This document shows positions 1 through 64,000 of a stretch of 64,000 nucleotides of DNA, piece after piece. A model generated the notes under the pieces. That model had not been told where the DNA came from and searched no databases. It saw only the letters and a list, made by a program, of their open reading frames with translations. Numbering within the stretch: the first letter of the stretch is position 1; each line of letters starts with the position of its first letter. Location: contig JABAKE010000005.1 of the NCBI GenBank assembly GCA_019779905.1, positions 186,001 to 250,000 of the forward strand. The letters are read 5' to 3'. This DNA is from Modestobacter lapidis (lineage in GTDB: Bacteria > Actinomycetota > Actinomycetes > Mycobacteriales > Geodermatophilaceae). A program made the translations under genes and the position numbers.

Positions 1-375
1 GTCGACGCGACCCGCGGCTGGGTGCAGGCGCTGGGCAAGACCGACGTCGTCGTCCGGGACTCCCCCGGCTTCGCCTCCTCCCGGCTGGGCGTGCTGCTCG
101 GCCTCGAGGCGATCCGGATGCTGGAGGAGGGGGTCGCCGACGCCGCCGCGATCGACGCGGCGATGGAACTGGGCTACCGGCACCCCATGGGCCCGCTGCG
201 CTCCACCGACCTGGTCGGGCTGGACGTGCGGCTGGCCATCGCCGAGTACCTGGCGAGCACGCTGGGCGAGCGCTTCGCACCACCACAGCTGCTGCGGGAC
301 AAGGTGGCCGCCGGCGAGCTGGGCCGCAAGACCGGCCGCGGGTTCCACTCCTACGACGACCAGCCCCCGGCATGA
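1..375 (+). CDS. 3-hydroxyacyl-CoA dehydrogenase, C-terminal part (5' end outside window)
   Basis: The frame is open from base 1, so the gene starts upstream and only the last 124 residues are visible. They match the C-terminal helical dimerisation domain of 3-hydroxybutyryl/3-hydroxyadipyl-CoA dehydrogenases (FadB2/PaaH family): a DSPGFASSRL motif, a GYRHPMGPL motif, and the terminal GRKTGRGFHSYD motif that closes these proteins. The NAD-binding Rossmann domain must lie outside the window. The family oxidises (S)-3-hydroxyacyl-CoA to 3-oxoacyl-CoA with NAD+ in the cytosol. Its stop overlaps the next start (ATGA), so it is translationally coupled to an enoyl-CoA hydratase. The neighbours suggest beta-oxidation of a CoA-bound ring-cleavage or dearomatised product rather than ordinary fatty acids. 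Confidence 0.9.
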   Translation, partial: VDATRGWVQALGKTDVVVRDSPGFASSRLGVLLGLEAIRMLEEGVADAAAIDAAMELGYRHPMGPLRSTDLVGLDVRLAIAEYLASTLGERFAPPQLLRDKVAAGELGRKTGRGFHSYDDQPPA

Positions 376-1148
376 GCGACGACGTGCTGCGCGTGGCCGT
401 CTCCCGGGGCGTCGCCACCCTGACGCTGGACTCCCCCGGCAACCGCAACGCCCTGTCCCGGGCGATGCGGGCCCGGCTGCGCACCGCGCTGGCCGACGCG
501 CTCGCCGACGACGCGGTGCGGGTCATCGTGCTCGACCACACCGGACGGGTCTTCTGCTCCGGGATGGACCTGGCCGAGGCGGCCGGCGGCTCGGCCGCGG
601 ATCAGGGCGTCCACGAGTTCCCCGAGCTGCTGGAGACGATCTGGCACTCCCCCAAACCGGTGCTGGCCGCCGTCCGCGGCCCGGCGCGCGCCGGCGGGGT
701 GGGCCTGCTCGCCGCCTGCGACGTCGTCGTCGCCGGGAGGTCGGCGACGTTCGGCTTCGCCGAGGTCCGGATCGGGGTGGTGCCGGCCATCATCTCCGCC
801 GTGGTGGTGCCCCGGATGATCCGCAACGCCGCGCACCGGCTGCTGCTCACCGGCGAGGTGTTCGACGCCGGCACCGCCGCGGCGGGTGGGCTGGTGGACC
901 TCGTCGTGGACGACGGCGACGTCGACTCCGCCGTCGCCGGGCAGGTCGCCGCGCTGGCCGCCGGGGCCCCGCTGGCCCTGGCGGAGACCAAGCGGCTGCT
1001 GCGCGCCGAGCGTGGCGGGCCGCTGGGGGCCCAGTTCGAGGAGCTGCTGGGCTTGTCGGCCCGGTTCTTCGCCAGCGAGGAGGGCCAGGAGGGGATCGCG
1101 GCGTTCCGGGAGAAGCGCCCGGCGCGCTGGGTGCCCGCCGCGGACTGA
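372..1148 (+). CDS. Enoyl-CoA hydratase/isomerase family protein
   Basis: A 258-residue crotonase-fold protein of usual family length. The first oxyanion-hole segment reads VFCSGMDL (about residues 59-66). The second lies in the VRGPARAGGVGLLAACD region, and a downstream FGFAEVRIGVVPA segment carries one of the usual acidic positions. Members hydrate or isomerise 2-enoyl-CoA thioesters in the cytosol. The start overlaps the stop of the 3-hydroxyacyl-CoA dehydrogenase by four bases, so the two probably act in consecutive steps. In this locus they could serve phenylacetyl-CoA, benzoyl-CoA or 2-aminobenzoyl-CoA catabolism; the sequence does not say which. The side chain specificity is not predictable here. 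Confidence 0.9.
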   Translation: MSDDVLRVAVSRGVATLTLDSPGNRNALSRAMRARLRTALADALADDAVRVIVLDHTGRVFCSGMDLAEAAGGSAADQGVHEFPELLETIWHSPKPVLAAVRGPARAGGVGLLAACDVVVAGRSATFGFAEVRIGVVPAIISAVVVPRMIRNAAHRLLLTGEVFDAGTAAAGGLVDLVVDDGDVDSAVAGQVAALAAGAPLALAETKRLLRAERGGPLGAQFEELLGLSARFFASEEGQEGIAAFREKRPARWVPAAD

Positions 1149-1253
1149 CCGGATCCGGTCGGCCCGCACGACGTCGCACCACGACGTCCTACACCGGGTC
1201 GCCCATCCAGTAGGGTTCTCGTAGTATTTTCCATCGTCCCATCGGAGGCCAGC

Positions 1254-2165
1254 GTGCGCGTCGTGCTCATGCTCAGCAGCGACCAGACCGCCACCGCGAC
1301 CGAGGCCCGAGCCGCGGAAGAGGCCGGCTACGACGGGGTCTCGACCGGTGAGCACGTGTTCTTCCACGGGCCGGTGACCAACGGGTTCATCGCGATGGCC
1401 GCGGCGGCCGGCGCCACGACCCGGATCCGGCTGCTCACCTCCCTGACCGTGCTGCCGCTCTACCCGGCGGCCCTCGCGGCCAAGTTCGCCACCACCCTGG
1501 ACCAGGTCTCCGGCGGGCGCTTCGACCTGGGCGTGGGCGTCGGCGGGGAACACCCGCCCGAGTTCGTCGCCGCCGGCGTCGAGGTCGGCGAGCGCGGAGC
1601 CCGCGCCGACGAGGCGCTGGAGGTGCTCCGCGCGCTGTGGGCGGGCGGGCCGGTCGACTTCGCCGGCCGGTTCACCACCGTTCCCGGGCTGACGCTGGAC
1701 CCCGGCCCCGTGCAGCCCGGTGGGCCACCGATCTGGCTCGGTGGCCGCCGCCCGCCGGCAATCCGCCGGGCCGGGCGGCACGCCGACGTGTGGATGCCCT
1801 ACATGTACACACCCGAACAGGTCGCCCGGAGCCTGGCCGAGGTCCGCGACGCGGCGGAGCAGGCCGGCCGCGACCCGTCGTCCGTGCGGGGCTCGGTCTT
1901 CTGCTGGGGCGCGGTCCACGAGGACCCGGCCCGGGCCCGGCAGGACGCCGTCGAGACCGTCAGCGCGGTCTACCAGCAGGACTTCGGTCCACTCGCCGAC
2001 CGCTACCTCCTGCACGGCGACCCCGACCGGGTGGTCGCCCGCGCCCGGGAGTACGCCGACGCGGGCGCCGAGACCCTGGTCTTCTCCCCCTCGGGGGAAG
2101 GCGCCCACCGGCAGACCGCCGTCGATCTCTTCAGCCACGCCGTCCTGCCGCGGCTGCACGGCTGA
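1254..2165 (+). CDS. LLM class flavin-dependent (probably F420) oxidoreductase
   Basis: A 303-residue luciferase-like monooxygenase-fold (TIM barrel) protein. Visible features are the early strand MRVVLMLSSDQ, an EHVF motif near residue 35, the RIRLLTSLTVLPLYPAALAAK segment and the SGGRFDLGVGVG flavin/F420 phosphate-binding motif near residues 87-98, followed by PPIWLGG. This pattern is typical of the actinobacterial F420-dependent subfamily. GTG is chosen as start because a GGAGG lies just upstream (1243-1247). It sits 105 bases after the enoyl-CoA hydratase and before the PaaZ-like dehydrogenase, so a redox step in the same aromatic pathway is likely, but substrate and true cofactor (F420 or FMN) are unknown. 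Confidence 0.85.
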   Translation: MRVVLMLSSDQTATATEARAAEEAGYDGVSTGEHVFFHGPVTNGFIAMAAAAGATTRIRLLTSLTVLPLYPAALAAKFATTLDQVSGGRFDLGVGVGGEHPPEFVAAGVEVGERGARADEALEVLRALWAGGPVDFAGRFTTVPGLTLDPGPVQPGGPPIWLGGRRPPAIRRAGRHADVWMPYMYTPEQVARSLAEVRDAAEQAGRDPSSVRGSVFCWGAVHEDPARARQDAVETVSAVYQQDFGPLADRYLLHGDPDRVVARAREYADAGAETLVFSPSGEGAHRQTAVDLFSHAVLPRLHG

Positions 2166-2228
2166 CATCCGCCCGTCCGGGGCATCCCCCTCATCGCACC
2201 CCCGCAGCCACGTCCAGGAGGACTGACC

Positions 2229-3800
2229 ATGTCGACCACCGCACCCGCCCTCGAGTCCTACGTCTCCGGGCGCTGGCAGTCCGGCACCGACGAGGGCACC
2301 ACCCTGACCGACGCGGTGACCGGGAACCCGGTCGCCCGGGTGTCCAGCACCGGCGTGGACACCGCCGCCGCGGTCCGCTGGGGCCGGGAGGTCGGCGGGC
2401 CCGCGCTGCGGGCGCTGCCCTTCGCCGAGCGCGCGGCGCTGGTGAAGGCGGTGGCGACGGTGCTCGGAGAGGCCCGGGAGGAGCTGTACGAGCTGTCCGC
2501 CCGGACCGGCGCCACCCGCCGGGACTCCGCGGTCGACATCGACGGGGGCATCGGCACGCTCGCGGTCTACGCCAGCAAGGGGCGCAAGGAGCTGCCCGAG
2601 GGCGACGTCCTCCTCGACGGCGACATCGAGCCGCTCGGGCGCGGGGGAACGTTCGCCGGCCGGCACCTCTACCGCTCCCGGCTGGGGGTCGCCGTGCAGA
2701 TCAACGCGTTCAACTTCCCCGTCTGGGGCCCCGCAGAGAAGTTCGCGCCCGCGCTGCTGGCCGGTGTCCCGACGATCATCAAGCCGGCCACCCCCACCGC
2801 CTACCTCACCGAGCTGATGGTGCGCCGGGTCATCGAGTCCGGAGTGCTGCCCGAGGGTGCGCTGCAGCTGGTCTGCGGCAGCGCCCGGCAGCTGCTCGAC
2901 GAACTGGACGGCCAGGACTCGGTGTGGTTCACCGGCTCGGCCGACACCGCGGCGGCGCTGCGCCGGCACCCGGCGGTCACCGAGCGCTCGGCCCGGTTCA
3001 ACGCCGAGGCCGACTCGCTGAACGCCTCGGTGCTCGGCCCCGACGCGGTCGCCGGTACACCCGAGTTCGACCTCTACGTCGACCAGCTGGTCACCGAGAT
3101 GACGGTCAAGGCCGGGCAGAAGTGCACCGCGATCCGGCGCGCGTTCGTCCCGGCGGCCGCGGCGGACGACGTGGTGGAGGCGGTCCGGTCGCGGCTCGCC
3201 GAGGTCGTGGTGGGCAGCCCGGCCGACGAACGGTCGGTCATGGGGGCCCTGGTCAGCCACGAGCAGCGGGACAGCGTCCGGGAGGCCGTCGCCCGGCTCG
3301 CCGGCGCCGGCGGGATCGTCTACGGGAACCCGGCGTCCATCGACGTGGTGGGTGCCGACGACACCACCGGGGCGTTCCTCTCCCCGCTGCTGCTGCGCTG
3401 CGATGACACCGACCGCCCCGAGCCGCACGACATCGAGGCCTTCGGGCCGGTGAGCACGGTGCTGCCCTACACCGGGACCGCCGACGTCGTCGACCAGCTC
3501 GCCCGCGGTGGCGGTAGCCTCGTCGCCTCGGTGGTGAGCGAGGACGCCGCCTTCCAGCGCGACGTCGTGCTGGGTGCCGGTGCGCACCACGGCCGGATGC
3601 TGCTGCTGGACCGGCACTCCGCCGCCGAGAACACCGGCCACGGCATCCCCATGCCGCAGCTCGTGCACGGCGGGCCGGGCCGGGCCGGTGGCGGCGAGGA
3701 GGAGGGTGGCCTGCGCGCCGTCCTCCACCACATGCAGCGGGTCGCGATCCAGGGCAGCCCGGCCCTGCTGGAGTCCTTCGCGCCCGGTCCGAGGCCGTGA
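2229..3800 (+). CDS. PaaZ/BoxD-type semialdehyde dehydrogenase (aldehyde dehydrogenase domain only)
   Basis: A 523-residue protein that aligns along its whole length with the N-terminal aldehyde dehydrogenase half of bifunctional PaaZ and with BoxD (3,4-dehydroadipyl-CoA semialdehyde dehydrogenase). Diagnostic stretches are VDIDGGIGTL, INAFNFPVWG, FTGSADTA, the active-site KAGQKCTAIRR with Cys299, and the closing HGGPGRAGGGEE segment. The C-terminal hydratase half of PaaZ is absent. Instead a separate hotdog hydratase overlaps the stop by four bases. The family oxidises the CoA-bound semialdehyde made by ring opening, using NADP+ in known members. Whether it works in a phenylacetyl-CoA, benzoyl-CoA or related route is an inference; no paaABCDE or boxB gene lies in the window. 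Confidence 0.88.
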   Translation: MSTTAPALESYVSGRWQSGTDEGTTLTDAVTGNPVARVSSTGVDTAAAVRWGREVGGPALRALPFAERAALVKAVATVLGEAREELYELSARTGATRRDSAVDIDGGIGTLAVYASKGRKELPEGDVLLDGDIEPLGRGGTFAGRHLYRSRLGVAVQINAFNFPVWGPAEKFAPALLAGVPTIIKPATPTAYLTELMVRRVIESGVLPEGALQLVCGSARQLLDELDGQDSVWFTGSADTAAALRRHPAVTERSARFNAEADSLNASVLGPDAVAGTPEFDLYVDQLVTEMTVKAGQKCTAIRRAFVPAAAADDVVEAVRSRLAEVVVGSPADERSVMGALVSHEQRDSVREAVARLAGAGGIVYGNPASIDVVGADDTTGAFLSPLLLRCDDTDRPEPHDIEAFGPVSTVLPYTGTADVVDQLARGGGSLVASVVSEDAAFQRDVVLGAGAHHGRMLLLDRHSAAENTGHGIPMPQLVHGGPGRAGGGEEEGGLRAVLHHMQRVAIQGSPALLESFAPGPRP

Positions 3801-4255
3801 CCGAGCGCTGGTTCGCCGACTACGTACCGGGCACGACGAGCGAGTTCGGGCCGATCCGGGTGGACGAGGCCGAGCTGGTCGAGTTCGCCCGGCGGTTCGA
3901 CCCGCAGCCCTTCCACGTGGACGCGGACGCCGCCGCGGCCGGCCCCTTCAGTGGGCTGATCGCCAGTGGCTGGCACACCGGCGCGCTGATGATGCGGCTG
4001 TTCGCCGACGAGTACCTCTCGCCGGTGTCCAGCCTCGGGTCACCGGGGATCGACGAGCTGCGCTGGCCGTTGCCGGTGCGGCCGGGTGACGAGCTCACCC
4101 TGCGCACCACGGTCGAGGACGCCCGGCTGTCCCGCAGCAAGCCCGACCGCGGCGTCGTCACCACGCGCATCGAGATGGTCAACCAGGCCGGGGACGTGGT
4201 CCTGCGGCTGGTGGCGGTGAACCTGATCCGCGCCCGGCCGGCCCAGGCGCACTGA
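3797..4255 (+). CDS. MaoC-family (R)-enoyl-CoA hydratase
   Basis: A 152-residue single hotdog-domain protein. The hydratase-2 active-site motif is visible as FARRFDPQPFHVDADAA (catalytic Asp and His near residues 35-40), followed by GLIASGWHTGALMMR, the usual second conserved block. The start overlaps the stop of the PaaZ/BoxD-like dehydrogenase, so the two are co-translated and may do together what bifunctional PaaZ does in one chain. However, the sequence resembles the free-standing MaoC family more than the PaaZ C-terminal domain. Oxepin-CoA hydrolysis is therefore only one possibility; ordinary hydration of an unsaturated CoA ester is the other. Confidence 0.87.
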   Translation: MTERWFADYVPGTTSEFGPIRVDEAELVEFARRFDPQPFHVDADAAAAGPFSGLIASGWHTGALMMRLFADEYLSPVSSLGSPGIDELRWPLPVRPGDELTLRTTVEDARLSRSKPDRGVVTTRIEMVNQAGDVVLRLVAVNLIRARPAQAH

Positions 4256-4327
4256 CCCGCTCGCGCCGCCCGGACCGGGACCGATGGTGCGGCGACCCGG
4301 GGCTCCTCGTCGACGTGCAACACGCCG

Positions 4328-4357
4328 TTGACACCCCGGTAGCCCGTTGTAGAGGAT
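4328..4357 (+). promoter_or_regulatory. Candidate promoter upstream of the amidase gene
   Basis: A perfect -35 hexamer TTGACA (4328-4333) is followed after 18 bases by GAGGAT (4352-4357), a weak -10. It lies in the 154-base gap between the MaoC-like gene and the amidase and would give the amidase its own transcript. The -10 match is poor, so this is tentative. Confidence 0.35.
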
Positions 4358-4409
4358 TGCCCCCGCCCGTGTCGGGCGCCACACCGTCCAAGCCCTGGGA
4401 GGGCGAGCA

Positions 4410-5855
4410 ATGACAGCTGACACCAACGCTCCGGGTAGCACCGACGAACTCTGGCGGTGGTCGGCGACGCGGATCGCCGACGGGGTCGCCACCGGACTGA
4501 TCTCCAGCCGCGAGGCGGTGGAGAGCTGCCTGTCCCGGATCGAGGCGGTCAACCCCGAGCTCAACGCCCTCGTCGAGGTGTCCGGTGACGAGGCGCTGAA
4601 GGCCGCGGACGACGCCGACCGGCGCACCGCGTCCGGCGCCCCGCTCGGCCCGCTGCACGGCGTCCCGGTCGCGATCAAGGTGAACTCCGACCAGGTCGGT
4701 CACGCCACGACGAACGGCGTCGTGGCGTTCAAGGACAACACCGCCACCACCGACAGCCCGCACGTGGCCAGCCTCCGGCAGTCCGGCGCGATCCTGCTCG
4801 CCCGCAGCAACACGCCGGCGTTCTCCTACCGGTGGTTCACCAACAACGACCTGCACGGACGCACGCTGAACCCGTGGGACGCGACCCGCACACCCGGCGG
4901 GTCCAGTGGCGGGGCGGGCTCGGCCGTCGCGTCGGGCATGGTTCCGATCGGGCACGGCAACGACATCGGCGGCTCCGTCCGGTACCCCGCCTACGCCTGC
5001 GGCGTCGTCGGCCTGCGGCCGACCGTGGGCCGGGTGGCCGGGCTCTACGGCCCCCCGGACGCCGACCCGGCGCTGTCGGTGCAGTCCATGCTGGTCCAGG
5101 GGCCGCTGGCCCGCACGGTCGCCGACGTCCGGCTGGCGATGCGCGGGCTGACCGCCCACGACCCGCGTGACCCCTTCCACGTGCCCGGGGCTCCCGCGGC
5201 CGCGGCCGCGGAACGCCCGCTCCGGGTCGCACTGGTCCGGGACCACGGCGTCGCCACGCCGACCGCGGCCGTCGACGAGGCCCTGACCCAGGCCGCGGGC
5301 TGGCTGACCGAGGCCGGCTACGTGGTCGAGGAGGTCGAGCTGCCCTTGCTCGCCGAGGCCTACCGGCTCTGGTACCTGCTGTGCATGGAGGAGTTCCGCC
5401 AGATCATGCCGCTGGTCGAGGAGGTCGGCGACGAGGGCATGAAGAAGGCGGCGGAGGGCTACTACGCCGTCTCCTCGGAGTGGTGGGGCACCCAGCCCGG
5501 CCTGACCGACTACATGAACGGATACGCCCGGCGGGGCACGTTGATCCGCATGCTCGGGGAGTTCATGGAGCGGTACTCCACCGTCCTGCTGCCCATGTCC
5601 GCGGAGCAGGCGTTCGAGCAGGACGCCGACATCGCCAGCATCGAGAGCATGCGGCGGGTGATGGCCGCGCAGGCGTCGATGATGGCGGTTCCCGTCCTCG
5701 GCTTCCCGGCGCTGTCGGTGCCCACCGGGGTCACCGACGGCCTCCCCGCCGGCGTCCAGCTGCTCGGCCGGCGCTTCGACGAGGACGGCATCCTCGATGC
5801 CGCCCAGGTGATCGAAGCCCGCGCGGGCACCTTCACCCCCCTCGACCCGCGCTGA
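4410..5855 (+). CDS. Amidase-signature family hydrolase
   Basis: A 481-residue amidase-signature enzyme of normal length. The Ser-cisSer-Lys triad is fully present: Lys90 in VPVAIKVN, Ser165 in the GGSSGG loop and Ser189 in GNDIGGSVRYPA, with the same spacing as in fatty acid amide hydrolase (75 and 24 residues). The family hydrolyses C-N amide bonds of many small amides in the cytosol. There is no signal peptide and no GatB partner, so a GatA role is unlikely. It stands between CoA-ester catabolic genes and a secreted esterase, so it may release an aromatic acid from an amide, which is inference. A strong hairpin follows the stop. Confidence 0.9.
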   Translation: MTADTNAPGSTDELWRWSATRIADGVATGLISSREAVESCLSRIEAVNPELNALVEVSGDEALKAADDADRRTASGAPLGPLHGVPVAIKVNSDQVGHATTNGVVAFKDNTATTDSPHVASLRQSGAILLARSNTPAFSYRWFTNNDLHGRTLNPWDATRTPGGSSGGAGSAVASGMVPIGHGNDIGGSVRYPAYACGVVGLRPTVGRVAGLYGPPDADPALSVQSMLVQGPLARTVADVRLAMRGLTAHDPRDPFHVPGAPAAAAAERPLRVALVRDHGVATPTAAVDEALTQAAGWLTEAGYVVEEVELPLLAEAYRLWYLLCMEEFRQIMPLVEEVGDEGMKKAAEGYYAVSSEWWGTQPGLTDYMNGYARRGTLIRMLGEFMERYSTVLLPMSAEQAFEQDADIASIESMRRVMAAQASMMAVPVLGFPALSVPTGVTDGLPAGVQLLGRRFDEDGILDAAQVIEARAGTFTPLDPR

Positions 5856-5864
5856 CAGCGGCGT

Positions 5865-5898
5865 CCGGGGGTCACCGGTGCGCCACGGTGACCCCCGG
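5865..5898 (+). terminator. Hairpin terminator after the amidase gene
   Basis: A perfect 13-base inverted repeat, CCGGGGGTCACCG (5865-5877) and its complement (5886-5898), with an 8-base loop starts 10 bases after the amidase stop. There is no T-run, as is common in GC-rich actinomycetes. Confidence 0.6.
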
Positions 5899-6056
5899 GC
5901 GTCCTGCCACAGGTCGAGCTCGGGTGGCGCCACCACCGCACGCGGTGGACATGCCGACACGACACGCCGGGACATTCCACGTCCGGGTTGACGGTTGGGA
6001 GCTCGGCGTAGCACCTTTCCCGGGTCAGTGATCCAGCTCACCTCCCGAGGAGCGGC

Positions 6057-7688
6057 ATGCGCGCTGCCAGGTATCCCGATCGGCCCACCTCTTCCCGGCA
6101 CCGGCCTCGAAGCAGGGTGCCGCTCCGCAGCCTCGTTCCCGCAGTCGTCGCCATGGCGGCGATGGTGCTCGGCGCCGGCCCGGCGGCGGCCACCCCCGGG
6201 CCGGATCCCGCCCCCGCTCCGGCACCGACTTCTCCTGCCGGCGACTGCGCCGGGTTGGCGGAGCTCGAGCTGGCCGAGGTCACGGCGATCTCCGCCGAGC
6301 TCGTGACGGCGGGTACGTCGGACGACCAGACCGACCTGCCGGCGTTCTGCCGGGTGGCGCTGACCGTCGAGCCGATGGTCGACATCGCGGTCTGGCTGCC
6401 CGTCGAGACGTACAACGGGCGGTTCCAGGCAGTCGGTGGCGGCGGCTACGCCGGCACCATCAGCTACCCGGCCATGGCCACCGCGCTGCGGGACGGGTAC
6501 GCCACCGCATCCACCGACACCGGCCACTCCACGCCGGGCGGCTCGTTCGCCCTGGCGGCGCCCGGCGACCTCGACGAGCAGCTCATCGAGGACTTCGCCT
6601 CCCGGTCGCTGTTCCAGCTCACGGAGAAGGCACAGACCCTGGTCGGGGCGTTCTACGGCATGCCGGCGGAGTACTCCTACTGGAACGGCTGCTCCACCGG
6701 GGGGCGGCAGGGCCTGATGCTGGCGCAGCAGCTCCCCGACGGCTACGACGGGATCCTCGCCGGCGCGCCGGCCATCAACTGGGACCGCTTCATCCCCGCG
6801 GAGCTCTGGCCCCAGGTCGTGATGCAGCAGGAACTCGGCGGGCCGATCGCCCCGTGCAAGCTGGAGGCCGCGACCCGCGCCGTCGTGGCTGCGTGCGACA
6901 CCCTGGACGGGGTCGCGGACGGCGTGCTCGACGACCCGCGCAGGTGTGACTTCCAGGCCGCCTCCCTCGTCGGCCAGCCGACCGACTGCGGCGAGTTCAC
7001 CGACGTCGATGCCCGCGTGGTCCAGGCGATCTGGGACGGTGCCCGGACCGTTGACGGCACCCGGTTGTGGTACGGCCTGGCACCCGGCGCCCCGCTGCAG
7101 GGCCTCGCCGGGCCGCAGCCCTTCCCGATCACCGTCGACCACCACAGGTACTGGATCGAGCAGGACCCGAACTGGGACTGGCAGAAGCTGGACTACGCGG
7201 GTTTCGAGGAGAACTTCGCCGCCTCGCAGCAGCTCTTCAACGAGGTCATCGGCACCGACGACCCGGATCTGTCCGCCTTCCGGCACTCCGGCGGCAAGGT
7301 CCTGATCTGGCACGGCTGGAACGACCAGCTGATCTTCCCCGAAGGCACCATCGACTACTACGAACGGGTCGTGGACACGGTGGGCAACCTGCACCGGGCC
7401 CAGGACTTCGCCCGGTTGTTCATGGCCCCCGGGGTGGAGCACTGTAGTGGCGGTGCGGGGGCCGACCAGTTCGACATGTTCGGCGAGCTCGTCGCGTGGG
7501 TCGAGGACGGTGCGGCACCCGAGCGCATCTCCGCCGCGCGCGTCGAGGACGGCCAGCAGGTGCTGACCCGGCCGCTGTGTCTCTACCCGCTGGTCGCCCG
7601 GTACGACGGCAGCGGGAACCCCCGTGTCGAGGCCAGCTACGACTGCAAGCGCACGTACGGCCGCTGGGGCACGCCGGGCCACGGCTGA
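6057..7688 (+). CDS. Secreted tannase/feruloyl-esterase family hydrolase
   Basis: A 543-residue protein with an N-terminal signal peptide (basic RPRSRVPLRS, then a hydrophobic stretch ending near AAATP, about residues 17-47). It shows the CS-D-HC signature of the tannase family: Cys212-Ser213 in WNGCSTGGRQG, Asp423 in WHGWNDQ and His462-Cys463 in GVEHCSGG. In known structures the two cysteines form a disulfide that ties Ser and His together. A Cys-rich lid segment, CDTLDGVADGVLDDPRRCDF (280-299), resembles the calcium-binding loop of the family. Members cleave esters of aromatic acids (gallate, ferulate, and in one branch phthalate-type esters) outside the cell. Placed beside aromatic-acid catabolic genes, it probably liberates the acid they consume. 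The exact ester is unknown. Confidence 0.88.
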   Translation: MRAARYPDRPTSSRHRPRSRVPLRSLVPAVVAMAAMVLGAGPAAATPGPDPAPAPAPTSPAGDCAGLAELELAEVTAISAELVTAGTSDDQTDLPAFCRVALTVEPMVDIAVWLPVETYNGRFQAVGGGGYAGTISYPAMATALRDGYATASTDTGHSTPGGSFALAAPGDLDEQLIEDFASRSLFQLTEKAQTLVGAFYGMPAEYSYWNGCSTGGRQGLMLAQQLPDGYDGILAGAPAINWDRFIPAELWPQVVMQQELGGPIAPCKLEAATRAVVAACDTLDGVADGVLDDPRRCDFQAASLVGQPTDCGEFTDVDARVVQAIWDGARTVDGTRLWYGLAPGAPLQGLAGPQPFPITVDHHRYWIEQDPNWDWQKLDYAGFEENFAASQQLFNEVIGTDDPDLSAFRHSGGKVLIWHGWNDQLIFPEGTIDYYERVVDTVGNLHRAQDFARLFMAPGVEHCSGGAGADQFDMFGELVAWVEDGAAPERISAARVEDGQQVLTRPLCLYPLVARYDGSGNPRVEASYDCKRTYGRWGTPGHG

Positions 7689-7804
7689 TCCGACGGGGCC
7701 GACCGGCGCCGGTGGGGCACGCACGCCCCGCTCCACCGGCGCCGGTCATCCGGGCGGACCCGCACCCGGCCGTGCACTCCGCAGTGCGGCGATATTCTGC
7801 TTCC

Positions 7805-8707
7805 GTGACGACGGAGCCGAGTTCGACCTCCCGCGCCGGCGGTCGGGAGGCCCGGCTCGCGCCGCTGATCACCACGGTCCTGGGTCTCTACGCCCGGGCC
7901 GAGGGCAACTGGCTCTCCGTCGCGTCCTTGATCTCGCTGATGGCGGACGTCGGAGCCGAGGCGCAGGCGGTGCGGTCCTCGATCTCCCGGCTGAAGCGCC
8001 GCGGTGTCATCCACGCTGAACGGCAGCGGGGCGCGGCCGGCTACAGCCTGGCCGGCTCCACACTCGAGGTGCTGGCCGAAGGTGACGTCCGGATCTTCGA
8101 GCGCCGGCGGGCGACGGTCGCGGACGGCTGGGTCCTGCTGGTGTTCTCCGTGCCCGAGTCCGAGCGGGAGAAGCGGCACTCGCTCCGCACGAGCCTGACC
8201 GGCCTCGGCTTCGGCACCGCGGCCCCCGGGGTGTGGCTGGCACCCGGCAACCTCGAGTCGGAGACCCGCCACACCCTGGACCGGCGGGGCCTGTCCTCCT
8301 ACGTCGACATCTTCCGGGGCGAGTACGTGGCGTTCGGCGATCCGGGCGGCAAGGTGCGCGGCTGGTGGGACCTGGACGAGCTCACCGAGCTGTACACGGA
8401 CTTCCTGCACCGTTACCGGCCGGTCCTGCACCGGGCGACGTCGAACGGCATCGAACCGCAGGAAGCGTTCCGGACGTACGTACCGATGCTGACCCACTGG
8501 CGGCGGCTGCCCTACCGCGATCCGGGCCTTCCGATGTCCCTGCTCCCGCCCGGCTGGATCGGCGAGAGCGCCGGCGCGTTGTTCGACGAGCTCAACTCCG
8601 TCCTGGCCCCCCTCGCCCAGAAGCACGCGATGTCGGTCATCCACGGTGGGCCCGCGCGGAACGCCGGGGCGGGGCCGGCCGGGGCGCCGGGGCCCGCGAC
8701 GTCGTGA
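7805..8707 (+). CDS. PaaX-family transcriptional regulator
   Basis: A 300-residue protein with the three PaaX parts: an N-terminal winged helix (SVASLISLMADVGAEAQAVRSSISRLKRRG, cited in pieces: SLISLMADVG then AVRSSISRLKRRG, about residues 40-70), a central ferredoxin-like domain starting at WVLLVFSVPE, and a C-terminal domain with WWDLDEL and FRTYVPMLTHWRRLPYRDP. PaaX proteins repress phenylacetate or related aromatic genes and release DNA on binding the acyl-CoA intermediate. The GTG at 7805 is taken as the start because homology begins there; the frame is open further upstream without protein-like sequence. It faces the 2-aminobenzoyl-CoA-type operon tail to tail and is the obvious local regulator, although its operator is not recognised. 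Confidence 0.87.
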   Translation: MTTEPSSTSRAGGREARLAPLITTVLGLYARAEGNWLSVASLISLMADVGAEAQAVRSSISRLKRRGVIHAERQRGAAGYSLAGSTLEVLAEGDVRIFERRRATVADGWVLLVFSVPESEREKRHSLRTSLTGLGFGTAAPGVWLAPGNLESETRHTLDRRGLSSYVDIFRGEYVAFGDPGGKVRGWWDLDELTELYTDFLHRYRPVLHRATSNGIEPQEAFRTYVPMLTHWRRLPYRDPGLPMSLLPPGWIGESAGALFDELNSVLAPLAQKHAMSVIHGGPARNAGAGPAGAPGPATS

Positions 8708-8781
8708 CCAGCCCCTCCCCCGCGCTGCGGCCCCGCACCGGGCCACCGGTCCCGGCCGCTCCGGCCGCGTGAGCGCGTAGC

Positions 8782-11160
8782 TCAGGCGACCGGAGCGCTG
8801 TCCTCGTTCGGCGTCCACCGCACGTGGACGGTGGCGGCCTTCCCGGCGCGGAGCAGGGCGAGCCGCGGCGGGATCTTGTCGGTGCGCGAGGTGGGCGGCC
8901 TGCGCCGGCCGGCCCGGAACTGCTCCGGCCACTGCGCCCCCTCGCCCTGGTACTCCTGCTCGGCTGCCGCGTGGAGCGTCCACTGGGGGTCGTAGAGGTG
9001 GCTCCGGCCCAGGGCGCAGAGATCCGCGCGGCCCGCGAGCAGGATCGAGTTGACGTCGTCGTAGGAGGAGATGGCACCGACGGCGATGACCTTCGCCCCG
9101 GCCGGCGCGGCGACGACGTGCCGGATCCGGTCGGCGAAGGGCGTCTGGTACGACCGCCCGAACGCCGGCTGCTCGTTCTTGGCGATCTGCCCCGACGACA
9201 CGTCGATGGCGGCCGCGCCGTGCTCGACGAAGGCACGGGCGATCTCCACGGCGTCGTGCTCGGTGTTGCCGTCGGGCAGCCAGTCGCTGGCGGAGATCCG
9301 GACGGTCACCGGGATCGTCTCCGGAACCACCCGCCGGACGGCGTCGAAGACCTCCAGCGGGAAGCGCAACCGGTTGGCCAGCGAGCCGCCGTACTCGTCG
9401 GTCCGCCGGTTGGCGACCGGCGAGAGGAACGCGGAGAGCAGATAGCCGTGCGCGGCATGGAGCTCGATGAGGTCGAACCCGGCCGCGACGCCACGCTGCG
9501 CGGCGGTGACGAAGTCGGCCAAGACCTTGTCCAGGTCCGCGCGGTTCGCCTCCCGCGGCATGTGGCAGCCCTCGCCGTAGGCCAGGGCGGAGGGGCTGAT
9601 GACCTCCCAGTTGTTCTCCGGGAGCGGCTCGTCGATGCCCTCCCACATGAGCCGGGTCGACCCCTTGCGCCCGGAGTGCCCGAGCTGCAGACCGATCTTG
9701 GCCGAGGTGCGTTCGTGCACGAAGTCGGTGACGCGGCGGTAGGCGTCGCGCTGCCCGTCGTCCCACAGCCCGGTGCAGCCGGGGGTGATGCGGCCTTCGG
9801 GTGAGATGCAGACCATCTCGGTCATCACCAGTCCGGCACCACCCAGGGCCTTCGAGCCCAGGTGGACCAGGTGGAAGTCATCGGGCACGCCGTCCCGGGC
9901 GCTGTACATGTCCATCGGTGACACCACGACCCGGTTGGGCAGCGTCAGCGGGCCGATGTCGACGGGCTGGAACATGGCCGGCACCACCTCTGCCGAGCCG
10001 TTGGCCTCGGCGAACGCGGACTCGACCTGGTAGGCGAAGTCGGCGTCACGCTCCTTGAGGTTCTCGAAGGTGATCCGGCGGGACCGGGTCAGCAGGTTGA
10101 AGCAGAACTGACCCGGCTCCTGGTCGGCGTACATGTTGATGTTCTCGAACCACTCGAGCGAGGCCTGCGCCGCCCGCTGGGTCGACTCCACCACGGGCTT
10201 GCGCTCGGCCTGGTACGCCGCGAGGGCGGCGTCCACGGTGGGGTGCTCGTGCAGGCACGCGGCCAACGCCAGGGCGTCCTCCATCGCCAGCTTGGTGCCC
10301 GACCCGATGGAGAAGTGCGCGGTGTGGGCGGCGTCGCCGAGCAGCACCACGTTGCCGTGGTGCCAGGACTGGTTGCGGACGGTGACGAAGTTGAGCCACT
10401 TGGAGTTGTTCGTCAGCACCGAGTGGCCGGCGAGCTCGTCGGCGAAGATCTCCGCGATCCGCTCGACCGCGTAGTCGTCGGAGACGCCCGGCGGGAAGTT
10501 CTGGCTCTCCGTGGCGTCGAAACCGGCGCGGCGCCATACGTCCTGGTGCATCTCGACGATGAACGTCGAGCCGCTGTCGGAGTAGGGGTACCCGTGGATC
10601 TGCATGGTGCCCCACTCCGTCTGCTTGACGAAGAACTGGAAGGCCTCGAAGACCAGGTCCGTCCCGAACCAGATGTACTTGTTCTGCCGGTGGTCCAGGG
10701 ACGGGCGGAAGGCGTCGGCGTACTTGGTGCGGATCCGGGAGTTCAGGCCGTCCGCGGCCACGACGAGGTCGTGCGCGGCCCGCAGCTCGTCGACGTCGGG
10801 CGCCTCGGTCTCGTAGTGCACCGTGACGCCGAGTTCGGCGACGCGCTCCTGGAGGAGGTGGAGCAGGTCCTTGCGGCCCATCGCCGCGAAGCCCTGGCCA
10901 CCGACGGTGAAGGCGTGTCCGTTGAACTCGATGTCGATGTCGGTCCACCGGGCGAACCGGCGCGCCATCTGCTCGTGGATCACGGTGTCGGCACCCTCGA
11001 TGCCGCCCAGGGTCTCGTCGGAGAAGACGACGCCGAACCCGAAGGTGTCATCGGGAGCGTTGCGCTCCCACACGGTGACGTCGTGACCGGGGTCGAGCTG
11101 CTTCATCAGGGCGGCGAGGTAGAGCCCACCCGGTCCACCGCCGGCGATTGCGATCTTCAT
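8782..11160 (-). CDS. Fused flavin monooxygenase/old yellow enzyme, 2-aminobenzoyl-CoA monooxygenase/reductase or salicylyl-CoA 5-hydroxylase type
   Basis: A 792-residue two-domain flavoprotein. Residues 1-390 are a class A flavin monooxygenase: the FAD motif IAGGGPGGLYLA at the N-terminus and GDAAHT at 275-280. Residues 396-770 are an old-yellow-enzyme/NADH:flavin reductase barrel, seen in LTLPNRVVVSPM, HAAHGYLLSAFLSP and GGSLANRLRF. This fusion is known for 2-aminobenzoyl-CoA monooxygenase/reductase of Azoarcus, which hydroxylates and then reduces the ring of anthraniloyl-CoA, and database relatives are also named salicylyl-CoA 5-hydroxylase. The start, MKIAIAGGG at 11160, is 12 bases after a CoA ligase of the 2-aminobenzoate type, which favours the anthranilate reading. 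Neither substrate is proven. It ends the operon and converges on paaX. Confidence 0.88.
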   Translation of the reverse strand: MKIAIAGGGPGGLYLAALMKQLDPGHDVTVWERNAPDDTFGFGVVFSDETLGGIEGADTVIHEQMARRFARWTDIDIEFNGHAFTVGGQGFAAMGRKDLLHLLQERVAELGVTVHYETEAPDVDELRAAHDLVVAADGLNSRIRTKYADAFRPSLDHRQNKYIWFGTDLVFEAFQFFVKQTEWGTMQIHGYPYSDSGSTFIVEMHQDVWRRAGFDATESQNFPPGVSDDYAVERIAEIFADELAGHSVLTNNSKWLNFVTVRNQSWHHGNVVLLGDAAHTAHFSIGSGTKLAMEDALALAACLHEHPTVDAALAAYQAERKPVVESTQRAAQASLEWFENINMYADQEPGQFCFNLLTRSRRITFENLKERDADFAYQVESAFAEANGSAEVVPAMFQPVDIGPLTLPNRVVVSPMDMYSARDGVPDDFHLVHLGSKALGGAGLVMTEMVCISPEGRITPGCTGLWDDGQRDAYRRVTDFVHERTSAKIGLQLGHSGRKGSTRLMWEGIDEPLPENNWEVISPSALAYGEGCHMPREANRADLDKVLADFVTAAQRGVAAGFDLIELHAAHGYLLSAFLSPVANRRTDEYGGSLANRLRFPLEVFDAVRRVVPETIPVTVRISASDWLPDGNTEHDAVEIARAFVEHGAAAIDVSSGQIAKNEQPAFGRSYQTPFADRIRHVVAAPAGAKVIAVGAISSYDDVNSILLAGRADLCALGRSHLYDPQWTLHAAAEQEYQGEGAQWPEQFRAGRRRPPTSRTDKIPPRLALLRAGKAATVHVRWTPNEDSAPVA

Positions 11161-11171
11161 GGCCGTTCCTC

Positions 11172-12830
11172 TCACTGCGACGAGGCAAGCGTGCTTGCCC
11201 GCTCTTCTTCGACGGTGCGGCGCAAGATGTAGTGCTGGAGCTTGCCGCTGGTGTTGCGCGGCAGGGATCCGCTGAAGCGGACGTCGCGCGGGTACTTGTA
11301 CGGAGCCAGCTGCTGCTTGACGTGGTCCTGGATCTCCTTGGCCTTCGCCGCGTCCCCGGCCACCCCGTCGCGCAGCACCACGAAGGCGCAGACGATCGAT
11401 CCGCGCTCGGCGTCCGGTTTCGCGACGACGGCCGACTCGACCACGTCGGGGTGCGTGTCGATCGCGGCCTCGACCTCCGGGCCTCCGATGTTGTAGCCGG
11501 AGGAGACGATCATGTTGTCGGTGCGCGCGCAGTAGTGGAAGTAGCCGTCCTCGTCCCGGTAGAAGGTGTCGCCGGTGACGTTCCAGCCGTCCACGACGTA
11601 GCTCTGCTGCCTGTCGTCGTCGAGGTAGCGGCACCCGACCGGCCCGATCACCGCGAGCCGCCCCTCGGCTCCGGCGGGCAGTTCCTCCCCGTCGGGGCCG
11701 AGGATGGTCGCCCGGTACCCGGGCACCGGCATGCCGGTGGCACCGGGCCGGATGTCGTCGCCGGTGGCGGAGATGAAGATGTGGAGCAGCTCCGTGGCAC
11801 CGATGCCGTCGATGATCCGCAGCCCCAGCTCCGCCTCGATCTGCTCCCACACCGGTTGCGGGATGTGCTCTCCGGCGCTGACCGCGTTCCGCAGGCTGCG
11901 TAGCTGGCCGATCTTCCCGGACCGGAGGATCTGCTTGTAGGCGGTCGGCGCCGTGGCCAGCACGGTGACCCGGTGCTCCTCGACGAGGTCGGCCAGGCGC
12001 GGCGGAGTCGCGGCCTCGACCAGGAACATGCACGCCCCTGCCCGCAGCGGGAACACCAGGAGCATCCCGAGGCCGAAGGTGAAGGCGAACGGGGCGGTGC
12101 AGGCGACGAGGTCGTCGGCGTGCAGGCGCAGCAACCCCCGGCCGAAGGTGTTGTCGATGGAGAGCACGTCACGGTGGAAGTGCATGGTCAGCTTCGGGAC
12201 GCCGGTGCTCCCCGACGTCGGTCCGAACAGCGCCACGTCGTCGGCCGCGGTGTCGACGTTGACGAACTCCCCCGACTTCGCGGCGCAGCGGGCGACGAGG
12301 TCGTCGCTGCCCTCGCCGCCGAAGGGGACGACGACGAGCTGCCCTGCCGCGGTGTCCCGGACCACCGCGACGTCCTCGGTGTACCGGTGGTCGACCAGGG
12401 CGACCGTCGGCTGGGCCTTGGTCACGACCGGCGCGAGCTCCCGGGCGCGCAGCGCCGGCATGGTCAGGACGACGATGCCGCCGGCCTTGAGCACGCCCAG
12501 CCACGCGGCGACGGTCCAGGGGTTGTTCGGCGAGCGCAGGAGCACCCGGTTGCCCGGCACGAGCCCGAGGTCCTCGACGAGCACCTGGGCCACCTGGTTC
12601 GCGCGCCGCTGCAGGTCACCGTAGGACCACACCTCGCCGGTGTCGGTCCGGATCGCCGGGCGGTCGGGGCCGTGGGTGGCGACCGCGACGTCGATGAGCT
12701 CGCCGGCGGCGTTGAGCCGCTCGGGGTACTGCAGTTCGGGGGTGGTGAACTCCAGGCGCGGCCACTGCTCGAACGGCGGCAGGTGATCACGGGCGAAGGT
12801 GTCGGTGTGGGAGCTGGGGAACAGCTGCAT
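11172..12830 (-). CDS. Aryl-CoA ligase, probable 2-aminobenzoate-CoA ligase
   Basis: A 552-residue ANL-superfamily ligase. The AMP-binding P-loop FGPTSGSTGVPK sits at 202-213, the adenylation motif GIGATELLHIF near 345, the hinge YFHYCARTDNMI later, and the catalytic C-terminal Lys in NTSGKLQHY. The N-terminal pattern HTDTFARDHLPPFEQWP is one I associate with the 2-aminobenzoate-CoA ligase branch of the benzoate-CoA ligase family. It would activate the aromatic acid with ATP and CoA and feed the fused monooxygenase encoded 12 bases downstream. Benzoate, salicylate or other ortho-substituted benzoates remain alternative substrates. It is in the same minus-strand operon as a thioesterase and a cupin. 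Confidence 0.88.
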   Translation of the reverse strand: MQLFPSSHTDTFARDHLPPFEQWPRLEFTTPELQYPERLNAAGELIDVAVATHGPDRPAIRTDTGEVWSYGDLQRRANQVAQVLVEDLGLVPGNRVLLRSPNNPWTVAAWLGVLKAGGIVVLTMPALRARELAPVVTKAQPTVALVDHRYTEDVAVVRDTAAGQLVVVPFGGEGSDDLVARCAAKSGEFVNVDTAADDVALFGPTSGSTGVPKLTMHFHRDVLSIDNTFGRGLLRLHADDLVACTAPFAFTFGLGMLLVFPLRAGACMFLVEAATPPRLADLVEEHRVTVLATAPTAYKQILRSGKIGQLRSLRNAVSAGEHIPQPVWEQIEAELGLRIIDGIGATELLHIFISATGDDIRPGATGMPVPGYRATILGPDGEELPAGAEGRLAVIGPVGCRYLDDDRQQSYVVDGWNVTGDTFYRDEDGYFHYCARTDNMIVSSGYNIGGPEVEAAIDTHPDVVESAVVAKPDAERGSIVCAFVVLRDGVAGDAAKAKEIQDHVKQQLAPYKYPRDVRFSGSLPRNTSGKLQHYILRRTVEEERASTLASSQ

Positions 12831-12912
12831 CGGAGGTCCTTCCGGAGCCGAAGGGGAGCCGAGGGAGGCGCCGTGCCCGGAGGCCGGTGCCGTGCCGGAG
12901 GGAGGACCGGCC

Positions 12913-13848
12913 TCAGGAGGCGCGGATCATGCCCTCCTGGACGACGGTGGCCAGGTGCCGTCCGTCGCGGGTGAAGAAGCGGCCCTGCCCGACGCCGCGC
13001 CCCGAGGCCGCGTGGCCGGCGTCCTGGACGTACAGCAGCCAGTCGTCGAGGGCACCCTCGACCGGGACCGAGTGGAACCACATCGCGTGGTCCAGGCTCG
13101 CGGTCACGAGCCCCGGCCGTGCCCAGGGCAGGTCGAGCATCCGGAGCACCGGTTCGAGGATGGTGTAGTCGCAGACGTAGGCCAGGGCGGCCAGGTCGCG
13201 CTGGGCCCGCGAGAGCCCGGGGACGTCGCGCAGGCCGTCGTAGGGCCGGATCCACACTGCCTGGTGGGGGGCCTGCTCCCCCTCGACGGAGAGGTAGACG
13301 GGCCCCGGGAGGTGCCGCATGTCGAAGCTGCGGCCCCCGCTCCAGTAGGCCTTCGACTCCTCCGTCATGGTCCCGCCGGAGCGGTCGGCGAGGTACGTCG
13401 CCGCGGATGGCAGCGTCTCCGGGGCCGGCACGTCGGGCTGCTGCGGGGCGAAGGAGCCGCCCTGTTCCCCGGCCGCGAAGGAGGCGAGCGCGACGTACAC
13501 CGGCTTGCCGTTCTGGTATCCGCGCACATGACGGGTGCTGTAGCCGCGCCCGTCGCGGAGGCGTTCGACCTCGTAGGTCACGCCGGCGCCGATGTCCGCC
13601 GGCCGCATGAAGTAGGAGTGCATGGAGTGCAGCGACTTGCCGCCCTCCTCCGCGTCGGGAACCGTCCGCATCGCAGCCGCCGCGGCCGCCGCGACGAGGT
13701 CCCCGCCGTAGGCCTTCGGCCAGGGGCACGCCTGGGTGACGGCGACGTACGCGGCGTCGTAGTGCTCGGGCTCCGTCTCGCTGAGCGTGACGGCGGCGGT
13801 GAACGTGGCCGACGTCGGTGCGTCGACCACTCGCGGCGCCTCGGTCAC
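12913..13848 (-). CDS. Acyl-CoA thioesterase II (TesB-like)
   Basis: A 311-residue double-hotdog protein of the TesB family. The first hotdog carries KAYGGDLVAAAA and SLHSMHSYFMRP; the second carries GLVTASLDHAMWFH near residue 260 and the closing GRFFTRDGRHLATVVQEG, which is characteristic of TesB. Members hydrolyse acyl-CoA to the free acid and CoA in the cytosol. In an aryl-CoA operon it may recycle CoA from dead-end thioesters or give a free-acid product. The GTG at 13848 overlaps the stop of the upstream cupin by four bases (GTGA), so the two are coupled. There are 82 bases before the CoA ligase start. Confidence 0.88.
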   Translation of the reverse strand: MTEAPRVVDAPTSATFTAAVTLSETEPEHYDAAYVAVTQACPWPKAYGGDLVAAAAAAAMRTVPDAEEGGKSLHSMHSYFMRPADIGAGVTYEVERLRDGRGYSTRHVRGYQNGKPVYVALASFAAGEQGGSFAPQQPDVPAPETLPSAATYLADRSGGTMTEESKAYWSGGRSFDMRHLPGPVYLSVEGEQAPHQAVWIRPYDGLRDVPGLSRAQRDLAALAYVCDYTILEPVLRMLDLPWARPGLVTASLDHAMWFHSVPVEGALDDWLLYVQDAGHAASGRGVGQGRFFTRDGRHLATVVQEGMIRAS

Positions 13849-14339
13849 GGTCGGTCGACCCAGTCGTTCAGGGCGGTGTCGGCCACGTCGGCGAGGTTGA
13901 CCACGATGTTGTCCGGGGTGCGGGTGGTCATCCAGGTGAGCGGCCGGTTGCGGTCGACGTTGCACTCGACGTGCGGCATGTAGGGCGGCACGAAGACCCA
14001 GTCGCCCTCCGCCATGTCGATGTAGTCCGCGTACTTCTCCCCGAAGTAGATCCGCGCGCGGCCCGAGAGCACGTAACCGCCGGTCTCGGCCTCGCCGTGG
14101 TGGTGCGGCACCGATCGGTAGCCCGGGTCGTTGCTGACCTTGCCGAACCAGATCCGGGTGGCCGGGGTGTGCTCGGGGCTCACCCCGGCGATGCGGGAGG
14201 CGCCTCCCGACTGGCCGGTGTTGAGCGACTCGAGCCCGCCGCGGGTGACGACCGGAACCACCAGGCCGCTCTCGTTGGCGTACATCGCGTTGTCGCCCTC
14301 CGGCGGCATGTTGCGGAGGTCCTTGTCGGTCGGTTGCAT
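13845..14339 (-). CDS. Single-domain cupin protein of unknown role in the aryl-CoA operon
   Basis: A 164-residue cupin. The metal-binding motif 1 is visible as SVPHHHGEAETGGYVLSG (about residues 90-107, His-His-His...Glu) and motif 2 as PPYMPHVECN. An intact metal site suggests an enzyme (dioxygenase, isomerase) or a ligand sensor. ATG at 14339 is chosen over upstream starts because GAGGAG precedes it on the minus strand and homology begins there. It is the first gene of the operon cupin, thioesterase, CoA ligase, fused monooxygenase and is coupled by overlap to the thioesterase. It is too short for gentisate 1,2-dioxygenase, which has two cupin domains, so a gentisate role is unlikely. No firm function is given. 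Confidence 0.8.
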   Translation of the reverse strand: MQPTDKDLRNMPPEGDNAMYANESGLVVPVVTRGGLESLNTGQSGGASRIAGVSPEHTPATRIWFGKVSNDPGYRSVPHHHGEAETGGYVLSGRARIYFGEKYADYIDMAEGDWVFVPPYMPHVECNVDRNRPLTWMTTRTPDNIVVNLADVADTALNDWVDRP

Positions 14340-14583
14340 CCCAGCTCCTCCTCGTTGGTGACGGCGACGTGGCCGCGCCGGACCGCCCGTCGCTGCCGGT
14401 CCCCGGATCGACAGGTTCTCCACCACGGTGGCCCCGAATGCCGGCAGCGGCACCTCGTGGCGCGCCTTCCAGGGTCCGTCGTCCCTTACCCGTTATCTCT
14501 GATTCTTCACGCCCGTCATGTAATGTCAATAAGCGAATCGCCCGCTGCCGCGCCGATGCGCGGCACGACCTGATGGAGGCGGC
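14340..14583. promoter_or_regulatory. Divergent promoter region between the aryl-CoA operon and the Rid-family gene
   Basis: This 244-base gap separates two divergent starts and contains the most AT-rich stretch of the area (14490-14535). On the minus strand a TTGACA (14529-14524) is followed by TTACATGAC and then GGCGTGAAGA (14513-14504). The same TTGAC(A/G)TTA plus GGCGTGAAGA arrangement recurs upstream of the ThDP/ABC operon at 18283-18300. A regulator-binding or promoter role is inferred. Confidence 0.45.
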
Positions 14584-14994
14584 ATGCCCCCGATCCCCGT
14601 GAACCCCACTGCACTGCCCGCGCCGACCGGCTACTCCCACGGGACGCTGGCCGGGAACACGCTGTACCTGGGCGGTCAGACCGCCCTGGACAAGGACATG
14701 AAGATCGTCGAGGGCGGCATCGTCGAGCAGTTCCATCAGGCGTTCAGCAACGTCCTGACCACGCTGCGCGAGGTCGGCGGTCAGCCCGAGGACCTGGTCA
14801 GCATCACGCTGTACATGACCGACATCCCCGACTACCAGGCCCACGGTCGGGAGATCGGCCGGGTGTGGCGGGAGATCGCCGGGCCGGTCTACCCCGCGAT
14901 GGCCGGCATCGGCTGCACCGCGCTGTGGCAGCCGGAGGCCATGATCGAGATCCTCGGCGTCGCCGTGATCCCGGAGGACCGCCTCCGGGCGTGA
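14584..14994 (+). CDS. Rid (YjgF/YER057c/UK114) family protein
   Basis: A 136-residue protein of the Rid family, with the typical TLYLGGQTALD, QAFSNVLTTLREVGG and LVSITLYMTD blocks. Archetypal RidA hydrolyses enamine/imine intermediates and needs an Arg in the C-terminal PAR motif. Here the matching segment is PAM (Met106), so the key Arg appears to be missing and the protein likely belongs to one of the Arg-less Rid subfamilies. It is transcribed divergently from the 2-aminobenzoyl-CoA-type operon, whose product could carry an enamine. That makes a role in that pathway attractive, but the missing Arg weakens a simple deaminase call. A GGAGG site lies 7 bases before the ATG. Confidence 0.85.
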   Translation: MPPIPVNPTALPAPTGYSHGTLAGNTLYLGGQTALDKDMKIVEGGIVEQFHQAFSNVLTTLREVGGQPEDLVSITLYMTDIPDYQAHGREIGRVWREIAGPVYPAMAGIGCTALWQPEAMIEILGVAVIPEDRLRA

Positions 14995-15069
14995 TCACCG
15001 GCGCGGCGCGGGTCGCGGAGGGCGCCACCGCCCTGACGGGCGCACCCACCGGGCGATCCGGTCGCGGGG

Positions 15070-15783
15070 TCAGGACTCCGCGACCGTCCCCGCCGAGGAC
15101 TCCGCCGAGGACTCCGCGAAGACGACGAGGTTCTCGGTGGATGCCCGCCCTCCGCCGCGCTGGAAGCACGTGATGAGCACCAGCCGTCCCGGCGCGGCCT
15201 CCCACACCTCGGTGGCGTCGGCCAGCTCGCCCTTGGCGTACCGCTCGGCGCGTTCGACGGTGTAGCCGACCGTGCCCTGCGGGGTGCTGACCTCGATGAC
15301 GTCGCCGGCCCCGAGGGTGCTGCCCCCGCCGCCGGGCGCCATCAGCGGGTCGAAGCCGTACTCGCCGGTGCCGGTCGAGTGGGCCGCGAGGTAGAGCGTG
15401 TTGTCGGCCTCCCCGGCCATGCCGACCGGGTCGCCGTAGGGCTGGATCCAGTAGGCCGCCGTGAGCGTCGGCGGATTGATCGCGCCGCCGCGCGGGGTGT
15501 GCGGCAGCACCGGCAGATCCAGGCCCAGCGCGGGGATGGTCACGTGCACGTCCGAGGACGGGGTGGGCAGCGTCGTCCCCTCGGGCGGCAGGGTGGGCTG
15601 GGGCGGCTCACCGTGAGGCGGGGCCGCGGTGGCCGCGGCGACCGGGTCGGAGGACCCGGTCGCCGTGGCCGGCTGCCCGCCGTCGGCCAGGCCGACGGCG
15701 AGCACCGTGCCCCCGGTGATCCCGAGGGCGGCGACCGCCGCGATCGCGGCGGTGCGCCGGCCCGGCCGGATCAGGCCTCGCAC
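15070..15783 (-). CDS. Class F/E-type sortase
   Basis: A 237-residue sortase. An N-terminal basic segment and hydrophobic anchor (about residues 8-34) precede a Pro/Ala-rich linker, then the beta-barrel. The catalytic residues are His135 (LYLAAHSTG), Cys206 (LVLITCFQ) and Arg213 (GGGR). Sortases are membrane-anchored transpeptidases that link surface proteins to the cell envelope at an LPXTG-like motif. The GTG start at 15783 lies inside the 3' end of the upstream surface-protein gene (13-base overlap), which ties it to that one substrate. The C-terminus ends in a small AESSAESS duplication from a 12-base tandem repeat (15092-15115). The sortase class is judged from size and organism type. 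Confidence 0.87.
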   Translation of the reverse strand: MRGLIRPGRRTAAIAAVAALGITGGTVLAVGLADGGQPATATGSSDPVAAATAAPPHGEPPQPTLPPEGTTLPTPSSDVHVTIPALGLDLPVLPHTPRGGAINPPTLTAAYWIQPYGDPVGMAGEADNTLYLAAHSTGTGEYGFDPLMAPGGGGSTLGAGDVIEVSTPQGTVGYTVERAERYAKGELADATEVWEAAPGRLVLITCFQRGGGRASTENLVVFAESSAESSAGTVAES

Positions 15784-16934
15784 GTCCCGCCCTCGACCGC
15801 CGGGGTCCGCCGGGTGCGGGCGACGGCGACGCCGCCGACGCCGGCGAGGAGCAGCATGCCGGCACCCGTGGCGACCACGACGGTGCCGGTGGAGCCGGTC
15901 TCGACGACCTCGACGCCGGTGTTCGAGTCGAGCCCGGCGTTGACCGGGGCGGCCGCCGGGGTGGTCGGCGCCGCGGCCGGCGGGACCACCGCCGGCGTCT
16001 CCGCGGCGAGGACCACCAGCTCCACGGCCACGACCGAGATGCCGCCGGACGGGGTCGGCTGGGCGATCACCAGGCCGTAGGAACCGGCCGCCGTGCCCGC
16101 CGGAACGGTGATGCTCGCCGTCGACCCGGTGACCTGGGGCGTGAGCAGCACGGCGGCGCCGGTGGGGGCACCGCTCGCATCCACCTGCGCCAGGCCGACC
16201 TGCGCACCGGTGAGGTCGGCGATTCCGAGCTCGCGCAGCGCGGAGCCCGCGGTCAGGTCGAGCGCGACGGTCGAGCCGGCCGTCACCGGGGTCGGGAAGG
16301 GGCACCGGGTGACGGCCGAGAGGTTGCAGGGCACCTGCGAGAGGGCGACCAGCGCAGGCTCCACGGTCACCGCGGCGGCCGCGGTGGCATCGAAGGCGAC
16401 GAGGTAGCTCACCGGGTCGACGACGGTGAACGCCGGGCTGGTGAGGGCCGAGGTGAGCGGCTCGAGGGAGAGGGTGGCCTCGTCGACGCCGAAGCCGGGG
16501 TCGGCCGGCAGGGTGACCTCGATGCTGCCGGTGCCCGCGCCGCTGATGGCGAGGTAGAACGGGTCGCTGGACGCCACGGCGGAGGAGTAGGTCACGTCCG
16601 GGGTGAGCGGGTCGGCGTCGTCGTCGAAGGCGAGCTCGGCCTCGACGGTGGAGTCGTCGAGCTGGGCGGGCAGGTCCACGGTGATCGCGCCGCCGTACTG
16701 CACACCCACGGGCGTCAGCGTGGGCACGGCGTTCGGATCGGCCATGGGGTTCATGTCGCCGAGGTTCTCTGCCGGGAAGGCGGTCAGCACGACCTCGCCC
16801 GGCTCGAGCGGGATGACGACGCCGGTCGCGGCGCCCGCCGCGGACGCGGTGCCGACGAGGACGGCAGCGGCACCGAGGCCGACGGCGCTGAATCGCCGGG
16901 CCTGCGGGCGGCGCTTGTGGGTGTTGCGTGACAT
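15771..16934 (-). CDS. Secreted, probably sortase-anchored surface protein
   Basis: A 387-residue exported protein. The signal peptide has a twin basic start (NTHKRRPQARR) and a hydrophobic core ending at AAGAA near residue 36. The body is rich in Thr, Ala, Pro and Val with beta-sandwich-like segments, and holds two cysteines (PCNLSAVTRC). The C-terminus has the sorting-signal layout: a TG motif (VVETG at 343-347), a hydrophobic helix, then ARTRR. No canonical LPXTG or LAXTG is present, so VVETG is proposed as a non-standard sorting motif. The sortase gene starts within its 3' end, so it is the likely dedicated substrate. The biological role of the surface protein is unknown. ATG at 16934 has an AAGGTG site upstream. 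Confidence 0.8.
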   Translation of the reverse strand: MSRNTHKRRPQARRFSAVGLGAAAVLVGTASAAGAATGVVIPLEPGEVVLTAFPAENLGDMNPMADPNAVPTLTPVGVQYGGAITVDLPAQLDDSTVEAELAFDDDADPLTPDVTYSSAVASSDPFYLAISGAGTGSIEVTLPADPGFGVDEATLSLEPLTSALTSPAFTVVDPVSYLVAFDATAAAAVTVEPALVALSQVPCNLSAVTRCPFPTPVTAGSTVALDLTAGSALRELGIADLTGAQVGLAQVDASGAPTGAAVLLTPQVTGSTASITVPAGTAAGSYGLVIAQPTPSGGISVVAVELVVLAAETPAVVPPAAAPTTPAAAPVNAGLDSNTGVEVVETGSTGTVVVATGAGMLLLAGVGGVAVARTRRTPAVEGGTCEA

Positions 16935-17326
16935 GGGGGGGACACCTTCCGGCGACCGCAACGCCCCGGTGGCGCTGGCTGCAGCGGAACGTAACGGCAC
17001 CGGTCGGTTCTCATCAGTACATGACATGCGGCGTGGGACGGGTGCGGCCGGGCGTGATGGGAATGTGACCGGCGACGCGGTCACCTCGACAACTTCTGGC
17101 CAACGACCGACCCATTGTTGGCCAGCTGATGTCATGCCTTGGTGTTGCGTCGCTCTGGCGCAGACACTTTCCGCCGGTGAACCTTGCTGCGTGCCGGCGC
17201 GGCAGCGGATCCGGCACGATCCTCAGCACGCCTGGCGCGTGCTGCTGCCCGTGGTCCTCACGACGTACCGACCGTGTGCCCGGGCCGATCGCAGCGGGCG
17301 CGGGCGCCGGCGGCTGGTAGCCGGGC
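16935..17326. other. 392-base non-coding gap upstream of the surface-protein gene
   Basis: No protein-like frame is seen. The gap should hold the promoter for the surface protein and sortase and the 3' end of the MBL-fold gene. It contains two inverted repeats: GTGACC/GGTCAC at 17065-17084 and the stronger pair annotated separately at 17096-17125. Confidence 0.5.
17096..17125. promoter_or_regulatory. Inverted repeat, possible operator or hairpin
   Basis: A perfect 9-base inverted repeat, CTGGCCAAC (17096-17104) and GTTGGCCAG (17117-17125), separated by 12 bases, about 160 bases upstream of the surface-protein start. The two arms lie roughly two helical turns apart centre to centre, as expected for a dimeric repressor site, but an RNA hairpin is equally possible. 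Confidence 0.4.
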
Positions 17327-18100
17327 TCAGCCCTGCTGGAGCCGGTCGGAGAGTCCGGCCGCGGCGAAGGCGGCGACGACGTCCTCACGGCTCTCGGTGA
17401 AGTGGCCCCAGCTGTCGCAGTGGACCGGGACCACGCGCCGGGCACCCAGGATGGTGGCGGCCTCGGCCGACTGGGCGCTGTCGATGGTGAGCAGCGCACC
17501 GTCGAAGAAGGGGGTGCGCACGGCGCCGACGAACAGCACCGCGGTGTCCACCGCGCCGACACGCTCGCTGATCTCCCGGACCAGGTCCAGCGACGCGTTG
17601 TCACCGCTGACATAGACGGTGGGCAGGCCGTCCCCGGTCAGCACGAAACCGATGACCTCCCCGGTGACCGGCTCGCAGCCCTTCGGGCCGTGCTCGGCGG
17701 GGGTGGCGGTCACGGTCACGCTTCCGCCGTCGGGGCGGGTGAGCTCGACGGCCTGCCAGGGGGCGAGGCCGCGCGCGGTACCGCCGAGACGGCCGGCTCC
17801 GCCACCGGTGGTCAGCACGAGCGGGACGTCGGCGAGGAAGGCCCGACCCGAGTTGTCCAGATTGTCCGGGTGCTCGTCGTGGGACAGCAGCACCGCGTCG
17901 ACCGCGCCGAGGTCGGCGGGGTCGATCGACGCCGGAGCGGTCTTGGTCAGGACGAGGTCACCGAAGGGGTAGTCGCCAGGAGCGTCGAAGGTCGGGTCGG
18001 TCAGGATCCGCAGCCCTCCGTACTCGATGAGGGCGGTCGGCCCGCCGAACACGCGGACGGGGAGGTCTTCGGCGGTGGAACGGGCGTCGGTCACGTGCAC
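17327..18100 (-). CDS. MBL-fold metal-dependent hydrolase (UlaG-like)
   Basis: A 257-residue metallo-beta-lactamase-fold protein. The early strand LIEYGGLRILTDPTFD and the metal motif LLSHDEHPDN (about residues 93-102) are visible, followed by TPAEHGPKG and the late PVHCDSWGHF motif supplying the last His. The layout matches UlaG/L-ascorbate-6-phosphate-lactonase-like hydrolases, a broad group in which many members act on unknown small esters, lactones or phosphodiesters. No signal peptide. It is alone on the minus strand with a 226-base gap to the sortase substrate start side and is divergent from the ThDP/ABC operon. The start codon is GTG; a second in-frame GTG a few codons later is possible. 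Confidence 0.82.
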   Translation of the reverse strand: MHVTDARSTAEDLPVRVFGGPTALIEYGGLRILTDPTFDAPGDYPFGDLVLTKTAPASIDPADLGAVDAVLLSHDEHPDNLDNSGRAFLADVPLVLTTGGGAGRLGGTARGLAPWQAVELTRPDGGSVTVTATPAEHGPKGCEPVTGEVIGFVLTGDGLPTVYVSGDNASLDLVREISERVGAVDTAVLFVGAVRTPFFDGALLTIDSAQSAEAATILGARRVVPVHCDSWGHFTESREDVVAAFAAAGLSDRLQQG

Positions 18101-18282
18101 CTCACGGGGATGGGTGGGCTTTCCGTGGGGCCGACGCTAAGCGGTGGTCCTCACGAAGCAATCGCCCGGTGGGCAGTTCCTCGATCTGCTCGGCGGGCCC
18201 AGCCGGCGTTGACGCGCCGCCGGGCCGCAGCGCCTGGCGGAGGCTCCTCGCGGAGGCACCACGCTCATGACGTGCTATTTGC

Positions 18283-18312
18283 TTGACGTTAGGCGTGAAG
18301 ATGACACACTAT
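18283..18312 (+). promoter_or_regulatory. Candidate promoter of the ThDP/ABC/IOR operon
   Basis: TTGACG (18283-18288), an 18-base spacer and CACTAT (18307-18312) lie 35 bases upstream of the first GTG of the operon. The spacer contains GGCGTGAAGA, also present in the divergent region at 14504-14513 after a similar TTGACATTA. Confidence 0.45.
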
Positions 18313-18346
18313 GGCGTGACCCACTTCACCCCTGGAGGGAGCCTCC

Positions 18347-18739
18347 GTGGCAGACGCACCAAACGCCCCCCTCGCGGGTCGCTCGTCCGTGACCACGGGG
18401 AACAGCGCGGGCGTCGTGACCGAGCTGCGAATCCCTGACCGCCTGACCGCGTCGTCGGGCCGCCACTACGTCCCGGGGACCGAGGCGCTCGTCCGACTGC
18501 CGCTCTACGTGGCGCAGCGCGATCGGGAGGCGGGACTCCGCACCGGCGTCCTCATCTCGGGCCATCCCGGCTCACCCCTCGGCGGGCGCGGCCTCACCCT
18601 CGATCGCGAGGCCGATCCTTCTCGCGGGCACGGGGTCGTGCACGTACCGGCCGGCAACGAGGAGCAGGCCACCACGGCCGGGATCCGAAAAGACGTCGTT
18701 GCTGGTCATCCCACACGCCGACGAGACCACGCCACGTGA
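18347..18739 (+). pseudogene. Truncated N-terminus of an indolepyruvate ferredoxin oxidoreductase paralogue
   Basis: The 130-residue frame matches only the first ~120 residues of the 1208-residue oxidoreductase at 24017-27643: DRLTASSGRHYVPG, VRLPLYVAQRDREAGLR, LISGHPGSPLGG and PAGNEEQA align with the corresponding segments of the full protein. Homology runs to about GHPTRRRDH and then the frame stops; the remaining >1000 residues, including the ThDP, iron-sulfur and gamma domains, are missing. It has a GGAGGG site and its TGA overlaps the GTG of the next gene (GTGA), so it may still be translated as a leader-like ORF. No function is assigned; it is probably the relic of a deletion or duplication. 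Confidence 0.75.
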
Positions 18740-20379
18740 CCACGACGGTCGCGGACCTCGTGGGCGGGGCTCTCTCCTCGCGCGGCGCGCGGCACGCCTT
18801 CGGTCTGGTGGGCAGCGGCAACTTCGACCTCTCGAACGCCTTGGTCACCTCCGGCATGACATTCACAGCAGCTCGTCACGAGACGGGAGCCGTGATGATG
18901 GCCGACGCCTACGCCAAGGTCTCGGGCCAGGTAGGCGTGGTGACGCTGCACCAAGGGTGCGGTCTCACGAACGCCGTCACAGGCATCGCCGAGGCAGCCA
19001 AGAGTCGTACGCCGATGGTCGTGCTGGCAGCAGACACGGCGGCCGCGTCGGTCAACTCGAACTTCCGGATCGACCAAGAGGCACTGGTGCGCTCGGTGGG
19101 TGCGGTCTCCGAGCGCGTCCACGGCGCAACCTCTGCCGCCGAGGACATCCGCCGGGCCTGGCACCGTGCGGTGGCCGGGAGAAGCACGGTCGTCCTGCAC
19201 CTGCCCACCGACGTGCAGGCACTCACGGTCCCCGACCCGACGCCCTTGCCGCTGCCGTGCTCGCCACTCCCGGTCCGTCCCTCCGCGGAGGCGGTCAGTG
19301 CCGTGGCGGACCTTCTGGACAGGGCCGAACGTCCACTCCTCCTCGCCGGGCGCGGGGCGCAGGGGCATCGGGACATGCTCGAGCGGCTCGGCGATCTGAC
19401 CGGAGCAGTGCTCACGACGACGGCGGTGTGCCGCGGGTTGTTCGCCGGCAGCGAGTGGTCCGTCGACGTCTGCGGTGGTCTGGCGTCCCCGACAGCTGCG
19501 CGCCTCATCGCCTCGGCGGACGTGGTCGTCGCCTTCGGCGCTGCGCTGACGATGTGGACCACCAAGCATGGCGCGCTGGTGGACGGCGCGGCAGTGGTGC
19601 AGATCGACGACGACGTCACGGCGCTCGGCCGCCACCAGTCGGTCGCCCTCCCTGTCCTCGCAGACGTGGGTGAGGCGGCAGCGGCGCTCGTGGCCGAGAT
19701 CGAGGACCGCGGGACGGGTAACGGCGGTCGCCGCACACCGGAACTGGCACATCAGATCGCCGAGGGTTCGTGGTCGGCGGAGCCGTTCGACGACGTGAGC
19801 TCTGCCGACGCCATCGATCCTCGGGCCTTCTCGTTGGTGCTGGATCGGGCACTGCCCCCGGCGCGGACGGTCGTGCTGGACTCCGGGCATTTCCTCGGTT
19901 GGCCGTCCCGCTATTTGTCGGTCCCGGACGAACGCGGCTTCGTCTTCAGCCAGTCCTTCCAGTGCGTGGGGCTCGGCCTCTCGTCGGCGATCGGTGCCGC
20001 GATAGCGCGTCCGGACCGGCTCGCCGTGGCCGCCCTGGGCGACGGCGGTGCTCTGATGGGGCTCGCGGAGCTGGAGACGGTCGGGCGGCTGGGCCTCCAC
20101 ATCGCCGTCGTGGTCTACAACGACCAGGCGTACGGCGCCGAGGCACACCACTTCGGGCCGGCCGGCAAGGCGCTGGACCTGGTGCGTTTCCCCGACACGG
20201 ATTTCGCCGCTCTCGGCCGGGCCGTGGGGCTGGAAGCAGTGACCATCCGTCGCGCGCAGGACGTGCAGCAGGTTGTCGCCTGGGTGAACAGCGGGTCGCG
20301 CTCCGGAATCGTCATCGACGTCAAGGTGGTGCCCACGCTCGTGGCCGATTGGTTGGAGGACGCCTTTGTCCGTCACTGA
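18736..20379 (+). CDS. Thiamine-diphosphate-dependent enzyme (acetolactate synthase/benzoylformate decarboxylase superfamily)
   Basis: A 547-residue three-domain ThDP enzyme. The Pyr domain holds the catalytic Glu49 in AARHETGAVMMADAYAK. The middle domain runs over about 190-340. The PP domain carries the cofactor motif beginning GDGGALMG (about 435) and ending near VVYND (about 463). Family members decarboxylate or ligate 2-oxo acids (acetolactate synthase, benzoylformate or phenylpyruvate decarboxylase, sulfoacetaldehyde acetyltransferase). No small regulatory subunit lies nearby, so biosynthetic acetolactate synthase is unlikely. Its place between a relic of indolepyruvate oxidoreductase and an NMT1-type importer points to catabolism of an imported 2-oxo acid or its precursor. 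The substrate cannot be read from sequence. Confidence 0.87.
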   Translation: MTTTVADLVGGALSSRGARHAFGLVGSGNFDLSNALVTSGMTFTAARHETGAVMMADAYAKVSGQVGVVTLHQGCGLTNAVTGIAEAAKSRTPMVVLAADTAAASVNSNFRIDQEALVRSVGAVSERVHGATSAAEDIRRAWHRAVAGRSTVVLHLPTDVQALTVPDPTPLPLPCSPLPVRPSAEAVSAVADLLDRAERPLLLAGRGAQGHRDMLERLGDLTGAVLTTTAVCRGLFAGSEWSVDVCGGLASPTAARLIASADVVVAFGAALTMWTTKHGALVDGAAVVQIDDDVTALGRHQSVALPVLADVGEAAAALVAEIEDRGTGNGGRRTPELAHQIAEGSWSAEPFDDVSSADAIDPRAFSLVLDRALPPARTVVLDSGHFLGWPSRYLSVPDERGFVFSQSFQCVGLGLSSAIGAAIARPDRLAVAALGDGGALMGLAELETVGRLGLHIAVVVYNDQAYGAEAHHFGPAGKALDLVRFPDTDFAALGRAVGLEAVTIRRAQDVQQVVAWVNSGSRSGIVIDVKVVPTLVADWLEDAFVRH

Positions 20380-20508
20380 CTGACGCGCGGGCGCAGGTCG
20401 AGTGCTCCAGTGCCGACCGATGGATGACCGACTTCCCCGAATGCAGCGACGGGGGCCGTGAGCCCGCTGTCGAGCAGCAAACCGCCAGGACTGGCACGAG
20501 GAGTGCAG

Positions 20509-21345
20509 GTGCTCAAGAACGAGAATTCCCCCGAGGGGCGACAGCCGACGACCGAGTCGGAGGCACGGATCTTCGTCGAGGATCTGGAGGTCGCCTACGC
20601 GACACCCAGCGGTTCCCGTGTGCATGCCGTCGTGGACTTCTCGCTCGACATCCGACGCGGTGAGTTCCTCACCCTGATCGGTCCCTCCGGCTGCGGCAAG
20701 ACGTCGATCCTGAAAGCGGTCGGCGGGCTGATCACGCCGGACGGCGGAGACGTCCGTATCGGGGACACGATCGTCACAGGCCCCGTCCCGGACCAGGTCG
20801 CTTACGTGTTCCAGGACTTCGCACTCTTTCCCTGGCGTACGGCCCTGGGCAATGTCGAAGTGGCTCTCGAGCTGAAGAAGGTCCCCAAGGCTGAGCGACG
20901 GGAACGGGCCCGCGAGGCTCTGGCTACGGTCGGGCTCGCCGATGCTGCAGACCGTCATCCGCACGAGCTGTCCGGTGGCATGAAGCAGCGCGTGGCCGTG
21001 GCGCGGGCACTGGTGTCCAACTGCGACGTGCTCCTGCTCGACGAGCCGTTCGGCGCTCTCGACGAGCAGACGAGACTCGTGCTCGGAACCGAGCTCCTAC
21101 GGATCCTGGAATCTCTGGGCAAGACGATCATCTTCGTCACCCACAACCTCCAGGAGGCGGTGTACCTCTCCGACAGGGTGGTGGCCATGTCGGCGCGTCC
21201 CGCGCGCATCAAGGAGATCATCGAGGTGGACATCCCTCGGCCCCGCTCACCCGACATCATGGTCAGCGAAGCGTTCACCGAGATCCAGCGCCATCTCTTC
21301 AGCCTGCTGTACGAGGAATCGGCGTTGGCGATGAACCAGCCATGA
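20509..21345 (+). CDS. ABC transporter ATP-binding protein (nitrate/sulfonate/NMT1 type)
   Basis: About 278 residues, SsuB/TauB-like. Walker A GPSGCGKTS, Q-loop VFQDFALFPWRT, signature LSGGMKQRVAVARAL, Walker B VLLLDEPFGALDEQ and the switch His in FVTHNLQEA are all present. PFGALDEQTR and the FPWRT Q-loop are typical of the nitrate/taurine/sulfonate importer group. GTG at 20509 is preferred because GAGGAG lies 5 bases before it; an alternative GTG at 20458 would add 17 residues without clear homology. The stop overlaps the permease start (ATGA). It energises import through the two permeases encoded downstream. Confidence 0.88.
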   Translation: MLKNENSPEGRQPTTESEARIFVEDLEVAYATPSGSRVHAVVDFSLDIRRGEFLTLIGPSGCGKTSILKAVGGLITPDGGDVRIGDTIVTGPVPDQVAYVFQDFALFPWRTALGNVEVALELKKVPKAERRERAREALATVGLADAADRHPHELSGGMKQRVAVARALVSNCDVLLLDEPFGALDEQTRLVLGTELLRILESLGKTIIFVTHNLQEAVYLSDRVVAMSARPARIKEIIEVDIPRPRSPDIMVSEAFTEIQRHLFSLLYEESALAMNQP

Positions 21346-22091
21346 CAGCGACCAGGCTCGGGATCTATCTCGGCGTCCCCTTCCTCATCCTGCTCGCCTG
21401 GTTCCTCCTCGCCATCAGCGAGGTGGTCAATCCCTTCCTGCTGCCGTCTCCGATCGAGGTGGCTCGCGACCTGGGCACCGTCCTGACCGACAGCGCCACC
21501 TACCCCCACCTGTGGACCACGCTGCGCCAGGTTCTCCTGGCGTTCGGGCTCGCCGCAGCGCTCGGCATCGGGATCGGTCTACCGATCGGGTGGTATCGCA
21601 CCCTCCGGAAGGCCTACGAGCCCGTGCTGGGCATGGTCTACGCGGTCCCGCTCGTCGTCCTGTACCCCGTCATCGCACTCTTCTTCGGCATCGGCGCCAC
21701 GTCCAAGATCGTCTTCGGCGCGCTGTACGCGTTCTTCCCGATCGTGCTCGCCACCATCTCCGCGGTCTCGCTCGTCGACCAGAACCTGGTGTCCGCGGGC
21801 CGCTCCATGGGAGCGCGCGGGGCGACGCTCTTCCGGACCGTCGTGCTGCCGGCCGCACGACCTCGCATCATGGTCGGACTCAGACTCGGGATCATCCTCG
21901 CGACGCTCGCCGTCGTCGGCGGTCAGTACATCGCGGGCACGTCCGGACTGGGTTACCTGCTGGCCACCGCGGGTCAGTCGTTCCAGACGGTGCTGATGTT
22001 CGCCTACATCGTCCTCACCCTTGCCTTCGCCGTGCTCGTCAACGGGCTGATGGCGGCGCTCGATCACTACACCAACAGGAGCTTGACATGA
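21342..22091 (+). CDS. ABC transporter permease (first of two)
   Basis: A 249-residue SsuC/TauC-like inner-membrane permease with about six hydrophobic segments. The EAA-type coupling loop reads SAGRSMGARGATLFRTVVLPAARP (cited in part: GRSMGARGATLFRTVVLP). It is coupled by ATGA overlap to the ATPase upstream and the substrate-binding protein downstream. Most transporters of this family use one permease as a homodimer; here a second, different permease follows the binding protein, so a heterodimeric channel is likely. Confidence 0.87.
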   Translation: MTATRLGIYLGVPFLILLAWFLLAISEVVNPFLLPSPIEVARDLGTVLTDSATYPHLWTTLRQVLLAFGLAAALGIGIGLPIGWYRTLRKAYEPVLGMVYAVPLVVLYPVIALFFGIGATSKIVFGALYAFFPIVLATISAVSLVDQNLVSAGRSMGARGATLFRTVVLPAARPRIMVGLRLGIILATLAVVGGQYIAGTSGLGYLLATAGQSFQTVLMFAYIVLTLAFAVLVNGLMAALDHYTNRSLT

Positions 22092-23125
22092 CGAACAGAC
22101 CAGCCCTCGCTCGATTCGGCACACTGGGCGTGGCCCTCACCCTGGCCACGCTGACCGCGGCATGTGGTGGAGGCGACGACGCCTCCGGCTCGCAGGCCGG
22201 CGGCGGTGGGGAGGGTCAGGCCAGCGAGGTGACGGTCGGGCTCGTCGTCGACAGGACCTTCGAGCACGCCGTCGTACCGAAGATCACCGAGGAAGTCGGC
22301 TGCTTCGACGAGCAGAACCTGGACGTGGAGATCGTCGCCTTCCAGGGTGGCGCTGACCTGGTCAAGGGCATGCTCTCGGGAGTGGTGGACATCGGTGCAG
22401 CCACCGGTTTCGACCCTCCGGCCGCGGCGGCCAAGGGCGTGCCGATGCAGGCCTTCTACGGTGTCGCCGAGCGGTCCCCGTTCGTCGCCATCGCGGCCCC
22501 CGACTCCGGTATCGAGTCCATCGAGGACCTGGTCGGGCAGAACGTCGGGATCACGAGGTTCGGCAGCGCCACGGACTACGTCGTCCGTGTCCTCGCGGAC
22601 GAGGCGGGCAGTCCCGGCGGCATCACCGCCGTGCCCCTCGGCGGCAATCCCGCGGACCATGTGGCCGCCATGCAGCGTGGCGACATCTCCGCGTTCATCT
22701 GGTCGACGGAGGTCGGGCTGGGCCTCGAGGCGTCCGGTGACGGGACGATCATCGAGCGCTTCGCCGACGTGGTGGAGGAAGACCAGTACGCCGTACTGAT
22801 GGCGCAGCCGGACTACCTGGAGGCGGAATCGGAAACCGTCGAGCGATTCGTGCAGGCCTACAGCTGCGGCATCGAGTGGATGCAGGACGAGGCGAACAGG
22901 GAGGAAGCCGTCCAGCTCACGGCCGAGTACCTCGACCTGGAGCCGACGGTGGCCGAGGCGACGTACGAGGAGCTCGTCGGCAACCTCAACCCGCAGGGTG
23001 ACATGAGCACCGCCGGGCTGGAGCAGCTGGCCTCGGTCCTTCCCGATCTGGAACTCGCCGACCGCGTTCCTGAGCCCGAGGAGTTCACCACCGACGAGTT
23101 CGTGCCGGTCGGCGAAGGAGGCTAG
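22088..23125 (+). CDS. Lipoprotein substrate-binding protein, NMT1/THI5-like
   Basis: A 345-residue ABC binding protein. An N-terminal signal with lipobox LTAAC (Cys26) is followed by a Gly-rich linker. The mature part has the NMT1-like pattern: an early VTVGLVVDRTFEHA strand, GCFDEQNLDVEIVAFQGGADLVKGMLSG (cited in part: CFDEQNLDVEIV), and a VDIGAATG loop, then a second lobe beginning EDLVGQNVGITRFG. The family binds sulfonates, nitrate, hydroxymethylpyrimidine and, in some actinomycetes, aromatic acids. The gene starts inside the stop of the first permease. The ligand is not predictable, but the ThDP enzyme and the oxidoreductase in the same operon suggest an organic acid. Confidence 0.87.
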   Translation: MTNRPALARFGTLGVALTLATLTAACGGGDDASGSQAGGGGEGQASEVTVGLVVDRTFEHAVVPKITEEVGCFDEQNLDVEIVAFQGGADLVKGMLSGVVDIGAATGFDPPAAAAKGVPMQAFYGVAERSPFVAIAAPDSGIESIEDLVGQNVGITRFGSATDYVVRVLADEAGSPGGITAVPLGGNPADHVAAMQRGDISAFIWSTEVGLGLEASGDGTIIERFADVVEEDQYAVLMAQPDYLEAESETVERFVQAYSCGIEWMQDEANREEAVQLTAEYLDLEPTVAEATYEELVGNLNPQGDMSTAGLEQLASVLPDLELADRVPEPEEFTTDEFVPVGEGG

Positions 23126-23128
23126 TCC

Positions 23129-23947
23129 GTGTCTGCTGTCACCTTCCGCCGGGTCGGCGGGGAGCCACAGGCCCGCCGGGCCGTCCGGCCCGGCGGGGCC
23201 GGGATGAGCCCGGTGATGCTCCGGGTCCTCACCCTCGCCGCGGTGGTCCTCGGTTGGGAGGTGCTTGCTCGGCTCTACCTCCAGGACAGCCTCTTCCTCG
23301 CGGGGCCCGTCGCGATCGTCCAGGCGATACCGGGGACCCTGAGCGACCCGGCGGTGCGCGAGGCTCTCGCGATCACCGCAGGAGAGTTCCTCCTGGCGTT
23401 CGCGATCGCCACGATCGCCGGAGTGCTCTTCGGAGCGCTGCTGGGCGCGACCCGTCGAGCGTTCGCACCATCGCGGAATCTGCTGCAGATGGCGTTCTCC
23501 CTGCCTCAGGTCGCCCTCTATCCCCTGTTCGTGCTCTGGCTGGGCTTCGGGTTCTCCTCGAAGGTCGTCTTCGGGATCACCCACGGCATCTTCCCGGTGC
23601 TGCTCGGGACCATGGCGGCGACCAAGATGGTCGACCCGAATCTCGTCACCTCGGTGCGGGCCATGGGAGGTGGTCGCAGGACAATCCTGCGCAAGGTGGT
23701 CCTGCCCTCGATCCTGCCGGAGGTCGTCTCGAGCCTTCGGGTCGCTGCGGCACTGACGCTGCTGGGGGTGCTCCTCGCCGAGCTGATGGTCTCCGTCGGC
23801 GGAGTCGGAGCCATGCTCCACAGCCTGTCGTCGAGTTTTGCGCCTGCACGTCTGTACGCGCTCATCGCAACCGTGTGTGCCGCGGCGATCGCCGTGAACC
23901 TGGTCCTAGGGTTCTTCGAGCGCCGCTTATCGAGGTGGCGGCCGTGA
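23129..23947 (+). CDS. ABC transporter permease (second of two)
   Basis: A 272-residue permease with a GTG start 3 bases after the binding-protein stop and a strong GAAGGAGG site within that gene's end. It has about six membrane segments after a 26-residue basic N-terminus, and an EAA loop SVRAMGGGRRTILRKVVLPSILPE (cited in part: VRAMGGGRRTILRKVVLP). It is clearly diverged from the first permease, so this is not a recent tandem duplication. Together they probably form a heterodimer. A 69-base gap separates it from the oxidoreductase gene. Confidence 0.87.
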   Translation: MSAVTFRRVGGEPQARRAVRPGGAGMSPVMLRVLTLAAVVLGWEVLARLYLQDSLFLAGPVAIVQAIPGTLSDPAVREALAITAGEFLLAFAIATIAGVLFGALLGATRRAFAPSRNLLQMAFSLPQVALYPLFVLWLGFGFSSKVVFGITHGIFPVLLGTMAATKMVDPNLVTSVRAMGGGRRTILRKVVLPSILPEVVSSLRVAAALTLLGVLLAELMVSVGGVGAMLHSLSSSFAPARLYALIATVCAAAIAVNLVLGFFERRLSRWRP

Positions 23948-24016
23948 CGGCGGTGCGGCTGCGGCGTCCGCCGTTATCAGAACCGGTCGACCGAACGTCC
24001 GAGAGGAGCTCTTCCT

Positions 24017-27000
24017 GTGTACATCGACGAGCGATCGAACAAGGATTCTGGAACTGACTTCGGGATCAACGACCGACTGACCGCTCGCGACGGTCGATTC
24101 TACTTCTCCGGAATGTCGATGCTGGTCCGTCTCCCCATCGAGCAGGCCCGCCGGGATCGAGCCAGCGGTCTGCGGCCGGGGACGCTCATCAGCGGCTATC
24201 CGGGCAGCCCGATGGGCGGCTACGACCTCCAGCTGCAGCGCAGCTCCGCGGTGCTCGAGCAGGAGGACATCCGTCTGCTCCCGGCAGGCAACGAGGAGCA
24301 GGCGGTCACCGCCCTCATGGGCACCCAGATGCTCGACGGGTACCCGCACGAGCGCTACGACGGCGTCAACGGGTTCTGGTACGGCAAGGGGCCCGGTGTC
24401 GACCGCTCCGGTGATGCGCTGAAGCACGCCAACTTCGCCGGTACGAGCAAGGATGGCGCCGTCGTCGTCTTGTCCGGGGAGGACCACGAAGCCAAGTCGT
24501 CGACCATGCCGTTCCAGCAGGAGTACGCCTTCGTCTCGGCCGGCATCCCGATCGTGTACCCGTCGTCGATCGCGGAGTTCCGGACACTGGGCCTGCACGC
24601 GGTGGCGATGTCGCGGTACGCCGGCTGCTGGGTGTCCATGAAGCTGACCAGCGCGCTGTGCGACGGCGGCGAGGTGGTCGAGGTCCACAGCGACGACGTG
24701 TCCTGTCATGTGCCGGAGGACGGCTTCGACAAGCGGGTGGACTTCTCGTTCTTCCCCGGGAAGAACATCGACCAGGAACGGCATCTGTACATCGACAAGC
24801 ACGCCGCAGTCCTGCGCTACGCCCGTGCCAACGGGCTGAATCGACAGGACGGCGGGCGGCCGGACGACCGCATCGGCATTATCACGGCCGGGAAGAGCGC
24901 GGCTGACGTTCGTCAGGCCCTGCTCGATCTCGGACTCGACCCGGTGCGTCTCGCAGGAACGGGCGTCCGCATGCTGACGGTCGGCCTCGTCTACCCCCTC
25001 GACGAGGAGGCCGTGCGGGACTTCTGCTCCGGGCTCGAGGAGGTGGTGGTCGTCGAGGAGAAGCGGGGGTTCCTCGAGGACGCGGTCAAGACCGCCCTGC
25101 AGCCGCTGGCCCAGGCGATCCGGGTCGTCGGCAAGTGGGACGAGGACGGTCGACCCCTGTTCCCGGTCGAGGGCGGCATGGATGCCGACGTCATCGCCGG
25201 CCCACTGGCAGCACGCCTGACGCCCATCGTGCCGGCCGTAGGGGATGCCCCGCGGCTACGCGAGCTGGCCGCCGTGGCCGGGCGTTCCTACGACCTGCAC
25301 CAGGGACGTACTCCGAACTACTGCTCCGGATGTCCGCACAGCGCCAGCACCGTCATGGCCGAGGGGCAGATCGCCTGGAGCGCGCCGGGCTGCCACTGCT
25401 TCGCCACGGTCATCGAGCAGCCTGAACGACACATCGACACCATGACGCACATGGGCGGTGAAGGGCTGCCGTGGATCGGGCTGGCGCCGTTCACCGAACA
25501 TCCGCACCTGGTGCAGCAGATCGGCGACGGATCGCTCTACCACTCGTCCTACCTCAACATCCGGTGGGCCGTCGCAACCGGTACTCGCATGACCTTCAAG
25601 CTTCTCTACAACGGCGTGCTGGCCAACACCGGCGCGCAGGCTGCGCCCGGCCAGCACGGCCTGGCCGCGCTCACGCGCGGACTGGAGTCCGAGGGCGTCC
25701 GTCACATCGTCATCTGCACGAAGGACCCCGGCCAGTACCGCGGTCAGCGGCTGGGGAGGGGCGTGCAGATTCGCGACGCCGAAGAGATGATCGCCGTGGC
25801 GCGGGAGCTCGAGGACATCGACGATGTGACGGTCATGATCTACGACGAGTCCTGCGCGAACGAGCGGCGGCGGCAGATCAAGCGCGGGCTCCTGAAGGCT
25901 CCCAGCGAACACGTGCTGATCAATGAAGGCGTATGCGAGAACTGCGGTGACTGCGGAGCCAAGAGCAACTGCATGAGCTTGCAGAAGACACCGACGGAGT
26001 TCGGGCCAAAGACCCGGATCCACACCTCCTCGTGCAACGACGACTATTCGTGCGTCAAGGGCGAGTGCCCCTCCTTCACGACGGTGACCGTCCGGGAGGG
26101 GACGGGGTACCGGAAGCCCGTCGTGGTGCCACTGGCGGCGGATGACCTGGTCGCACCACCCGCCACCGGACCTCTTGCCGAGGCGTTTCACCTCTACATG
26201 CCCGGGGTCGGTGGCACCGGGGTTCTCACCACGAATGCGGTGCTCGCCTTCGCCGCCCTGCTCGACGGACACCACGTCATCTCCTTCGACCTCACTGGTG
26301 CCGCGCAGAAGTGGGGGCAGGTGCTGTCCAGCCTGGTCGTGCTCCCCGGCGACGCGGCGGTGTGGTCGCCACTCGGCGGAAGGGATGCCGGTCCGGTGGC
26401 CGAGGCGAAGGCGTCGGCGCACACGAACAAGGTCGGGAAGGGACGGGCGGACGTGTACCTCGCGCTCGACGAGGTGGGCAGTGTCACGCCGGTCAACCTC
26501 GACCGCTGTTCACCTGAACGGACGGCCACGGTAATCAACACCGATCTGTTCCCGACCGGTGAAATGGTCCGCGATGTCTGGCACAGCGTGGACACCGGCG
26601 CGATGCGTGAGTCGATTTCGAGGTACGTCCGTCCCGGGGGTGTCCACACCGTCCCGGCGCGGGGCATCGCGGAGACCCTGTTCGGCGACTACATGATGAC
26701 CAACATCGTCGCGGTCGGGGCCGCCTACCAGGCGGGCCTGCTGCCGCTGAGCGCGGAGGCCATCGAGGCAGCCATCCGGCTGAACGGCGTCGCGGTGGAG
26801 CCCAACGTGCAGGCGTTCCGCTACGGACGGCTCTGGGTGCAGGAACCGGAGCGCATCGCCCGGCTGCTGGACCCACCCGCCCTCGGGGTCGAGGAGGAAC
26901 GGGTGCAGCGGGCCGACGGCCTGTCTCCGCGCGCAAGGGCGAGCTACGCGGAGCTCAACCACCGTGTCGACGCGGCGGCAGTCGACGACGAGGTGCGTCG

Positions 27001-27643
27001 GCTGCTGGCGGTACGGCTGGCCGAGCTCATCGACTACCAGTCGCCCGACTACGCGCAGGAGTACCTCGACTGCGTTCTCACGGTCGCCAAGCACGAGTCG
27101 GTCGCGACACCGGGGAGCTCCGCGGTGACGAGCGCCGTCGTCCGCGGTCTGTTCAAGCTGATGGCCTACAAGGACGAGTACGAGGTCGCGCGGCTGTATC
27201 TGAGCGACGAGTGGCGCGAGCATGTCCGCAACACCTTCGAGGCGCCCGTCTCGGTTTCCTACAACCTCCAGCCCCCACTGCTGCGACGGCTCGGCTACGA
27301 CGGCAAGGTCCGCGTCGGTGATTGGTTCACGACGGCGTTCCGTCTCCTTCGATCGGGACGACGGTTGAGGGGCACCCCGTTCGATCCATTTGGGCGCCAG
27401 GCTTCTCGCCGAGAGGAACGCGAGCACATCGCCTGGTACCGCGACGTGCTGTTCCAGGCGCTCCCGCAACTGCGCCCGCTCACGGCGGAAACCGTGGCGG
27501 CGATCGCCGACCTGCCCGACCTGATCCGCGGTTACGAGCAGGTCAAATCTTCCAATGCGGCCAAGGCGCAGCAGCGGGCGGTGGAGTTGCTCGCCTCGCT
27601 GGAGCGACCGATGTTGCGGGTGACGCCAAAAGCCCCGGCCTGA
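24017..27643 (+). CDS. Indolepyruvate ferredoxin oxidoreductase family protein (fused alpha-beta form)
   Basis: A 1208-residue fused 2-oxo-acid:ferredoxin oxidoreductase, the usual length for the bacterial aerobic form. The N-terminal Pyr-type domain has LISGYPGSPMGGYD and PAGNEEQA. A ThDP-binding core lies around 430-600 (YCSGCPHSASTVMAEG, then THMGGEGLPW). A ferredoxin-like cysteine cluster sits at about 640-683 (CENCGDCGAKSNC plus later Cys in SSCNDDYSC and GECPSF). The gamma/IorB-like domain starts at GVGGTGVLTTNAVLAFAAL near 735. The enzyme oxidatively decarboxylates aryl-pyruvates to aryl-acetyl-CoA, passing electrons to a ferredoxin. In aerobes this serves aromatic amino-acid or phenylpyruvate degradation. 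The GTG start has GAGAGGAG upstream. It ends the operon before a strong hairpin. Confidence 0.9.
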   Translation: MYIDERSNKDSGTDFGINDRLTARDGRFYFSGMSMLVRLPIEQARRDRASGLRPGTLISGYPGSPMGGYDLQLQRSSAVLEQEDIRLLPAGNEEQAVTALMGTQMLDGYPHERYDGVNGFWYGKGPGVDRSGDALKHANFAGTSKDGAVVVLSGEDHEAKSSTMPFQQEYAFVSAGIPIVYPSSIAEFRTLGLHAVAMSRYAGCWVSMKLTSALCDGGEVVEVHSDDVSCHVPEDGFDKRVDFSFFPGKNIDQERHLYIDKHAAVLRYARANGLNRQDGGRPDDRIGIITAGKSAADVRQALLDLGLDPVRLAGTGVRMLTVGLVYPLDEEAVRDFCSGLEEVVVVEEKRGFLEDAVKTALQPLAQAIRVVGKWDEDGRPLFPVEGGMDADVIAGPLAARLTPIVPAVGDAPRLRELAAVAGRSYDLHQGRTPNYCSGCPHSASTVMAEGQIAWSAPGCHCFATVIEQPERHIDTMTHMGGEGLPWIGLAPFTEHPHLVQQIGDGSLYHSSYLNIRWAVATGTRMTFKLLYNGVLANTGAQAAPGQHGLAALTRGLESEGVRHIVICTKDPGQYRGQRLGRGVQIRDAEEMIAVARELEDIDDVTVMIYDESCANERRRQIKRGLLKAPSEHVLINEGVCENCGDCGAKSNCMSLQKTPTEFGPKTRIHTSSCNDDYSCVKGECPSFTTVTVREGTGYRKPVVVPLAADDLVAPPATGPLAEAFHLYMPGVGGTGVLTTNAVLAFAALLDGHHVISFDLTGAAQKWGQVLSSLVVLPGDAAVWSPLGGRDAGPVAEAKASAHTNKVGKGRADVYLALDEVGSVTPVNLDRCSPERTATVINTDLFPTGEMVRDVWHSVDTGAMRESISRYVRPGGVHTVPARGIAETLFGDYMMTNIVAVGAAYQAGLLPLSAEAIEAAIRLNGVAVEPNVQAFRYGRLWVQEPERIARLLDPPALGVEEERVQRADGLSPRARASYAELNHRVDAAAVDDEVRRLLAVRLAELIDYQSPDYAQEYLDCVLTVAKHESVATPGSSAVTSAVVRGLFKLMAYKDEYEVARLYLSDEWREHVRNTFEAPVSVSYNLQPPLLRRLGYDGKVRVGDWFTTAFRLLRSGRRLRGTPFDPFGRQASRREEREHIAWYRDVLFQALPQLRPLTAETVAAIADLPDLIRGYEQVKSSNAAKAQQRAVELLASLERPMLRVTPKAPA

Positions 27644-27842
27644 ACCTCGATGCACCATTGATCTCGGTCGGCTGGATCGACTGCTGATCGAATGTTGGTC
27701 GCCGGGTGCAGGCCTGGGTGAGCCACCGGTCCTTCCGGCTCCTCCACCGCAATCCAGGGTGTAGTCGCGGTCGGAACCCGCCGGTCTCGAGCAGGGCTGC
27801 GATGGTCGAGCCCTTCGTTCGGTGGTCCCGTGGAGCGCTGAG

Positions 27843-27888
27843 GTACGGAGCCTGACTGGGCGCTGCTGGGCCTGGTCAGGCTCCGTAC
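27843..27888. terminator. Bidirectional hairpin terminator between convergent genes
   Basis: A perfect 14-base inverted repeat, GTACGGAGCCTGAC (27843-27856) and its complement (27875-27888), with an 18-base loop. It lies 200 bases after the oxidoreductase stop and 10 bases past the stop of the opposing gene, so it can end both transcripts. Confidence 0.65.
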
Positions 27889-27898
27889 TCCTCCACCG

Positions 27899-28333
27899 TC
27901 ACATCGTGATGAGGAAGCTGCCGCAGTCGGCCGGCAGGTTCGGCCGGCTGGGGTCGCACTTCCACGTGATGGTGGCGTCGAACCGGTGGACGTAGCCGGG
28001 GTGGACGAACTGGTGGGCGCTGGATCCGGTGAAGTGGTACTCGGCGGCGCTGTAGCGGTAGGTGTGCCCGCCCACGAGGGCGGTCTCGACGCAGCCGCTC
28101 GCGTTGGGCTTCTGCCGCAGCAGCTGCCACCAGACGCTGCCGGTCCAGACCTCCACCCCCACATGGCCGGTGTAGGGGCCGCGGTCGGTCTGCTGGAAAC
28201 AGGCGACCGCCTGGGCGTCGTAGCCCGCGGCCGAGGCCGTCGTGGCGGTGGCGACCGCGGTGGCCGCGGTGGTACCGAGAGCCACGGTGATGACCGCGGC
28301 GGAACGGAGCAGGGAACGAGCGGTGGCGGCCAT
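27899..28333 (-). CDS. Small secreted protein of unknown function
   Basis: A 144-residue protein with a clear Sec signal peptide: MAATARSLLRS, a hydrophobic/Ala-rich core, and a likely cleavage after TASAA near residue 36. The mature 108 residues contain four cysteines (ACF, GCV, KCD, DCG), which suggests two disulfides, and many aromatic residues (WTGSVWW, YRYSAAEYHF), which fits a small beta-sheet extracellular domain. I do not recognise a family. ATG at 28333 is chosen because the signal peptide begins there, although the ribosome binding site is weak. It stands alone on the minus strand, ending at a terminator hairpin shared with the oxidoreductase operon. Confidence 0.7.
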   Translation of the reverse strand: MAATARSLLRSAAVITVALGTTAATAVATATTASAAGYDAQAVACFQQTDRGPYTGHVGVEVWTGSVWWQLLRQKPNASGCVETALVGGHTYRYSAAEYHFTGSSAHQFVHPGYVHRFDATITWKCDPSRPNLPADCGSFLITM

Positions 28334-28747
28334 GACGGGTGGTCCCTTCGGGAGAGTGGCGGGGTGTTTCCCCGATGGGACGAGCATCGGGGGCGCCGAC
28401 CGTCCTCTCCAGGACCCCTGGGGTGCCAATCGCCCCACCCTGTCCGGTCCGGGCGCGGCCACCGGGGCACTCGCGGGCCGGCCCGGACTCAGCGCGGTCC
28501 GGCTGCGTGACAGCGCGGCGAGGGCCGGGCCGGCGTCGGGCCGGTGACATCCGTGGACACTCCGCAACTGGTCCGCGAGCGTTATCCGCGACCAAGCGCG
28601 TCCAACGCCCAGGGTGCAGGCGTCGAGTCGCGTATCCAGCCATCACCTGCCAACTGCCAAGCAGCCCCGACATCGACTGGAGAAGGGCGTCCTGCGCGAA
28701 CGATGGCGCAGTGATGGGGGTGGCTCTACGGCCTTTCGGAGGCGATC
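28334..28747. other. 414-base gap without a recognisable gene
   Basis: It lies upstream of the small secreted protein and downstream of the ThrE gene, both on the minus strand. Open frames crossing it are Arg/Pro-rich and not protein-like. I see no strong promoter pair or hairpin; it presumably holds the promoter of the secreted protein. Confidence 0.4.
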
Positions 28748-30151
28748 TCAGTCGATGTTGGTCGCACGGCGTCGCACCCGTCGGTCGAACCGGTCGCGCC
28801 TGCCGCCGAGCGGCCGGCCGAAGTACCTCCCCAGCACGATGCCGGCGGCGAGAGCGAGCCCGATCGCCGCGGCTCCCACCAGCAAGTTCAGCCCCCCCGG
28901 GACGTCCGCCTCCACGACGATCGCGAAAAGGCCCCGGTAGATGGCGAGCCCAGGCAGCAGCGGGACGATGCCGCAGATCGCGATCAGCAATAGCGGGATT
29001 CGCAGGCGCTCCGTCAACGCCTCCCCGCAGAACCCGACGACCACGGCGGCCGACGCGCTCGCCACCGCTGGGCCGGCACCGAATGCGCCGGCCGCCGACG
29101 ACGTCGTCCATGCCAGAGCGCCGGCCACCATCGCGACGCCGACGGCGTGCGGACGGGCATGCGACGCCAACGCCCAGAACCCCGCCATCCCGGCCGCCGC
29201 GGCCAGCGCCACGGCGAACGGCACGCCGGCCGTGGCCGGGTCGACGACGGCCAGCGGGACCTGCGCCCGCTGCGCCAGGTCCAGCACGCCGGCGATGCCG
29301 ACGACGATCCCCGTCGTCAGCGTCAGCACCTGGAAGGCCCGCGCGGCGGCGGTGACCGGGAACCCGCTGATGGCGTCCTCGGCGGCGCTCACGAACGAGA
29401 GTCCGGCCAGGAGCACCACAATCCCTGCGGCGACGACCAGCGAGGTGCGGACGTCGACCTGCAGGACGACGAGGAGGACGGCCGACCCCGTCGCCACCGC
29501 GGCGCCTGCCGCCTGCTGGAAGAACGTCGGCAGCCCGCGCCGGTCGAGCGCCCGGATCATCTCCCCGATGGCGGCCGTGGTGAGCGCCGCGACGAGGGCG
29601 ACCAGCCAGCCACCACCGAGCAGGAAGGCGACGCATCCGGCCATGCCCCACCAGCCGAACGCGTGGATCCACCGGCGGTAGGGGTGGGGTGCGGACACGA
29701 CCTCGTCCAACCGGCCATGCGCCTCCTCGAGCCCCAGGTGGTCCGCCCTGATCGCGCCCGCCAGATCGGTGATCCCCTGCAGCCGGGTGTAGTCCGACCC
29801 ACGCGGGCGCACGATGCGCATGAGCGTCAGCGGCGCGGCGTCGTCCGGGTCGTAGCTGATCGTCAGCGACGTGAAGGTGATGTCGACGTGGCAGTCGGCC
29901 AGCCCGTAGCTCCCCGCCACGCGCAGCACCGTGGCGGTCACATCGGCGGCCGACGCGCCGACGGCCATCATCGACTCTCCGATGCGGAGGACCAGGCGGA
30001 GGGCCGCGTGCGCGGTGGTCGCATCCACCCGGCCTTGCTGGGGGCGCAGCGCGAAGGGTTCGGTCGGCGGCCCGGAGCCGGAGATGGCCCTGCGCGCCCG
30101 GTCCGGGAGGTGGGCGAACCGCTGCTTGCGGTCCGGGGCGGCGGGGTGCAC
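28748..30151 (-). CDS. ThrE-type threonine/serine exporter (fused)
   Basis: A 467-residue membrane protein that joins the two ThrE halves. A cytosolic N-terminal part (about 1-170) includes the conserved RIGESMMAVGASAADVTATVLRVA region (cited in part: GESMMAVGASAADV) and VDITFTSLTISY. It is followed by about ten hydrophobic segments, with GMAGCVAFLLGGG opening the first set and RIPLLLIAICGIVPLLPG (the conserved P-L-L-P-G of the second half) near 405. The C-terminus is very basic (GRRDRFDRRVRRR). ThrE exports threonine and serine in Corynebacterium by proton antiport. It appears monocistronic and unrelated to its neighbours. Confidence 0.87.
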   Translation of the reverse strand: MHPAAPDRKQRFAHLPDRARRAISGSGPPTEPFALRPQQGRVDATTAHAALRLVLRIGESMMAVGASAADVTATVLRVAGSYGLADCHVDITFTSLTISYDPDDAAPLTLMRIVRPRGSDYTRLQGITDLAGAIRADHLGLEEAHGRLDEVVSAPHPYRRWIHAFGWWGMAGCVAFLLGGGWLVALVAALTTAAIGEMIRALDRRGLPTFFQQAAGAAVATGSAVLLVVLQVDVRTSLVVAAGIVVLLAGLSFVSAAEDAISGFPVTAAARAFQVLTLTTGIVVGIAGVLDLAQRAQVPLAVVDPATAGVPFAVALAAAAGMAGFWALASHARPHAVGVAMVAGALAWTTSSAAGAFGAGPAVASASAAVVVGFCGEALTERLRIPLLLIAICGIVPLLPGLAIYRGLFAIVVEADVPGGLNLLVGAAAIGLALAAGIVLGRYFGRPLGGRRDRFDRRVRRRATNID

Positions 30152-30208
30152 ACCGCCAGGTTACGGCGTGGTCACGGAGCTATCCGGCTGCCGACTGCCG
30201 GTTCCTAT

Positions 30209-30340
30209 GGCCTTCCTGCACCCCGTCGGACGCGTGGGGCAGCCCAGGGACGTCGGGGACCTCGCCGTCTACCTGGCCAGTGACGCTGGAGCTTGCTGAC
30301 CGGCGGGATCTTGGTGCTCGACGGGGGCAGGACCGCACGA
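30209..30340 (+). pseudogene. Frameshifted 3' remnant of a short-chain dehydrogenase (SDR) gene
   Basis: Two adjacent frames spell the conserved SDR C-terminus: PVGRVGQPRDVGDLAVYLASD AGA in the first frame, then LTGGILVLDGGRTA in the frame one base over. A single missing base near 30295 would restore the usual AxLTGG join. Only about 44 codons remain; the Rossmann fold and the active-site Ser-Tyr-Lys are gone. The upstream 270-base gap between the ThrE and GntR genes holds nothing else recognisable. It is a relic of a lost gene. Confidence 0.7.
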
Positions 30341-30421
30341 CTGCCGTCGCCGTCCGGACGGTCTGCCGCTGCGCCCGGTCGCCGGGTACCGACCGCACCT
30401 CTCCCGGCCGACGACGCCGGG

Positions 30422-31093
30422 TCAGCGCGACAGCAGCGTGCGGACCTCGTCGGAGAACTGCCGCAGGTGGGTCTCCGCCTCCCGCCGGGCACGGTCGGGG
30501 TCACGGGCGATGACGGCGTCCACCACGGCGCCGAGGGTGCACGGGACGTCGGCGGCGCCCGGATCCCGCCGGAAGGCGTAGTTCCAGAGCCGCATCGCGA
30601 GGTTGGCGTACTGGTTGCACGTGGTCTCGAGGTAGGCGTTGCCCGCGGCGGCGTACACCGCGCGGTGGATCGCCGCGTCCAGGTCGATGGGGCTGGTGTT
30701 CCCTGCCTCCAGCCGGGCCGCCAGGGCGAGCAACCGGTCGCAGTCCGCGGGGATCGCTCGCTGCGCGGCCAGTGCGGCCGCCTGGCCCTCCAGGGGTATC
30801 CGCACCTCGGTCAGCCACAGCTCGTCGGATACCCGGATCTCGGTTGCGAAGGTCCCGCGCCGGGGGTAGATGACCACGAGGCCCTCGAGCGTCAGCCGCT
30901 TGAGCGCGTCCCGCACCGGCGTGAGGCCCATCCCCATCGCCGCGCTCAGCCGCTTCTCGTCCATCGGCTCCCCCGGCTCGATGGCGAGGGAGATCAACGA
31001 GTCCCGGATCGACTCGTACGCCCGGTCCACCAGGCGCACGGGCGCAGGGGTGTCACCGGAGCGGCGGTCGAGGTACGTGAGGCCCTCAGGCAC
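30422..31093 (-). CDS. GntR-family regulator, FCD subfamily (distal copy)
   Basis: A 223-residue GntR/FadR-type regulator. The N-terminal winged helix runs over about 20-85: AYESIRDSLISLAIEPGEPM, KRLSAAMGMGLTPVRDALKRL and GLVVIYPRRGTFAT. The C-terminal all-alpha FCD domain follows, with the metal/ligand residues expected around DLDAAIHRAVYAAAGN. The GTG at 31093 is chosen because GAGGAT precedes it and homology starts soon after; the frame is open far upstream without homology. It lies downstream of a second GntR gene and the proline-betaine-type catabolic genes on the same strand, so it probably controls part of that island. Confidence 0.86.
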   Translation of the reverse strand: MPEGLTYLDRRSGDTPAPVRLVDRAYESIRDSLISLAIEPGEPMDEKRLSAAMGMGLTPVRDALKRLTLEGLVVIYPRRGTFATEIRVSDELWLTEVRIPLEGQAAALAAQRAIPADCDRLLALAARLEAGNTSPIDLDAAIHRAVYAAAGNAYLETTCNQYANLAMRLWNYAFRRDPGAADVPCTLGAVVDAVIARDPDRARREAETHLRQFSDEVRTLLSR

Positions 31094-31250
31094 GTGGCCA
31101 TCCTCGGTCAACGGTGCACGGACGCGGCCGGATCGTCCTCGAACCGCGGCCGCAACAGTAACGGGGACAACTCGTGCCGGTTCGATCTCGGTCCCCTGAT
31201 GGAGTGGCCCCCTCGCCGCGGGCCCGCGGTGTCGCCGGACGGCCGGGAGC

Positions 31251-31928
31251 TCATCGGGCGGCCGCCAGGGACGCCTCGACCCTTCTGCGAGCTCCCAGGA
31301 GCGAGGCCCTGGTGATCCCCGCGGCAGCCGCACCGTCACCCGCTGCGGCGGCGGCCACGAGGGCCGACTGGTGCGACCAGAGGGAGTCGTCGTCGTTCCG
31401 TCGCGCTTCGGCGGCGCCCAGCAGCTTGTACGGCCGGCAGCGCCGCCACAGCCCCTCGATCAACTCGAGCAGCACCTGGTTCCCGGTGCGGGAGTAGAGG
31501 GTCCGCAGCAGCTCCTCGTCCTCGTCGAGAGCGTCGCCGAGTCGCCCGTCGGCGGCCGCGTCGCGCATGCGACCGTGGGTCTGCCACATCAGCTCGACGG
31601 TTCCCGGGTCCACGTGCCGGCAGCCCTGCTCGGCCGCCGGGACCTCAAGGTGCAGCCGGACGTCGTAGACGTGCAGCAGCTCGTCGTGGGTCAGCCCCCG
31701 CACGACCGCCCCCCGGTGGGGCACGCGAACGGCCATGCCGGCTTCCTCCAGCCGTCGGATCGCCTCGCGGACGGGCATGACGCTGGTACCCGCGCGAGCA
31801 GCCAGGTCCCGCACCCGCAACCGCGCCCCCGCGGGTAGCTCCCCGTTCGCGATGGCGGTGCGGAGGCTGGCGAAGACCTGGTCAGCGAGCAGCGACGGAG
31901 GCTGGACCGCGAGGTCGGGCTCGGCCAT
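31251..31928 (-). CDS. GntR-family regulator, FCD subfamily (operon copy)
   Basis: A 225-residue GntR/FCD regulator. The winged helix is seen in VFASLRTAIANGELPAG, LRVRDLAARAGTSVMPVREAIRRL and GMAVRVPHRGAVV; the FCD domain includes DVRLHLEVPAAEQG and DEDEELLRTLYSRTGN. Its ATG overlaps the stop of the sarcosine-oxidase-like gene by one base (TGATG), so it belongs to the operon proline dehydrogenase, oxidase, regulator and is the best candidate for sensing an intermediate of that pathway. Sites of the form GTGAT-N4/5-ATCAC upstream of putative target genes (34115-34129, 44560-44573) could be its operators. Confidence 0.87.
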   Translation of the reverse strand: MAEPDLAVQPPSLLADQVFASLRTAIANGELPAGARLRVRDLAARAGTSVMPVREAIRRLEEAGMAVRVPHRGAVVRGLTHDELLHVYDVRLHLEVPAAEQGCRHVDPGTVELMWQTHGRMRDAAADGRLGDALDEDEELLRTLYSRTGNQVLLELIEGLWRRCRPYKLLGAAEARRNDDDSLWSHQSALVAAAAAGDGAAAAGITRASLLGARRRVEASLAAAR

Positions 31929-33085
31929 CAGGCGAGGGTAGAGCTGCTGGTGGAGGGCGCCGCCCGGCGACCCGGACGGTCGATGGCGAACCGCGGTGGG
32001 GGCTGCCGACGCCCACGGGCCAGCTCACCGATGAGGTGGCCGAGCAGGGGGGCGAACTTCGCGCCGTGGCCGGAGCAGGGCGAGGCGACGACCACCGGCC
32101 CGCGCCGGTCCAGGACGAAGTCCTCGTCCGCCGTGGTCGTGTAGAGGCAGGTCGCGGCGGCGACCGGGACGTCCTCCAGACCGGGCATCCACTCCCGCAC
32201 GTAGCCGCGGATCCGATCGCCGGCCGCCGGATCGAGCGCACCCGTCGAGCCGGGGTCCACGATCGGGCCGGCGTCGTGCTGGGCGACCTTGACGGCCGGC
32301 CGGATGCCACCGTCGCTGCCCGAGGGCAGGGCGAAGACCTGCATCGCGTCCTTGTGCACGACCACGGGCCAGGTGGTGTCGGGCTCCACCCGTGGGAAGT
32401 GGAAGACCTGCTGCCTGGTGACCCGGACCGGTGGGAGGTCGATTCCCAGGCCGGAGCCGGCCAGGAAGCTCGGCATCCACGGTCCGTTGGCGAGCACGAC
32501 GCTGCGCGCGCGCACCGACTCAGCGCCGGCGTGGACGACGACGTCCGAGTCCCCGCGGACGTCGATGCGCTCGACCGGGGTCTCCGCGGCCAGGTGTGCG
32601 CCGTGCCCGCCGGCCTGGGCGAGGAAGGTCGCGACCGCCAGATCGGCATCCACGGTGCCGGCGTCCGGGTGGAACAGGACCGGGCCGCGGAACCGCATGC
32701 CCGGCCACCGACCCTCGGCCTCCTGCGCGTCGAGCAGCTCGTGGTCGACCTTCTCGGGCTGCTGGGCGAGGAACTCGGCGATGCCTTCCGGATCGCGGTG
32801 CCGGCCGTGGTCGACGCCCCCGGTCCACCGGAGGAGGGAGGTCCCGCTCTCGCTCTCCAGCTGCGCCCACCTCTGCTGGGCCTGCCCGGTCATCCGCAGG
32901 TACACCGGGTCGCGGTAGATGCGCCGGAAGATCCGGGAACTGCCGTGCGAGCTGCCCAGCGTGTGCCCGAAGGGGTGCGCCTCGAGGAGGACGACCGACA
33001 CGCCGTCCCGGGACAGTGCCCAGGCCGTCGATGCACCGGTCAGACCGGCACCGACGACGACGACGTCGGCGTCCTTCGCCGACAC
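31928..33085 (-). CDS. Monomeric sarcosine oxidase/N-methyl amino acid oxidase-like flavoenzyme
   Basis: A 385-residue FAD oxidase of the MSOX/MTOX group. The dinucleotide motif VVVVGAGLTGAS is at 8-19, and the family motif GSSHGSSRIFRRIY is at 44-57. Cys313 in CLYTTTADEDFVLD aligns with Cys315 of monomeric sarcosine oxidase, which binds FAD covalently. These enzymes oxidatively demethylate N-methyl amino acids (sarcosine, N-methylproline, N-methyltryptophan), giving formaldehyde and hydrogen peroxide. Monomeric sarcosine oxidase is known to act on L-proline analogues. Being 3 bases from a proline dehydrogenase gene, demethylation of N-methylproline (hygric acid) to proline is the most economical reading, but this is inference. 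Confidence 0.87.
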   Translation of the reverse strand: MSAKDADVVVVGAGLTGASTAWALSRDGVSVVLLEAHPFGHTLGSSHGSSRIFRRIYRDPVYLRMTGQAQQRWAQLESESGTSLLRWTGGVDHGRHRDPEGIAEFLAQQPEKVDHELLDAQEAEGRWPGMRFRGPVLFHPDAGTVDADLAVATFLAQAGGHGAHLAAETPVERIDVRGDSDVVVHAGAESVRARSVVLANGPWMPSFLAGSGLGIDLPPVRVTRQQVFHFPRVEPDTTWPVVVHKDAMQVFALPSGSDGGIRPAVKVAQHDAGPIVDPGSTGALDPAAGDRIRGYVREWMPGLEDVPVAAATCLYTTTADEDFVLDRRGPVVVASPCSGHGAKFAPLLGHLIGELARGRRQPPPRFAIDRPGRRAAPSTSSSTLA

Positions 33086-33088
33086 CGG

Positions 33089-34000
33089 TCAGCCCCCGAC
33101 GAGCGAGCGCAGGAACAGGAGGAGGTTCGCCGGCCGCTCGGCCATCCGGCGCATCAGGTACGGGTACCACTGCGAGCCGTACGGCAGGTACACGCGCAGG
33201 CGGTAGCCCTGCTCGGCCAGCTCCAGCTGGCGCTTGCGACGCACGCCGTAGAGCATCTGGAACTCGAAGTCCCGCCGGTCGATCCCCAGCCGTTCGGCTT
33301 CCGACGTGACGTGTTCGATGCACGCGTCGTCGTGGGTGCCGAACGCCGGGTCCGGCAGGTTCTCCAGCGCCCACGTCGAGAACCACCTGTAGCGCGCGGT
33401 GACCTCCTCCTTGTCGAGGGCCGCCTTCTTGATCGGCTCCAGGAAGGCGCCCTTGACCAGCCGGATGCGCGGTTTGACCCCGGTGAACGACTCCAGGTCG
33501 GTCTGGGCCCGGCGCATCGCCGCCTGGATGGCGACGCGCGTCCTCTCGTGCTCGGGGAGGCAGGCCCGGAATGCCTCCAGGGTCGCCGGGCCGACCGCGC
33601 TGTACTCCATGTCGACCTCCACGGGCACGCCGTGCTCGGCAGCCGCGCCGAGCAGCCGGTCGAGGTTCTTCCGGCACGCCTGCTCGTCGACGCCGATCCC
33701 GAGCTGGGAGAGCTTGACCGACACGGTGGAGCCCGGCGCCCGCTCGGCGAGGGCCGGCAGGGCCTGGACGTACTCCCCGGTCGCCCGCTCGGCGTCGGCC
33801 AGGTCCGTGACGGACTCCCCCAGCAGGTCGAGGCTCACCTGGAGGCCCTGCCGCCGCAGCTCGTCGGTGACCGCCAGGGCGTCGTCGAGGGTGGTCCCGG
33901 CGACGTAGCGGTGCACCAGGCCACGGGTGAGCCGGGAGCGGCTGACCGTCGCCTCGAGCTTCTTGCTCTCGGACGCGACGAGGAGGAGTCGGCTGAGCAT
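33089..34000 (-). CDS. Proline dehydrogenase (monofunctional)
   Basis: A 303-residue FAD-dependent proline dehydrogenase barrel. Family motifs seen are SVKLSQLGIGVD, VEVDMEYSAVG, RIRLVKGAF near the middle, GTHDD, and the C-terminal FEFQMLYGVR followed by RLRVYLPYGSQWYPYLMRRMAERP with the two substrate-binding Arg (cited in part: YLMRRMAERP). The enzyme oxidises L-proline to 1-pyrroline-5-carboxylate and passes electrons to the quinone pool at the membrane face. It starts the minus-strand operon with the N-methyl amino acid oxidase and a GntR regulator, and is divergent from its partner P5C dehydrogenase across a 298-base region with palindromes. Confidence 0.92.
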   Translation of the reverse strand: MLSRLLLVASESKKLEATVSRSRLTRGLVHRYVAGTTLDDALAVTDELRRQGLQVSLDLLGESVTDLADAERATGEYVQALPALAERAPGSTVSVKLSQLGIGVDEQACRKNLDRLLGAAAEHGVPVEVDMEYSAVGPATLEAFRACLPEHERTRVAIQAAMRRAQTDLESFTGVKPRIRLVKGAFLEPIKKAALDKEEVTARYRWFSTWALENLPDPAFGTHDDACIEHVTSEAERLGIDRRDFEFQMLYGVRRKRQLELAEQGYRLRVYLPYGSQWYPYLMRRMAERPANLLLFLRSLVGG

Positions 34001-34113
34001 CGGGATCTCCCGGGGGTGGGGCGGCGAGGACGACCGGGCCTACCGTCGGAGCGGAGCTGCGGCCGCGGCAGGGCGGGAGCTCGAGCAGGACCTGGATGGC
34101 GGGGACCTTAGGA

Positions 34114-34130
34114 TGTGATCACACATCACA
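34114..34130. promoter_or_regulatory. Palindromic operator candidate between proline and P5C dehydrogenase genes
   Basis: The segment contains the perfect 10-base palindrome TGTGATCACA (34114-34123) and, overlapping it, TGTGAT-N5-ATCACA (34114-34130). It lies just upstream of the proline dehydrogenase start side of the divergent region. Similar half-sites (GTGAT and ATCAC) occur upstream of the Rieske gene at 44559-44574. A GntR operator is likely; a CRP-like site is the alternative. Confidence 0.5.
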
Positions 34131-34192
34131 CAAGCCTTCCGACGCCGTCGGCCGCCGTGCCGGAAGGTGCCGCAGCGCGGGGTTCCCGAGCG

Positions 34193-34207
34193 AGAAATTT
34201 CTATGTA
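34193..34207 (+). promoter_or_regulatory. Candidate -10 and palindrome upstream of P5C dehydrogenase
   Basis: AGAAATTTCT (34193-34202), a perfect 10-base palindrome, runs into TATGTA (34202-34207), a good -10 hexamer, 92 bases before the ATG of the P5C dehydrogenase. It is a locally AT-rich island in GC-rich DNA. Confidence 0.4.
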
Positions 34208-34298
34208 GCTTCAGCCCACCCCAGTCTCTCGCCGAGCAGCCGCCCATCCCCTTGCCCCCGGTCGGCCGGCGTTCCACCCCTCGAAGGCGGATCCACCG

Positions 34299-35948
34299 AT
34301 GACCTCTCCGCGCGTCAGCGTGACCGGCAACCTCCGCGTACCGGACCCGTTCAACGAGCCGGCACGTGATTTCGCACCCGGTTCCCCGGAGGCGGCAGAA
34401 CTCCTCAAGGAGATCGACCGGATCCGCGGGCAGGTCCGGGAGCTGCCGCACGTGATCGCGGGTGAGCGGCTCCCGCTCGGCGGGCCGTCGGACGTGGTCA
34501 CCCCACACGACCACGGGCACCTGCTGGGGCACTTCTCCCCCGCCGGGCCGCACGAGGTCACCGCGGCCATCGAGGCGGCGTTGCGCGCACGTCCGGCCTG
34601 GTCCCGCACCCCGTGGTGGGACCGGACGGCGATCTTTCTCCGGGCCGCGGACCTGGTCACCGGCAAGTACCGGGCCGAGCTCCTGGCCACCACGATGCTG
34701 GGCCAGTCGAAGACCTTCCACCAGGCCGACATCGACATCAACGAGCTGGCGGATTTCTTCCGGTACAACGCCTCGTTCGCGGCCCAGATCTACGACACCC
34801 AACCGCGCTCCGCGGCCGGCGCCTGGAACCAGATGGACCACCGCCCCCTGGAGGGGTTCGTCCTCGCCATCACCCCGTTCAATTTCACGGCCATCGCGGG
34901 CAACCTGCCGTCCACCCCGGCCCTGATGGGCAACGTCGTGGTCTGGAAGCCGTCGGAGAAGTCGGCGCTGAGCAGCGACGTCGTCATGCGCGTGTTCGAG
35001 GAGGCCGGCCTGCCCCCGGGGGTCATCAACCTCGTGCACGGCTCGGGCGGCGAGGTCGCCGCGGTGGCGCAGCAGAGCGAGCACCTCGCCGGCATCACCT
35101 TCACCGGCTCCACCGCGGTGTTCCGCCAGCTGTGGAAGAGCACCGCGGCGAACATCGACCGCTACCGCAGCTACCCACGCCTGGTCGGGGAGACGGGAGG
35201 CAAGAACGCGGTCGTCGCGCACCCCTCTGCCGACCCGGAGGCGCTGGTGACCGCGCTCGTCCGCGGCGCGTTCGAGTACCAGGGCCAGAAGTGCTCCGCG
35301 GCCTCGCGCACCTACATCCCGCGAAGCCTGTGGAAGTCCGTCGAGGAGCCGCTGGTCGCCACCACGGCGAACCTCCGGGTCGGGGACGTGACCCAGCACG
35401 AGACGTTCGTGGGTGCCGTCATCGACGGGGCCTCCGCGCGGCGCCTCGAGCGGGCGATCGAGCGGGGCAGGTCCCTCGACAGCCACGAGCTGCTGGCCGG
35501 CGGCAGCACTCGCACCGAGGAGGGCTGGTTCGTCGACCCGACGATCTTCCGCACCACCGACCCCGACGCCATCACGATGTCGGAGGAGTACTTCGGTCCG
35601 CTCCTCAGCGTCTACGTGTACGAGGACGACGAGTGGGAGCGCACGCTCCAGCTCGTCGACCGGACCAGCGACTACGCGTTGTGCTGCTCGATCTTCGCCG
35701 GCGACCGACGCGCCATTGCGCAGGGCCTCGACGTCCTCCGCGACGCGGGCGGCATGACGTACGTCAACGACAAGCCGACCGGCGCATCCATCGGGCAGCA
35801 GTCGTTCGGCGGCAGCCGGGGCTCGGGAACCAACGACAAGACCGGGTCCCCCCTCGCCCTGCAGCGCTGGATCACCGGGCGCTTCATCAAGGAGACGTTC
35901 AGTCCGGCCGTCGACTGGACCTATCCCTACATGGGCCGGCGCGGCTGA
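34299..35948 (+). CDS. pruA: 1-pyrroline-5-carboxylate (L-glutamate gamma-semialdehyde) dehydrogenase
   Basis: A 549-residue aldehyde dehydrogenase of the P5CDH family. Family features are the N-terminal VTGNLRVPDPFNEPARDF, FVLAITPFNFTAIAGNLPS, the Glu motif LVGETGGKNA, the catalytic Cys332 in YQGQKCSAASR, and the C-terminal GGSRGSGTNDKTGSPLALQRW (cited in part: GSRGSGTNDKTG). It oxidises glutamate semialdehyde to glutamate with NAD+, finishing proline breakdown. It is divergent from the proline dehydrogenase gene and shares its control region. A 14-base GC palindrome (35949-35962) directly follows the stop. Confidence 0.93.
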   Translation: MTSPRVSVTGNLRVPDPFNEPARDFAPGSPEAAELLKEIDRIRGQVRELPHVIAGERLPLGGPSDVVTPHDHGHLLGHFSPAGPHEVTAAIEAALRARPAWSRTPWWDRTAIFLRAADLVTGKYRAELLATTMLGQSKTFHQADIDINELADFFRYNASFAAQIYDTQPRSAAGAWNQMDHRPLEGFVLAITPFNFTAIAGNLPSTPALMGNVVVWKPSEKSALSSDVVMRVFEEAGLPPGVINLVHGSGGEVAAVAQQSEHLAGITFTGSTAVFRQLWKSTAANIDRYRSYPRLVGETGGKNAVVAHPSADPEALVTALVRGAFEYQGQKCSAASRTYIPRSLWKSVEEPLVATTANLRVGDVTQHETFVGAVIDGASARRLERAIERGRSLDSHELLAGGSTRTEEGWFVDPTIFRTTDPDAITMSEEYFGPLLSVYVYEDDEWERTLQLVDRTSDYALCCSIFAGDRRAIAQGLDVLRDAGGMTYVNDKPTGASIGQQSFGGSRGSGTNDKTGSPLALQRWITGRFIKETFSPAVDWTYPYMGRRG

Positions 35949-36039
35949 TCCCGGGCCCGGGACGCGCCCGTCGAGCACCTGACCTGCACCTGAACGGTTG
36001 ACGGGCCGGAACGCATGCGCCACGCCCGCACCCGCCCTC

Positions 36040-36056
36040 TATATCGTGGACGCGTG
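36040..36056 (+). promoter_or_regulatory. -10 element for a probable leaderless IclR-regulator transcript
   Basis: TATATC (36040-36045) is 8 bases before the GTG at 36054 and no Shine-Dalgarno lies in between. This arrangement is typical of leaderless actinomycete mRNAs. No clear -35 is seen. Confidence 0.4.
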
Positions 36057-36872
36057 ACGTCGATGGAAGAGCGGGGCAAGCTCAACCAGTCGGTGCGGAA
36101 GGCGATCACGCTCCTGCGCGCCACCGCCGAGGACGGCGACGCGACCGTCTCGTCGCTGGCGCGGGCCGCGGGGCTCCCGCGGGCGACCGCGCTCCGGATG
36201 ATCCAGACGCTGGAGCAGGAGGGCTTCCTGCTCAGGGTCGTCGGCGACGACCGCGTGCTGCTCGGGCCGGAGCTGCTGCGCCTCGCCAGGTCCACCGACG
36301 AGGCCCTGCTCCTGCGGGAGGTGTCCCGCCCCGTCATCGTCGACCTGGTCGCCGCCGTCCGGGAGACGGTGACGCTCAGCGTCCTCGCGCCCGACGGCGG
36401 TCTCGACGTCGTGGACCAGGTGGACGGACCACAGCACCTGCGCCCCCAGTCCTGGATGGGGCAGCGCTTCCCGCTGCACGCCAGTGCGAGCGGCAAGGTG
36501 CTCCTGGCCACCTGGGACGAGGCACGCCTCGAGCAGTTCCTCCGCGACCCGCTCCCGCCGTTCACCTCCGCCACGATCACGACCGGGGAGCAACTGCGGT
36601 CGGAGCTGGCGCGGGTCCGCGAGCAGCAGCACGCGCTGAACGTCGACGAGGAGGAGGAGGGCCTGTTCAGCGTCGCCCGGCCCATCCACGGCCGGGGCGA
36701 CGAACTCCTCGGCGTGCTCACCCTGAGCGGCCCCACCCAACGGCTCGATGGGCCCGGGCGGCGATACGCGGTCGACCAGCTGGCACGTGCGGCCGGCCGC
36801 ATCGCGACGGCGCTAGGCCGTGGACGGGCGACCGCGACGCCCCTGGATGTCGTCGCCCGCGCGGGTCACTGA
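36054..36872 (+). CDS. IclR-family transcriptional regulator
   Basis: A 272-residue IclR-type regulator. The N-terminal winged helix is about residues 8-70 (SVRKAITLLRATAE, VSSLARAAGLPRATALRMIQTL, GFLLR) and the C-terminal GAF-like effector domain includes ETVTLSVLAPDGGLDVVDQV and FPLHASASGKVLLA. IclR proteins often control catabolic operons and bind small organic acids. GTG 36054 is favoured because of the -10 just upstream; ATG 36063 is an alternative three codons later. It precedes the Rieske-reductase gene by 335 bases; a palindrome overlapping that promoter (36975-36990) is its best candidate operator. Confidence 0.86.
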   Translation: MTSMEERGKLNQSVRKAITLLRATAEDGDATVSSLARAAGLPRATALRMIQTLEQEGFLLRVVGDDRVLLGPELLRLARSTDEALLLREVSRPVIVDLVAAVRETVTLSVLAPDGGLDVVDQVDGPQHLRPQSWMGQRFPLHASASGKVLLATWDEARLEQFLRDPLPPFTSATITTGEQLRSELARVREQQHALNVDEEEEGLFSVARPIHGRGDELLGVLTLSGPTQRLDGPGRRYAVDQLARAAGRIATALGRGRATATPLDVVARAGH

Positions 36873-37207
36873 CCCGCAGCAGCCCCTCCCCGCCCTGGTC
36901 GGGCGGCTACGGCGGCGGCGCGCCGCACGAGGTGGTCCGGTCAGCCGTGCCAGGACCCATGGTCCCGTCGTCGATGTGTCTTGCGACACAGGGATCGGCG
37001 TTTTACCGTTGACTCTGTGGGCACCCCCGCCCACGTAGTGGGCAAGCAGGAATCGGGTGGCGAGGTCCGCCGATGCCCCGCACGACTGGGTCCACCGGCC
37101 GCACACCACATACCGACCGCACGCAACGGTCGCCGCCGATCCTGGCCCGTCGACATCGGCAGGGCCGGCCCGGCGGACATGGACGAGAACGTCGGAAGGC
37201 GCAAACG
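36873..37207. other. 335-base regulatory gap upstream of the Rieske reductase gene
   Basis: No protein-like frame. It contains the promoter/operator described at 36975-37009, a second inverted repeat GTGGGC/GCCCAC at 37017-37034 just after it, and a GGAAGG ribosome binding site before the ATG at 37208. Confidence 0.5.
36975..37009 (+). promoter_or_regulatory. Promoter with overlapping palindromic operator
   Basis: TTGCGA (36981-36986), a 17-base spacer and TACCGT (37004-37009) make a good vegetative promoter. The palindrome TGTGTC-TTGC-GACACA (36975-36990) covers the -35, as expected for a repressor. The IclR gene directly upstream is the natural candidate. Confidence 0.5.
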
Positions 37208-38410
37208 ATGACGGCCCTCATCAGCTTCAACGGAGTGCTCGACCCGCCGTGGCGTGCCGCACCCGATCCAGGCGAGCAGCCGAAGCCGGGCACTCCGTCC
37301 GGCCTCCCGGTGTGGGGCGAGGACGCCACCGCGGTGCTCGTCTGCCGACAGGTCCAGGATGTCACCGACGACGTCAGGACCTTCCTGTTCCAGGCCGACG
37401 AGCCGGCCCTGTTCCAGCACGACGCCGGCCAGTTCGTGACGTTGAACCTGGAGATCGACGGCCGCGCGGTGAGCCGGTGCTACACGATCTCCTCCCCACC
37501 GACGCGTCCGCACCTGCTCGGGATCACGGTCAAGCGCCAGCCCGATGGACTGGTGTCCAACTGGCTGCACGACACGATGGCGCCCGGCACGCGCATCTCG
37601 GCCGACGGCCCGTTCGGAGTGTTCACGGCGGCCCGCCACCCGTCGGCGAAGTACCTCTTCCTGTCCGCCGGGAGCGGGATCACCCCGCTGATGTCGATGA
37701 CCCGGACGATGTACGACCTGGGCTCGGACGCCGACATCGTCTTCCTGCACAGTGCGCGGACCCCCTCGGACATCATCTTCCGCCGCGAGCTCGAGATGAT
37801 GGCCAGCACCGTGCCCACGCTGCACGTCGCCCACGTGTGCGAGCGCGACGCGCCCCGGGATCCGTGGGGAGGACTCCGCGGACTGCTCACCGCCGACATG
37901 CTGCCGCTGGTGGCACCCGATCTCACCGAGCGGGTCGTGTTCTGCTGCGGGCCGGCTCCGTACATGGCCGCGGTGCGGCAGATGCTGCTGGACCGCGGCT
38001 TCGACATGCAGAACTACCACGAGGAGTCCTTCTCCTTCGGGGACCTCACCGTCCAGGAGTTCCCCTCTCCGCCGGGAACGCAGGCGGCCACGGATGACGA
38101 GGTGGGCGACGACGGAACCGGCGGGGACGGCGCAAGGACCGTCGCCCGGACCTTCACGGTGGAGTTCGCCCGCAGCGGCCAGACCTTCACCTGCGGCGAT
38201 GACGAGAACGTGCTGGACGCCGCCTACGCGGCGGGACTGACCCCGCCGTCGTCGTGCGGCCAGGGCATGTGCGGCACCTGCAAGACGACCGTGCTCTCCG
38301 GCACCGTGGACATGCAGCACAACGGCGGCATCCGGCCGCGCGAGATCGCCCAGAGCAAGGTTCTGATCTGCTGCTCGAAACCGTTGAGCGACCTCACGAT
38401 CGACTCCTGA
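37208..38410 (+). CDS. Rieske-oxygenase reductase component (FAD/NAD(P)H and 2Fe-2S ferredoxin), GbcB/Stc type
   Basis: A 400-residue electron-transfer protein. The FAD-binding domain shows RCYTISSPP (about 94-102), the NAD(P)-binding domain GSGITPLMSM (about 157) and FCCGPAPYM, and a C-terminal plant-type ferredoxin with CGQGMCGTC plus a last Cys in ICC (about 351-388). An acidic/Gly linker separates the ferredoxin. This order (FAD, NAD, 2Fe-2S at the C-terminus) is that of glycine-betaine monooxygenase and stachydrine demethylase reductases. Its partner is almost certainly the Rieske oxygenase at 43149-44414, although that gene is 6 kb away on the other strand. NAD(P)H electrons pass through it to the Rieske centre. 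Confidence 0.87.
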   Translation: MTALISFNGVLDPPWRAAPDPGEQPKPGTPSGLPVWGEDATAVLVCRQVQDVTDDVRTFLFQADEPALFQHDAGQFVTLNLEIDGRAVSRCYTISSPPTRPHLLGITVKRQPDGLVSNWLHDTMAPGTRISADGPFGVFTAARHPSAKYLFLSAGSGITPLMSMTRTMYDLGSDADIVFLHSARTPSDIIFRRELEMMASTVPTLHVAHVCERDAPRDPWGGLRGLLTADMLPLVAPDLTERVVFCCGPAPYMAAVRQMLLDRGFDMQNYHEESFSFGDLTVQEFPSPPGTQAATDDEVGDDGTGGDGARTVARTFTVEFARSGQTFTCGDDENVLDAAYAAGLTPPSSCGQGMCGTCKTTVLSGTVDMQHNGGIRPREIAQSKVLICCSKPLSDLTIDS

Positions 38411-38472
38411 GCCGCCGCTCCCGCGGACCGGCCAGGGGCCGGTGCGTGCCGACCGCACCGCAGCGGACGCCG

Positions 38473-38507
38473 TTGACGTCCCCATACATTGTTTCGATGT
38501 ATCAATG
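38473..38507 (+). promoter_or_regulatory. Promoter/operator candidate upstream of the FAD oxidoreductase gene
   Basis: TTGACG (38473-38478) is followed after 17 bases by GATGTA (38496-38501). Two nested inverted repeats cover the -10 side: ATACAT-N7-ATGTAT (38484-38502) and CATTG-N10-CAATG (38488-38507). This gives the FAD gene its own regulated transcript within the island. Confidence 0.45.
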
Positions 38508-38541
38508 AGATTTCAGTAGCCAGCCCCGGAAGGAGTCCGCC

Positions 38542-39930
38542 GTGCGGGACGCCGTCGTCGTCGGGGGCGGCCTCGCGGGCCTGGCCGCGGGATGGCGGTT
38601 GCGCCACTGGGACACGGTGCTCCTGGAGTCCGGCAGCCGCGTCGGTGGACGCATCCGGTCCGAGCGCCGCGGCCGGTACTGGCTGAACTGGGGCGGACAC
38701 GTCTTCGCCGGCCCGGGAACGTCCACCGACGCCCTCCTCACCGAGGTGGGCATCACGGCCGCACAGGTACCCGGCTCGCTCAAGGGCCTGGCGATGAACG
38801 GCAAGCTGCTGCTCGAGGGACGCATCGAGAGCTATCCCTTCCGGATCCCGATGCCGCTCGCCTCCCGTGTCGCGCTGGTCCGGACGGGCCTCAAGGTCGG
38901 CGGGCAGGTCCTGCGGTACGCGAGGATCGTGCGGCAGCGCCCCGGGGAGGACCCGGCCGTCCGGCAGCAGCGGGTCTACGACTTCCAGAACGGCCGGAGC
39001 TTCCGGGACTTCGTGGGCGACCTGCCCGAGGACGCCGACGCGCTGTTCCGCCCGACGGTCACCCGGTCCGCCGCCGATCCGCACGAGATCTCGGCCGGCG
39101 CCGGGATCGGCTACTTCAGCCTGGTGTGGAACATCGGTCAGGGCCTGAACCGCGGCATCGTGGGTGGCCCGTCCACCCTCACGCAGGGCGTCGCCGCCGC
39201 ACTGGGCGACCGCGTGCACCTCGGCGCCGACGTCGTCGAGATCGCCCACACCAAGCGATCGGTCGTGGTCAGGTACCGGCAGGACGGAGCGGACCGGGAG
39301 GTCGAGGCGCGGTACGTCGTCCTCGCCGCCCCGGCGACGGTGAGCCACCGCGTCGCCGTGGACCTCCCGCCGGACATCCGCGAGGCCCTCGGGAAGATCG
39401 TCTACGGGCCGTACGTCAGCGCCGCGTTCCTCACCGAGGAGACGACCCCCCAGCCCTGGGACACCGCGTACGGCATAGCCACGCCGAAGCGATCGTTCAA
39501 CGTCGTGCTGAACCAGGCCAGCCTGGTCCGCGGCAGCGAGACGACGCGGCAGCCCGGCAGCAGCATCATGACCTTCTCCCCCGCCGGCCTGGCGCGCACG
39601 CTGCTGGAGAAGAGCGACGAGGAGATCCTGCGCATCTACACCGGCGACCTGGAGCAGGTCCTGGGCAGCGGCTTCGGCGACTCGGTCGTCGAGTCGCAGG
39701 TGCAGCGCTGGGAGACCGGTGCGCCCTACTGCTTCCCGGGTCGCGGTGCGCTCCAGCCGACCCTGATGCGACGGGGCAGCCGCGTCCTGCTGGCCGGTGA
39801 CTACCTCGGGACGCTCTATACCGAGACGGCCATCCAGACCGGTTTCTCGGCGGCGCAGGAGGTCGCGAGCCTGCTCGCCACGGAACGCCAGCAGCGCAGG
39901 GTGACCGGCCTCCCACTGGTCGCCGGCTGA
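38542..39930 (+). CDS. FAD-dependent amine-oxidase/protoporphyrinogen-oxidase-like oxidoreductase
   Basis: A 462-residue flavoprotein. The N-terminal dinucleotide motif VVVGGGLAGLAAGWRL with ESGSRVGGRIRSE is typical of the amine oxidase/phytoene desaturase/PPOX superfamily, and the C-terminal FAD motif is RVLLAGDYLGTLYTETAIQTG (cited in part: LLAGDYLGTLYTETA). A GGAAGGAG site precedes the GTG start. It lies between the Rieske reductase and a DapA-family gene with only 18 bases to the latter, so those two are an operon. A C-N or C-C oxidation of a betaine- or proline-derived intermediate would fit, but no substrate can be assigned from sequence. It has no membrane anchor. Confidence 0.82.
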   Translation: MRDAVVVGGGLAGLAAGWRLRHWDTVLLESGSRVGGRIRSERRGRYWLNWGGHVFAGPGTSTDALLTEVGITAAQVPGSLKGLAMNGKLLLEGRIESYPFRIPMPLASRVALVRTGLKVGGQVLRYARIVRQRPGEDPAVRQQRVYDFQNGRSFRDFVGDLPEDADALFRPTVTRSAADPHEISAGAGIGYFSLVWNIGQGLNRGIVGGPSTLTQGVAAALGDRVHLGADVVEIAHTKRSVVVRYRQDGADREVEARYVVLAAPATVSHRVAVDLPPDIREALGKIVYGPYVSAAFLTEETTPQPWDTAYGIATPKRSFNVVLNQASLVRGSETTRQPGSSIMTFSPAGLARTLLEKSDEEILRIYTGDLEQVLGSGFGDSVVESQVQRWETGAPYCFPGRGALQPTLMRRGSRVLLAGDYLGTLYTETAIQTGFSAAQEVASLLATERQQRRVTGLPLVAG

Positions 39931-39948
39931 CATGCACGAGGAGAACAG

Positions 39949-40845
39949 ATGACGGTGCGACTCGGCGGGATCCTGACCGCGCTCGCCACTCCCTTCGCCC
40001 CGGACGGCCGGGTCGACGACGCCCGGCTGCGGGCCCTGGTGGACCGGTCGATCGAGGGAGGGGTGCACGGCGTCGTGGCGTGCGGCTCCACCGGCGAGTT
40101 CAGCACGCTGGACGGCGACGAGCGCCGCCTGGTCGTCGAGACGGTCGTCGATCACGTCGCCCACCGGGTCCCGGTGGTCGCGCAGACCGGCGCCACGAGC
40201 ACGGCCGAGGCCATCGCGCTCTCCCGGCACGCGCAGTCGGTCGGCGCCGACGTGATCATGCCGGTGGCCCCGTACTACGAGCCGCTGTCGGTCGGCGAGA
40301 CGCTGACGTACCTGCGGGCCGTCGCCGGCGCCGTCGACATCCCGGTGATGCTCTACAACCTGCCGGTGGCGACCGGGGTGGACCTCGATCCGGACACCGT
40401 GGGCGCGCTGGCCCGCGAGGTCGAGAACATCCGCTACATCAAGAACACGACGGTCGACATGGCGCAGTCGGCCCAGCTGATCCACAACCACGGTGACGTC
40501 ATCTCCACGTTCGTCGGCTGGGACAGCCTGGTGCTGTCGTCGCTCAGCGAGGGTGCCGCGGGCGTGATGGCCGGGACGGCGAACGTCGTGCCGGCCGAGC
40601 TCGTGGCCGTCCATGACGCCGTCCACGCCGGCGACCTCGCGGGTGCTCGCCAGGCCTGGGCGCGGGTCTACCCCCTCATCGACGCGATCATGACCCAGCC
40701 CTTCATCCCGGCCGTCAAGGCAGCGCTGACGGCGGTCGGCTTCCCCGTCGGCCCCCCGCGCGCTCCGGTCGCCCCGCTCGAGCCCGCCGCGGCCGCCCGC
40801 ATCGAGGAGCTGGCCGCGGCCGTGAGCCCCGTTCCCACGTCCTGA
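39949..40845 (+). CDS. DapA/N-acetylneuraminate-lyase family aldolase or deaminase
   Basis: A 298-residue TIM-barrel class I lyase. The Schiff-base Lys165 lies in IRYIKNTTVD, Tyr136 in VMLYNLP, and the GSTGE loop at 46-50 (GTTGE in true DapA). The family includes dihydrodipicolinate synthase, 2-keto-3-deoxy sugar acid aldolases and 1-pyrroline-4-hydroxy-2-carboxylate deaminase of hydroxyproline degradation. The proline-betaine-like context makes the last worth testing, but the hydroxyproline epimerase and oxidase are not seen. A role in lysine synthesis is unlikely here. It follows the FAD oxidoreductase closely with a GAGGAG site. Confidence 0.86.
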   Translation: MTVRLGGILTALATPFAPDGRVDDARLRALVDRSIEGGVHGVVACGSTGEFSTLDGDERRLVVETVVDHVAHRVPVVAQTGATSTAEAIALSRHAQSVGADVIMPVAPYYEPLSVGETLTYLRAVAGAVDIPVMLYNLPVATGVDLDPDTVGALAREVENIRYIKNTTVDMAQSAQLIHNHGDVISTFVGWDSLVLSSLSEGAAGVMAGTANVVPAELVAVHDAVHAGDLAGARQAWARVYPLIDAIMTQPFIPAVKAALTAVGFPVGPPRAPVAPLEPAAAARIEELAAAVSPVPTS

Positions 40846-40897
40846 CCGAACACCCGACCACAGCTCGAGTGCGTCCCACACCAGCCCGCACGGAGGG

Positions 40898-41266
40898 ATG
40901 CAGACGTCCCTGTCGACCGCGACCGAGAAGCCGGCGGTACGCCGGGCCCAGGCCCCGGGGCCCCTGCTCGAGGAGGGCGAGCTGCCACCGGGCCAGCACT
41001 TCATCGACGGAGCCTTTCACCCGCACCTGTCCGGAAGCCTGATGGACGTGATCGACCCGAGCTGCGCCCGCCGGATCCTTCAGGCCGCGGAGGGCACGGT
41101 CGAGGACACCGACCTGGCGGTGGCGGCCGCGGTCGCCGCGGCACCCGCGTGGGGCGACCTGAGGCCCAAGGTGCGGTCGGAGCTGCTGCACCGGGTGGCC
41201 GACATCCCGCCGGCCGGTGTCGTCAACGTCGTGACCGGTTACGGCCCCGTCGAGAGGGAGGCCTAA
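40898..41266 (+). pseudogene. Vestigial aldehyde dehydrogenase with internal and C-terminal deletions
   Basis: The 122-residue frame starts like a betaine/semialdehyde dehydrogenase (QHFIDGAFHPHLSG, VIDPS, AAPAWGDLRPKVRSELLHRVAD). It then jumps in frame to IPPAGVVNVVTGYGP, which in intact enzymes lies about 100 residues later, and stops five codons on. The cofactor-binding core before the jump, the catalytic Cys and Glu and the whole C-terminal half are missing. It keeps an ACGGAGGG ribosome site, so the deletions may be recent. Its end overlaps the opposing BCCT transporter gene by four bases. An inactive remnant of a once complete aldehyde dehydrogenase of this island. Confidence 0.78.
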
Positions 41267-43014
41267 TCGGCGCCGGGTGTCGCGGTGCTGTCCCGGGAGG
41301 CAGCTCCGTGGCTCGTAGCGCGGCCGTCCGGAGCAGGAGCTGTGGCTCCCCGTGGTTCGGCAGCGGCGGAGGCGCCCGCTCCTTCCACCGGCGTCTCCTC
41401 GGCGGCGGGACCGGGCTCGGCGCTGGACTCCGGGGCGGCGACGTGGCGGAGAACGGGGCTCCCGTCCGGAGCAGGGGCGACGACGTGCCCCCGTTCCGGC
41501 AGCACCTCGTCGGACACCGCCTTGAACAGCGACACCCCCATCCCGATGAGGAGGATGGTGAACGGCACCCCGGTGATGATGGCGACCTGCTGCACGGCCT
41601 CCAGTCCGCCTGCCAGCAGCAGCACGAAGGCGAAGAAGGCCACGAAGACGCCCCACATGACCTTGACGCGCCAGGGCGGGTTCTGGTCCCCGTCGGTCGA
41701 CAGCATCGCGAGGACGAAAGCCGCCGAGTCGGCCGAGGTGATGAAGAAGGTCGCGATGAGGATCATCGCTATCACCGAGACCACTGTCCCGAGCGGGAAC
41801 TCGCCCAGGGTCACGAACAACGCCGTGTTGATGTCTTCCGCCACGGCACCACCGATGTCAGCGGCCCCGGAGAGGTCCAGGTCGAGTGCGGCACCCCCCA
41901 TGACCGAGAACCACAGGAAGCTGAACACGCAGGGCACCAACAGCACGCCGGCGACGAATTCGCGAATCGTGCGTCCCTTCGAGATGCGGGCGATGAACGT
42001 GCCGACCCACATCACCCACATCATCCACCAGGCCCAGTAGAAGATGGTCCAGCTCTGCAGCCAGTCCTCCCCTTCCTCGCTGGTGAAAGCGCCCGAGTTG
42101 AAGCTCATCGTGAGGAAGTTCTGCAGATAGTTGCCGATCGACTCGGTGAAGATGTTGAGCAGGAACAGCCCCGGCCCGAGCACCAGGACGAAGAGCATGA
42201 TCGCCACGAAGAGCGCGATGTTGGTGTTGCTCAGGTACCGGATGCCGCGATTGAGCCCCGACACCGCCGACACCAGGAAGAGGATCATCACCACGACGAT
42301 GATCACGACCTGCACGGGGATGTTCTCCGGGACGTCGAAGACGAAGTTCAGGCCGCTGTTGATCTGCGTGGCGCCGATGCCGAAGGACGTCGCGACACCG
42401 AGCGCGGTGACGAAGATGGCCAGCACGTCGATCGCCTTGCCGATGGGTCCGTTGACCCGCTCCCCGAGCAGGCGGTAGAAGACCGAACTGATCAGTCCAC
42501 GAGCGCCCTTGCGGAATTGGAAGTAGGCGAGGGAGAGAGCCACCAGCCCGTAGATCGCCCAGGCGTGCAGGCCCCAGTGGAAAAACGTGTACTGCATGGC
42601 CAGCCGTGCGGCTTCCGGCGTCGCCCCCTCGGACGCGCCGAACGGGGGCGGTGCCGCGTAGTGCGTCAACGGTTCGGCGACGCCGTAGAAGACGAGCCCG
42701 ATCCCCATGCCGGCGCTGAAGAGCATGGCGAGCCATGCGCCCGTGCTGAACTCCGGCCGGTCCGTGTCCTTGCCGAGCCGAATCCTGCCGAAACGACTGA
42801 GCGCCAGGAAGACCAGGAAGACGATGAAGGAGGTGGTGGCAAGGAGGTAGACCCAACCGAAGGCGCCCGTGACGGCGGACATGGCTGTGGCGTTGAACGA
42901 CTCCATGCTCTCCGAGAAGAACACGCCCCATATGACGAACAGGACAGCGATGGCTATCGAGACGTAGAAGACGGGTCCGAGCTTCGATCGTTCCTTGTCA
43001 TGCGTCTGAGTCAT
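41263..43014 (-). CDS. BCCT-family betaine/choline/carnitine transporter
   Basis: A 583-residue transporter with twelve hydrophobic segments. The BCCT signature is plain: WTIFYWAWWMMWVMWVGTF (about residues 320-340) followed by RISKGRTIREF. The Gly-rich MLFSAGMGIGLVFYG stretch of TM3, which lines the sodium/substrate path in BetP-like proteins, is also present. The last ~70 residues form a Pro/Ala/Glu-rich cytosolic tail. BCCT proteins import quaternary ammonium compounds with sodium or protons. Lying next to a Rieske betaine demethylase, uptake of a betaine as a nutrient is likely; proline betaine is favoured by the proline-catabolic genes. ATG at 43014 is chosen where the conserved N-terminus begins. 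Confidence 0.9.
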   Translation of the reverse strand: MTQTHDKERSKLGPVFYVSIAIAVLFVIWGVFFSESMESFNATAMSAVTGAFGWVYLLATTSFIVFLVFLALSRFGRIRLGKDTDRPEFSTGAWLAMLFSAGMGIGLVFYGVAEPLTHYAAPPPFGASEGATPEAARLAMQYTFFHWGLHAWAIYGLVALSLAYFQFRKGARGLISSVFYRLLGERVNGPIGKAIDVLAIFVTALGVATSFGIGATQINSGLNFVFDVPENIPVQVVIIVVVMILFLVSAVSGLNRGIRYLSNTNIALFVAIMLFVLVLGPGLFLLNIFTESIGNYLQNFLTMSFNSGAFTSEEGEDWLQSWTIFYWAWWMMWVMWVGTFIARISKGRTIREFVAGVLLVPCVFSFLWFSVMGGAALDLDLSGAADIGGAVAEDINTALFVTLGEFPLGTVVSVIAMILIATFFITSADSAAFVLAMLSTDGDQNPPWRVKVMWGVFVAFFAFVLLLAGGLEAVQQVAIITGVPFTILLIGMGVSLFKAVSDEVLPERGHVVAPAPDGSPVLRHVAAPESSAEPGPAAEETPVEGAGASAAAEPRGATAPAPDGRATSHGAASRDSTATPGAD

Positions 43015-43129
43015 GCTGTTTCCTTTTCGCCGACGGGAAGCCGCGCATGGAGTCCTGCAAGGCGGAGCGGTACAGCCACTACGTCGTGCGCGGTTCGCAT
43101 CTCGCGGACCGGCTCGGTGCAGATCGAGG

Positions 43130-43146
43130 CCCGACCGGCCGTCGGG
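43130..43146 (-). terminator. Short hairpin after the Rieske oxygenase gene
   Basis: CCCGAC (43130-43135) and GTCGGG (43141-43146) form a six-base stem with a five-base loop, two bases past the Rieske stop on the minus strand. It has no T-run; it would reduce read-through into the BCCT gene. Confidence 0.35.
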
Positions 43147-43148
43147 TC

Positions 43149-44414
43149 CTAGCGGGACAGGTGCGCGTCGACACGGGCGACGTACCAGTTGACGAAGGCG
43201 TCGACGTCGCCCTCGACCTGGGAGTACGGCCCAGGTTGGTAGCCGGGGTCCTCGACGCCCCGCTGGGTCCGGGTGACGAATGCACTGTCCTGCGCGTTGG
43301 TGGCGCTCCACACCGCGGTCAGGGTCGGCACGTCGTAGTCCACTCCCTCGACCGCATCGGCGTGGACCAGCCAGGTCGTCCGCAGGAAGCTCTTGTCGGG
43401 CGCGAGGGGCAGCACGGAGAACATCACCGCGTGGTCGGAGAGCATGTGGAACCACGAGTTGGGCTGCAGGTGCAGGTGCAGGTCGCCGAAGCGGTCGTCG
43501 GCGATGGAGCCCAGCCGCTTGCGGCACACGGACTCGCCGCCCGCGGTGTACGACTTCCCGGCCCCGTCGAGCGGGGCGTGGGTGACCATGAAACCGGTGG
43601 GCCGGTTGTCGAGCTCCCGCATCCCCTCCACCGGCAGGCCCTGCCGGAGGCATGAGGCCTGGAGGTCCGCGCTGGCCTTCTCGTAGCGCTCCCAGACCCT
43701 GTGCAGCCGGGGCGGGACGTCCTCGGCTGTGTAGCCGTGCAGCGGGAAGTAGGCGCTGATCAGCTCCGGGTGCCCGTCGCAGTGGTAGCACTCGCGGTTG
43801 TTCTCCATCACGAGCTTCCAGTTGCCGGCCTCGACGATGTCGACCTGGTGGGCGACCTTGGTCCGCGCCAGCTCGTAGGGCGCCAGGTATGTCCCGATGC
43901 GCGCCGCCACGTCCTCGAAGTCGGCCGGCGGCTCGTCGGCGAGGCAGATGAACACGCAGCCGGCGACTTCGCGGACGTGGACCGGCTTCAGCCCGAACCG
44001 GCTGCGGTCGAAGGTGGCCGGCTGGTTGTCCGCGTGGAGCAGTCGTCCGTCGACGTTGTACGTCCAGTGGTGGTAAGGGCACACGAGGTTGCCGACGCTG
44101 CCCCGGTCCTCGTCGAGGATCCGCGACCCGCGGTGTCGGCAGACGTTGTGGAAGGCACGGATCTCCTCGTCGTCGTCCCGGACGACGACCACCGAGTACG
44201 GGCCGACGTCGACGGTGACGAAGTCACCGGGTTCGGACACCTCCGCGCCGGCGGCCACGAACAACCAGTGCTCGCTGAAGATCGCCGTCACGTCCAGGTC
44301 GAAGATCTCCCGGCTCGTGTAGAAGGGCGCTTCCAGGCTGTACCCGGGAGTGCGACGGCCGATCAGGGTCAGCGGGTCGTCGGTGCGGGAGGACCGCTCG
44401 AGCTGGATGGTCAT
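43149..44414 (-). CDS. Rieske non-heme iron demethylase, glycine-betaine/stachydrine type (oxygenase component)
   Basis: A 421-residue ring-hydroxylating-type oxygenase alpha subunit. The Rieske 2Fe-2S ligands are Cys92, His94 (CRHRGS), Cys112 and His115 (CPYHHW). The mononuclear iron site has His211 and His215 in NNRECYHCDGHPEL. The NNRECYHC version of this motif is the one found in GbcA (glycine betaine to dimethylglycine) and Stc2 (stachydrine to N-methylproline). It uses O2 and electrons from the reductase at 37208-38410 to remove an N-methyl group as formaldehyde. ATG 44414 has GGGGGA upstream; a TTG five codons earlier is less likely. The neighbouring N-methyl amino acid oxidase and proline genes favour stachydrine. 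Confidence 0.88.
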   Translation of the reverse strand: MTIQLERSSRTDDPLTLIGRRTPGYSLEAPFYTSREIFDLDVTAIFSEHWLFVAAGAEVSEPGDFVTVDVGPYSVVVVRDDDEEIRAFHNVCRHRGSRILDEDRGSVGNLVCPYHHWTYNVDGRLLHADNQPATFDRSRFGLKPVHVREVAGCVFICLADEPPADFEDVAARIGTYLAPYELARTKVAHQVDIVEAGNWKLVMENNRECYHCDGHPELISAYFPLHGYTAEDVPPRLHRVWERYEKASADLQASCLRQGLPVEGMRELDNRPTGFMVTHAPLDGAGKSYTAGGESVCRKRLGSIADDRFGDLHLHLQPNSWFHMLSDHAVMFSVLPLAPDKSFLRTTWLVHADAVEGVDYDVPTLTAVWSATNAQDSAFVTRTQRGVEDPGYQPGPYSQVEGDVDAFVNWYVARVDAHLSR

Positions 44415-44558
44415 GGTGATTTCCCCCAAGGGCTGCGCCCAGGTGCGCCCCGGTGCTCGAGGCGAGTTGTGGGAGCGGACGTCGCCGGGTGGCTACGCCC
44501 CTGGCGGCGCCCACCTGATGGTCAGCGATGCCCACCTAGCAGTGAGGCGTCCACTAGG

Positions 44559-44574
44559 CGTGATGAATATCACG
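44559..44574. promoter_or_regulatory. 16-base palindrome upstream of the Rieske gene
   Basis: CGTGAT-GAAT-ATCACG (44559-44574) is a perfect palindrome about 145 bases before the Rieske start. Its GTGAT...ATCAC core matches the site between the proline and P5C dehydrogenase genes, which suggests one shared regulator, probably the operon GntR. Confidence 0.5.
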
Positions 44575-45156
44575 GTGCCATATGGCGGTCAAGACGAGGC
44601 AGGGCGCCGGGCAGACGCCCGTCACGCGCGGTCCACGGCCGCGCCTGCGAGGGCAGACCGCGGGGCCCCCCTCCGCCACGGAGAGCAGCTCCCCGGACCT
44701 CGGCCGGCTCCCGCCGAACGCCCTCGTGCATGCCTCCACCCCCACCCGGTGGGCATGTCACCCGGCGTCGGAAACGCGACGCCGCGATCAGGCGCGCGCC
44801 CCGGGCGCGCCGACGTGGCTCCGGCCGCCGCTACTGCGTCGGCAGGGCCCGGATCGCCGCCGGCGCGCAGCTGGGTCTCACCTATTACTCCTGCGGTCCA
44901 GCTGCCCCCGCTGTCAGCGACAGGCAGCCGACGGCTGAGCAGGAGGCGCGCCTCAACGCCGTCTCGCGGCTGCGCCGGAGCGACATCGTGCAGAGCACGA
45001 CGCAGAAGACGGCTGATCAGGGCGCTGCGAGGGCGGCCGTTGCTATATCACGGCCGCGTTGCTCTATCCATTGCCGTACTCACGCGAAAGACGGGCCGAC
45101 CTTCCCGGTCGACCCGGCTCTGACCTGGAGTTTCTCTGTCGGGCTAACAGTGTCCT

Positions 45157-45176
45157 GGCTGACAGGATTTGAACCT
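45157..45176 (-). repeat. Left copy of a tRNA-3'-end-like direct repeat
   Basis: The 20 bases GGCTGACAGGATTTGAACCT recur exactly at 49256-49275. Read on the minus strand they contain the T-arm GGTTCAAATCC and the start of the acceptor strand of a tRNA-Pro-like gene. Beyond it the match to a tRNA is lost. It may be one boundary (att) of an inserted segment. Confidence 0.55.
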
Positions 45177-45320
45177 CGAATCCGTGGGCGCACGGACGGG
45201 GTTGCTGTCACGGTTGCAGTACGAGATCGCCGACTCTTGCAACGCAGGCGGTGCGGCTGGGCGTGAGTCCTCCTCCGCAACCTCTGGACGACTCACACCC
45301 ATCTAGTCATACTTCTGACC

Positions 45321-45602
45321 ATGACGACCTTCTCGCTGGCGGACGCCAAGGCGCACCTGTCCCGACTGGTCGCCCAGGTCAGCGGGCAACACGAGCGCGT
45401 CTACGTAACCGTGCACGGCAAGCCGTCTGCTGTTCTCCTGGCGACCGCGGATCTCGAGTCCCTCGAAGAAACCATCGAAATCCTTGCTGACGCCGACGCC
45501 ATGCGCCGACTGCACGCCTCCGACGCTGAACTCGCCCGCGGTCATGCCGAGACGCTAGGGGACCTCGACGCCGCAATGCAGCGCCGGCGCGCCACCACGT
45601 GA
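45321..45602 (+). CDS. Phd/YefM-type antitoxin
   Basis: A 93-residue antitoxin. The N-terminal DNA-binding half has the standard pattern: FSLADAKAHLSRLVAQV, then VYVTVHGKPSAVLLATADLESLEETIEIL (cited in part: VHGKPSAVLLATADLESLEET), and a charged C-terminal tail that would wrap the toxin. It overlaps the toxin gene by four bases (GTGA), the usual antitoxin-first order. Such antitoxins repress their own operon together with the toxin. It lies inside the segment bounded by tRNA-like repeats, where it may stabilise the element. Confidence 0.88.
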   Translation: MTTFSLADAKAHLSRLVAQVSGQHERVYVTVHGKPSAVLLATADLESLEETIEILADADAMRRLHASDAELARGHAETLGDLDAAMQRRRATT

Positions 45603-45880
45603 CCGAGGACCAGGACCGCTATGTCCTGGCCATCACCCCCACCGCGCGCCGCCAACTCACCGAGCACCTGCCCGAAGCGGTCGCGACCGCTGCCTACGAG
45701 TTCATCGTCGGCCCGCTCCTCGACAGGCCCTACCGGGTCGGAAAGCAGCTCCGCCCTCCCCTGGACGACCGACACAGCGCACGCCGTGGCACCTACCGCG
45801 TCATCTACCGCATCGACGACGCAAGCCGAACGGTGACCGTGGTCGACGTGGCGCACCGCCGAGACGCCTACCGGACGTGA
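45599..45880 (+). CDS. RelE/ParE-family toxin
   Basis: A 93-residue toxin with the RelE fold pattern: YVLAITPTARRQLTEHLPE at the N-terminus, a central GKQLRPPLDDRHSARRGTYRVIYRID stretch (cited in part: RRGTYRVIYRID), and a closing VVDVAHRRDAYR, where the His-Arg-x-x-x-Tyr group resembles the RNase site of RelE. RelE-type toxins cut mRNA in the ribosome and are neutralised by the co-encoded antitoxin. The GTG start overlaps the antitoxin stop. Confidence 0.87.
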   Translation: MTEDQDRYVLAITPTARRQLTEHLPEAVATAAYEFIVGPLLDRPYRVGKQLRPPLDDRHSARRGTYRVIYRIDDASRTVTVVDVAHRRDAYRT

Positions 45881-46002
45881 CATGGCGGCACCCACCCGAC
45901 GAGTCAACGCAAGTCTGGGCAGTCCCGAGCACCCCACCGTGACACCTCTCCCGCCGGCACGCCCCACCGGCTGAGCACGCCGGGAACCTGGCCTGTGGGG
46001 TG

Positions 46003-46017
46003 CTGCTGTTTCAGCAG
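46003..46017 (+). terminator. Tight hairpin between the toxin and PadR genes
   Basis: CTGCTG-TTT-CAGCAG is a perfect six-base stem with a three-base loop, 122 bases after the toxin stop. The 244-base gap (45881-46124) also holds a 10-base direct repeat GCAGTCCCGA (45919 and 46014). Termination is plausible but not certain. Confidence 0.3.
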
Positions 46018-46088
46018 TCCCGACACCTGCCAGCCCACGCCGCCCCCGATGGCAGCGGCCGCCCTCCCAGTCGGGCCGCGTGTTGCTA

Positions 46089-46118
46089 TTCACTGAGTAC
46101 CTACTCGTGGTGTAGACA
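46089..46118 (+). promoter_or_regulatory. PadR promoter with palindromic operator in the spacer
   Basis: TTCACT (46089-46094), an 18-base spacer and TAGACA (46113-46118) lie just before the ATG at 46125, so the mRNA would be leaderless or nearly so. The spacer holds GAGTA-CC-TACTC (46095-46106), a perfect palindrome of the kind bound by PadR repressors. Autoregulation of the PadR-ABC operon is likely. Confidence 0.5.
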
Positions 46119-46124
46119 CTGGGC

Positions 46125-46673
46125 ATGTCGTTGACCGAGCTACACCTGGCCCTGCTCGCGGGCGCTCCGCGGCACGGGTACGACATCAAGCAGGAGCACG
46201 ATTCTTGGTTCCCCGACACTCGTCCGCTCCCCTATGGACAGGTGTACGCGACGTTGGCTCGGTTGCAGCGCGACGGATTGGCCGAGGTCGTGGAGACGCG
46301 CGTGGACGGTGGCCCCGAGCGGACGGTGTACGCGCTGACCGCCAAGGGGTCCGCGCGGCTGCGCGCCTGGCTGGCCGAGCCTGCCGCGCCGACCGGGGTC
46401 GGTGCCGAGGAGATCGTCCGCAAGACCGTGTCCGCGCTGCACACCGGCATCGACGTCTCCGGGTTCGTTGCCCGCCAACGGGCTGCTCACCTGCGCCGCA
46501 TCCGTGATCTGCAGGGCACCCCGCCCGGTGCCGGTCCTGCCGAGCGACTGGTCCGTGAGCACCTCATCGCCCACCTCGACGCCGATCTGCGCTGGCTCGA
46601 GCTGGCCACCGAGCTACTACCGGCCCCTGATGACCAGCCGACCGTTCGTTCCGATGAGAGGAAGCCCGCATGA
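46125..46673 (+). CDS. PadR-family transcriptional regulator
   Basis: A 182-residue regulator. The PadR winged helix occupies about 1-80: LTELHLALLAGAPRHGYDIKQ, PYGQVYATLARLQRDGLAE and GPERTVYALTAKGSARLRAWL (each cited in part). A C-terminal helical dimerisation part (about 95-175) follows. PadR proteins commonly repress adjacent multidrug or ABC exporters and respond to phenolic or antibiotic ligands. Its stop overlaps the ATPase start (ATGA), and a palindrome lies in its own promoter. Confidence 0.88.
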   Translation: MSLTELHLALLAGAPRHGYDIKQEHDSWFPDTRPLPYGQVYATLARLQRDGLAEVVETRVDGGPERTVYALTAKGSARLRAWLAEPAAPTGVGAEEIVRKTVSALHTGIDVSGFVARQRAAHLRRIRDLQGTPPGAGPAERLVREHLIAHLDADLRWLELATELLPAPDDQPTVRSDERKPA

Positions 46674-47344
46674 GCACGGTGCAACTTTCCGGTGTCAGCC
46701 ATGCCTACGGCCGGACGCAGGCGCTCAGCGATGTGTCGCTGACCGTCGAACCCGGAGAGGTCGTCGCCGTCACCGGGCCCAGCGGATGCGGGAAGTCGAC
46801 GCTGCTCATGCTCACCGCCGGCGTGCTCCGCACCCAGTCCGGCCGCATCGTGGTCGCCGGCACCGACCTGGCCGGGGCGGATGACGCCGCCCGCGCCCGG
46901 TTCCGGCGCCGGGCGATCGGCCTGGTCCTGCAGTTCGGGCAGCTGGTCCCCGATCTGTCGGTGCGAGACAACGTCGCGCTGCCGTTGCTGCTGGAAGGCC
47001 ACCGGTCGGCTGACGCCCGCGCCGCCGCCGACGGCTGGCTGGATCGTGTCGGGTTGGACGTCGAGCCGGACACGTTGCCTGCGGACCTGTCCGGTGGACA
47101 GGCTCAGCTGGCGGCCGGGGCCCGTGCCCTGGTCGCTGGCCCACAACTGCTGCTGGCTGACGAACCGACCGCGAGCCTGGACACCAACAGCGGCAGGGCG
47201 CTGCTGGACCTGCTGGTGAAGACCACTGTGCAGGCCGGCGGATCGGTGGTCCTGGTCAGCCACGACAACGCGGTCGCCGCACGAGCCGATCGCGAGATCC
47301 GGCTGCGCCGCGGCACCATCGCCCATCAGGTGGCCCTGTCATGA
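46670..47344 (+). CDS. ABC transporter ATP-binding protein (LolD/MacB-like)
   Basis: A 224-residue ATPase. Walker A GPSGCGKST, Q-loop LVLQFGQLVPDLS, signature LSGGQAQLAAGARAL, Walker B LLLADEPTASLDTNS and switch His in VSHDN are visible. The signature is slightly unusual (SGGQAQLAAG for the common SGGQQQRVAI). The group works with FtsX-like permeases to extrude or extract lipophilic compounds. It overlaps both its neighbours by four bases in the operon PadR, ATPase, permease. Confidence 0.88.
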   Translation: MSTVQLSGVSHAYGRTQALSDVSLTVEPGEVVAVTGPSGCGKSTLLMLTAGVLRTQSGRIVVAGTDLAGADDAARARFRRRAIGLVLQFGQLVPDLSVRDNVALPLLLEGHRSADARAAADGWLDRVGLDVEPDTLPADLSGGQAQLAAGARALVAGPQLLLADEPTASLDTNSGRALLDLLVKTTVQAGGSVVLVSHDNAVAARADREIRLRRGTIAHQVALS

Positions 47345-48699
47345 AGCCAGCCACCCTTTGGTTGCTGGCGGTCCCCAACGTGCGGGCGTCCCGCACCAGA
47401 GCAGCCCTGGTCGCGATGGGCACCGCAGCCGCCGGTGGACTGGTCCTGGTCACCTTGGCCCTGTTCCGCGTGCCGGCCTTCGCTCTCCCGCCCCGCGGCA
47501 GCACCGCGAACTACTCGATCAGCTATGACCCCCGCTACGCCGGCATCGTGACCAGCGCGGAGACCCGGATCGGCGTGGCCACCGCGGTGCTCCTGGTCGC
47601 TGGCACCGCCCTGGTCTTGGCCTGGCAGGCCGTCTCCTCCGGCAGCGCCCGCCGCCATCGCCGTGACCAAGCGCTCACCACTACCGGCGCCACGCCAGGT
47701 GACCTGCGCCGACTGGGCGCGATCGAGACCGCCGTCGCCGGTGCGGTGGGCGGGCTGCTCGCCGGACCCGTCTACCTGCTGCTGTGGTTCGTCCTCGGAC
47801 CGGCCCAGCCGGCTACCAGCCGTCTGCTGCCCGCCCTGGCACCCGCCGATCTGATCGCATGGGCGTGCCTGGTGCCCGCGTCCGCGGCATTGGCCGCCGC
47901 CGCTGGCGCCCGCTCGGGCACCCAGCTGCACCGACGCCCGCTCAGCGGGTGGTGGTGGTTGGCACTGGCGATCGTGGCGCTTGCCGGCATGTTCACCCTT
48001 CCCCAGTTGGGTCAGGGCGACCGGCAGCTGCAGGTCACCCTCATGTCGGTCGCAGTGACGTTGCTGCTGCTGGTTGCGCTGGCCTGCGGGGCTCCCTGGG
48101 CCCGGGGCAAGGCCAGCAGGATGAGCCGCCGAGGGAGGACCACAGACCTCCTGGCCGGCGGCGGGCTGCGCGCCCTCGCTGGACCTGCGGGACGAGCCGC
48201 CGGAGTTCTGCTGGGTGCCGGCCTGACCACGGGCGTCGCGACCGTGATCCTTGGCAACATCCTGCGCCAAGCCACTGACCTCGGCTCGGGTGGTCACCTC
48301 ACCGGGATCGTCCTGGCTGCCGTCGCGGCCGGGCTGGCAGCACTGGCCGGACTGGCGACGATCACTCTGGCCGCTGTCGATGACCTGCTCACCAACCGCC
48401 GGGGACTGGCCGCCATGGCTGCCATCGGCGCCGACCTGGCCCTGTTGCAGGCCCTGCAGCGGCGGCGCCTGCGGGCGGCGACGATCGCGCCCTTGGTTTC
48501 CGGCCTGCTCATCGGCGGACTTGGGTACGGCGCCCTGTCAGTCGCGGGGGAACCGGCGGCCAGCACCGACGCGTGGCCGTTGCTCATCGTCGGCCCCGCC
48601 GCTCTCGCTCTCCTCCTGCTCGCCAACGCCGGGATCGTGCGGCTGCTGCGAAGCCGCACACGCGAGGCCATCGACCCGGCCAACCTCCGAGTCGCATGA
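47341..48699 (+). CDS. FtsX-like ABC transporter permease
   Basis: A 452-residue membrane protein with about eight hydrophobic segments. The N-terminal anchor includes RTRAALVAMGTAAAGGLVLVTLAL (cited in part: AALVAMGTAAAGGLVLVTL), a short extracellular loop follows, and the second half ends with three or four segments and a basic tail. FtsX-type fold is inferred from topology and from pairing with the MacB-like ATPase. There is no separate binding protein, so export is likely. Under PadR control, self-protection against a toxic compound is a reasonable guess. Confidence 0.82.
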   Translation: MKPATLWLLAVPNVRASRTRAALVAMGTAAAGGLVLVTLALFRVPAFALPPRGSTANYSISYDPRYAGIVTSAETRIGVATAVLLVAGTALVLAWQAVSSGSARRHRRDQALTTTGATPGDLRRLGAIETAVAGAVGGLLAGPVYLLLWFVLGPAQPATSRLLPALAPADLIAWACLVPASAALAAAAGARSGTQLHRRPLSGWWWLALAIVALAGMFTLPQLGQGDRQLQVTLMSVAVTLLLLVALACGAPWARGKASRMSRRGRTTDLLAGGGLRALAGPAGRAAGVLLGAGLTTGVATVILGNILRQATDLGSGGHLTGIVLAAVAAGLAALAGLATITLAAVDDLLTNRRGLAAMAAIGADLALLQALQRRRLRAATIAPLVSGLLIGGLGYGALSVAGEPAASTDAWPLLIVGPAALALLLLANAGIVRLLRSRTREAIDPANLRVA

Positions 48700-49004
48700 C
48701 CACCGAGGAACCCGCCAGCGTCATCGCCGCCAGACAGCTCGCGGCAGACGCCCACGCCCGACGCCACTTCGCTGATCCGGGCACGCGAGCCGTCGTCTCC
48801 TCAGCCCGCCGGCACCGCACCGGGCTCACGGAGGGGCGGACAGTGACGCGGAAGCGCCGGATCCAGGCGCAACTCCCGCCACTCGGTGACCTCTGCGAGT
48901 TCTCCGCCGACGCACTTGCTGGCCCGCACGATGATCCCGGTGCCGAGGTCAATGGCGAGCCGGAACTCGTCCCCGCCAGTGATCATGTCGAACGGCTGCC
49001 CTGA
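48696..49004 (+). CDS. Short hypothetical frame at the end of the PadR-ABC operon
   Basis: The ATG overlaps the permease stop (ATGA). The first ~45 residues (MTTEEPASVIAARQLAADA and HARRHFADPGTRAVV) look protein-like, but from about 48800 the frame runs antisense to another protein fragment and becomes unconvincing. Probably a truncated gene whose true 3' part was lost at an insertion boundary. No family recognised. Confidence 0.35.
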   Translation: MTTEEPASVIAARQLAADAHARRHFADPGTRAVVSSARRHRTGLTEGRTVTRKRRIQAQLPPLGDLCEFSADALAGPHDDPGAEVNGEPELVPASDHVERLP

Positions 49005-49139
49005 CCAGTTCCGGCGCTCGTCGTCGGGCACGTCTGTGCGGGGCCGGGCGGTCACCTCCAGGCAGGTTCGGTCGGCGAGCTGCGTCTGGCCGTGGAGGGT
49101 GAGCGAGAAGAACTCCTCCGCGAACTCACCATCGACCCC
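48801..49139 (-). pseudogene. 5'-truncated fragment of a conserved-looking hypothetical protein
   Basis: On the minus strand a frame reads VDGEFAEEFFSLTLHGQTQ, then RPRTDVPDDERRNWSGQPFD, MITGGDEFRLAIDLGTG and VGGELAEVTEWRELRLDPALP before a stop. The alternating beta pattern and the DxxTGGDEFRLAIDxxTG layout look like the C-terminal half of a lipoprotein-carrier-like (LolA-type) protein, but I cannot name the family. No convincing start lies upstream; a GTG at 49055 is possible. A strong hairpin (49191-49229) and the att-like sequence lie just upstream, so the 5' part was probably removed by integration. Confidence 0.5.
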
Positions 49140-49190
49140 ACCAGGGACTACCAGCCCACCGGCAGACCACCCGGACCCACCCGGAAATAA

Positions 49191-49229
49191 CGGACGCCCG
49201 AACCCACGAATCGTGGGTTCGGGCGTCCG
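49191..49229. terminator. Perfect 19-base hairpin near the right end of the mobile segment
   Basis: CGGACGCCCGAACCCACGA (49191-49209) is followed, after one base, by its exact complement (49211-49229). This is the longest perfect inverted repeat I noticed. It can act as a terminator in both directions, or mark a recombination end because it is 22 bases from the tRNA-like att sequence. Confidence 0.6.
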
Positions 49230-49251
49230 CGATGTCCTGCGACATCACACT

Positions 49252-49294
49252 GTCGGGCTGACAGGATTTGAACCTGCGACCCCTTGACCCCCAG
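49252..49294 (-). repeat. Partial tRNA-Pro (anticodon loop to acceptor), probable attachment site
   Basis: Read on the minus strand, CTGGGGGTCAAGGGGTCGCA continues through the T-arm GGTTCAAATCC to GTCAGCCCGAC. This equals the 3' half of an actinobacterial tRNA-Pro with a GGG anticodon, from the anticodon loop to the discriminator region, but the 5' half and the CCA are absent. Such half-tRNA copies are the hallmark of tyrosine-recombinase att sites (attL/attR). A shorter copy lies at 45157-45176. It is not a functional tRNA gene. Confidence 0.65.
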
Positions 49295-49680
49295 ACGTGC
49301 GAAGGGGGTTCGTGGCCGTCCGTCGAAGTGCGTCTCCGCAGCTCAGGGGCCATACGGAACTGAGGCGGACCACCGCGAACTGACCCGAACCAGGAACAAT
49401 GGTGGTCAAAATGGTGGTCAAACAGGCGAGTTCGTTAGCCCTGCTAAGCATCGTCGTGTCGGCCTTCGAAGGGACCGACGCGCCTGCTCGATGTAGACAC
49501 TGCCTGAGTTGGCGGCGTGCTCCTCCTCCAGCTTCGGACCGAGCAGCAGCACCGATACTCCGGACAGGCCCGTTTCTGCCTACGGCGGATCGGGACATCG
49601 ACGGCGGGACTGGACGGTGAGCGCGACGTCTGCGTGAGGGCACCGGACGCGGCGGCCGCGGCGCTCTGGACGAGCAGCGC
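49295..49680. other. 386-base gap between the att-like site and the aldehyde dehydrogenase
   Basis: No convincing gene. The stretch 49380-49480 is less GC-rich than its surroundings and includes a short direct repeat ATGGTGGTCAAA/ATGGTGGTCAAAC (49399-49422). It is probably debris at an integration boundary. Confidence 0.4.
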
Positions 49681-51120
49681 TCAGTCGGGCACGCCGGCGG
49701 AGACGTAGCTCGTCTTGCTGACGGTGAAGAAATCGCGGGCTGCGGCTCCCTGCTCGCGGGGTCCGTAGGAGGAGCCGCCGCGTCCTCCGAAGGGGACGTG
49801 GTAGTCCACGCCCGCGGTGGGGACGTTGACCATCACCATGCCCGCTGTGGACCGTCGCCGGAAGTCGGTGGCCCGGGCGAGCGACCGGGTCACGATGCCC
49901 GCGGTGAGGCCGAACTCGGTGTCGTTGGCCACTGCCACCGCCTCGTCGTGGTCAGCGACCCGGATGACCGAGGCCACCGGACCGAAGACCTCCTCTCGGT
50001 TCACCGTGTCGGAGGCCCGCGTGCCGACGAGCAGCGCCGGCTCGAGGTAGTGGCCGGGCCGAGCCCGCTCCAGTTGCCGGCCGCCGCGGACCTCGGCCCC
50101 CTCCTTTTCCGCGACGGCGATGTAGTGCAGATCCTGGGCCAACTGGTCGGCATCGACCACCGGCCCCATGTCCGTCCCGACAGCCCGGGCGTCGTCGACG
50201 CGCCACGCCTGGAGCCGGTCCCACAACCTGTCGACGAACTGGTCGTGCACCCGATCTGCGACCACCAGTCGGGAGGAGGCCGTGCAGCGCTGCCCGGTGG
50301 AGCCGTAGCCGCCCTGCACCGCCACCTCCACGGCGAGATCGAGGTCGGCGTCGTCAGCGACGACCAGGGGGTTCTTGCCACCCATCTCCAGCTGCACCCG
50401 CGCCCTTCGCGTGGTGGTGGCCGCGGGCACCCGTTCACCGGTGGACACCGACCCGGTGAACGACACGGCGGCGATCTCTGCCGACCCGGTGAGCACGTCG
50501 CCGATGTCGCGGCCGCGTCCCATCACCAGGTTCAGCACACCGGCCGGCAGCCCGGCCCGGTGCAGGACGTCGGCCAGTGCCCAGGCGCTGGCCGGGACGG
50601 CATCGGCCGGTTTGAAGACGACCGTGTTGCCGTAGGCCAGCGCCGGGGCGATCTTCCAGGCGGGGATCGCCATGGGGAAGTTCCACGGGGTGATGACCGA
50701 GACGACTCCCACCGGCTCCCGGGTGACCGTCACCTCGATGCCCGGGCGCAACGACTCGAGGTGCTCCCCCACGTTCCGCACGGCCTGACCGGCGTGGAAC
50801 TTCAGCAGTTGCCCGGCGCGCACCACCTCGGCCACCGCTTCGGGCAGCGTCTTGCCCTCCTCGCGGGCGAGCAGGTCCCCTAGCTCCCCGCTACGGGCGA
50901 GCAGCTCGGCACCGGCCCGGTCCAGGATCTCGCCACGGACGGCTCCGGCTGTCGCGGCCCACACGGCGGCGACCTCGGCGGCGGCCGCGACCGCAGCCCG
51001 GGCCTGGGCGGTGTCCGCCGACGCGTACTCGCCCACGACGTCCGTCGTGTCCGAGGGGTTGACGTCCGGGCGGGCGTCCGCACCGTCCCGCCACTGGCCG
51101 GCGACGAGGTTGGGGTGCAC
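49681..51120 (-). CDS. Aldehyde dehydrogenase (2-oxoglutarate-semialdehyde dehydrogenase-like)
   Basis: A 479-residue NAD(P)-dependent aldehyde dehydrogenase of normal length. Seen are VITPWNFPMAIPAWKIAPAL, KPADAVP, the Glu motif QLEMGGKNPLVV, the catalytic Cys in GSTGQRCTASSRLVV, and the closing VPFGGRGGSSYGPREQG. The pattern resembles enzymes oxidising 2-oxoglutarate semialdehyde or related semialdehydes in sugar-acid and hydroxyproline pathways. It is 21 bases downstream of a broken FAH-family gene and in line with a truncated acyl-CoA dehydrogenase, so the former operon is decayed but this gene looks intact. Confidence 0.87.
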   Translation of the reverse strand: MHPNLVAGQWRDGADARPDVNPSDTTDVVGEYASADTAQARAAVAAAAEVAAVWAATAGAVRGEILDRAGAELLARSGELGDLLAREEGKTLPEAVAEVVRAGQLLKFHAGQAVRNVGEHLESLRPGIEVTVTREPVGVVSVITPWNFPMAIPAWKIAPALAYGNTVVFKPADAVPASAWALADVLHRAGLPAGVLNLVMGRGRDIGDVLTGSAEIAAVSFTGSVSTGERVPAATTTRRARVQLEMGGKNPLVVADDADLDLAVEVAVQGGYGSTGQRCTASSRLVVADRVHDQFVDRLWDRLQAWRVDDARAVGTDMGPVVDADQLAQDLHYIAVAEKEGAEVRGGRQLERARPGHYLEPALLVGTRASDTVNREEVFGPVASVIRVADHDEAVAVANDTEFGLTAGIVTRSLARATDFRRRSTAGMVMVNVPTAGVDYHVPFGGRGGSSYGPREQGAAARDFFTVSKTSYVSAGVPD

Positions 51121-51141
51121 CGGGGTCCTCCTCAGTCTTCG

Positions 51142-51992
51142 TCACTGCGCCACGACGGGGTTGCGCAGTACGCCGACGCCCTCGACCTCGACCACGTCGC
51201 CGGGCTGCATGAAGCGCGGGGGCTTCTTGCTCCAGCCGACGCCGGCAGGGGTGCCGGTCACGATGACGTCGCCCGGCACGAGCGTGAAGATCGTGGAGGC
51301 ATAGTTGATCAGGCGCGGGATCGAGAAGATCATGTTGCCGGTGTCGCTGGACTGGACGACCTCGCCGTTCAGGCGGGTCTCCAGCGTCAGCTTGCGGCCC
51401 GGCTCGATCTCGTCGGCGGTCACCATCCAGGGGCCAAAGGCCCCGGTGCCCTCGAAGTTCTTGCCGGAGGCGATCTGCTTGGCGTGGAACTGCCACTCGC
51501 GCACGCTGGCGTCGTTATAGCAGCTGTAGCCCGCCACGTGGTCCCACGCGTCCGCCTCGGGGATGTCTCGGCCACCTGCACCGATGATGACGGCGAGCTC
51601 GCCCTCCCAGTCCAGGGACTCCGACACGCTCGGGCGGACGATGGGCTCCTCGTGGGCCACCTGGGACCGCCACACCCGCAGGAAGATCGGCGGGAACTCC
51701 GACAGCTCCCGCTGCATCCCGGCGGCCAGCACCTCCTGGTGGTGGTCCATGTAGTTCCGCACCGCGCCACGATCTTCTCCGGGCGCGGGATCACCGGCAG
51801 CAACTCCACGTCGGCCAGCAGCGGGCCGGGCTGCACGCTGGACGCCAGGGCGTCCCGGTCGGCGAACGCCGGACTGGCGATGAACTCGGCCAGCGTCGCG
51901 GAGCCGCTCGCCGCAGCCAGGTCCAGCACCCGGTCGCCCGCAACGGCCCCCCAGGTCTCCGTGTCGTCGTTCTTGAACGAGATCAGCTTCAT
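51142..51992 (-). pseudogene. Fumarylacetoacetate-hydrolase family gene broken by a frameshift
   Basis: Two frames together spell a complete ~283-residue FAH-family protein. The N-terminal part runs from MKLISFKNDDTETWGAV to PRPEKIVA in one frame. The catalytic part continues as RNYMDHHQEVLAAGM in another, with SLDWEGELAVIIG, AGYSCYNDAS, ASGKNFEGTGAFGPW and TGTPAGVGW. The break falls near 51760, where one base appears to be missing between the KIV and RNY codons. The metal ligands (Glu-x-Glu in DWEGELA) are present in the second part. FAH-family enzymes hydrolyse or decarboxylate acylpyruvate-type ring-cleavage products. The frameshift may be real or a sequencing error. Confidence 0.78.
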
Positions 51993-52077
51993 GCGGGTGT
52001 TTCTCCTATCGGGTGGACGGCCCCGGCCGGGGCGTCGTTCGAGGTTCGAGGTGAGTGCTCGTGGAGGGGGCCGTCGC

Positions 52078-52545
52078 TCAGCCGCCGAAGGCAGGGAGGC
52101 CGGTGATCGCTCGCCCCATGATCAGGGTGTGCACCTCGTCGGTGCCCTCGTACGTGCGCACGCTCTCCAGGTTCTCGGCGTGCCGCATGGGTGAGTGCTC
52201 GAGCGTGATGCCGTTGCCGCCGACGATCGTCCGAGCTGAGCGACAGATCGTGGTCGCCTCCCGGACGTTGTCGAGCGCGCCGAAGGAGATCTGCTCAGGC
52301 CGCAGCGTGCCGGCGTCCTTCAGGCGGCCGGTCTGGAGCGCGATCAGCACGCCCTTCTGGAGCTCCAGCACCATGTCGACCAGCTTCTGCTGGGTGAGCT
52401 GGAAGGACGCGATCGGCCGGCCGAAGGCGCGACGCTCCAGCGCGTACCTCAACGCGACCTCGTAGGCGTCGCGGGCGGCACCCATCGCCCCCCACATGAT
52501 CCCGTAGCGAGCCTCGTTCAGGCAGGAGAACGGACCGCTCAGCCC
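52078..52545 (-). pseudogene. C-terminal fragment of a glutaryl-CoA-dehydrogenase-like acyl-CoA dehydrogenase
   Basis: About 155 residues match the C-terminal third of GcdH-type acyl-CoA dehydrogenases: CLNEARYGIMWGAMGAA, RRAFGRPIASFQLTQQKL, ARTIVGGNGITLEHSPMRH and VRTYEGTDEVHTLIMGRAITG, including the catalytic Glu in TYEGT. Upstream of about 52545 the homology stops abruptly and plus-strand cupin sequence begins, so the first ~235 residues were deleted or replaced. It lies upstream of the FAH-like gene in the same direction. Not expected to be functional. Confidence 0.78.
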
Positions 52546-52647
52546 GGTGGCGTCGGGTCCTCCAGGTCGCCCCGGACTCCTTCGTGACCGATCCCCGCTT
52601 CGACCCGGCCAAGGCCGGCGAGGAGTTCGCCACCTACGCCCCCGGAC

Positions 52648-52872
52648 ATGGCCGCTGTCATGGAGCCCGACAACCCCGGGATGCACCGGACCGACACCGT
52701 GGACTACGCCATCGTGCTCGAAGGTGAGGTGACCATGGAACTGGGCGACGGCGCCCAGACCCGGCTCACGGCGGGCGACACGGTGGTCCAGCTGGGCAGC
52801 CGGCATGCCTGGCGCAACCGGACCGATCGGCCCGCCACCATCGCCTTCGTGCTCACCGGCGTCACGACGTAG
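52648..52872 (+). pseudogene. C-terminal half of a cupin-domain protein
   Basis: The 74-residue frame reads like the end of a small cupin: GMHRTDTVDYAIVLEGEVTM (metal-binding His and Glu motif), then LTAGDTVVQLGSRHAWRNR (second motif with His) and TIAFVLTG. The N-terminal half expected before MEPDNPGMH is missing. A different short protein-like stretch, VAPDSFVTDPRFDPAKAGEEF, precedes it in another frame (52563-52625) and may be a third fragment. Marks a rearrangement junction with the truncated acyl-CoA dehydrogenase. Confidence 0.6.
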
Positions 52873-53293
52873 GACCTGGGCCACGTAGCGACCTGGGCGG
52901 TACCGCGGTCCCGCCCAGGTCGCCATGGGCCACAGGTGAGGCGCCGACCGCCGTTCCTGTCGACCACCACGGAACCCCGGCCCCGGCGTGACCGAGAGTC
53001 CTCCGGACCCGTGGCTTCCACGATCTCCACTCTGGCGCCCGCGACGGCGTCGAGGTCGAGAACGTCAGCATCCTGCGCACGCCCCATCGACGGTAGGAAC
53101 CGGCAGCGGGACGAGCAGGTGGGCCTAGCAGCACCGCGGCCTGGCGGCGGGTGCGTGCACGCCGCCGGTACCACCGCGGTCGGGAGCACGGGCAGCGCGG
53201 CCCAGGAGCCGCCCGCTGATGACCACGAGCCCGCCCGGCGGCAGATGCACCCGTGCCGACGGCATCCAGGAAAGAGCTGAGGCACGGACGACC
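52873..53293. other. 421-base gap with little recognisable content
   Basis: A short plus-strand stretch at about 53008-53097 could read FHDLHSGARDGVEVENVSIL and then stops; it may be another gene fragment, but I cannot identify it. The rest is not protein-like. The right end should contain the promoter of the FAD monooxygenase; no clear hexamers are seen. Confidence 0.35.
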
Positions 53294-54880
53294 ATGGACG
53301 AGAAAGACGTCATCATCGTGGGCCTGGGTCCCACCGGTGCCGCACTCGCGGGACTACTCGGACAACGCGGGGTGAGTGTGGCCGTCTTCGACCGTCTGGC
53401 CGACCTCTACCCGTTGCCACGGGCCATCGGTCTGGACCACGAGGTGATGCGGATCGTGCAGGAGCTCAGCCTTGCCGATCGCCTGGCCCCGCACATCGCG
53501 CCCTATCGGCCCAGTGCGTACCGGGGCACGAAGGGGCAGCTGATCCGTCGGCTGGATTCCGCTCCGCCGCCCTTCCATCTGGGGTGGGCTCCCAACTACG
53601 TGTTCGAACAGCCAGCCTTCGAGCGCTTGCTGCGAGCCCGACTCGAGGAACTGCCCAACGTCGTCGTCCACCTCTCGGCGGACGTGGAACGCGTCGGGCA
53701 GGACGACGACGGAGCCTGGGCAGACGTGCGGCTGGCAGGTGACACCGAGACACAGCGCATCCGCAGCCGCTACCTGATCGCCTGCGACGGCGGGGCCAGC
53801 CTCGTGCGCAAGAAGCTGGGCCTGGTCCTGGAGGACCTCGGCTTCGATGAACCGGGGCTGGTCGTCGATGTCGGGGTCGATGACGACAAGCTCGCGCAGC
53901 TGCCGCAGACCCAGGTGCAGTACTGCGAACCCGAGCGGCCGTGCACCTATGTCGTGTGCGTCGACAACCACCGCCGATGGGAGATCCGGCTCAACGCCGA
54001 TGACCGCGCGTCCGGAGAGTGGCCGGAGGAGGACCTGTGGCCACTGTTGAGACGTTGGATCGGCCCGCAGGACGGCCGCATCTGGCGCTCGGCGACCTAC
54101 CGCTTCCACGGACTCGTGGCGCGCGAATGGCGGCGCGGACGAATTTTACTGGCCGGCGACGCGGCACACATGACGCCCCCGTTCATGGCCCAGGGCATGG
54201 CCCAAGGCATGCGGGACGCGCTCAACCTGGCATGGAAGCTCGAGCGGGTGATCCGCCACGGCGCTCCAGAAGACCTGCTGGACACCTACCAGCAGGAGCG
54301 CAAGCCGCACGTGACCGCCACCACGCGAGCAGCGATGACGCTCGGGGAGTTGATCTGCGAGCGCGATCCCGAGCGCGCGGCCCAACGCGACGCCCGCCTC
54401 CTCGACGAACAGGGCGGCGCCGTGCAGACCATGCTGCGCCAGGACCTGATCCCTGGGTTGACGAGCGGCTTGATCAAGACCGGCAGCCCGGAGGCCGGTT
54501 CGAGCCTCCCGCAACCCTTCGTGCACTCCGGCCGCTTCGCCGGCAGGCTGGACGACATCAGCGGCGCGACCGTGCGCGCTGTTGCGGTCGAGCCGCTCAG
54601 GCCTGACGAGCGCGCAGCACTCATCGGGGCGCTGACGCCCGTCTGCGGTGTCCTCGTGGAGCTGGGTGAGGGTGGCGTGGCCGAGAAGCCGCTAGTCAAG
54701 GCGATCGATGACGACACCGTGATCAGCGCCTGGCTGGGCACCTCCGGGCAACGCATCGCCATCGTCCGACCGGACCACTACGTCTACGGCACCGCGTCCT
54801 CCGCCGCGGAAGCAGTGACGCTGCTCCTCGACCTGCGCACGTGGCTGATCGGTCCCGACGCTGCCGACAGAAGCAATTGA
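53294..54880 (+). CDS. FAD-dependent aromatic hydroxylase, MhpA-like (3-(3-hydroxyphenyl)propionate type)
   Basis: A 528-residue class A flavin monooxygenase. The FAD motif VGLGPTGAALAGLLG opens the protein, PRAIGLDHEVMRIVQ follows, DG is in LIACDGGASLVRK near 168, and the second FAD motif is RILLAGDAAHMTPPFMAQGM near 295. The repeated GMAQGMRDALNLAWKL and the RPHA-like HVTATTRAA stretch are typical of MhpA-like hydroxylases. These insert one oxygen ortho to a phenolic OH with NAD(P)H. It is isolated: no MhpB or other meta-cleavage genes are near, only gene remnants. ATG 53294 starts at the conserved N-terminus; the ribosome site is weak. The substrate is unknown but likely phenolic. Confidence 0.85.
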   Translation: MDEKDVIIVGLGPTGAALAGLLGQRGVSVAVFDRLADLYPLPRAIGLDHEVMRIVQELSLADRLAPHIAPYRPSAYRGTKGQLIRRLDSAPPPFHLGWAPNYVFEQPAFERLLRARLEELPNVVVHLSADVERVGQDDDGAWADVRLAGDTETQRIRSRYLIACDGGASLVRKKLGLVLEDLGFDEPGLVVDVGVDDDKLAQLPQTQVQYCEPERPCTYVVCVDNHRRWEIRLNADDRASGEWPEEDLWPLLRRWIGPQDGRIWRSATYRFHGLVAREWRRGRILLAGDAAHMTPPFMAQGMAQGMRDALNLAWKLERVIRHGAPEDLLDTYQQERKPHVTATTRAAMTLGELICERDPERAAQRDARLLDEQGGAVQTMLRQDLIPGLTSGLIKTGSPEAGSSLPQPFVHSGRFAGRLDDISGATVRAVAVEPLRPDERAALIGALTPVCGVLVELGEGGVAEKPLVKAIDDDTVISAWLGTSGQRIAIVRPDHYVYGTASSAAEAVTLLLDLRTWLIGPDAADRSN

Positions 54881-55029
54881 CCAGGTCCTAGATCAGCTTG
54901 TCCCCCGTGGACGAGCGGGAACAACCAGCCGCGGTGCTGAAGCACTGACCCGCTCGGACTCCCGACAGACCGGGATCTGCAGATCCGTGGTGCCCTGTCG
55001 ATGCAGGCCGTCAGTTGCCAGCGTCGCGG

Positions 55030-55209
55030 TGGGCCTGGAGGACCTCGTCCTCGATGGGGCCCGCGGCGAGGCGCTAGGCCTGCAGTGGTCGGACGTCGAC
55101 CTGGACAAGGGCCTGCTGCGGGTGCGCGGAACGCTCGCCCGCGTCCAGGGGCGCCTGCTGGTGACCGTGCCGAAGACGGCGAAGTCCAGGCGTTTCGTCC
55201 CGATCGCCT
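55030..55209 (+). pseudogene. Tyrosine recombinase, catalytic-domain fragment
   Basis: About 60 residues resemble the start of the catalytic domain of phage-type integrases: ARGEALGLQWSDVDLDKG (with the first catalytic Arg replaced by position shift), LLRVRGTLARVQGRLLV and PKTAKSRRFVPI. The rest of the domain, with the His-x-x-Arg and Tyr residues, is absent. It directly precedes, in another frame, an integrase N-terminal fragment, so the order is the reverse of an intact gene. Confidence 0.65.
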
Positions 55210-55215
55210 GTATCC

Positions 55216-55621
55216 CACGACGTCAGGGCATCGCGCTGTCGCCTGGTATCGGGACTACGACGGCAAGTGCCGACAGGTCGAACGCAGCGCCAAGACCAAG
55301 GCTCCTGCCGAGGCGTCGCTCCGACTTGCGCTCCGGGGCCGTGCCCGGTTCGACGTCGGCGGGGACATCACCTCCAACACGCGCGTGAACGTCCTGGCTG
55401 ATGCATGGTTCGCCGGGCTCAAGAACCTCAGCCCCACGACCATGCAGGCGTGCCACAACCGCCTCGACCAGCAGGTCCTCCCCGGCCTGGGCAACCTCCG
55501 CGTACGAGAGCTCAGCGTCGGCACGATCGATAGGCACCTGCGCCTCATCGGTGACAAGCACGGCCCGGAGAAGGCGAAGGTCGACAGGCGCGGCACTAGG
55601 CCGTCATCGACCAAGCCTTGA
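55216..55621 (+). pseudogene. Tyrosine recombinase, N-terminal (core-binding) fragment
   Basis: About 135 residues match the N-terminal arm and SAM-like core-binding domain of actinobacterial integrases: AWYRDYDGKCRQVERSAKTKAPAE, TRVNVLADAWFAGL, LSPTTMQACHNRLDQQVLPGLGNL and VRELSVGTIDRHLRLI (each cited in part). It ends before the catalytic domain. Together with the preceding catalytic fragment it is the remains of one or two integrases. The tRNA-Pro-like att site at 49.25 kb suggests what they once used. Confidence 0.7.
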
Positions 55622-56414
55622 CGCCGAAAGGGGTTGCTGCATGCAGTAGGACCCGGCAACCGCCCGCGTACCCATGAAGCCCGTCAAGGGGACCGATGTC
55701 GACCCCGCCGAAGGCGTCTGGGTGGATATCGATGGAGGCTGCGCCCTTCATCGTGCCTCTGACTTGGAAGTCCAACCGCGTTCGCTGCACGTCGAGCCCG
55801 GGCACGGATTGCCCACGACCCGTGGCGGCCGCGCGCTGCACCGGGAAGCGCGTCCCGCAGACGGGGAATTCCTTCGTCGTGATCGCGCGAAGGTCCCGCA
55901 AGGTCGCCGAGACGACAGACCGTCCTCCGTGGTGAACAGAGAACGCACGGTCGCGATCTCCGAGCCCCACTGGATCCACGCAGATTTCCGCCAGGCGCCG
56001 TGGGCCGACGATCCCTTCCGGTCCGCGGATCGCTGCCAGCGGGTCGTCGACGAAGAGCGGCGCGTGGAAGACGAGGTCTACGTCCTGTTCACCGCTCGAC
56101 CGTGCTTCGATGGCCAGCCCCAGCTCCCGGAACGGCCATGAACTGCCCGTGCTCCTGGCGGTCCGCTCCTGCATCCACGCCATGTAGATGAGGACACGGC
56201 CAGTGGGCTCCATCCCGGCGGGAAGGAGTGCCCTCACCCGGTCCGGTGATCCGCGTCCCGTGAGCAGCAGGAGGTCGGCGTCGACCTTGCCCCGCCCCGC
56301 AGGAGCGGTCCAGTCGAACTGGTAGCCGGGCCGCGGCCCGGTCCGACTGAACCGCTCTGGCTGGCCGCCTGTGCGGCCGGCGAGGGACTTGCTGGGGATC
56401 ATGTGCGCTGCCAC
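55596..56414 (-). CDS. Acetoacetate-decarboxylase-like (ADC superfamily) protein
   Basis: A 272-residue protein with the ADC-like barrel pattern: GYQFDWTAPAGRGKVDADLL, ALLPAGMEPTGRVLIYMAWMQ, FRELGLAIEAR, HAPLFVDDPLAAIRGPEGI, and near the end ASIDIHPDAFGG. The GPEGIVGPRRLAEI stretch occupies the place where classical acetoacetate decarboxylase has its catalytic Lys (REIYGFPKK-like), but no Lys is seen there, so it probably belongs to the non-decarboxylating hydratase/aldolase-dehydratase branch. GTG 56414 has AAGGAG six bases before it; ATG 56432 is an alternative. It overlaps the integrase remnant by a few bases. The substrate is unknown. Confidence 0.72.
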   Translation of the reverse strand: MAAHMIPSKSLAGRTGGQPERFSRTGPRPGYQFDWTAPAGRGKVDADLLLLTGRGSPDRVRALLPAGMEPTGRVLIYMAWMQERTARSTGSSWPFRELGLAIEARSSGEQDVDLVFHAPLFVDDPLAAIRGPEGIVGPRRLAEICVDPVGLGDRDRAFSVHHGGRSVVSATLRDLRAITTKEFPVCGTRFPVQRAAATGRGQSVPGLDVQRTRLDFQVRGTMKGAASIDIHPDAFGGVDIGPLDGLHGYAGGCRVLLHAATPFGVKAWSMTA

Positions 56415-56518
56415 GTGGGTCTCCTTCGACATCCCGTGCTGAGTGACAGAAGTCTCCGGGAGACCTGCCCCACGATGCCGTCGCAGTTTGAAACACGGAT
56501 GACACACGCGCGCTCGAG

Positions 56519-56803
56519 CTACAGGTCGAGCAGGTGTTCCACCTTCGGAGGTGCGCTGAAGTACTCGCCGATCAGCGCCCGCCAACGAGGGAACCGATCG
56601 TTGGCCCGGAAATCCTCATGGGACTCGATCGATTCCCACTCCACGAGCAGCACGAAGCGGTTCGGCACCTCGACGCCTCGCGTCATCCGCATGGTCAGGC
56701 AGCCCTGCGTCACCTCGACCAGCTGCCGCGCCGTCCCGTAGGCCGCGACGAACTCGGCTTCCGTTCCCGGCACGACCTCGAAGACTGCTTGCTCGAGAAC
56801 CAT
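56519..56803 (-). CDS. Antibiotic-biosynthesis-monooxygenase (ABM) domain protein
   Basis: A 94-residue single-domain protein with the dimeric ferredoxin-like ABM fold: EQAVFEVVPGTEAEFVAAYG, QGCLTMRMTRGVEVPNRFVLLVEWESIESHEDF (cited in part: RFVLLVEWESIESHEDF) and a C-terminal FSAPPKVEHLLDL that is frequent in this family. Members act as small cofactor-less monooxygenases, heme-degrading enzymes or proteins of unknown role. It follows the sugar-type ABC permease by 10 bases on the minus strand, so it is the last gene of that operon. Confidence 0.83.
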   Translation of the reverse strand: MVLEQAVFEVVPGTEAEFVAAYGTARQLVEVTQGCLTMRMTRGVEVPNRFVLLVEWESIESHEDFRANDRFPRWRALIGEYFSAPPKVEHLLDL

Positions 56804-56813
56804 TCGGCCGGCC

Positions 56814-57959
56814 TCAGCTCGGAGCCAGGACGGTGAACATGATCAGTGCTCCGACACCGATGGTGCCGTACATGATCGCGAGTCCTCGCAGTCGACCGCG
56901 CGATGAGCCGCTACGGCGCTGGGCCTCCAGCGACACCGCCACCAGCACGATGAGGCCGTTGATCAGCAGCTGCATGAACGGGTCGACGTTCATGAGGTTC
57001 AGGATGTTTCCGGTGAAGGCGATCACCAGGACACCGATCATGGTGCCGACGATCGAGCCCTGACCGCCGGCGAGCGCCGTACCACCCACCACGACGGCTG
57101 CGATCGCGCTCAGCTCGTACCCACTGGCAGCGTTGGCGTCTGCCGTGGCAGTGAAGCTGGCGAGTAGGACCCCAGCAACGCCGGCGAGGAAACCACTGGC
57201 GATGTAGACGAGCAGGCGACGACGGGCGACCGGCACACCCGAGAGGTACGCCGCCTCCTCAGTGCCACCGACGGCGTAGATCTCTCGCCCCCACACGGTG
57301 TAGCGCAGGACGATGTGCACGACGACCGCGGTGCCGATGAAGAGCACCGCTGGTACAGGGACGAACCACAACTTGCTGGTGCTGATGGCGTTCAGGTCCG
57401 GCATGGAGACGATCAGAGGCGTGCCGCCCGAGATGTAGAACGCGGCCCCACGAGCGATCGTCATCGTCGCCAGCGTGACGATGAAAGGTTGCAGGAAGGC
57501 CCGGCTCACGCCCAACCCGTTGATCAGGCCGATGAAGGAACCGGTGAGGACCGCAGCAACGATGAAAGCGGTGAGTCCGTAGCCGGCGTAGAGAGCGCCA
57601 ACCACCGCGGAAACCGCCGCGACAGCACCGACCGACAGGTCGATGCCACCACCCCCGCTGAGGATCACCAGCGTCTGGCCCACAGCGAGCAGCCCCACGA
57701 CTGACGTGATCTTCAGGACGGTCTCGAAGTTCTGCGTCGTCAGGAAGGAAGGCGAGAGCACGCTCCCCAGTACGAGCACCACGACGAGGGCCGGGAGCAT
57801 GCTGGCCTCGCGGGGCAGGCGGAATCTCCTGATCCGTCCACTGGCCGGCGGCGTGTCGCCTCGGTCCAGGTCGCCCGTCTTCTCGCCCCCGTCCGCACCC
57901 GCCTCAACGGACTTGACGTCGGCCCCGCGCCGAGTTGACGTTCCGCTTCGCTGGTTCAT
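56814..57959 (-). CDS. Ribose-type (CUT2) ABC transporter permease
   Basis: A 381-residue inner-membrane permease of the RbsC family. About 40 charged residues precede the first membrane segment; then about nine to ten segments, with LSGGGGIDLSVGAVAAVSAV and GLINGLGVSRAFLQPFIVTLATM (cited in part: INGLGVSRAFLQPFIVTLA) and AVVVGGTALAGGQGSIVGTMIGV (cited in part: VVVGGTALAGGQGSI), all conserved in CUT2 permeases. It overlaps the ATPase stop by four bases (ATGA). It would move a sugar or sugar-like compound bound by the lipoprotein at 59641-60822. Confidence 0.89.
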   Translation of the reverse strand: MNQRSGTSTRRGADVKSVEAGADGGEKTGDLDRGDTPPASGRIRRFRLPREASMLPALVVVLVLGSVLSPSFLTTQNFETVLKITSVVGLLAVGQTLVILSGGGGIDLSVGAVAAVSAVVGALYAGYGLTAFIVAAVLTGSFIGLINGLGVSRAFLQPFIVTLATMTIARGAAFYISGGTPLIVSMPDLNAISTSKLWFVPVPAVLFIGTAVVVHIVLRYTVWGREIYAVGGTEEAAYLSGVPVARRRLLVYIASGFLAGVAGVLLASFTATADANAASGYELSAIAAVVVGGTALAGGQGSIVGTMIGVLVIAFTGNILNLMNVDPFMQLLINGLIVLVAVSLEAQRRSGSSRGRLRGLAIMYGTIGVGALIMFTVLAPS

Positions 57960-59527
57960 GTGCGTGACCCTTCGATCTGCTCCCCGAGCGGGGCGTTGTC
58001 TGATGGACCCGAGTCCGCGCCACTGCCCAACATCGCGAGCTCGAGGATGTTGCGCTCAGTTGCCTGCTCACCCGAGAGCGTCCCTGCCACCGCCCCGCTC
58101 CTGAGCACGATCACGCGGTCGGCCAGCCCGAGGACCTCCAACATCTCGGAGGAGACCACGAGCACGGCGCAGCCCTCGTCGGCCAGGGACCCGAGGAGTG
58201 CATAGATTTCGTGCTTGACCGCTGCGTCGATTCCGCGCGTCGGCTCGTCGAGCAGGAGAATGCGCGTCCCCCCGATGAGCGACTTGCCGATCACGACCTT
58301 CTGCTGGTTGCCGCCACTGAGGCTGCCCGCGGCAGCGCCGTACTTGCTGGCCTGCAGACCGACCTTCGCTACCATGTCGGTCACGTCGGCACGACGCGAC
58401 CGGTCGAGGACGAAGGGCCCCTTCGCCCACTTGCGTAGGTTGGGCAGGCAGATGTTGTCCGCGACCGACATCATCTCGACCAGCCCCTGCGCCTTGCGCT
58501 CCTCGGGGACCAGCATCATCCCGACCCGTTGAGCGTCACGGGGACTCCTGATACGGGTCTCCTCGCCGTCGACGAAGAGCTTCATGGTGTCGGCCCGGTC
58601 GACACCCACCAGGCAACGGAGCACCTCAGTACGACCCGACCCCATCAGGCCGGTGAGGGCCAGGATCTCCCCCGCGTGCAGGGAGAAGTTGATGTCGCTC
58701 AGAACGCCCTCGCGATTGAGCCCCTCGACGCGCAGGACCTCCTTGTCGCCGGCAGATCGGTGACGGTCGGCGCTGAAGAAGCGCTCCACCGACCGGCCGA
58801 CCATCAGCTCGATCAGCCGGTTGTCGTCGGGCACCCCCTCGCCGATCCGGCTCTCGATCAACTGGCCGTCGCGGAGCACGGTCATGTCCTCCGCGAGCCG
58901 GCGCAACTCGTCCATGCGGTGGCTGACGTACAGGATCCCGATGCCCTCGCTCTTGAGGTCCTCCAGCACGGCGAAGAGGTGTTCCGCCTCCTGGTCGCTG
59001 AGGGCGGCGGTGGGCTCGTCGAGAACCAGCAGCCGGGCCTGGCGCGAGAGGCCCCGAGCGATCATGGCGAGCTGCTGAACGGCCGGGCTCATCGTGCCCA
59101 GCGGCGCACGACAGTCGACGTGTACGCCGAGCCGAGCGAGCACCTCCTGACTGCGCTGGACTATCGCGCGCGAGTCCACAAAGCCGCCGCGCCCATCGAA
59201 CTCCCCCAGAGCGATGTTCTCCGCCACGGACATGCCGGGCACGAAGATGAGCTCCTGAGGCACCACGCTGATGCCGAGCTTCAGCGCCTGGGCCGGGTTG
59301 CGCAGATGCTGCTCCGCCCCGCCGACGGTGAGAGTCCCCTCGTCGGGCTGTACCAGTCCACCGATGACCTTGATCAAGGTGGACTTGCCGGCCCCGTTCT
59401 CGCCGACCAGCGCGTGACAGCGGCCGGCGTAGAGATCCAGGTCGACGCCGGACAACGCGTGGACGTTGGCATACCGCTTGGACACGTTTCGCAGCGACAG
59501 GAATGGCTGCTCAGCAGGCGGCATCAC
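57956..59527 (-). CDS. Ribose-type (CUT2) ABC transporter ATP-binding protein with two nucleotide-binding domains
   Basis: A 523-residue RbsA-like double ATPase. The first domain has Walker A GENGAGKSTLIK and signature LGTMSPAVQQLAMIARGL, with Walker B LLVLDEPTAALSDQE. The second has the degenerate Walker A GLMGSGRTEVLR and signature SLSGGNQQKVVIGKSL, with LLLDEPTRGIDAAVK. This asymmetric pair is diagnostic of CUT2 importers. Encoded between binding protein and permease. A strong hairpin lies just upstream (59593-59625), which may lower its expression relative to the binding protein. Confidence 0.9.
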   Translation of the reverse strand: MMPPAEQPFLSLRNVSKRYANVHALSGVDLDLYAGRCHALVGENGAGKSTLIKVIGGLVQPDEGTLTVGGAEQHLRNPAQALKLGISVVPQELIFVPGMSVAENIALGEFDGRGGFVDSRAIVQRSQEVLARLGVHVDCRAPLGTMSPAVQQLAMIARGLSRQARLLVLDEPTAALSDQEAEHLFAVLEDLKSEGIGILYVSHRMDELRRLAEDMTVLRDGQLIESRIGEGVPDDNRLIELMVGRSVERFFSADRHRSAGDKEVLRVEGLNREGVLSDINFSLHAGEILALTGLMGSGRTEVLRCLVGVDRADTMKLFVDGEETRIRSPRDAQRVGMMLVPEERKAQGLVEMMSVADNICLPNLRKWAKGPFVLDRSRRADVTDMVAKVGLQASKYGAAAGSLSGGNQQKVVIGKSLIGGTRILLLDEPTRGIDAAVKHEIYALLGSLADEGCAVLVVSSEMLEVLGLADRVIVLRSGAVAGTLSGEQATERNILELAMLGSGADSGPSDNAPLGEQIEGSRT

Positions 59528-59592
59528 GGGAACGCTCCCTCGGTGATATCAGTGACTGGCGAACGGGGCCGGACAGTTTGCCCCCGGGACCC

Positions 59593-59625
59593 GTGCCCGC
59601 CCGCCCTTGTCGGACGGGCGGGCAC
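59593..59625 (-). terminator. Intercistronic hairpin between binding protein and ATPase genes
   Basis: GTGCCCGCCCG (59593-59603) and its exact complement (59615-59625) form an 11-base GC stem with an 11-base loop, 16 bases after the binding-protein stop. Such hairpins in ABC operons stabilise the upstream mRNA or partly terminate transcription. Confidence 0.55.
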
Positions 59626-59640
59626 GGCGGTCGGGCCGAT

Positions 59641-60822
59641 CTAGCTCGGGTCCTGGCTACCCGCGCCCCATGCGCCCTCGAGCCAGTCCTGGGCGTTGTC
59701 CTCTGTGATCAGGTCGGTCACGCCCAGGAGGACGTCCTTGGCCGGCTTCTCGCCGTTGATCTCCTGGATCGCCAGGCGGAGCGCGACGTCCGCGTGCACT
59801 GGCGCGTTCGGCATCACGGCCGCGAATCGACCGTCGATGACGGCCTGGATCTCCGGCTCACTGCCGTCGATCGTGAAGATCGGGATGTCCGTGCGTCCGA
59901 GCTGCTCCATGGCCCGCTGGACACCGAAGGCTGTCGTGCCCGAGTGGACGTACCACGCATCAATGTCCTGACCCTGCGGCGAGCCAAGGAACTGCAGCGC
60001 CACCTGATAGCCCTGCGCTGCGCTGAAGTCTGTGTGCGGCGTGGTGTTGATCGTGATGTCGGGATACTCGGCCCCGAGTGCCTCGGCAAAGCCGTCGCGA
60101 CGGATGATGGTCGCCGAAGCGCCAACGTCACCCCCGGTCTCGGCGATCACACCCTTGCCACCGAGCAGCTCGCCGGCGAACTCCGCCAGCGCCGCGGTCT
60201 GGGCCTTGCCGTCCAGGTAGATCCAGTGGTCGTACTCACGTGTGGCGACGCTGCGCTCCATGCCGACCACGAGGAACCCGTCCTTGTTCAGCTTCTCGAT
60301 CGTCGGAGTGAGTGGAGCTGTCGAGTGCGGCCACACCAGGATCGCGTCGGGCTTCTGGGCCGCGCAGGTCTCCAGGTCCTGGATCTGCTTCAGCGGGTCG
60401 TTGTCGGTGTTGTAGTACAGGATCTCGATGTTCGGGTGGCGGGCCGCTTCAGCCGCCAGGCTGGCCCGCATTGCCTCGGCGAACGGGTGGCGGATCAGCG
60501 CCTGAGAGAAGCAGATCTTGTACGTCTTGTTCGCGTCGCCGATGGGTCCGTCCGCAACCGGCAGGGCGTTGAAGTAGGGCAGCAGGATCGGGGCACCGGT
60601 GTCGGGGTTGGTCACCAGCTGCGGGTCCGGCGCGACCCGCTCGGAGTCGTCGGGGGCGTACAGGAACTGGTCGACGCCGTCGGTACCGCCCGACGCTCCG
60701 GAGCCGCCGGCGGCTGCCTCGGTGTTGGCGTTGGCGCAGCCGGTGGCGAGCAGGGCACTGATGCCGAGAATCGCGACGCCAGCGGTGATCGACTGAGACC
60801 GCGGCTTACGTGGTGCCGTCAT
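59641..60822 (-). CDS. Periplasmic-type sugar-binding lipoprotein of the CUT2 transporter
   Basis: A 393-residue binding protein. The signal has a lipobox LLATGC (Cys29), then a Gly/Ala linker. The mature part shows the ribose-binding-protein fold: TYKICFSQALIRHPFAEAMRASL (cited in part: ICFSQALIRHPFAEAM), NIEILYYNTDNDPLKQIQDLE, DAILVWPHSTAPL and PIFTIDGSEPEI. Members bind pentoses, hexoses, or related polyols outside the membrane. The neighbouring enolase-superfamily enzyme and aldehyde dehydrogenases suggest a sugar acid or modified sugar. A good promoter lies 85 bases upstream. Confidence 0.88.
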   Translation of the reverse strand: MTAPRKPRSQSITAGVAILGISALLATGCANANTEAAAGGSGASGGTDGVDQFLYAPDDSERVAPDPQLVTNPDTGAPILLPYFNALPVADGPIGDANKTYKICFSQALIRHPFAEAMRASLAAEAARHPNIEILYYNTDNDPLKQIQDLETCAAQKPDAILVWPHSTAPLTPTIEKLNKDGFLVVGMERSVATREYDHWIYLDGKAQTAALAEFAGELLGGKGVIAETGGDVGASATIIRRDGFAEALGAEYPDITINTTPHTDFSAAQGYQVALQFLGSPQGQDIDAWYVHSGTTAFGVQRAMEQLGRTDIPIFTIDGSEPEIQAVIDGRFAAVMPNAPVHADVALRLAIQEINGEKPAKDVLLGVTDLITEDNAQDWLEGAWGAGSQDPS

Positions 60823-60906
60823 CTGGGGATCCTCTCGGTCTGCATCCGGTGCGTCGGGACGAGCTCAACTTCTCCGGGATGCGGAAGAAAATGTTCGATT
60901 GGCGGA

Positions 60907-60935
60907 AATGTAGTGACCCGGGCGGGCTAGGTCAA
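60907..60935 (-). promoter_or_regulatory. Promoter of the CUT2 transporter operon
   Basis: On the minus strand TTGACC (60935-60930), a 17-base spacer and TACATT (60912-60907) form a strong vegetative-type promoter about 85 bases before the binding-protein start. It shows that the transporter genes can be transcribed apart from the enzyme genes upstream. Confidence 0.6.
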
Positions 60936-60972
60936 CGGTGTTCGCATCCGTAACCAGACCGGCCCCAGGGGC

Positions 60973-62103
60973 CTAGACAGCCCAGGGCGACCGGTCGGGG
61001 ATGAGTACCTCCCGAGCCGATGACAGCCGGCGCTCGGCAGTCCGTACGAATTGAGGGACGAGCTCGAGTCCCCACCCCGGTTCGGAGGGAACTGCGAGCT
61101 CCCCCGCTACGACGCGCAGCATCGGCTCGTAGATCTCGTCGGTCCAAGTCGTGGGCTCGATCCCCCACTCCTGGTACTGCGAGCAGGCGGGCATGGCCGC
61201 CGCGAGATGGAGTGTGAAGACCTGCAGCATGGAGTGGTTGGAGCAGTGCGGGGTGCAAGGGATGCCTGCGATCTCGGCGAGTTGGGCTACCTTGCGGGCC
61301 CGTGAGATGCCACCGATGTAGCCCACGTCGGGCTGCACGACATCGACAGCGCGCATCCCGAGCATGCGATGGAACTGAGCCAGAGAGTTGTCCTGCTCAC
61401 CACCCGACACGGGGATGTCGAGCGCTGCGGACACCGCAGCTGTGTTCTCGATCTCCGGGAAGGGACACGGCTCCTCATAGTGGTAGTAGCCGTGGTCCTC
61501 CAGCAGCCTCCCGACGCGGATCGCGCGGCTGACCGAGAAACCCCCGTTTGCGTCGGCGCTGAGATCGAAGTCCTCCCCCATCGCCTCCCGCATGTAGGGA
61601 ATGAGGTCCTCGGTACGCCCCGGCCACGCGTCGACGTCACGGCCCATCTCCTCGCCGATCCGAACCTTGCCGCACCGGAAGCCGTTCTCCTCGGCCAGGC
61701 GCTGCATGCGCTCGGCCTCCTGCTGCGGCGTCACCGCACGACTCATGCTGGAGGCGTACATCGGCACCGAGTCGCGTACCCGGCCACCCAACAGCTTGTG
61801 CACGGGCTGGCCTGCCACCTTGCCCAGCACGTCCCACAGAGCCGTGTCGACGCCGCACATGGCGCGCAGCATGAAGGTGCCGGGGTACTTGTACTGGTAT
61901 CTCAGGCAGCTGTCGACGAGCGCCTCGAGGTCCCAGGGATCGCGCCCGAGGAAGAAGGGCGCCACCATCGTGTGCAGGACCTGCACCGTCACCTCGACGT
62001 CGAACGGCGCGGTCTGCCCTATCCCCTCGACACCGTCATCGGTGCGGACTCTGACGACGGCGACCTTCCCCTTGACGAAGGTCTCGATGCTTTCGATCCT
62101 CAC
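60973..62103 (-). CDS. Enolase-superfamily enzyme, mandelate-racemase type
   Basis: A 376-residue MR/MLE-family protein. The three metal ligands are Asp184 (SADANGG), Glu210 (YEEP) and Glu236 (SGGEQ), spaced 26 and 26 as in mandelate racemase. The general bases are the Asp259/His286 dyad (QPDVG; TPHCSNH), 27 apart as in mandelate racemase. The Lys-x-Lys motif on the other face is replaced by Lys146-Val-Arg148. That makes it a probable acid-sugar dehydratase or racemase with one altered base. ATGA overlap couples it to the aldehyde dehydrogenase upstream. The transporter genes follow after 150 bases. The substrate is unknown. Confidence 0.87.
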   Translation of the reverse strand: MRIESIETFVKGKVAVVRVRTDDGVEGIGQTAPFDVEVTVQVLHTMVAPFFLGRDPWDLEALVDSCLRYQYKYPGTFMLRAMCGVDTALWDVLGKVAGQPVHKLLGGRVRDSVPMYASSMSRAVTPQQEAERMQRLAEENGFRCGKVRIGEEMGRDVDAWPGRTEDLIPYMREAMGEDFDLSADANGGFSVSRAIRVGRLLEDHGYYHYEEPCPFPEIENTAAVSAALDIPVSGGEQDNSLAQFHRMLGMRAVDVVQPDVGYIGGISRARKVAQLAEIAGIPCTPHCSNHSMLQVFTLHLAAAMPACSQYQEWGIEPTTWTDEIYEPMLRVVAGELAVPSEPGWGLELVPQFVRTAERRLSSAREVLIPDRSPWAV

Positions 62104-63509
62104 TGCGGGCCCTGCAGGATGTTGCGCATGGCGATTGTCTTGACCTGCGTGAACTCCTGAGCCATGGCGGTGAGGCCCTCGCGACCGACCCCACTCATCT
62201 TGTAGCCACCGAACGCGATGGCGGCGGGCTTGTACAAGCCAGATCCGTTGATCGCGACCAGGCCGGCCTCGAGCTCGCGCGCCATGCGCAACGCCCGACC
62301 GGTGTCGCGGCTGAACACTGATGCGTGCAGGCCGTAGACAGACGAGTTGGCAATGTCCGCCGCGACCTGGTCATCGGTGAAGCGGATGACCGGCCACACC
62401 GGCGCGAAGATCTCGTCGTCGCGCGCTACATCGGCGTCGGCGGTCACGTTGACGAGTACCTGCGGCGCGAGCAGCGCCCCGTCGTTACGACCGGTGCCCA
62501 GCGCCAGCCGGGCTCCCTGCTCAATGACCCGGCCGACCTGTCCAGCGGCCTGAGCAGCAGCGCGATCATGGATCAGCGGCCCGATGTCCGTACCCTCGTC
62601 GAGCTGGTCACCGACGACGAGCTTGCCCAGCTCCGCCACGAGCCTGCCCTCGAACTCGTCGGCGACGTCGCTGTGGACGAGGAACCGCTTGGCCGCCGTG
62701 CAGCACTGGCCGTTCTCGAGGGTGCGGCCGGAGACAGCATGCGACACCGCGAGGTCAAGGTCGGCATCAGGCAGCACGAGGAGCGGGTCGTTCCCGCCGA
62801 GCTCGAGCTTGGTGCGCGCCAGGTGCTTGGCCGCACTGCCGGCGACGTTGACACCGACCGCCGTGCTGCCGGTGAAAGACACGAGCTGCACCAACGGGCT
62901 GGTGACCAGCTGCTCACCCACGCGGCGGCCTTCCCCCGTCGCAACCTGCAGGACGTCCTCGGGCACCCCGGCTCGGTGCAGGAGCTCGACCATCCGCATG
63001 GTCGCCAGCGGCGTGTACTGGCTCGGCTTGATGATCACGACGTTGCCGGTGGCCAGCGCGGGAGCGGTCTTGTGCGTGAACAAGGAGACCGGGAAGTTGA
63101 AGGGAGTCACCAGGACGGCGACCCCATACGGCTCATGGGTCGTCACGATCAGGTCGTTCTCGAAACCGGCCTGCACCTCGCCGGGGATGTTCTGGCCGTA
63201 GATGCGCAACGCCTCGGTGGCGTAGGCGTCGAAGAGCCGGCCGGCATTGCGGATCTCGTCGCGCGCGGCGCTGATCCGCTTACCGTTTTCTGCCGACAGC
63301 AGCTGCGCCAGCTCCTCGACGTGCGGCTCGAGCTGCTGGGAGAAGCGGCGCAGGACGGCAACGCGTTCGTGGGTGGGCGTGCGAGCCCACCCACGCGAGG
63401 CTGCGGAGGCCCGGCGGAGCACGCACTCGACGGCTTCCTCGCTCATGTTCGCGGTGGTCCCGACGAGGTCGCCGGAGTACGGGTTGGTCACGCGAATGTC
63501 AGTGGACAC
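62100..63509 (-). CDS. NAD(P)-dependent aldehyde dehydrogenase
   Basis: A 469-residue aldehyde dehydrogenase. Features are VLVTPFNFPVSLFTHKTAPAL, KPSQYTPL, the Glu motif KLELGGNDPLLVL, the catalytic Cys in LENGQCCTAAKRFLVH, and the closing FGGYKMSGVGREGL. It resembles lactaldehyde/succinate-semialdehyde-type enzymes. Its stop overlaps the MR-type gene, and another aldehyde dehydrogenase gene lies 47 bases upstream, so two related oxidations, or alternative substrates, are handled by this locus. Confidence 0.88.
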   Translation of the reverse strand: MSTDIRVTNPYSGDLVGTTANMSEEAVECVLRRASAASRGWARTPTHERVAVLRRFSQQLEPHVEELAQLLSAENGKRISAARDEIRNAGRLFDAYATEALRIYGQNIPGEVQAGFENDLIVTTHEPYGVAVLVTPFNFPVSLFTHKTAPALATGNVVIIKPSQYTPLATMRMVELLHRAGVPEDVLQVATGEGRRVGEQLVTSPLVQLVSFTGSTAVGVNVAGSAAKHLARTKLELGGNDPLLVLPDADLDLAVSHAVSGRTLENGQCCTAAKRFLVHSDVADEFEGRLVAELGKLVVGDQLDEGTDIGPLIHDRAAAQAAGQVGRVIEQGARLALGTGRNDGALLAPQVLVNVTADADVARDDEIFAPVWPVIRFTDDQVAADIANSSVYGLHASVFSRDTGRALRMARELEAGLVAINGSGLYKPAAIAFGGYKMSGVGREGLTAMAQEFTQVKTIAMRNILQGPQ

Positions 63510-63556
63510 AGGTCATCGCCAATCGTGGAGGTCGGATGTCAGCGGGAAGCGGGAGA

Positions 63557-64000
63557 TCACCAAGCGACAGCGATGTACTTGGTCTCCGTGTACTCGAGCA
63601 TTCCTTCGTGGGCCCCCTCGCGGCCGAGGCCGCTCTGCTTGACACCACCGAACGGCGCCGCGGGGTCTGAGACCAGGCCCCGGTTGATCGCGACCATGCC
63701 GCTCTCCAGGGCCTCGGCGACCCGGAGCGCCCGCCCCAGGTCACCGCTGTAGACATATGCGGACAGGCCCAGGTCGGTCGAATTGGCGGCTGCGACCACC
63801 TCGCCCTCGCAGTCGAACGTCTGGACGGCCGCGACAGGACCGAAGATCTCCTCGCTCACGATCTGCGACTCGGCGGAGACCCCAGCCAGCACCGTGGGAC
63901 GGTAGAAGGCGCCGGGGCCGTCGGGCGCCGAGGCGCCGGTGAGCACCCGAGCCCCGTCACGGACCGCGCCGTCGACCAGATCGGCCACCTTGTCCACCGA
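63557..64000 (-). CDS. Aldehyde dehydrogenase, C-terminal part (5' end outside window)
   Basis: Only the last ~147 residues are visible and the frame is open to the window edge. The segment SEEIFGPVAAVQTF, the SGMVAINRGLVSDPAAPFGGVKQSGLGREG block (cited in part: MVAINRGLVSDPAAPFGGVK) and the closing YTETKYIAV are typical of succinate-semialdehyde dehydrogenases (GabD-like). The catalytic Cys and Glu lie outside the window. It is the first visible gene of the minus-strand sugar-acid cluster. Confidence 0.85.
   Translation of the reverse strand, partial: SVDKVADLVDGAVRDGARVLTGASAPDGPGAFYRPTVLAGVSAESQIVSEEIFGPVAAVQTFDCEGEVVAAANSTDLGLSAYVYSGDLGRALRVAEALESGMVAINRGLVSDPAAPFGGVKQSGLGREGAHEGMLEYTETKYIAVAW

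Follow-up and report, generated by a model that had tools for sequence, protein, structure and literature searches.

Positions 8782-14994 of the window, the 64,000-nucleotide stretch of Modestobacter lapidis DNA that was analysed, carry genes for a cupin, a TesB-type thioesterase, an aryl-CoA ligase and a fused flavin monooxygenase/old-yellow-enzyme protein (ABM/R), together with a divergent Rid gene. This locus is of the type known from plasmid pAL1, and several of its genes look like a replacement for the usual last steps of anthranilate degradation. This one kind of entry enzyme is followed by at least three different gene sets, for one of which concrete enzymes are named here, and the variant makes a gap in the known anthranilate pathway testable.

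Gene content and likeness to pAL1

Gene models were derived from codon-usage gene calling, direct reading of the sequence, and Pfam/NCBIfam profiles. They bore out the gene set of an earlier note on this DNA (cupin, thioesterase, ligase, fusion, divergent Rid gene and nearby PaaX regulator), as follows:

7805..8707, plus strand: PaaX-family regulator, convergent with ABM/R (PF07848, PF20803, PF08223)
8782..11160, minus strand: ABM/R, predicted 2-aminobenzoyl-CoA monooxygenase/reductase, 792 aa (PF01494 at residues 2-328, PF00724 at 396-733)
11172..12830, minus strand: AMP-forming aryl-CoA ligase, predicted 2-aminobenzoate-CoA ligase, 552 aa (PF00501 and PF13193)
12913..13848 or 12913..13830, minus strand: TesB-type acyl-CoA thioesterase (PF02551, PF20789, PF13622)
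13845..14339, minus strand: single-domain cupin, 164 aa (PF07883; metal ligands H79, H81, E85, H123)
14509..14529, minus strand: promoter-proximal element TTGACATTACATGACGGGCGT in the divergent region, based on a pattern count among type II divergent regions
14584..14994, plus strand: Rid-family protein, 136 aa (PF01042)

The ligase and ABM/R genes were separated by 11 bases. ABM/R was taken to start at the ATG at 11160, the longest listed open reading frame (8782-12033) exceeding the gene, and two GTG codons were candidate starts for TesB, one at 13848 that overlaps the cupin stop as GTGA and one at 13830 chosen by codon usage. The ligase scored 324 bits with TIGR02262, below the cut-off of 375.

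On pAL1 (pARUE113; NC_009453) of Arthrobacter sp. Rue61a, a Rid gene likewise diverges from cupin, TesB, ligase, and ABM/R genes. Unlike the window's locus, that of pAL1 carries an FAH-family gene in the interval from Rid to cupin, and it has PaaX-family genes on both flanks, whereas the window has a single adjacent one. Identities to the pAL1 counterparts were 70% for ABM/R, 69% for Rid, 63% for the ligase, 62% for the cupin, and 55% for TesB. The arrangement extends beyond chance, since in 31 of 104 other loci a cupin and TesB were found no more than 9 kb from a fusion of this kind. The thioesterase and cupin had been considered unexpected in this pathway; instead, both mark a whole actinobacterial type, and pAL1 has them in the same order.

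Because the fusion and the ligase are this similar to those of pAL1, whose ligase was assayed as an anthranilate-CoA ligase (PMC3534580), anthranilate is very probably the substrate of the window's pathway. That paper further reports CoA esters of C7H7NO3 and C7H8O4 in anthranilate-grown Rue61a cells, cometabolic conversion of 5-hydroxyanthranilate, no growth on 5-hydroxyanthranilate, gentisate or salicylate, and a chromosomal ABM/R homologue with 50% identity to the characterised Azoarcus protein. Rue61a carries a ligase/ABM/R pair on its chromosome as well. The earlier note's proposal of a variant anthranilate route that runs through CoA esters and depends on oxygen was supported by the pAL1 identities and by the published ligase assay and CoA esters.

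Gene sets around ABM/R

We compared 105 ABM/R loci, a chosen set consisting of the window, eight plasmid records (picked among the 40 matches listed of 95 with 80% cover), 16 genomes of the family (22 others had long matches, of which six were omitted because their contigs were short), and the 80 best among at least 585 relatives. Loci with an SDR, an enoyl-CoA hydratase, or an acyl-CoA dehydrogenase within 9 kb at 37% identity or more, one of the three being enough, were called type I, limits that we chose ourselves; the Azoarcus pathway was represented by proteobacterial type I loci with these genes. Type II loci had a cupin and TesB within 9 kb of ABM/R. The cupin/TesB pair was found in 32 of the 105 loci (26 of these with FAH and 31 with Rid) and beta-oxidation genes at 37% identity or more in 62. 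Both occurred together only in the window, by way of its box-cluster gene; without the identity limit, a weak SDR match appeared in three more type II loci (L036, L038, L063). Eleven loci fitted neither type, and four of these constitute type III. Some loci stop at contig ends, where absences mean little, and the loci are kin by descent, so that hypergeometric and shuffle figures overstate their independence; L059 and L076 have identical ABM/R rows on equally long contigs, and the contigs of L064/L240 and L084/L211 are also equally long pairwise.

In a second set, made up of 186 genomes from a single family, the cupin was present in 17 genomes, every one of them among the 36 with ABM/R, and beta-oxidation genes (37% identity or more) accompanied none of 16 cupin loci vs. 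7 of 19 cupin-less loci. More than two alternatives appear to lie behind ABM/R, since 12 of these 19 cupin-less loci were also without a beta-oxidation gene at the threshold; a sub-threshold SDR was read by eye in the cupin-less loci L209, L213, and L214, and L218, L220, and L226 lie on contigs with a usable length of 3.5 to 12 kb. Among 396 genomes of the phylum, 42 with ABM/R, there were three strong cupin matches, all beside ABM/R. Later counts refer to 49 type II loci, comprising 31 of the 32 above (L064 omitted), 16 from the second set, among them L227 with its shortened cupin, and L198 and L199. Possible sources of anthranilate, which is a by-product of tryptophan, were located near 12 of the 49 (TDO, KynU, aqdC, cyclase genes) and were about equally common near type I loci (8/62); a TDO and a KynU-like gene were also present in the window's own genome.

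A group of 29 type II rows with 98 SH-aLRT support included the window's ABM/R. As the type II label requires three changes on the ABM/R tree, the cupin/TesB pair probably occurs on more than one ABM/R lineage. Type III loci (L115, L124, L126, and L136, from Streptomyces, Yinghuangia, and Saccharothrix) share an ABM/R-like fusion, ligase, FAH, and PaaX, but differ from the window in having gentisate-dioxygenase-like and nitrilase-like genes, no cupin/TesB pair, and a fusion that has lost reductase residues; three of them also contain a small 4HBT thioesterase and three an Amdase-like gene. The gentisate-dioxygenase-like gene of L115 scored 320 bits, below the cut-off of 442, in a library scan of the L115 genes only. 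His568 was replaced by Gln and Tyr573 was lost in 4/4 type III fusions, while both residues were kept in 111/111 type I and II proteins; in the window, H568, H571, and Y573 were present and both domain motifs were intact. The correlation counts as a single event, since type III forms one clade on the ABM/R tree. Given that the reductase His was lost only in loci with the gentisate-dioxygenase-like gene, the cupin/TesB type probably handles a reduced ring, and type III constitutes a natural control.

A candidate lower pathway and its alternatives

Azoarcus (Aromatoleum) evansii resembles the window in its 2-aminobenzoate-CoA ligase and monooxygenase/reductase, but a review gives beta-oxidation for its lower pathway, unlike the route proposed here. 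For type II, we favour a dedicated route that works on the reduced ring with Rid, cupin, TesB, and FAH and does without beta-oxidation; the exact order of steps and products is put forward with more reserve. Judging from close homology, the ligase would convert anthranilate to 2-aminobenzoyl-CoA, and ABM/R would hydroxylate C5 and reduce the ring to 2-amino-5-oxocyclohex-1-ene-carbonyl-CoA, as reported for the homologous Azoarcus enzyme. Rid may then hydrolyse the enamine to 2,5-dioxocyclohexane-carbonyl-CoA, which the cupin, acting as a Dke1-like beta-diketone dioxygenase, would cleave between C1 and C2 with O2 to 2,4-dioxopimeloyl-CoA. TesB would release 2,4-dioxopimelate (succinylpyruvate), and an FAH-family acylpyruvate hydrolase, presumably supplied in trans in the case of the window, would split this into succinate and pyruvate. 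If true, a pathway already using O2 for dearomatisation would bypass beta-oxidation and finish with succinylpyruvate, succinate, and pyruvate, through a ring-opening strategy without assignment in the literature examined. Succinylpyruvate was not mentioned in the literature searched, which did not include Parschat 2007 on pAL1 and Schuhle 2001 on Azoarcus.

It is a tentative part of this proposal that the cupin opens the dearomatised beta-keto-thioester ring with O2 and that a Rid protein without the carboxylate-binding Arg serves a CoA-ester enamine. The Rid of the window has Met106 at the column of RidA's Arg in an alignment to solved Rid proteins, and Arg was absent there from all 85 Rid sequences linked to ABM/R, although one is cut off ahead of the column. 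As Arg105 of RidA is described as binding substrate and being needed for imine hydrolysis (PMC4433059), its absence weakens the case for Rid as the deaminase. The cupin ligands H79, H81, E85, and H123 were invariant in 32/32 aligned orthologues. Like the window's cupin, with its His-rich metal site, Dke1 is a small single-domain cupin (153 aa), and it cleaves beta-diketones with O2 (PMC4019311); we use it solely as a chemical model. Searches of the cupin against solved structures gave weak scores to oxalate decarboxylases and other cupins and no sequence match to Dke1, and an AlphaFold model built from 22 sequences (pLDDT 45.7) was too poor for a fold search. Around a distant cupin in genome G219 (93 bits), no gene matched any of the reference proteins, and the setting gave no functional clue. 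In TesB, Asp and Gln were kept and Ser replaced Thr at what we take to be the triad positions of solved TesB.

The known substrates of FAH-family enzymes are 2-oxo acids that contain a pyruvate unit. Most related loci have such a gene, but none was found near the window's locus; it was also absent from 5/31 other type II loci (6/32 with the window) and from 4/15 type II loci of the second set. FAH relatives elsewhere in the window's own genome amounted to 16 matches, and the FAH at 51142-51762 of the window fell outside the type II FAH group. In the FAH tree, which included 12 of the 16 own-genome matches and omitted two FAHs shorter than 200 aa, 20 of 24 type II FAHs formed one group that branches together with FAHs from gentisate-like clusters; apart from the loci without the gene, four type II loci had a nearby FAH outside this main group. 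His84 and Glu87 were invariant in 13 aligned type II FAHs. Solved 2,4-diketo-acid and acylpyruvate hydrolases were among the matches of their profile, but the profile is not specific for hydrolases, since the best-scoring solved relatives are named hydratase and isomerase/decarboxylase.

Two other readings appear unlikely to about the same degree. If ABM/R only hydroxylated, TesB would free 5-hydroxyanthranilate, the cupin would cleave it in the manner of a gentisate dioxygenase, Rid would deaminate, and FAH would split the product. The C7H7NO3-CoA of Rue61a, presumably hydroxyanthraniloyl-CoA, and the cometabolic conversion of 5-hydroxyanthranilate fit this aromatic sequence, as do the kinship of most type II FAHs with those of gentisate-like clusters and the pairing of ABM/R with a gentisate-dioxygenase-like gene in type III; the retention of His568 and Tyr573 outside type III and the C7H8O4-CoA of Rue61a argue against it, as does the reported absence of growth of Rue61a on 5-hydroxyanthranilate or gentisate, which failed uptake could also explain. 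Alternatively, ordinary beta-oxidation might be encoded elsewhere, with TesB, cupin, and Rid in housekeeping roles, freeing CoA and dealing with reactive intermediates. Such a pathway is the one given for Azoarcus in the review and would agree with the type II loci that lack FAH, but it leaves unaccounted for the mutual avoidance of cupin/TesB and beta-oxidation genes in two sets and the finding of a strong-scoring cupin only in ABM/R genomes of the samples searched.

Hydrolysis of the dioxo-CoA ring to 4-oxopimeloyl-CoA, from which TesB would free 4-oxopimelate while the cupin acted as isomerase or regulator, seems less probable still. In benzoate degradation, 2-ketocyclohexanecarboxyl-CoA hydrolase performs a comparable hydrolytic ring opening and so provides a precedent, and the incomplete occurrence of FAH in type II would be accommodated, yet no pyruvate-bearing 2-oxo acid would arise for FAH, the expected substrate class with which some names of solved relatives agree, and the metal ligands of the cupin are invariant. 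Least probable is salicylate degradation via salicylyl-CoA and gentisyl-CoA. It follows the name of NF006101 ('bifunctional salicylyl-CoA 5-hydroxylase/oxidoreductase'), which ABM/R matched with 1210 bits over a cut-off of 1078, and a stand-alone homologue with 46% identity over residues 1-412 exists elsewhere in the same genome. Salicylate is nevertheless unlikely, since gentisate-dioxygenase-like genes were found within 10 kb of available sequence at 0/49 type II loci and the reductase half is intact; the anthranilate assay of the pAL1 ligase, the reported lack of growth of Rue61a on salicylate, and the anthranilate-yielding neighbour genes also speak against it. The comparison suggests that the NCBIfam name is wrong for type II members.

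Flanking genes and regulation

Beta-oxidation genes had been noted close to the locus, and they are indeed present at 22-4255 (plus strand), but their assignment to the anthranilate pathway was not supported. Since the 20 kb to the left of the window encode BoxC (886 bits, cut-off 712), BoxB (761, cut-off 499), and benzoate-CoA ligase (509, cut-off 375), these genes look like the end of an adjoining benzoyl-CoA epoxidase (box) cluster.

A PaaX operator of the form TGATTC-N22..34-GAATC is present in the window but in just 1/48 type II upstream regions, and was dropped as a candidate. That a PaaX-family protein controls the divergent promoter is our guess. The pattern TTGA[CG]N{4,11}GACGNN[CT]GT, framed after the sequences had been viewed, was found in 25/46 type II divergent regions vs. 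23/9200 random, mostly coding stretches of the same loci. It is the middle one of three looser patterns, which matched 18, 25, and 27 of 46 regions and 21, 23, and 82 of 9200 controls, respectively; a stricter pattern, which misses the window, matched 13/46 regions and 7/9200 controls.

Gene content and types of ABM/R loci

Gene calling and domain matches placed the cupin, thioesterase, CoA ligase, fused flavin monooxygenase/old-yellow-enzyme and divergent Rid genes of the earlier note all within the interval 8782–14994. The locus is real and belongs to an actinobacterial kind already known. Four of its genes are read from the minus strand. The first transcribed is the cupin gene (164 aa), followed by those for the TesB-type thioesterase, the AMP-forming aryl-CoA ligase and a 792-aa fusion of an FAD monooxygenase with an old-yellow-enzyme domain (the predicted 2-aminobenzoyl-CoA monooxygenase/reductase, ABM/R). 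A Rid-family gene diverged from the cupin gene, and a PaaX-family gene was convergent with the fusion gene. Because the cupin and thioesterase reading frames possibly overlap by GTGA and the ligase–fusion gap is 11 bases, the four genes are probably carried on a single transcript. A pattern framed after viewing the sequences, TTGA[CG]N{4,11}GACGNN[CT]GT, matched 25 of the 46 divergent regions between Rid and the operon, compared with 23 of 9200 stretches drawn at random from the same loci, and our guess is that it represents a promoter with a putative PaaX operator. Its match in the window was:

14529–14509, minus strand: TTGA[CG]N{4,11}GACGNN[CT]GT element in the divergent region

A match to the entire fusion was found in this genome only among the 18 genomes of the genus sample (itself counted), and matches of at least 500 residues in 23 of 96 genomes of the family sample. 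The comparison set comprised 105 loci with a long fusion. Besides the window, there were 8 plasmid loci chosen among the matches listed, 16 loci of the family sample and 80 loci of named genomes (the best 80 of 585 relatives). Types were assigned from BLAST matches to reference genes lying no more than 9 kb from the fusion; type I required one or more of SDR, enoyl-CoA hydratase and acyl-CoA dehydrogenase at ≥37% identity, and type II both cupin and TesB. Type I accounted for 62 loci (3 with a fumarylacetoacetate-hydrolase-type gene, FAH) and type II for 32 (26 with FAH, 31 with Rid), leaving 11 in neither. No locus of the 105 had cupin without TesB or TesB without cupin within 9 kb, and both types scored together in the window only, via the hydratase of its own box cluster. 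Four of the 11 unplaced loci (L115, L124, L126 and L136; type III) contained ligase, fusion, nitrilase-like, gentisate-1,2-dioxygenase-like, FAH and PaaX genes; three of the four also had a small 4HBT thioesterase, and three an Amdase-like gene. In L115, the sole type III locus scanned against libraries, the gentisate dioxygenase match reached 320 bits, below the cut-off of 442, and the Amdase match was to PF17645.

In a further sample of 396 genomes of the phylum, the fusion was found in 42 and a cupin profile match in 4; the three strong matches (293–301 bits, this genome included) each adjoined a fusion, and the remaining one (93 bits) was not linked to any. In the family of genome G180 (186 genomes), all 17 genomes with a cupin match were among the 36 with a fusion (hypergeometric 1.7e-14, a figure that ignores descent). 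Of 16 cupin loci taken from this set, which, judged by length, shares two contigs with the first 105 loci, 15 were type II (11 of them with FAH); in the sixteenth, L227, a shortened cupin was accompanied by TesB, FAH and Rid. Beta-oxidation genes at threshold were found at none of these 16, nor at a seventeenth, L198. They were present in 7 of 19 cupin-less loci and not in 12; three of the latter were read, and each had an SDR, a CoA-binding/ATP-grasp synthetase and a second AMP ligase, with a methylmalonyl-CoA-mutase-like gene in two (the synthetase and mutase of L213 were scanned against libraries). Such loci are perhaps a fourth type:

L213, 11360–16639: ATP-grasp CoA synthetase, second AMP ligase and methylmalonyl-CoA-mutase-like gene in one run
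L209, 3221–8465: the same run

Anthranilate as the probable substrate

In plasmid pAL1 of Arthrobacter sp. Rue61a, the closest known anthranilate locus, the gene order is Rid (divergent), FAH, cupin, TesB, ligase, fusion, PaaX. The window has these genes in the same order except for FAH, which is absent within 9 kb of the window locus. Identities between the two were 69% for Rid, 62% for the cupin, 55% for TesB, 63% for the ligase and 70% for the fusion. In the published account, the pAL1 ligase made in E. coli showed anthranilate-CoA ligase activity, and Rue61a cells grown on anthranilate contained anthraniloyl-CoA together with two further CoA esters, of C7H7NO3 and C7H8O4; the strain is reported not to grow on salicylate, gentisate or 5-hydroxyanthranilate, the last of which it converts cometabolically (PMC3534580). 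Among type II loci, 12 of 49 had possible anthranilate-source genes (tryptophan dioxygenase, kynureninase, alkylquinolone dioxygenase, PF04199 cyclase) within 10 kb, as did 8 of 62 type I loci. Two such genes stand on other contigs of the genome itself: a tryptophan dioxygenase (65% identity to the Rhodococcus NJ-530 enzyme) and a kynureninase-like gene (49% identity to its counterpart at locus L231). The NCBIfam name of the fused protein, salicylyl-CoA 5-hydroxylase/oxidoreductase, which is also on many records among the matches listed, would favor salicylate; it looks like a misnomer for this group. On the strength of the pAL1 identities, the published ligase activity, CoA esters and growth data (PMC3534580) and the anthranilate-source genes, we accept the earlier proposal of anthranilate as the very likely substrate.

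Reductase residues and a proposed lower route

The tree placed the window fusion, together with that of pAL1, in a group of 29 type II rows (98 SH-aLRT support, quick tree). Type II genes also occurred on other ABM/R branches (two Streptosporangiaceae and Quadrisphaera, the latter a long branch meeting another long branch and of unsure position), so that the type II label needed three changes on the tree. Three residues of the old-yellow-enzyme half, His568, His571 and Tyr573, are taken by us to be catalytic by kinship with YqjM and relatives. All 115 aligned fusions retained His571. Every type I and II protein (111 of 111) also kept His568 and Tyr573; in type III, His568 was replaced by Gln in 4 of 4 and Tyr573 by His, Gln or Phe. 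A gentisate-dioxygenase-like gene lay within 10 kb of 4/4 type III, 3/62 type I and 0/49 type II loci, type III being one clade, so one event, and picked out partly by this gene itself. It looks as though loci with an apparently broken reductase (type III) are equipped for aromatic ring cleavage and those with an apparently intact one (type II) are not. Judged from sequence, type III is a natural split of the two predicted activities of the fusion. The intact-looking reductase residues and the lack of a gentisate-dioxygenase-like gene favor the view that the type II genes act on a reduced ring.

The locus kind is a variant with an unexplained lower half, for which a concrete, testable scheme can now be given. 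No assignment of cupin, TesB, FAH or Rid in this locus type was recognisable in the largely open-access literature covered. Residues H79, H81, E85 and H123 of the cupin were invariant in 32 of 32 aligned sequences, the thioesterase looks active by alignment, and structure-database sequence searches found no close solved relative of the cupin. Dke1, a 153-aa cupin, is reported to cleave many beta-diketones with O2 (PMC4019311), and the authors of the Rue61a study suggested that the C7H8O4-CoA might be cyclohexanedione-carboxyl-CoA (PMC3534580). A Dke1-like cupin would convert C7H8O4-CoA to 2,4-dioxopimeloyl-CoA, TesB would release 2,4-dioxopimelate (succinylpyruvate), and an acylpyruvate hydrolase would yield succinate and pyruvate. 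We infer that each extra gene would thereby be employed once, without beta-oxidation.

FAH-family enzymes of this sort act on acids with a pyruvate part. Among solved structures, matches to a profile of 13 type II FAHs, in all of which His84 and Glu87 were invariant, included 2,4-diketo-3-deoxyrhamnonate hydrolase, maleylpyruvate hydrolase and acylpyruvase FAHD1; the two best are named hydratase and isomerase/decarboxylase. In the FAH tree, 20 of 24 type II FAHs formed one group (support 91), joined (90) to a group of five (99) that included two FAHs of this genome beside gentisate-like genes:

Contig C275, about 10.7–13.3 kb: gentisate-like cluster with cupin, FAH and companion gene
Contig C347 (the contig of the window, which spans its bases 186001–250000), about 4.9–8.2 kb: second such cluster

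The companions are a mycothiol maleylpyruvate isomerase or FAD monooxygenase, and the 365- and 382-aa cupins were named by resemblance (Pfam Cupin_2). No FAH was found within 9 kb at the window locus or at L035, L046, L066, L067 and L077, nor a remnant in the 244-base divergent region of the window. The genome has 16 FAH-family matches; the two of the 12 compared that were nearest to the pAL1 FAH were 51% and 48% identical. Either an FAH of the genome acts in trans, or the last step is different. One candidate for the missing gene fell in another FAH group:

51142–51762: FAH-family gene next to an aldehyde dehydrogenase gene

In RidA, an arginine binds the substrate carboxylate, and its change to alanine reportedly left almost no activity (PMC4433059). 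In an alignment with solved Rid proteins, this column held Arg in none of 85 ABM/R-linked Rid sequences (Met in 78, Leu in 3, Thr in 2 and Ile in 1; the remaining sequence was cut off and had a gap), and imine hydrolysis by the predicted protein is therefore not inferable from the family name. A neutral residue would make sense, because the carboxyl of the proposed substrate is a CoA thioester.

Neighboring genes

The beta-oxidation genes that the earlier note had pointed out nearby are better read as part of an adjoining benzoyl-CoA epoxidase (box) cluster, as which we take them together with the genes to their left:

22–4255: 3-hydroxyacyl-CoA dehydrogenase, enoyl-CoA hydratase, LLM-like oxidoreductase, aldehyde dehydrogenase and MaoC (gene calls and family matches)
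L042 (20 kb left of the window), 10592–20000: BoxC, BoxB, benzoate-CoA ligase, ferredoxin-like and transporter-like genes, continuing the above leftward

The aldehyde dehydrogenase scored above the cut-offs of both PaaZ and 3,4-dehydroadipyl-CoA semialdehyde dehydrogenase. At L046, the closest relative of the locus (fusion 86% identical), no match to the 22–4255 genes was found in the 20 kb compared. The box genes are separated from PaaX by genes of the amidase and tannase/feruloyl-esterase families (4410–7688), whose products might free aromatic acids from their amides and esters.

Beyond the Rid gene lay:

18736–20379: TPP-dependent enzyme, 46–54% identical to one adjoining a PF04199 cyclase gene in ABM/R loci L048, L049, L070, L132 and L199
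20503–27643: NMT1/THI5-type ABC transporter genes and a 1208-aa indolepyruvate ferredoxin oxidoreductase family protein, next after the TPP gene

The TPP enzyme/cyclase pair of those loci is perhaps an isatin hydrolase and isatinate decarboxylase supplying anthranilate; their cyclase had no match at E 1e-10 in the stretches of this genome compared. The 1208-aa protein scored 1210 bits vs. a cut-off of 816, and IOR genes occurred near 3 of 49 type II loci.

Follow-up and report, generated by a model that had tools for sequence, protein, structure and literature searches.

The stretch of DNA analysed here, a 64-kb window from Modestobacter lapidis, contains a plus-strand run of open reading frames (18347-27643), with short gaps or overlaps between neighbours in the ORF listing, in which gene modules of recognised families stand in an arrangement found nowhere else sampled. 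This operon was tentatively read as a module that brings an aryl-glyoxylate into catabolism, most plausibly isatinate (2-aminophenylglyoxylate) or a close analogue, at a probability of roughly 0.45. Aryl-glyoxylates were favoured over aryl-pyruvates because the close relatives of its indolepyruvate ferredoxin oxidoreductase-type (IOR) and ThDP-dependent enzymes have 2-hydroxyacid dehydrogenases, benzoylformate decarboxylases (BFD), isatin-hydrolase-type enzymes and salicylyl/2-aminobenzoyl-CoA monooxygenases as neighbours. The operon consists of six intact genes and one IOR stub, and the order after the stub is ThDP enzyme, ATPase, permease, NMT1-type binding protein, permease and fused IOR, as follows.

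18347..18739, plus strand: IOR stub, ~105 aa of truncated N-terminus of the fused-IOR family (PRK13030, E 6.5e-20)
18736..20379, plus strand: ThDP-dependent enzyme of 547 aa, proposed aryl-glyoxylate decarboxylase (three Pfam TPP domains, N/M/C)
20503..21345 (alternative start 20458), plus strand: ABC transporter ATPase (Pfam ABC_tran)
21342..22091, plus strand: ABC permease of the TauC/SsuC/SaoP superfamily (Pfam BPD_transp_1)
22088..23125, plus strand: NMT1/SsuA-type putative solute-binding lipoprotein (Pfam NMT1, 6e-23)
23129..23947 (alternative start 23204), plus strand: second ABC permease (Pfam BPD_transp_1, 1.8e-17)
24017..27643, plus strand: fused 2-oxoacid:ferredoxin oxidoreductase of the indolepyruvate ferredoxin oxidoreductase family, 1208 aa (PRK13030)

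An earlier note on this DNA had described seven genes in one direction, with a ThDP enzyme and a ferredoxin-type IOR beside one importer. These families were confirmed by Pfam and NCBIfam profiles and the seven same-strand ORFs are present, but the first of them is a stub and not a separate seventh function, because it matches the N-terminus of the operon's own IOR family. About 105 residues of this 130-aa ORF align to positions 12-116 of the 1170 positions of PRK13030, and the stub is 49% identical to the N-terminal part of the intact IOR in this operon and 52% to the C338 paralogue. The stub is preceded by a good ribosome-binding site (GGAGGG, 18334-18339) and its stop overlaps the start codon of the ThDP gene, for which no separate ribosome-binding site is evident. 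Judged from these sequence features, the stub is probably a relic of an IOR gene, broken when the ThDP gene became attached downstream of the IOR start, and it may now provide the ribosome-binding site and translational coupling for the ThDP gene. A sigma-70-like promoter spotted by eye upstream of the stub failed a consensus scan and was discarded. Apart from the stub, every frame is intact; GC3 lies between 0.82 and 0.90, and the catalytic motifs are conserved.

The AlphaFold model of the ThDP enzyme (pLDDT 86) has a ThDP-enzyme fold, and fold searches recovered the common ThDP fold alone and did not separate the candidate functions. In the alignment, S27, E49 and H72 were invariant across the ThDP family and two BFD-like proteins, and we take them to be the equivalents of the BFD catalytic residues Ser26, Glu47 and His70. 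At the His72 position, the ALS-like, HACL and BbmA sequences in the alignment carry Thr. The column that presumably corresponds to His281, the third BFD catalytic residue, is occupied by Trp274 in the window enzyme. The whole-protein profiles placed the family nearer to BbmA, HACL, benzaldehyde lyase and ALS than to BFD. The BFD model PRK07092 (cut-off 493) was absent from the best 25 NCBIfam matches, the 25th of which scored 137.7 bits; BFD ranked high only in a profile containing a BFD-like row, and when that row was removed it fell outside the best 60. On the family score, the plain name benzoylformate decarboxylase was rejected for the window enzyme. Sulfoacetaldehyde acetyltransferase coupled to a sulfonate/taurine importer was also rejected, all models being far below cut-off (213 bits against 620 for the Xsc-type NCBIfam model). 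The window enzyme forms a long, deep branch with at most ~54% identity to other family members, and its substrate may have changed relative to that of its family.

The fused IOR is a full-length member of the PRK13030/PRK13029, DUF6537 family with intact motifs, scoring 1209.7 bits against the curated PRK13030 cut-off of 816 and matching DUF6537 as well. Eleven Cys residues and the ThDP GDG motif (G503-D504-G505) were invariant in 21 IOR homologues. The window IOR forms a clade with those of C338, G104 and Variovorax (support 100/100), and a ThDP/BFD-type enzyme was found within ~9 kb at 5/5 loci of this clade against 1/23 others, or 4/4 against 1/23 when independent loci were compared (p = 2.8e-4). 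The one exception outside the clade is R. opacus (0/22 before it was included), where, in strain VOC-14, an alpha-hydroxyacid oxidase gene and mdlC come after the fused IOR gene. The G104 locus encodes an FMN 2-hydroxyacid dehydrogenase besides its BFD-like protein, and in the C338 paralogue cluster such a dehydrogenase stands with an enolase-superfamily protein, a ThDP enzyme and the IOR. The clade and its neighbours thus suggest that the window enzyme, unlike the family as named, may act on an aryl-glyoxylate and not on indolepyruvate.

Among the importer components, the ATPase scored best with NCBIfam models of the SaoA, NtrCD and TauB type, all below cut-off, and the first permease (21342..22091) was below every specific NCBIfam cut-off. 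The binding protein reached 82.3 bits with NMT1 against the Pfam gathering score of 20.5, 100.8 bits with SsuA against a cut-off of 163.5 and 58.9 bits with TauA against 304. It is an orphan (<30% identity to the others found) with a lipoprotein-like N-terminus and a poor structure model (pLDDT 61). Its mechanically listed ORF, from 21512, is over-extended and the gene starts at 22088.

At ~0.4-15 kb of the same window lies an aryl-CoA cluster, which the earlier note had not linked to the operon, with the following genes.

2229..3800, plus strand: PaaZ/BoxD-type aldehyde dehydrogenase of the aryl-CoA ring-cleavage kind (TIGR02278, 713 bits, cut-off 562.8; also PRK11903, 636 bits, cut-off 444)
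7805..8707, plus strand: PaaX-family regulator (Pfam domains PaaX, PaaX_M and PaaX_C; TIGR02277, 147 bits, below cut-off)
8782..11160, minus strand: 2-aminobenzoyl-CoA monooxygenase/reductase-type protein, ABMR (PRK08255, 1210.5 bits, cut-off 1078)
11172..12830, minus strand: aryl-CoA ligase of the benzoate-CoA ligase family (TIGR02262, 324 bits, cut-off 375)
12913-13848, minus strand: TesB-type thioesterase, in the same cassette as ABMR
13845-14339, minus strand: cupin protein, in the same cassette as ABMR
14584..14994, plus strand: RidA-family protein (TIGR00004, E 5e-13, below cut-off)

The NCBI name of the ABMR family is bifunctional salicylyl-CoA 5-hydroxylase/oxidoreductase. Homologues of the aryl-CoA ligase adjoin ABMR in relatives, those of the PaaX-family regulator are present in relatives' ABMR cassettes, and a RidA homologue was found in every ABMR cassette compared; in the window, ABMR, aryl-CoA ligase, RidA and PaaX-family regulator all lie near the ThDP gene. 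The cassette is a separate block 3.4 kb upstream of the operon, with ABMR 7.6 kb from the ThDP gene and two unrelated gene regions (15070-16934 and 17327-18100) in between. The upstream part of the window resembles the Azoarcus-type 2-aminobenzoyl-CoA (anthranilate) pathway in its ligase, monooxygenase/reductase fusion, thioesterase and beta-oxidation-type genes, and differs in its link to a 2-oxo-acid operon, a candidate ligase-free source of the CoA ester.

The full operon set did not turn up in 112 family genomes or in order- and class-level samples (~400 each) that were searched for close IORs, the gene calls in many relatives being made by a codon-usage script and not taken from annotated gene order. 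The seven genes that the earlier note had treated as one set are thus not together in relatives, an outcome that this note had named as counting against its reading. ThDP enzyme with importer, IOR with importer, and IOR with a benzoylformate-decarboxylase-like enzyme were found as recurring modules, and since only such sub-modules are kept, the operon appears as their local assembly. ThDP relatives lie directly behind an isatin-hydrolase-type gene, and the isatin-hydrolase-type protein of G075 matches solved isatin hydrolases (E 8e-80 to 9e-71). In six family genomes of three genera, 0.8-2.3 kb separate the ThDP gene from ABMR, and an aryl-CoA ligase and RidA accompany them; the gene calls gave an isatin hydrolase in 5/6 of these genomes and a PaaX-family homologue in 3/6. 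The same ThDP-isatin hydrolase-ABMR-ligase-RidA set, with a MarR gene, was found on a Deinococcus plasmid. Among family genomes, the ThDP gene was present in 22 of the 26 with ABMR and in 37 of the 86 without it (p = 2.4e-4, by counts that ignore shared ancestry). The cassettes combining isatin hydrolase, ThDP enzyme and ABMR (family genomes L046, L099 and L153-L155; Deinococcus psychrotolerans plasmid L157) share with the window the ThDP family, ABMR, aryl-CoA ligase and RidA, several of them with a PaaX- or MarR-family regulator, whereas the window has no isatin hydrolase and carries importer and IOR inside its ThDP operon. The isatin-hydrolase type had no match in the window's own genome, where PF04199 is represented by two long-form proteins only, elsewhere in the genome; isatin itself is therefore an unlikely direct substrate. 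A two-subunit IOR is similarly placed: an isatin hydrolase is present in 40 of the 50 plasmid records that have a Tsukamurella-type IorA (39 within 30 kb, 19 within 5 kb), and IOR, isatin hydrolase and ABMR occur together in Tsukamurella and Alloyangia. The fused window IOR has just 24% identity to the Tsukamurella IorA, so this context counts as analogy.

In the proposed route, the NMT1-type ABC importer would take up the aryl-glyoxylate or a precursor. The ThDP enzyme would convert the acid to the aryl aldehyde, followed by oxidation and activation by the aryl-CoA ligase, and in parallel the fused IOR would form the aroyl-CoA from the same acid by oxidative decarboxylation, saving the ATP of the ligase and giving reduced ferredoxin. 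The aroyl-CoA may then pass into the neighbouring ABMR cassette, as its position and the relatives suggest. The general logic suggested earlier agrees with this context, namely import, ThDP chemistry and oxidative decarboxylation of an aromatic 2-oxo acid; the specific form, aryl-acetyl-CoA from an aryl-pyruvate, is the weaker one, as relatives' neighbours point to aryl-glyoxylate and aroyl-CoA.

Breakdown of aryl-pyruvates or aromatic amino acids, with the IOR making indoleacetyl- or phenylacetyl-CoA and the ThDP enzyme acting as a phenylpyruvate/indolepyruvate decarboxylase, would agree with the name of the IOR family, with the PaaX-family regulators in the window and (by eye) beside the C90 IOR operon, and with the PaaZ-type dehydrogenase of the window. 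It is considered unlikely, as the loci of the closest IOR relatives contain BFD, 2-hydroxyacid dehydrogenase and a salicylyl/2-aminobenzoyl-CoA-type monooxygenase, and the genes recognised near the operon include neither an aminotransferase nor a phenylacetyl-CoA epoxidase. A mandelate-type role seems rather doubtful: mandelate or a 2-hydroxyarylacetate would be imported, the dehydrogenase coded elsewhere, and the aryl-glyoxylate processed by ThDP enzyme and IOR with no tie to indole or isatin. The C338, G104 and R. opacus clusters, which join the IOR with a 2-hydroxyacid dehydrogenase or oxidase and a ThDP enzyme, BFD or mdlC, speak for it, and the mandelate pathway (mdlC) shares with the window the proposed aryl-glyoxylate chemistry and the conserved BFD Ser, His and Glu; mdlC-like genes also adjoin this type of IOR in R. 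opacus VOC-14 and in G104. However, the window ThDP enzyme scores outside the BFD family, its operon lacks a 2-hydroxyacid dehydrogenase, and the upstream type of cassette is tied to isatin hydrolase in relatives.

The best NCBIfam and PDB matches of the ThDP enzyme (Xsc, ALS, HACL, BAL and BbmA), together with importer components resembling taurine/sulfonate types, would suit a lyase or carboligase of the acetolactate-synthase, 2-hydroxyacyl-CoA-lyase or sulfoacetaldehyde-acetyltransferase kind, with a 2-oxo or 2-hydroxy acid as its product and not its substrate. We regard this as quite improbable, given that all such NCBIfam models are far below cut-off, that Ser27 and His72 are kept as in BFD and that ThDP relatives have isatin-hydrolase neighbours. 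A chance patchwork, in which recombination joined importer, ThDP enzyme and IOR with unrelated substrates and part of the operon may be decaying, could account for the IOR stub, the orphan binding protein and the absence of the full set from the genomes sampled; the intact frames, their GC3 and conserved motifs, and the recurring pairs of ThDP enzyme with importer, IOR with importer and IOR with ThDP enzyme make it very unlikely.

The aryl-glyoxylate reading may be compared with the iad auxin-degradation locus known in Variovorax, Bradyrhizobium and Achromobacter, with its proposed isatinate node, isatin-hydrolase/kynurenine-formamidase-like IadI, IOR-type IadA/IadB and aromatic-acid ABC uptake (PMC9613470, PMC12633357); iad-like loci were also found in Roseibium and Ruegeria. 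The observed intermediates C8H7NO3 and C7H7NO (PMC12633357) have formulae that would fit isatinate and 2-aminobenzaldehyde. The proposed role of the window operon is alike in the isatinate node, the IOR-type genes and the aromatic-acid ABC uptake, whereas its IOR is fused, unlike the separate IorA/IorB subunits (IadA/IadB), and it has a ThDP enzyme and an NMT1-type importer. No IadD/IadE-type Rieske dioxygenase pair or isatin hydrolase was recognised among the gene calls in or near the operon. The sole Rieske protein examined in the window is GbcA-like and lies at 43 kb.

Isatin and isatinate are named intermediates in bacterial auxin and indole breakdown, and in the published work compared the step from isatinate to anthranilate has no assigned enzyme and the iad marker genes IadA/IadB have no stated role. 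The recurrence of isatin hydrolase near ABMR, accompanied by a ThDP enzyme in some loci and an IOR in others, offers two concrete, assayable candidates, and the window is of interest because one operon holds both types and an importer. It is conceivable, though we hold it somewhat doubtful, that the isatin-hydrolase-paired ThDP family, which spans Actinomycetota, Deinococcota and further phyla, represents an isatinate decarboxylase not yet described and that IOR-type enzymes make 2-aminobenzoyl-CoA directly from isatinate. If so, the missing isatinate-to-anthranilate step and IadA/IadB of auxin-degrading loci would get assignments, and the operon would be a naturally assembled fork with both isatinate routes and its own importer.

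The earlier note had placed an NMT1-type importer, a ThDP enzyme and a fused protein of the indolepyruvate ferredoxin oxidoreductase (IOR) family in one run, and the family scans bore out these assignments. The seven-gene, one-direction run claimed there is present on one strand at 18347–27643, but its first ORF is the N-terminus of an IOR with no separate function.

Genes of the operon (family scan, except the stub)
18347–18739, +, IOR stub ORF, 130 aa (PRK13030 match)
18736–20379, +, ThDP enzyme (three TPP domains all present)
20458 or 20503 to 21345, +, ABC ATPase
21342–22091, +, ABC permease
22088–23125, +, NMT1-type binding lipoprotein
23129 or 23204 to 23947, +, second ABC permease
24017–27643, +, fused IOR-family protein, 1208 aa

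In the profile scan, the stub aligned to positions 12–116 of 1170 in PRK13030 (E 6.5e-20), and it shares 49% identity with the N-terminal part of the IOR that closes the operon. Its strong ribosome-binding site is retained, and its stop overlaps by 4 bases the ThDP start codon (18736), which lacks an obvious ribosome-binding site of its own. From this arrangement we infer a cut-off IOR gene whose start would now drive the ThDP gene.

The IOR was matched at E ≤ 1e-100 in only 12 of 112 same-family genomes and at >60% identity in only one other (G104), and the class and order samples of about 400 genomes each gave no closer match. The check on gene-set conservation had a mixed outcome; the full set was not seen in any of these samples, whereas pieces of it recur. 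Elsewhere in the same genome, one locus (C90) has a PaaX-like gene beside binding protein-ATPase-IOR-permease-permease, and another (C338) combines an IOR, an FMN 2-hydroxyacid dehydrogenase and an enolase-superfamily protein with a ThDP enzyme belonging to the same family as the operon's (50% identity). NMT1-type importers adjoin ThDP relatives in three genomes (G091, G055, G024) and on a Rhodococcus plasmid.

The window ThDP protein forms a long, deep branch. Its S27, E49 and H72 are invariant in the alignment of 21 family members and two proteins like benzoylformate decarboxylase (BFD), in columns which we take to be BFD Ser26, Glu47 and His70; Thr occupies the H72 position in ALS-like, HACL and BbmA sequences. 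Membership of the BFD family was ruled out because whole-protein profiles lie nearer ALS-like, HACL and BbmA than BFD, and Trp stands in what is presumably the His281 column. The family may still work like BFD.

In a tree of 21 fused IORs, the window IOR grouped with those of C338 and G104 (99/99) and then with Variovorax plasmid proteins (100/100). A ThDP/BFD-type gene lies within about 9 kb at 5/5 loci of this clade (window, C338, G104, two Variovorax) against 0/22 other loci first compared, or 1/23 after adding Rhodococcus opacus VOC-14, where fused IOR, alpha-hydroxyacid oxidase and mdlC occur together (p = 2.8e-4 with the near-identical Variovorax pair counted once and kinship ignored). 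The G104 partner enzyme scored 445 bits on the BFD model (cut-off 493) and adjoins an FMN 2-hydroxyacid dehydrogenase, and the Variovorax loci add a salicylyl-CoA-hydroxylase-like protein, gentisate 1,2-dioxygenase, an aryl-AMP ligase-like protein and an aldehyde dehydrogenase. This gene context favours aryl-glyoxylates as candidate substrates. On Rhodococcus DK17 plasmid pDK3, a fused IOR (L085, 8974–12498, and neighbours) sits inside a long catabolic run with a cyclase, thiolases, aldehyde dehydrogenase and F420-dependent oxidoreductases.

Outside the importer-linked clade, a PF04199 gene precedes the ThDP gene in nearly all of the family genomes examined; the PF04199 protein of G075 matched isatin hydrolases of solved structure with E-values from 8e-80 to 9e-71. 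Six genomes, from three genera, have the ThDP gene 0.8–2.3 kb from a salicylyl-CoA 5-hydroxylase/oxidoreductase-type gene with the domain make-up of 2-aminobenzoyl-CoA monooxygenase/reductase (ABMR), accompanied by aryl-CoA ligase and RidA, and by our own gene calls with an isatin-hydrolase-type gene in 5/6 and a PaaX-family homologue in 3/6. A Deinococcus psychrotolerans plasmid carries an equivalent cassette with a MarR-family gene. Across the family, the ThDP gene occurs in 22/26 ABMR-bearing versus 37/86 other genomes (p = 2.4e-4, kinship ignored). In three genomes (L047, L100, L116), tryptophan 2,3-dioxygenase and class-III-aminotransferase-like genes adjoin the isatin-hydrolase-type and ThDP pair, hinting at a tryptophan branch.

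The window's own ABMR cassette (7805–14994) lies 3.4 kb upstream of the operon, and its ABMR has 78–86% identical homologues in four relatives. For four ABMR homologues in relatives (L136, L139, L144, G055:C15:18034-20388), the search reported a single TGA inside the matched stretch, which could mean a pseudogene, readthrough or an alignment that continues beyond the stop. Between cassette and operon (15070–16934, 17327–18100) lie secreted-looking proteins together with a beta-lactamase-fold hydrolase. At 4410–7688, next to the aryl-CoA cluster, are an amidase that scores above the PRK07487 cut-off and a protein of the tannase/feruloyl-esterase family, which possibly free aromatic acids from esters or amides. 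Further along are an apparent betaine/proline catabolic region (31928–44414; proline dehydrogenase, L-glutamate gamma-semialdehyde dehydrogenase, GbcA-like Rieske oxygenase, 2Fe-2S reductase, BCCT-like transporter, DapA-family protein) and two neighbouring 93-aa ORFs resembling, by eye only, a Phd/YefM antitoxin and a RelE-type toxin (45321–45880).

In the aerobic iad loci, IAA is broken down to anthranilate by way of isatin and isatinic acid, and the exclusive markers given for these loci are IorA/IorB (IadA/IadB) (PMC9613470). A 2025 preprint assigned iadC-K2 to steps, leaving iadA and iadB unmentioned, and detected C8H7NO3 and C7H7NO ahead of anthranilate (PMC12633357); the formulae fit isatinate and 2-aminobenzaldehyde, an identification made here. 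A plasmid search with the two-subunit IorA of Tsukamurella returned 50 records, among them many close relatives (19 Sulfitobacter records), and 40/50 also carry an isatin-hydrolase-type gene, which lies within 30 kb in 39 of them and within 5 kb in 19. In Tsukamurella and Alloyangia, a single neighbourhood contains all three of IOR, isatin hydrolase and ABMR. This context serves as an analogy for the window, because the Tsukamurella IorA and the window's fused IOR share just 24% identity. No paper linking the IOR name with benzoylformate and no description of an isatinate decarboxylase were found in the literature, the coverage of which was incomplete, so these negatives are weak evidence of novelty.

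Aryl-glyoxylate chemistry is proposed as the best explanation of the operon with moderate confidence, and isatinate in particular with lower confidence because the genome has no match to a close isatin hydrolase. The operon would take up an aryl-glyoxylate and process it by two routes, non-oxidative through the ThDP enzyme and oxidative through the IOR, and would supply the neighbouring aroyl-CoA pathway.
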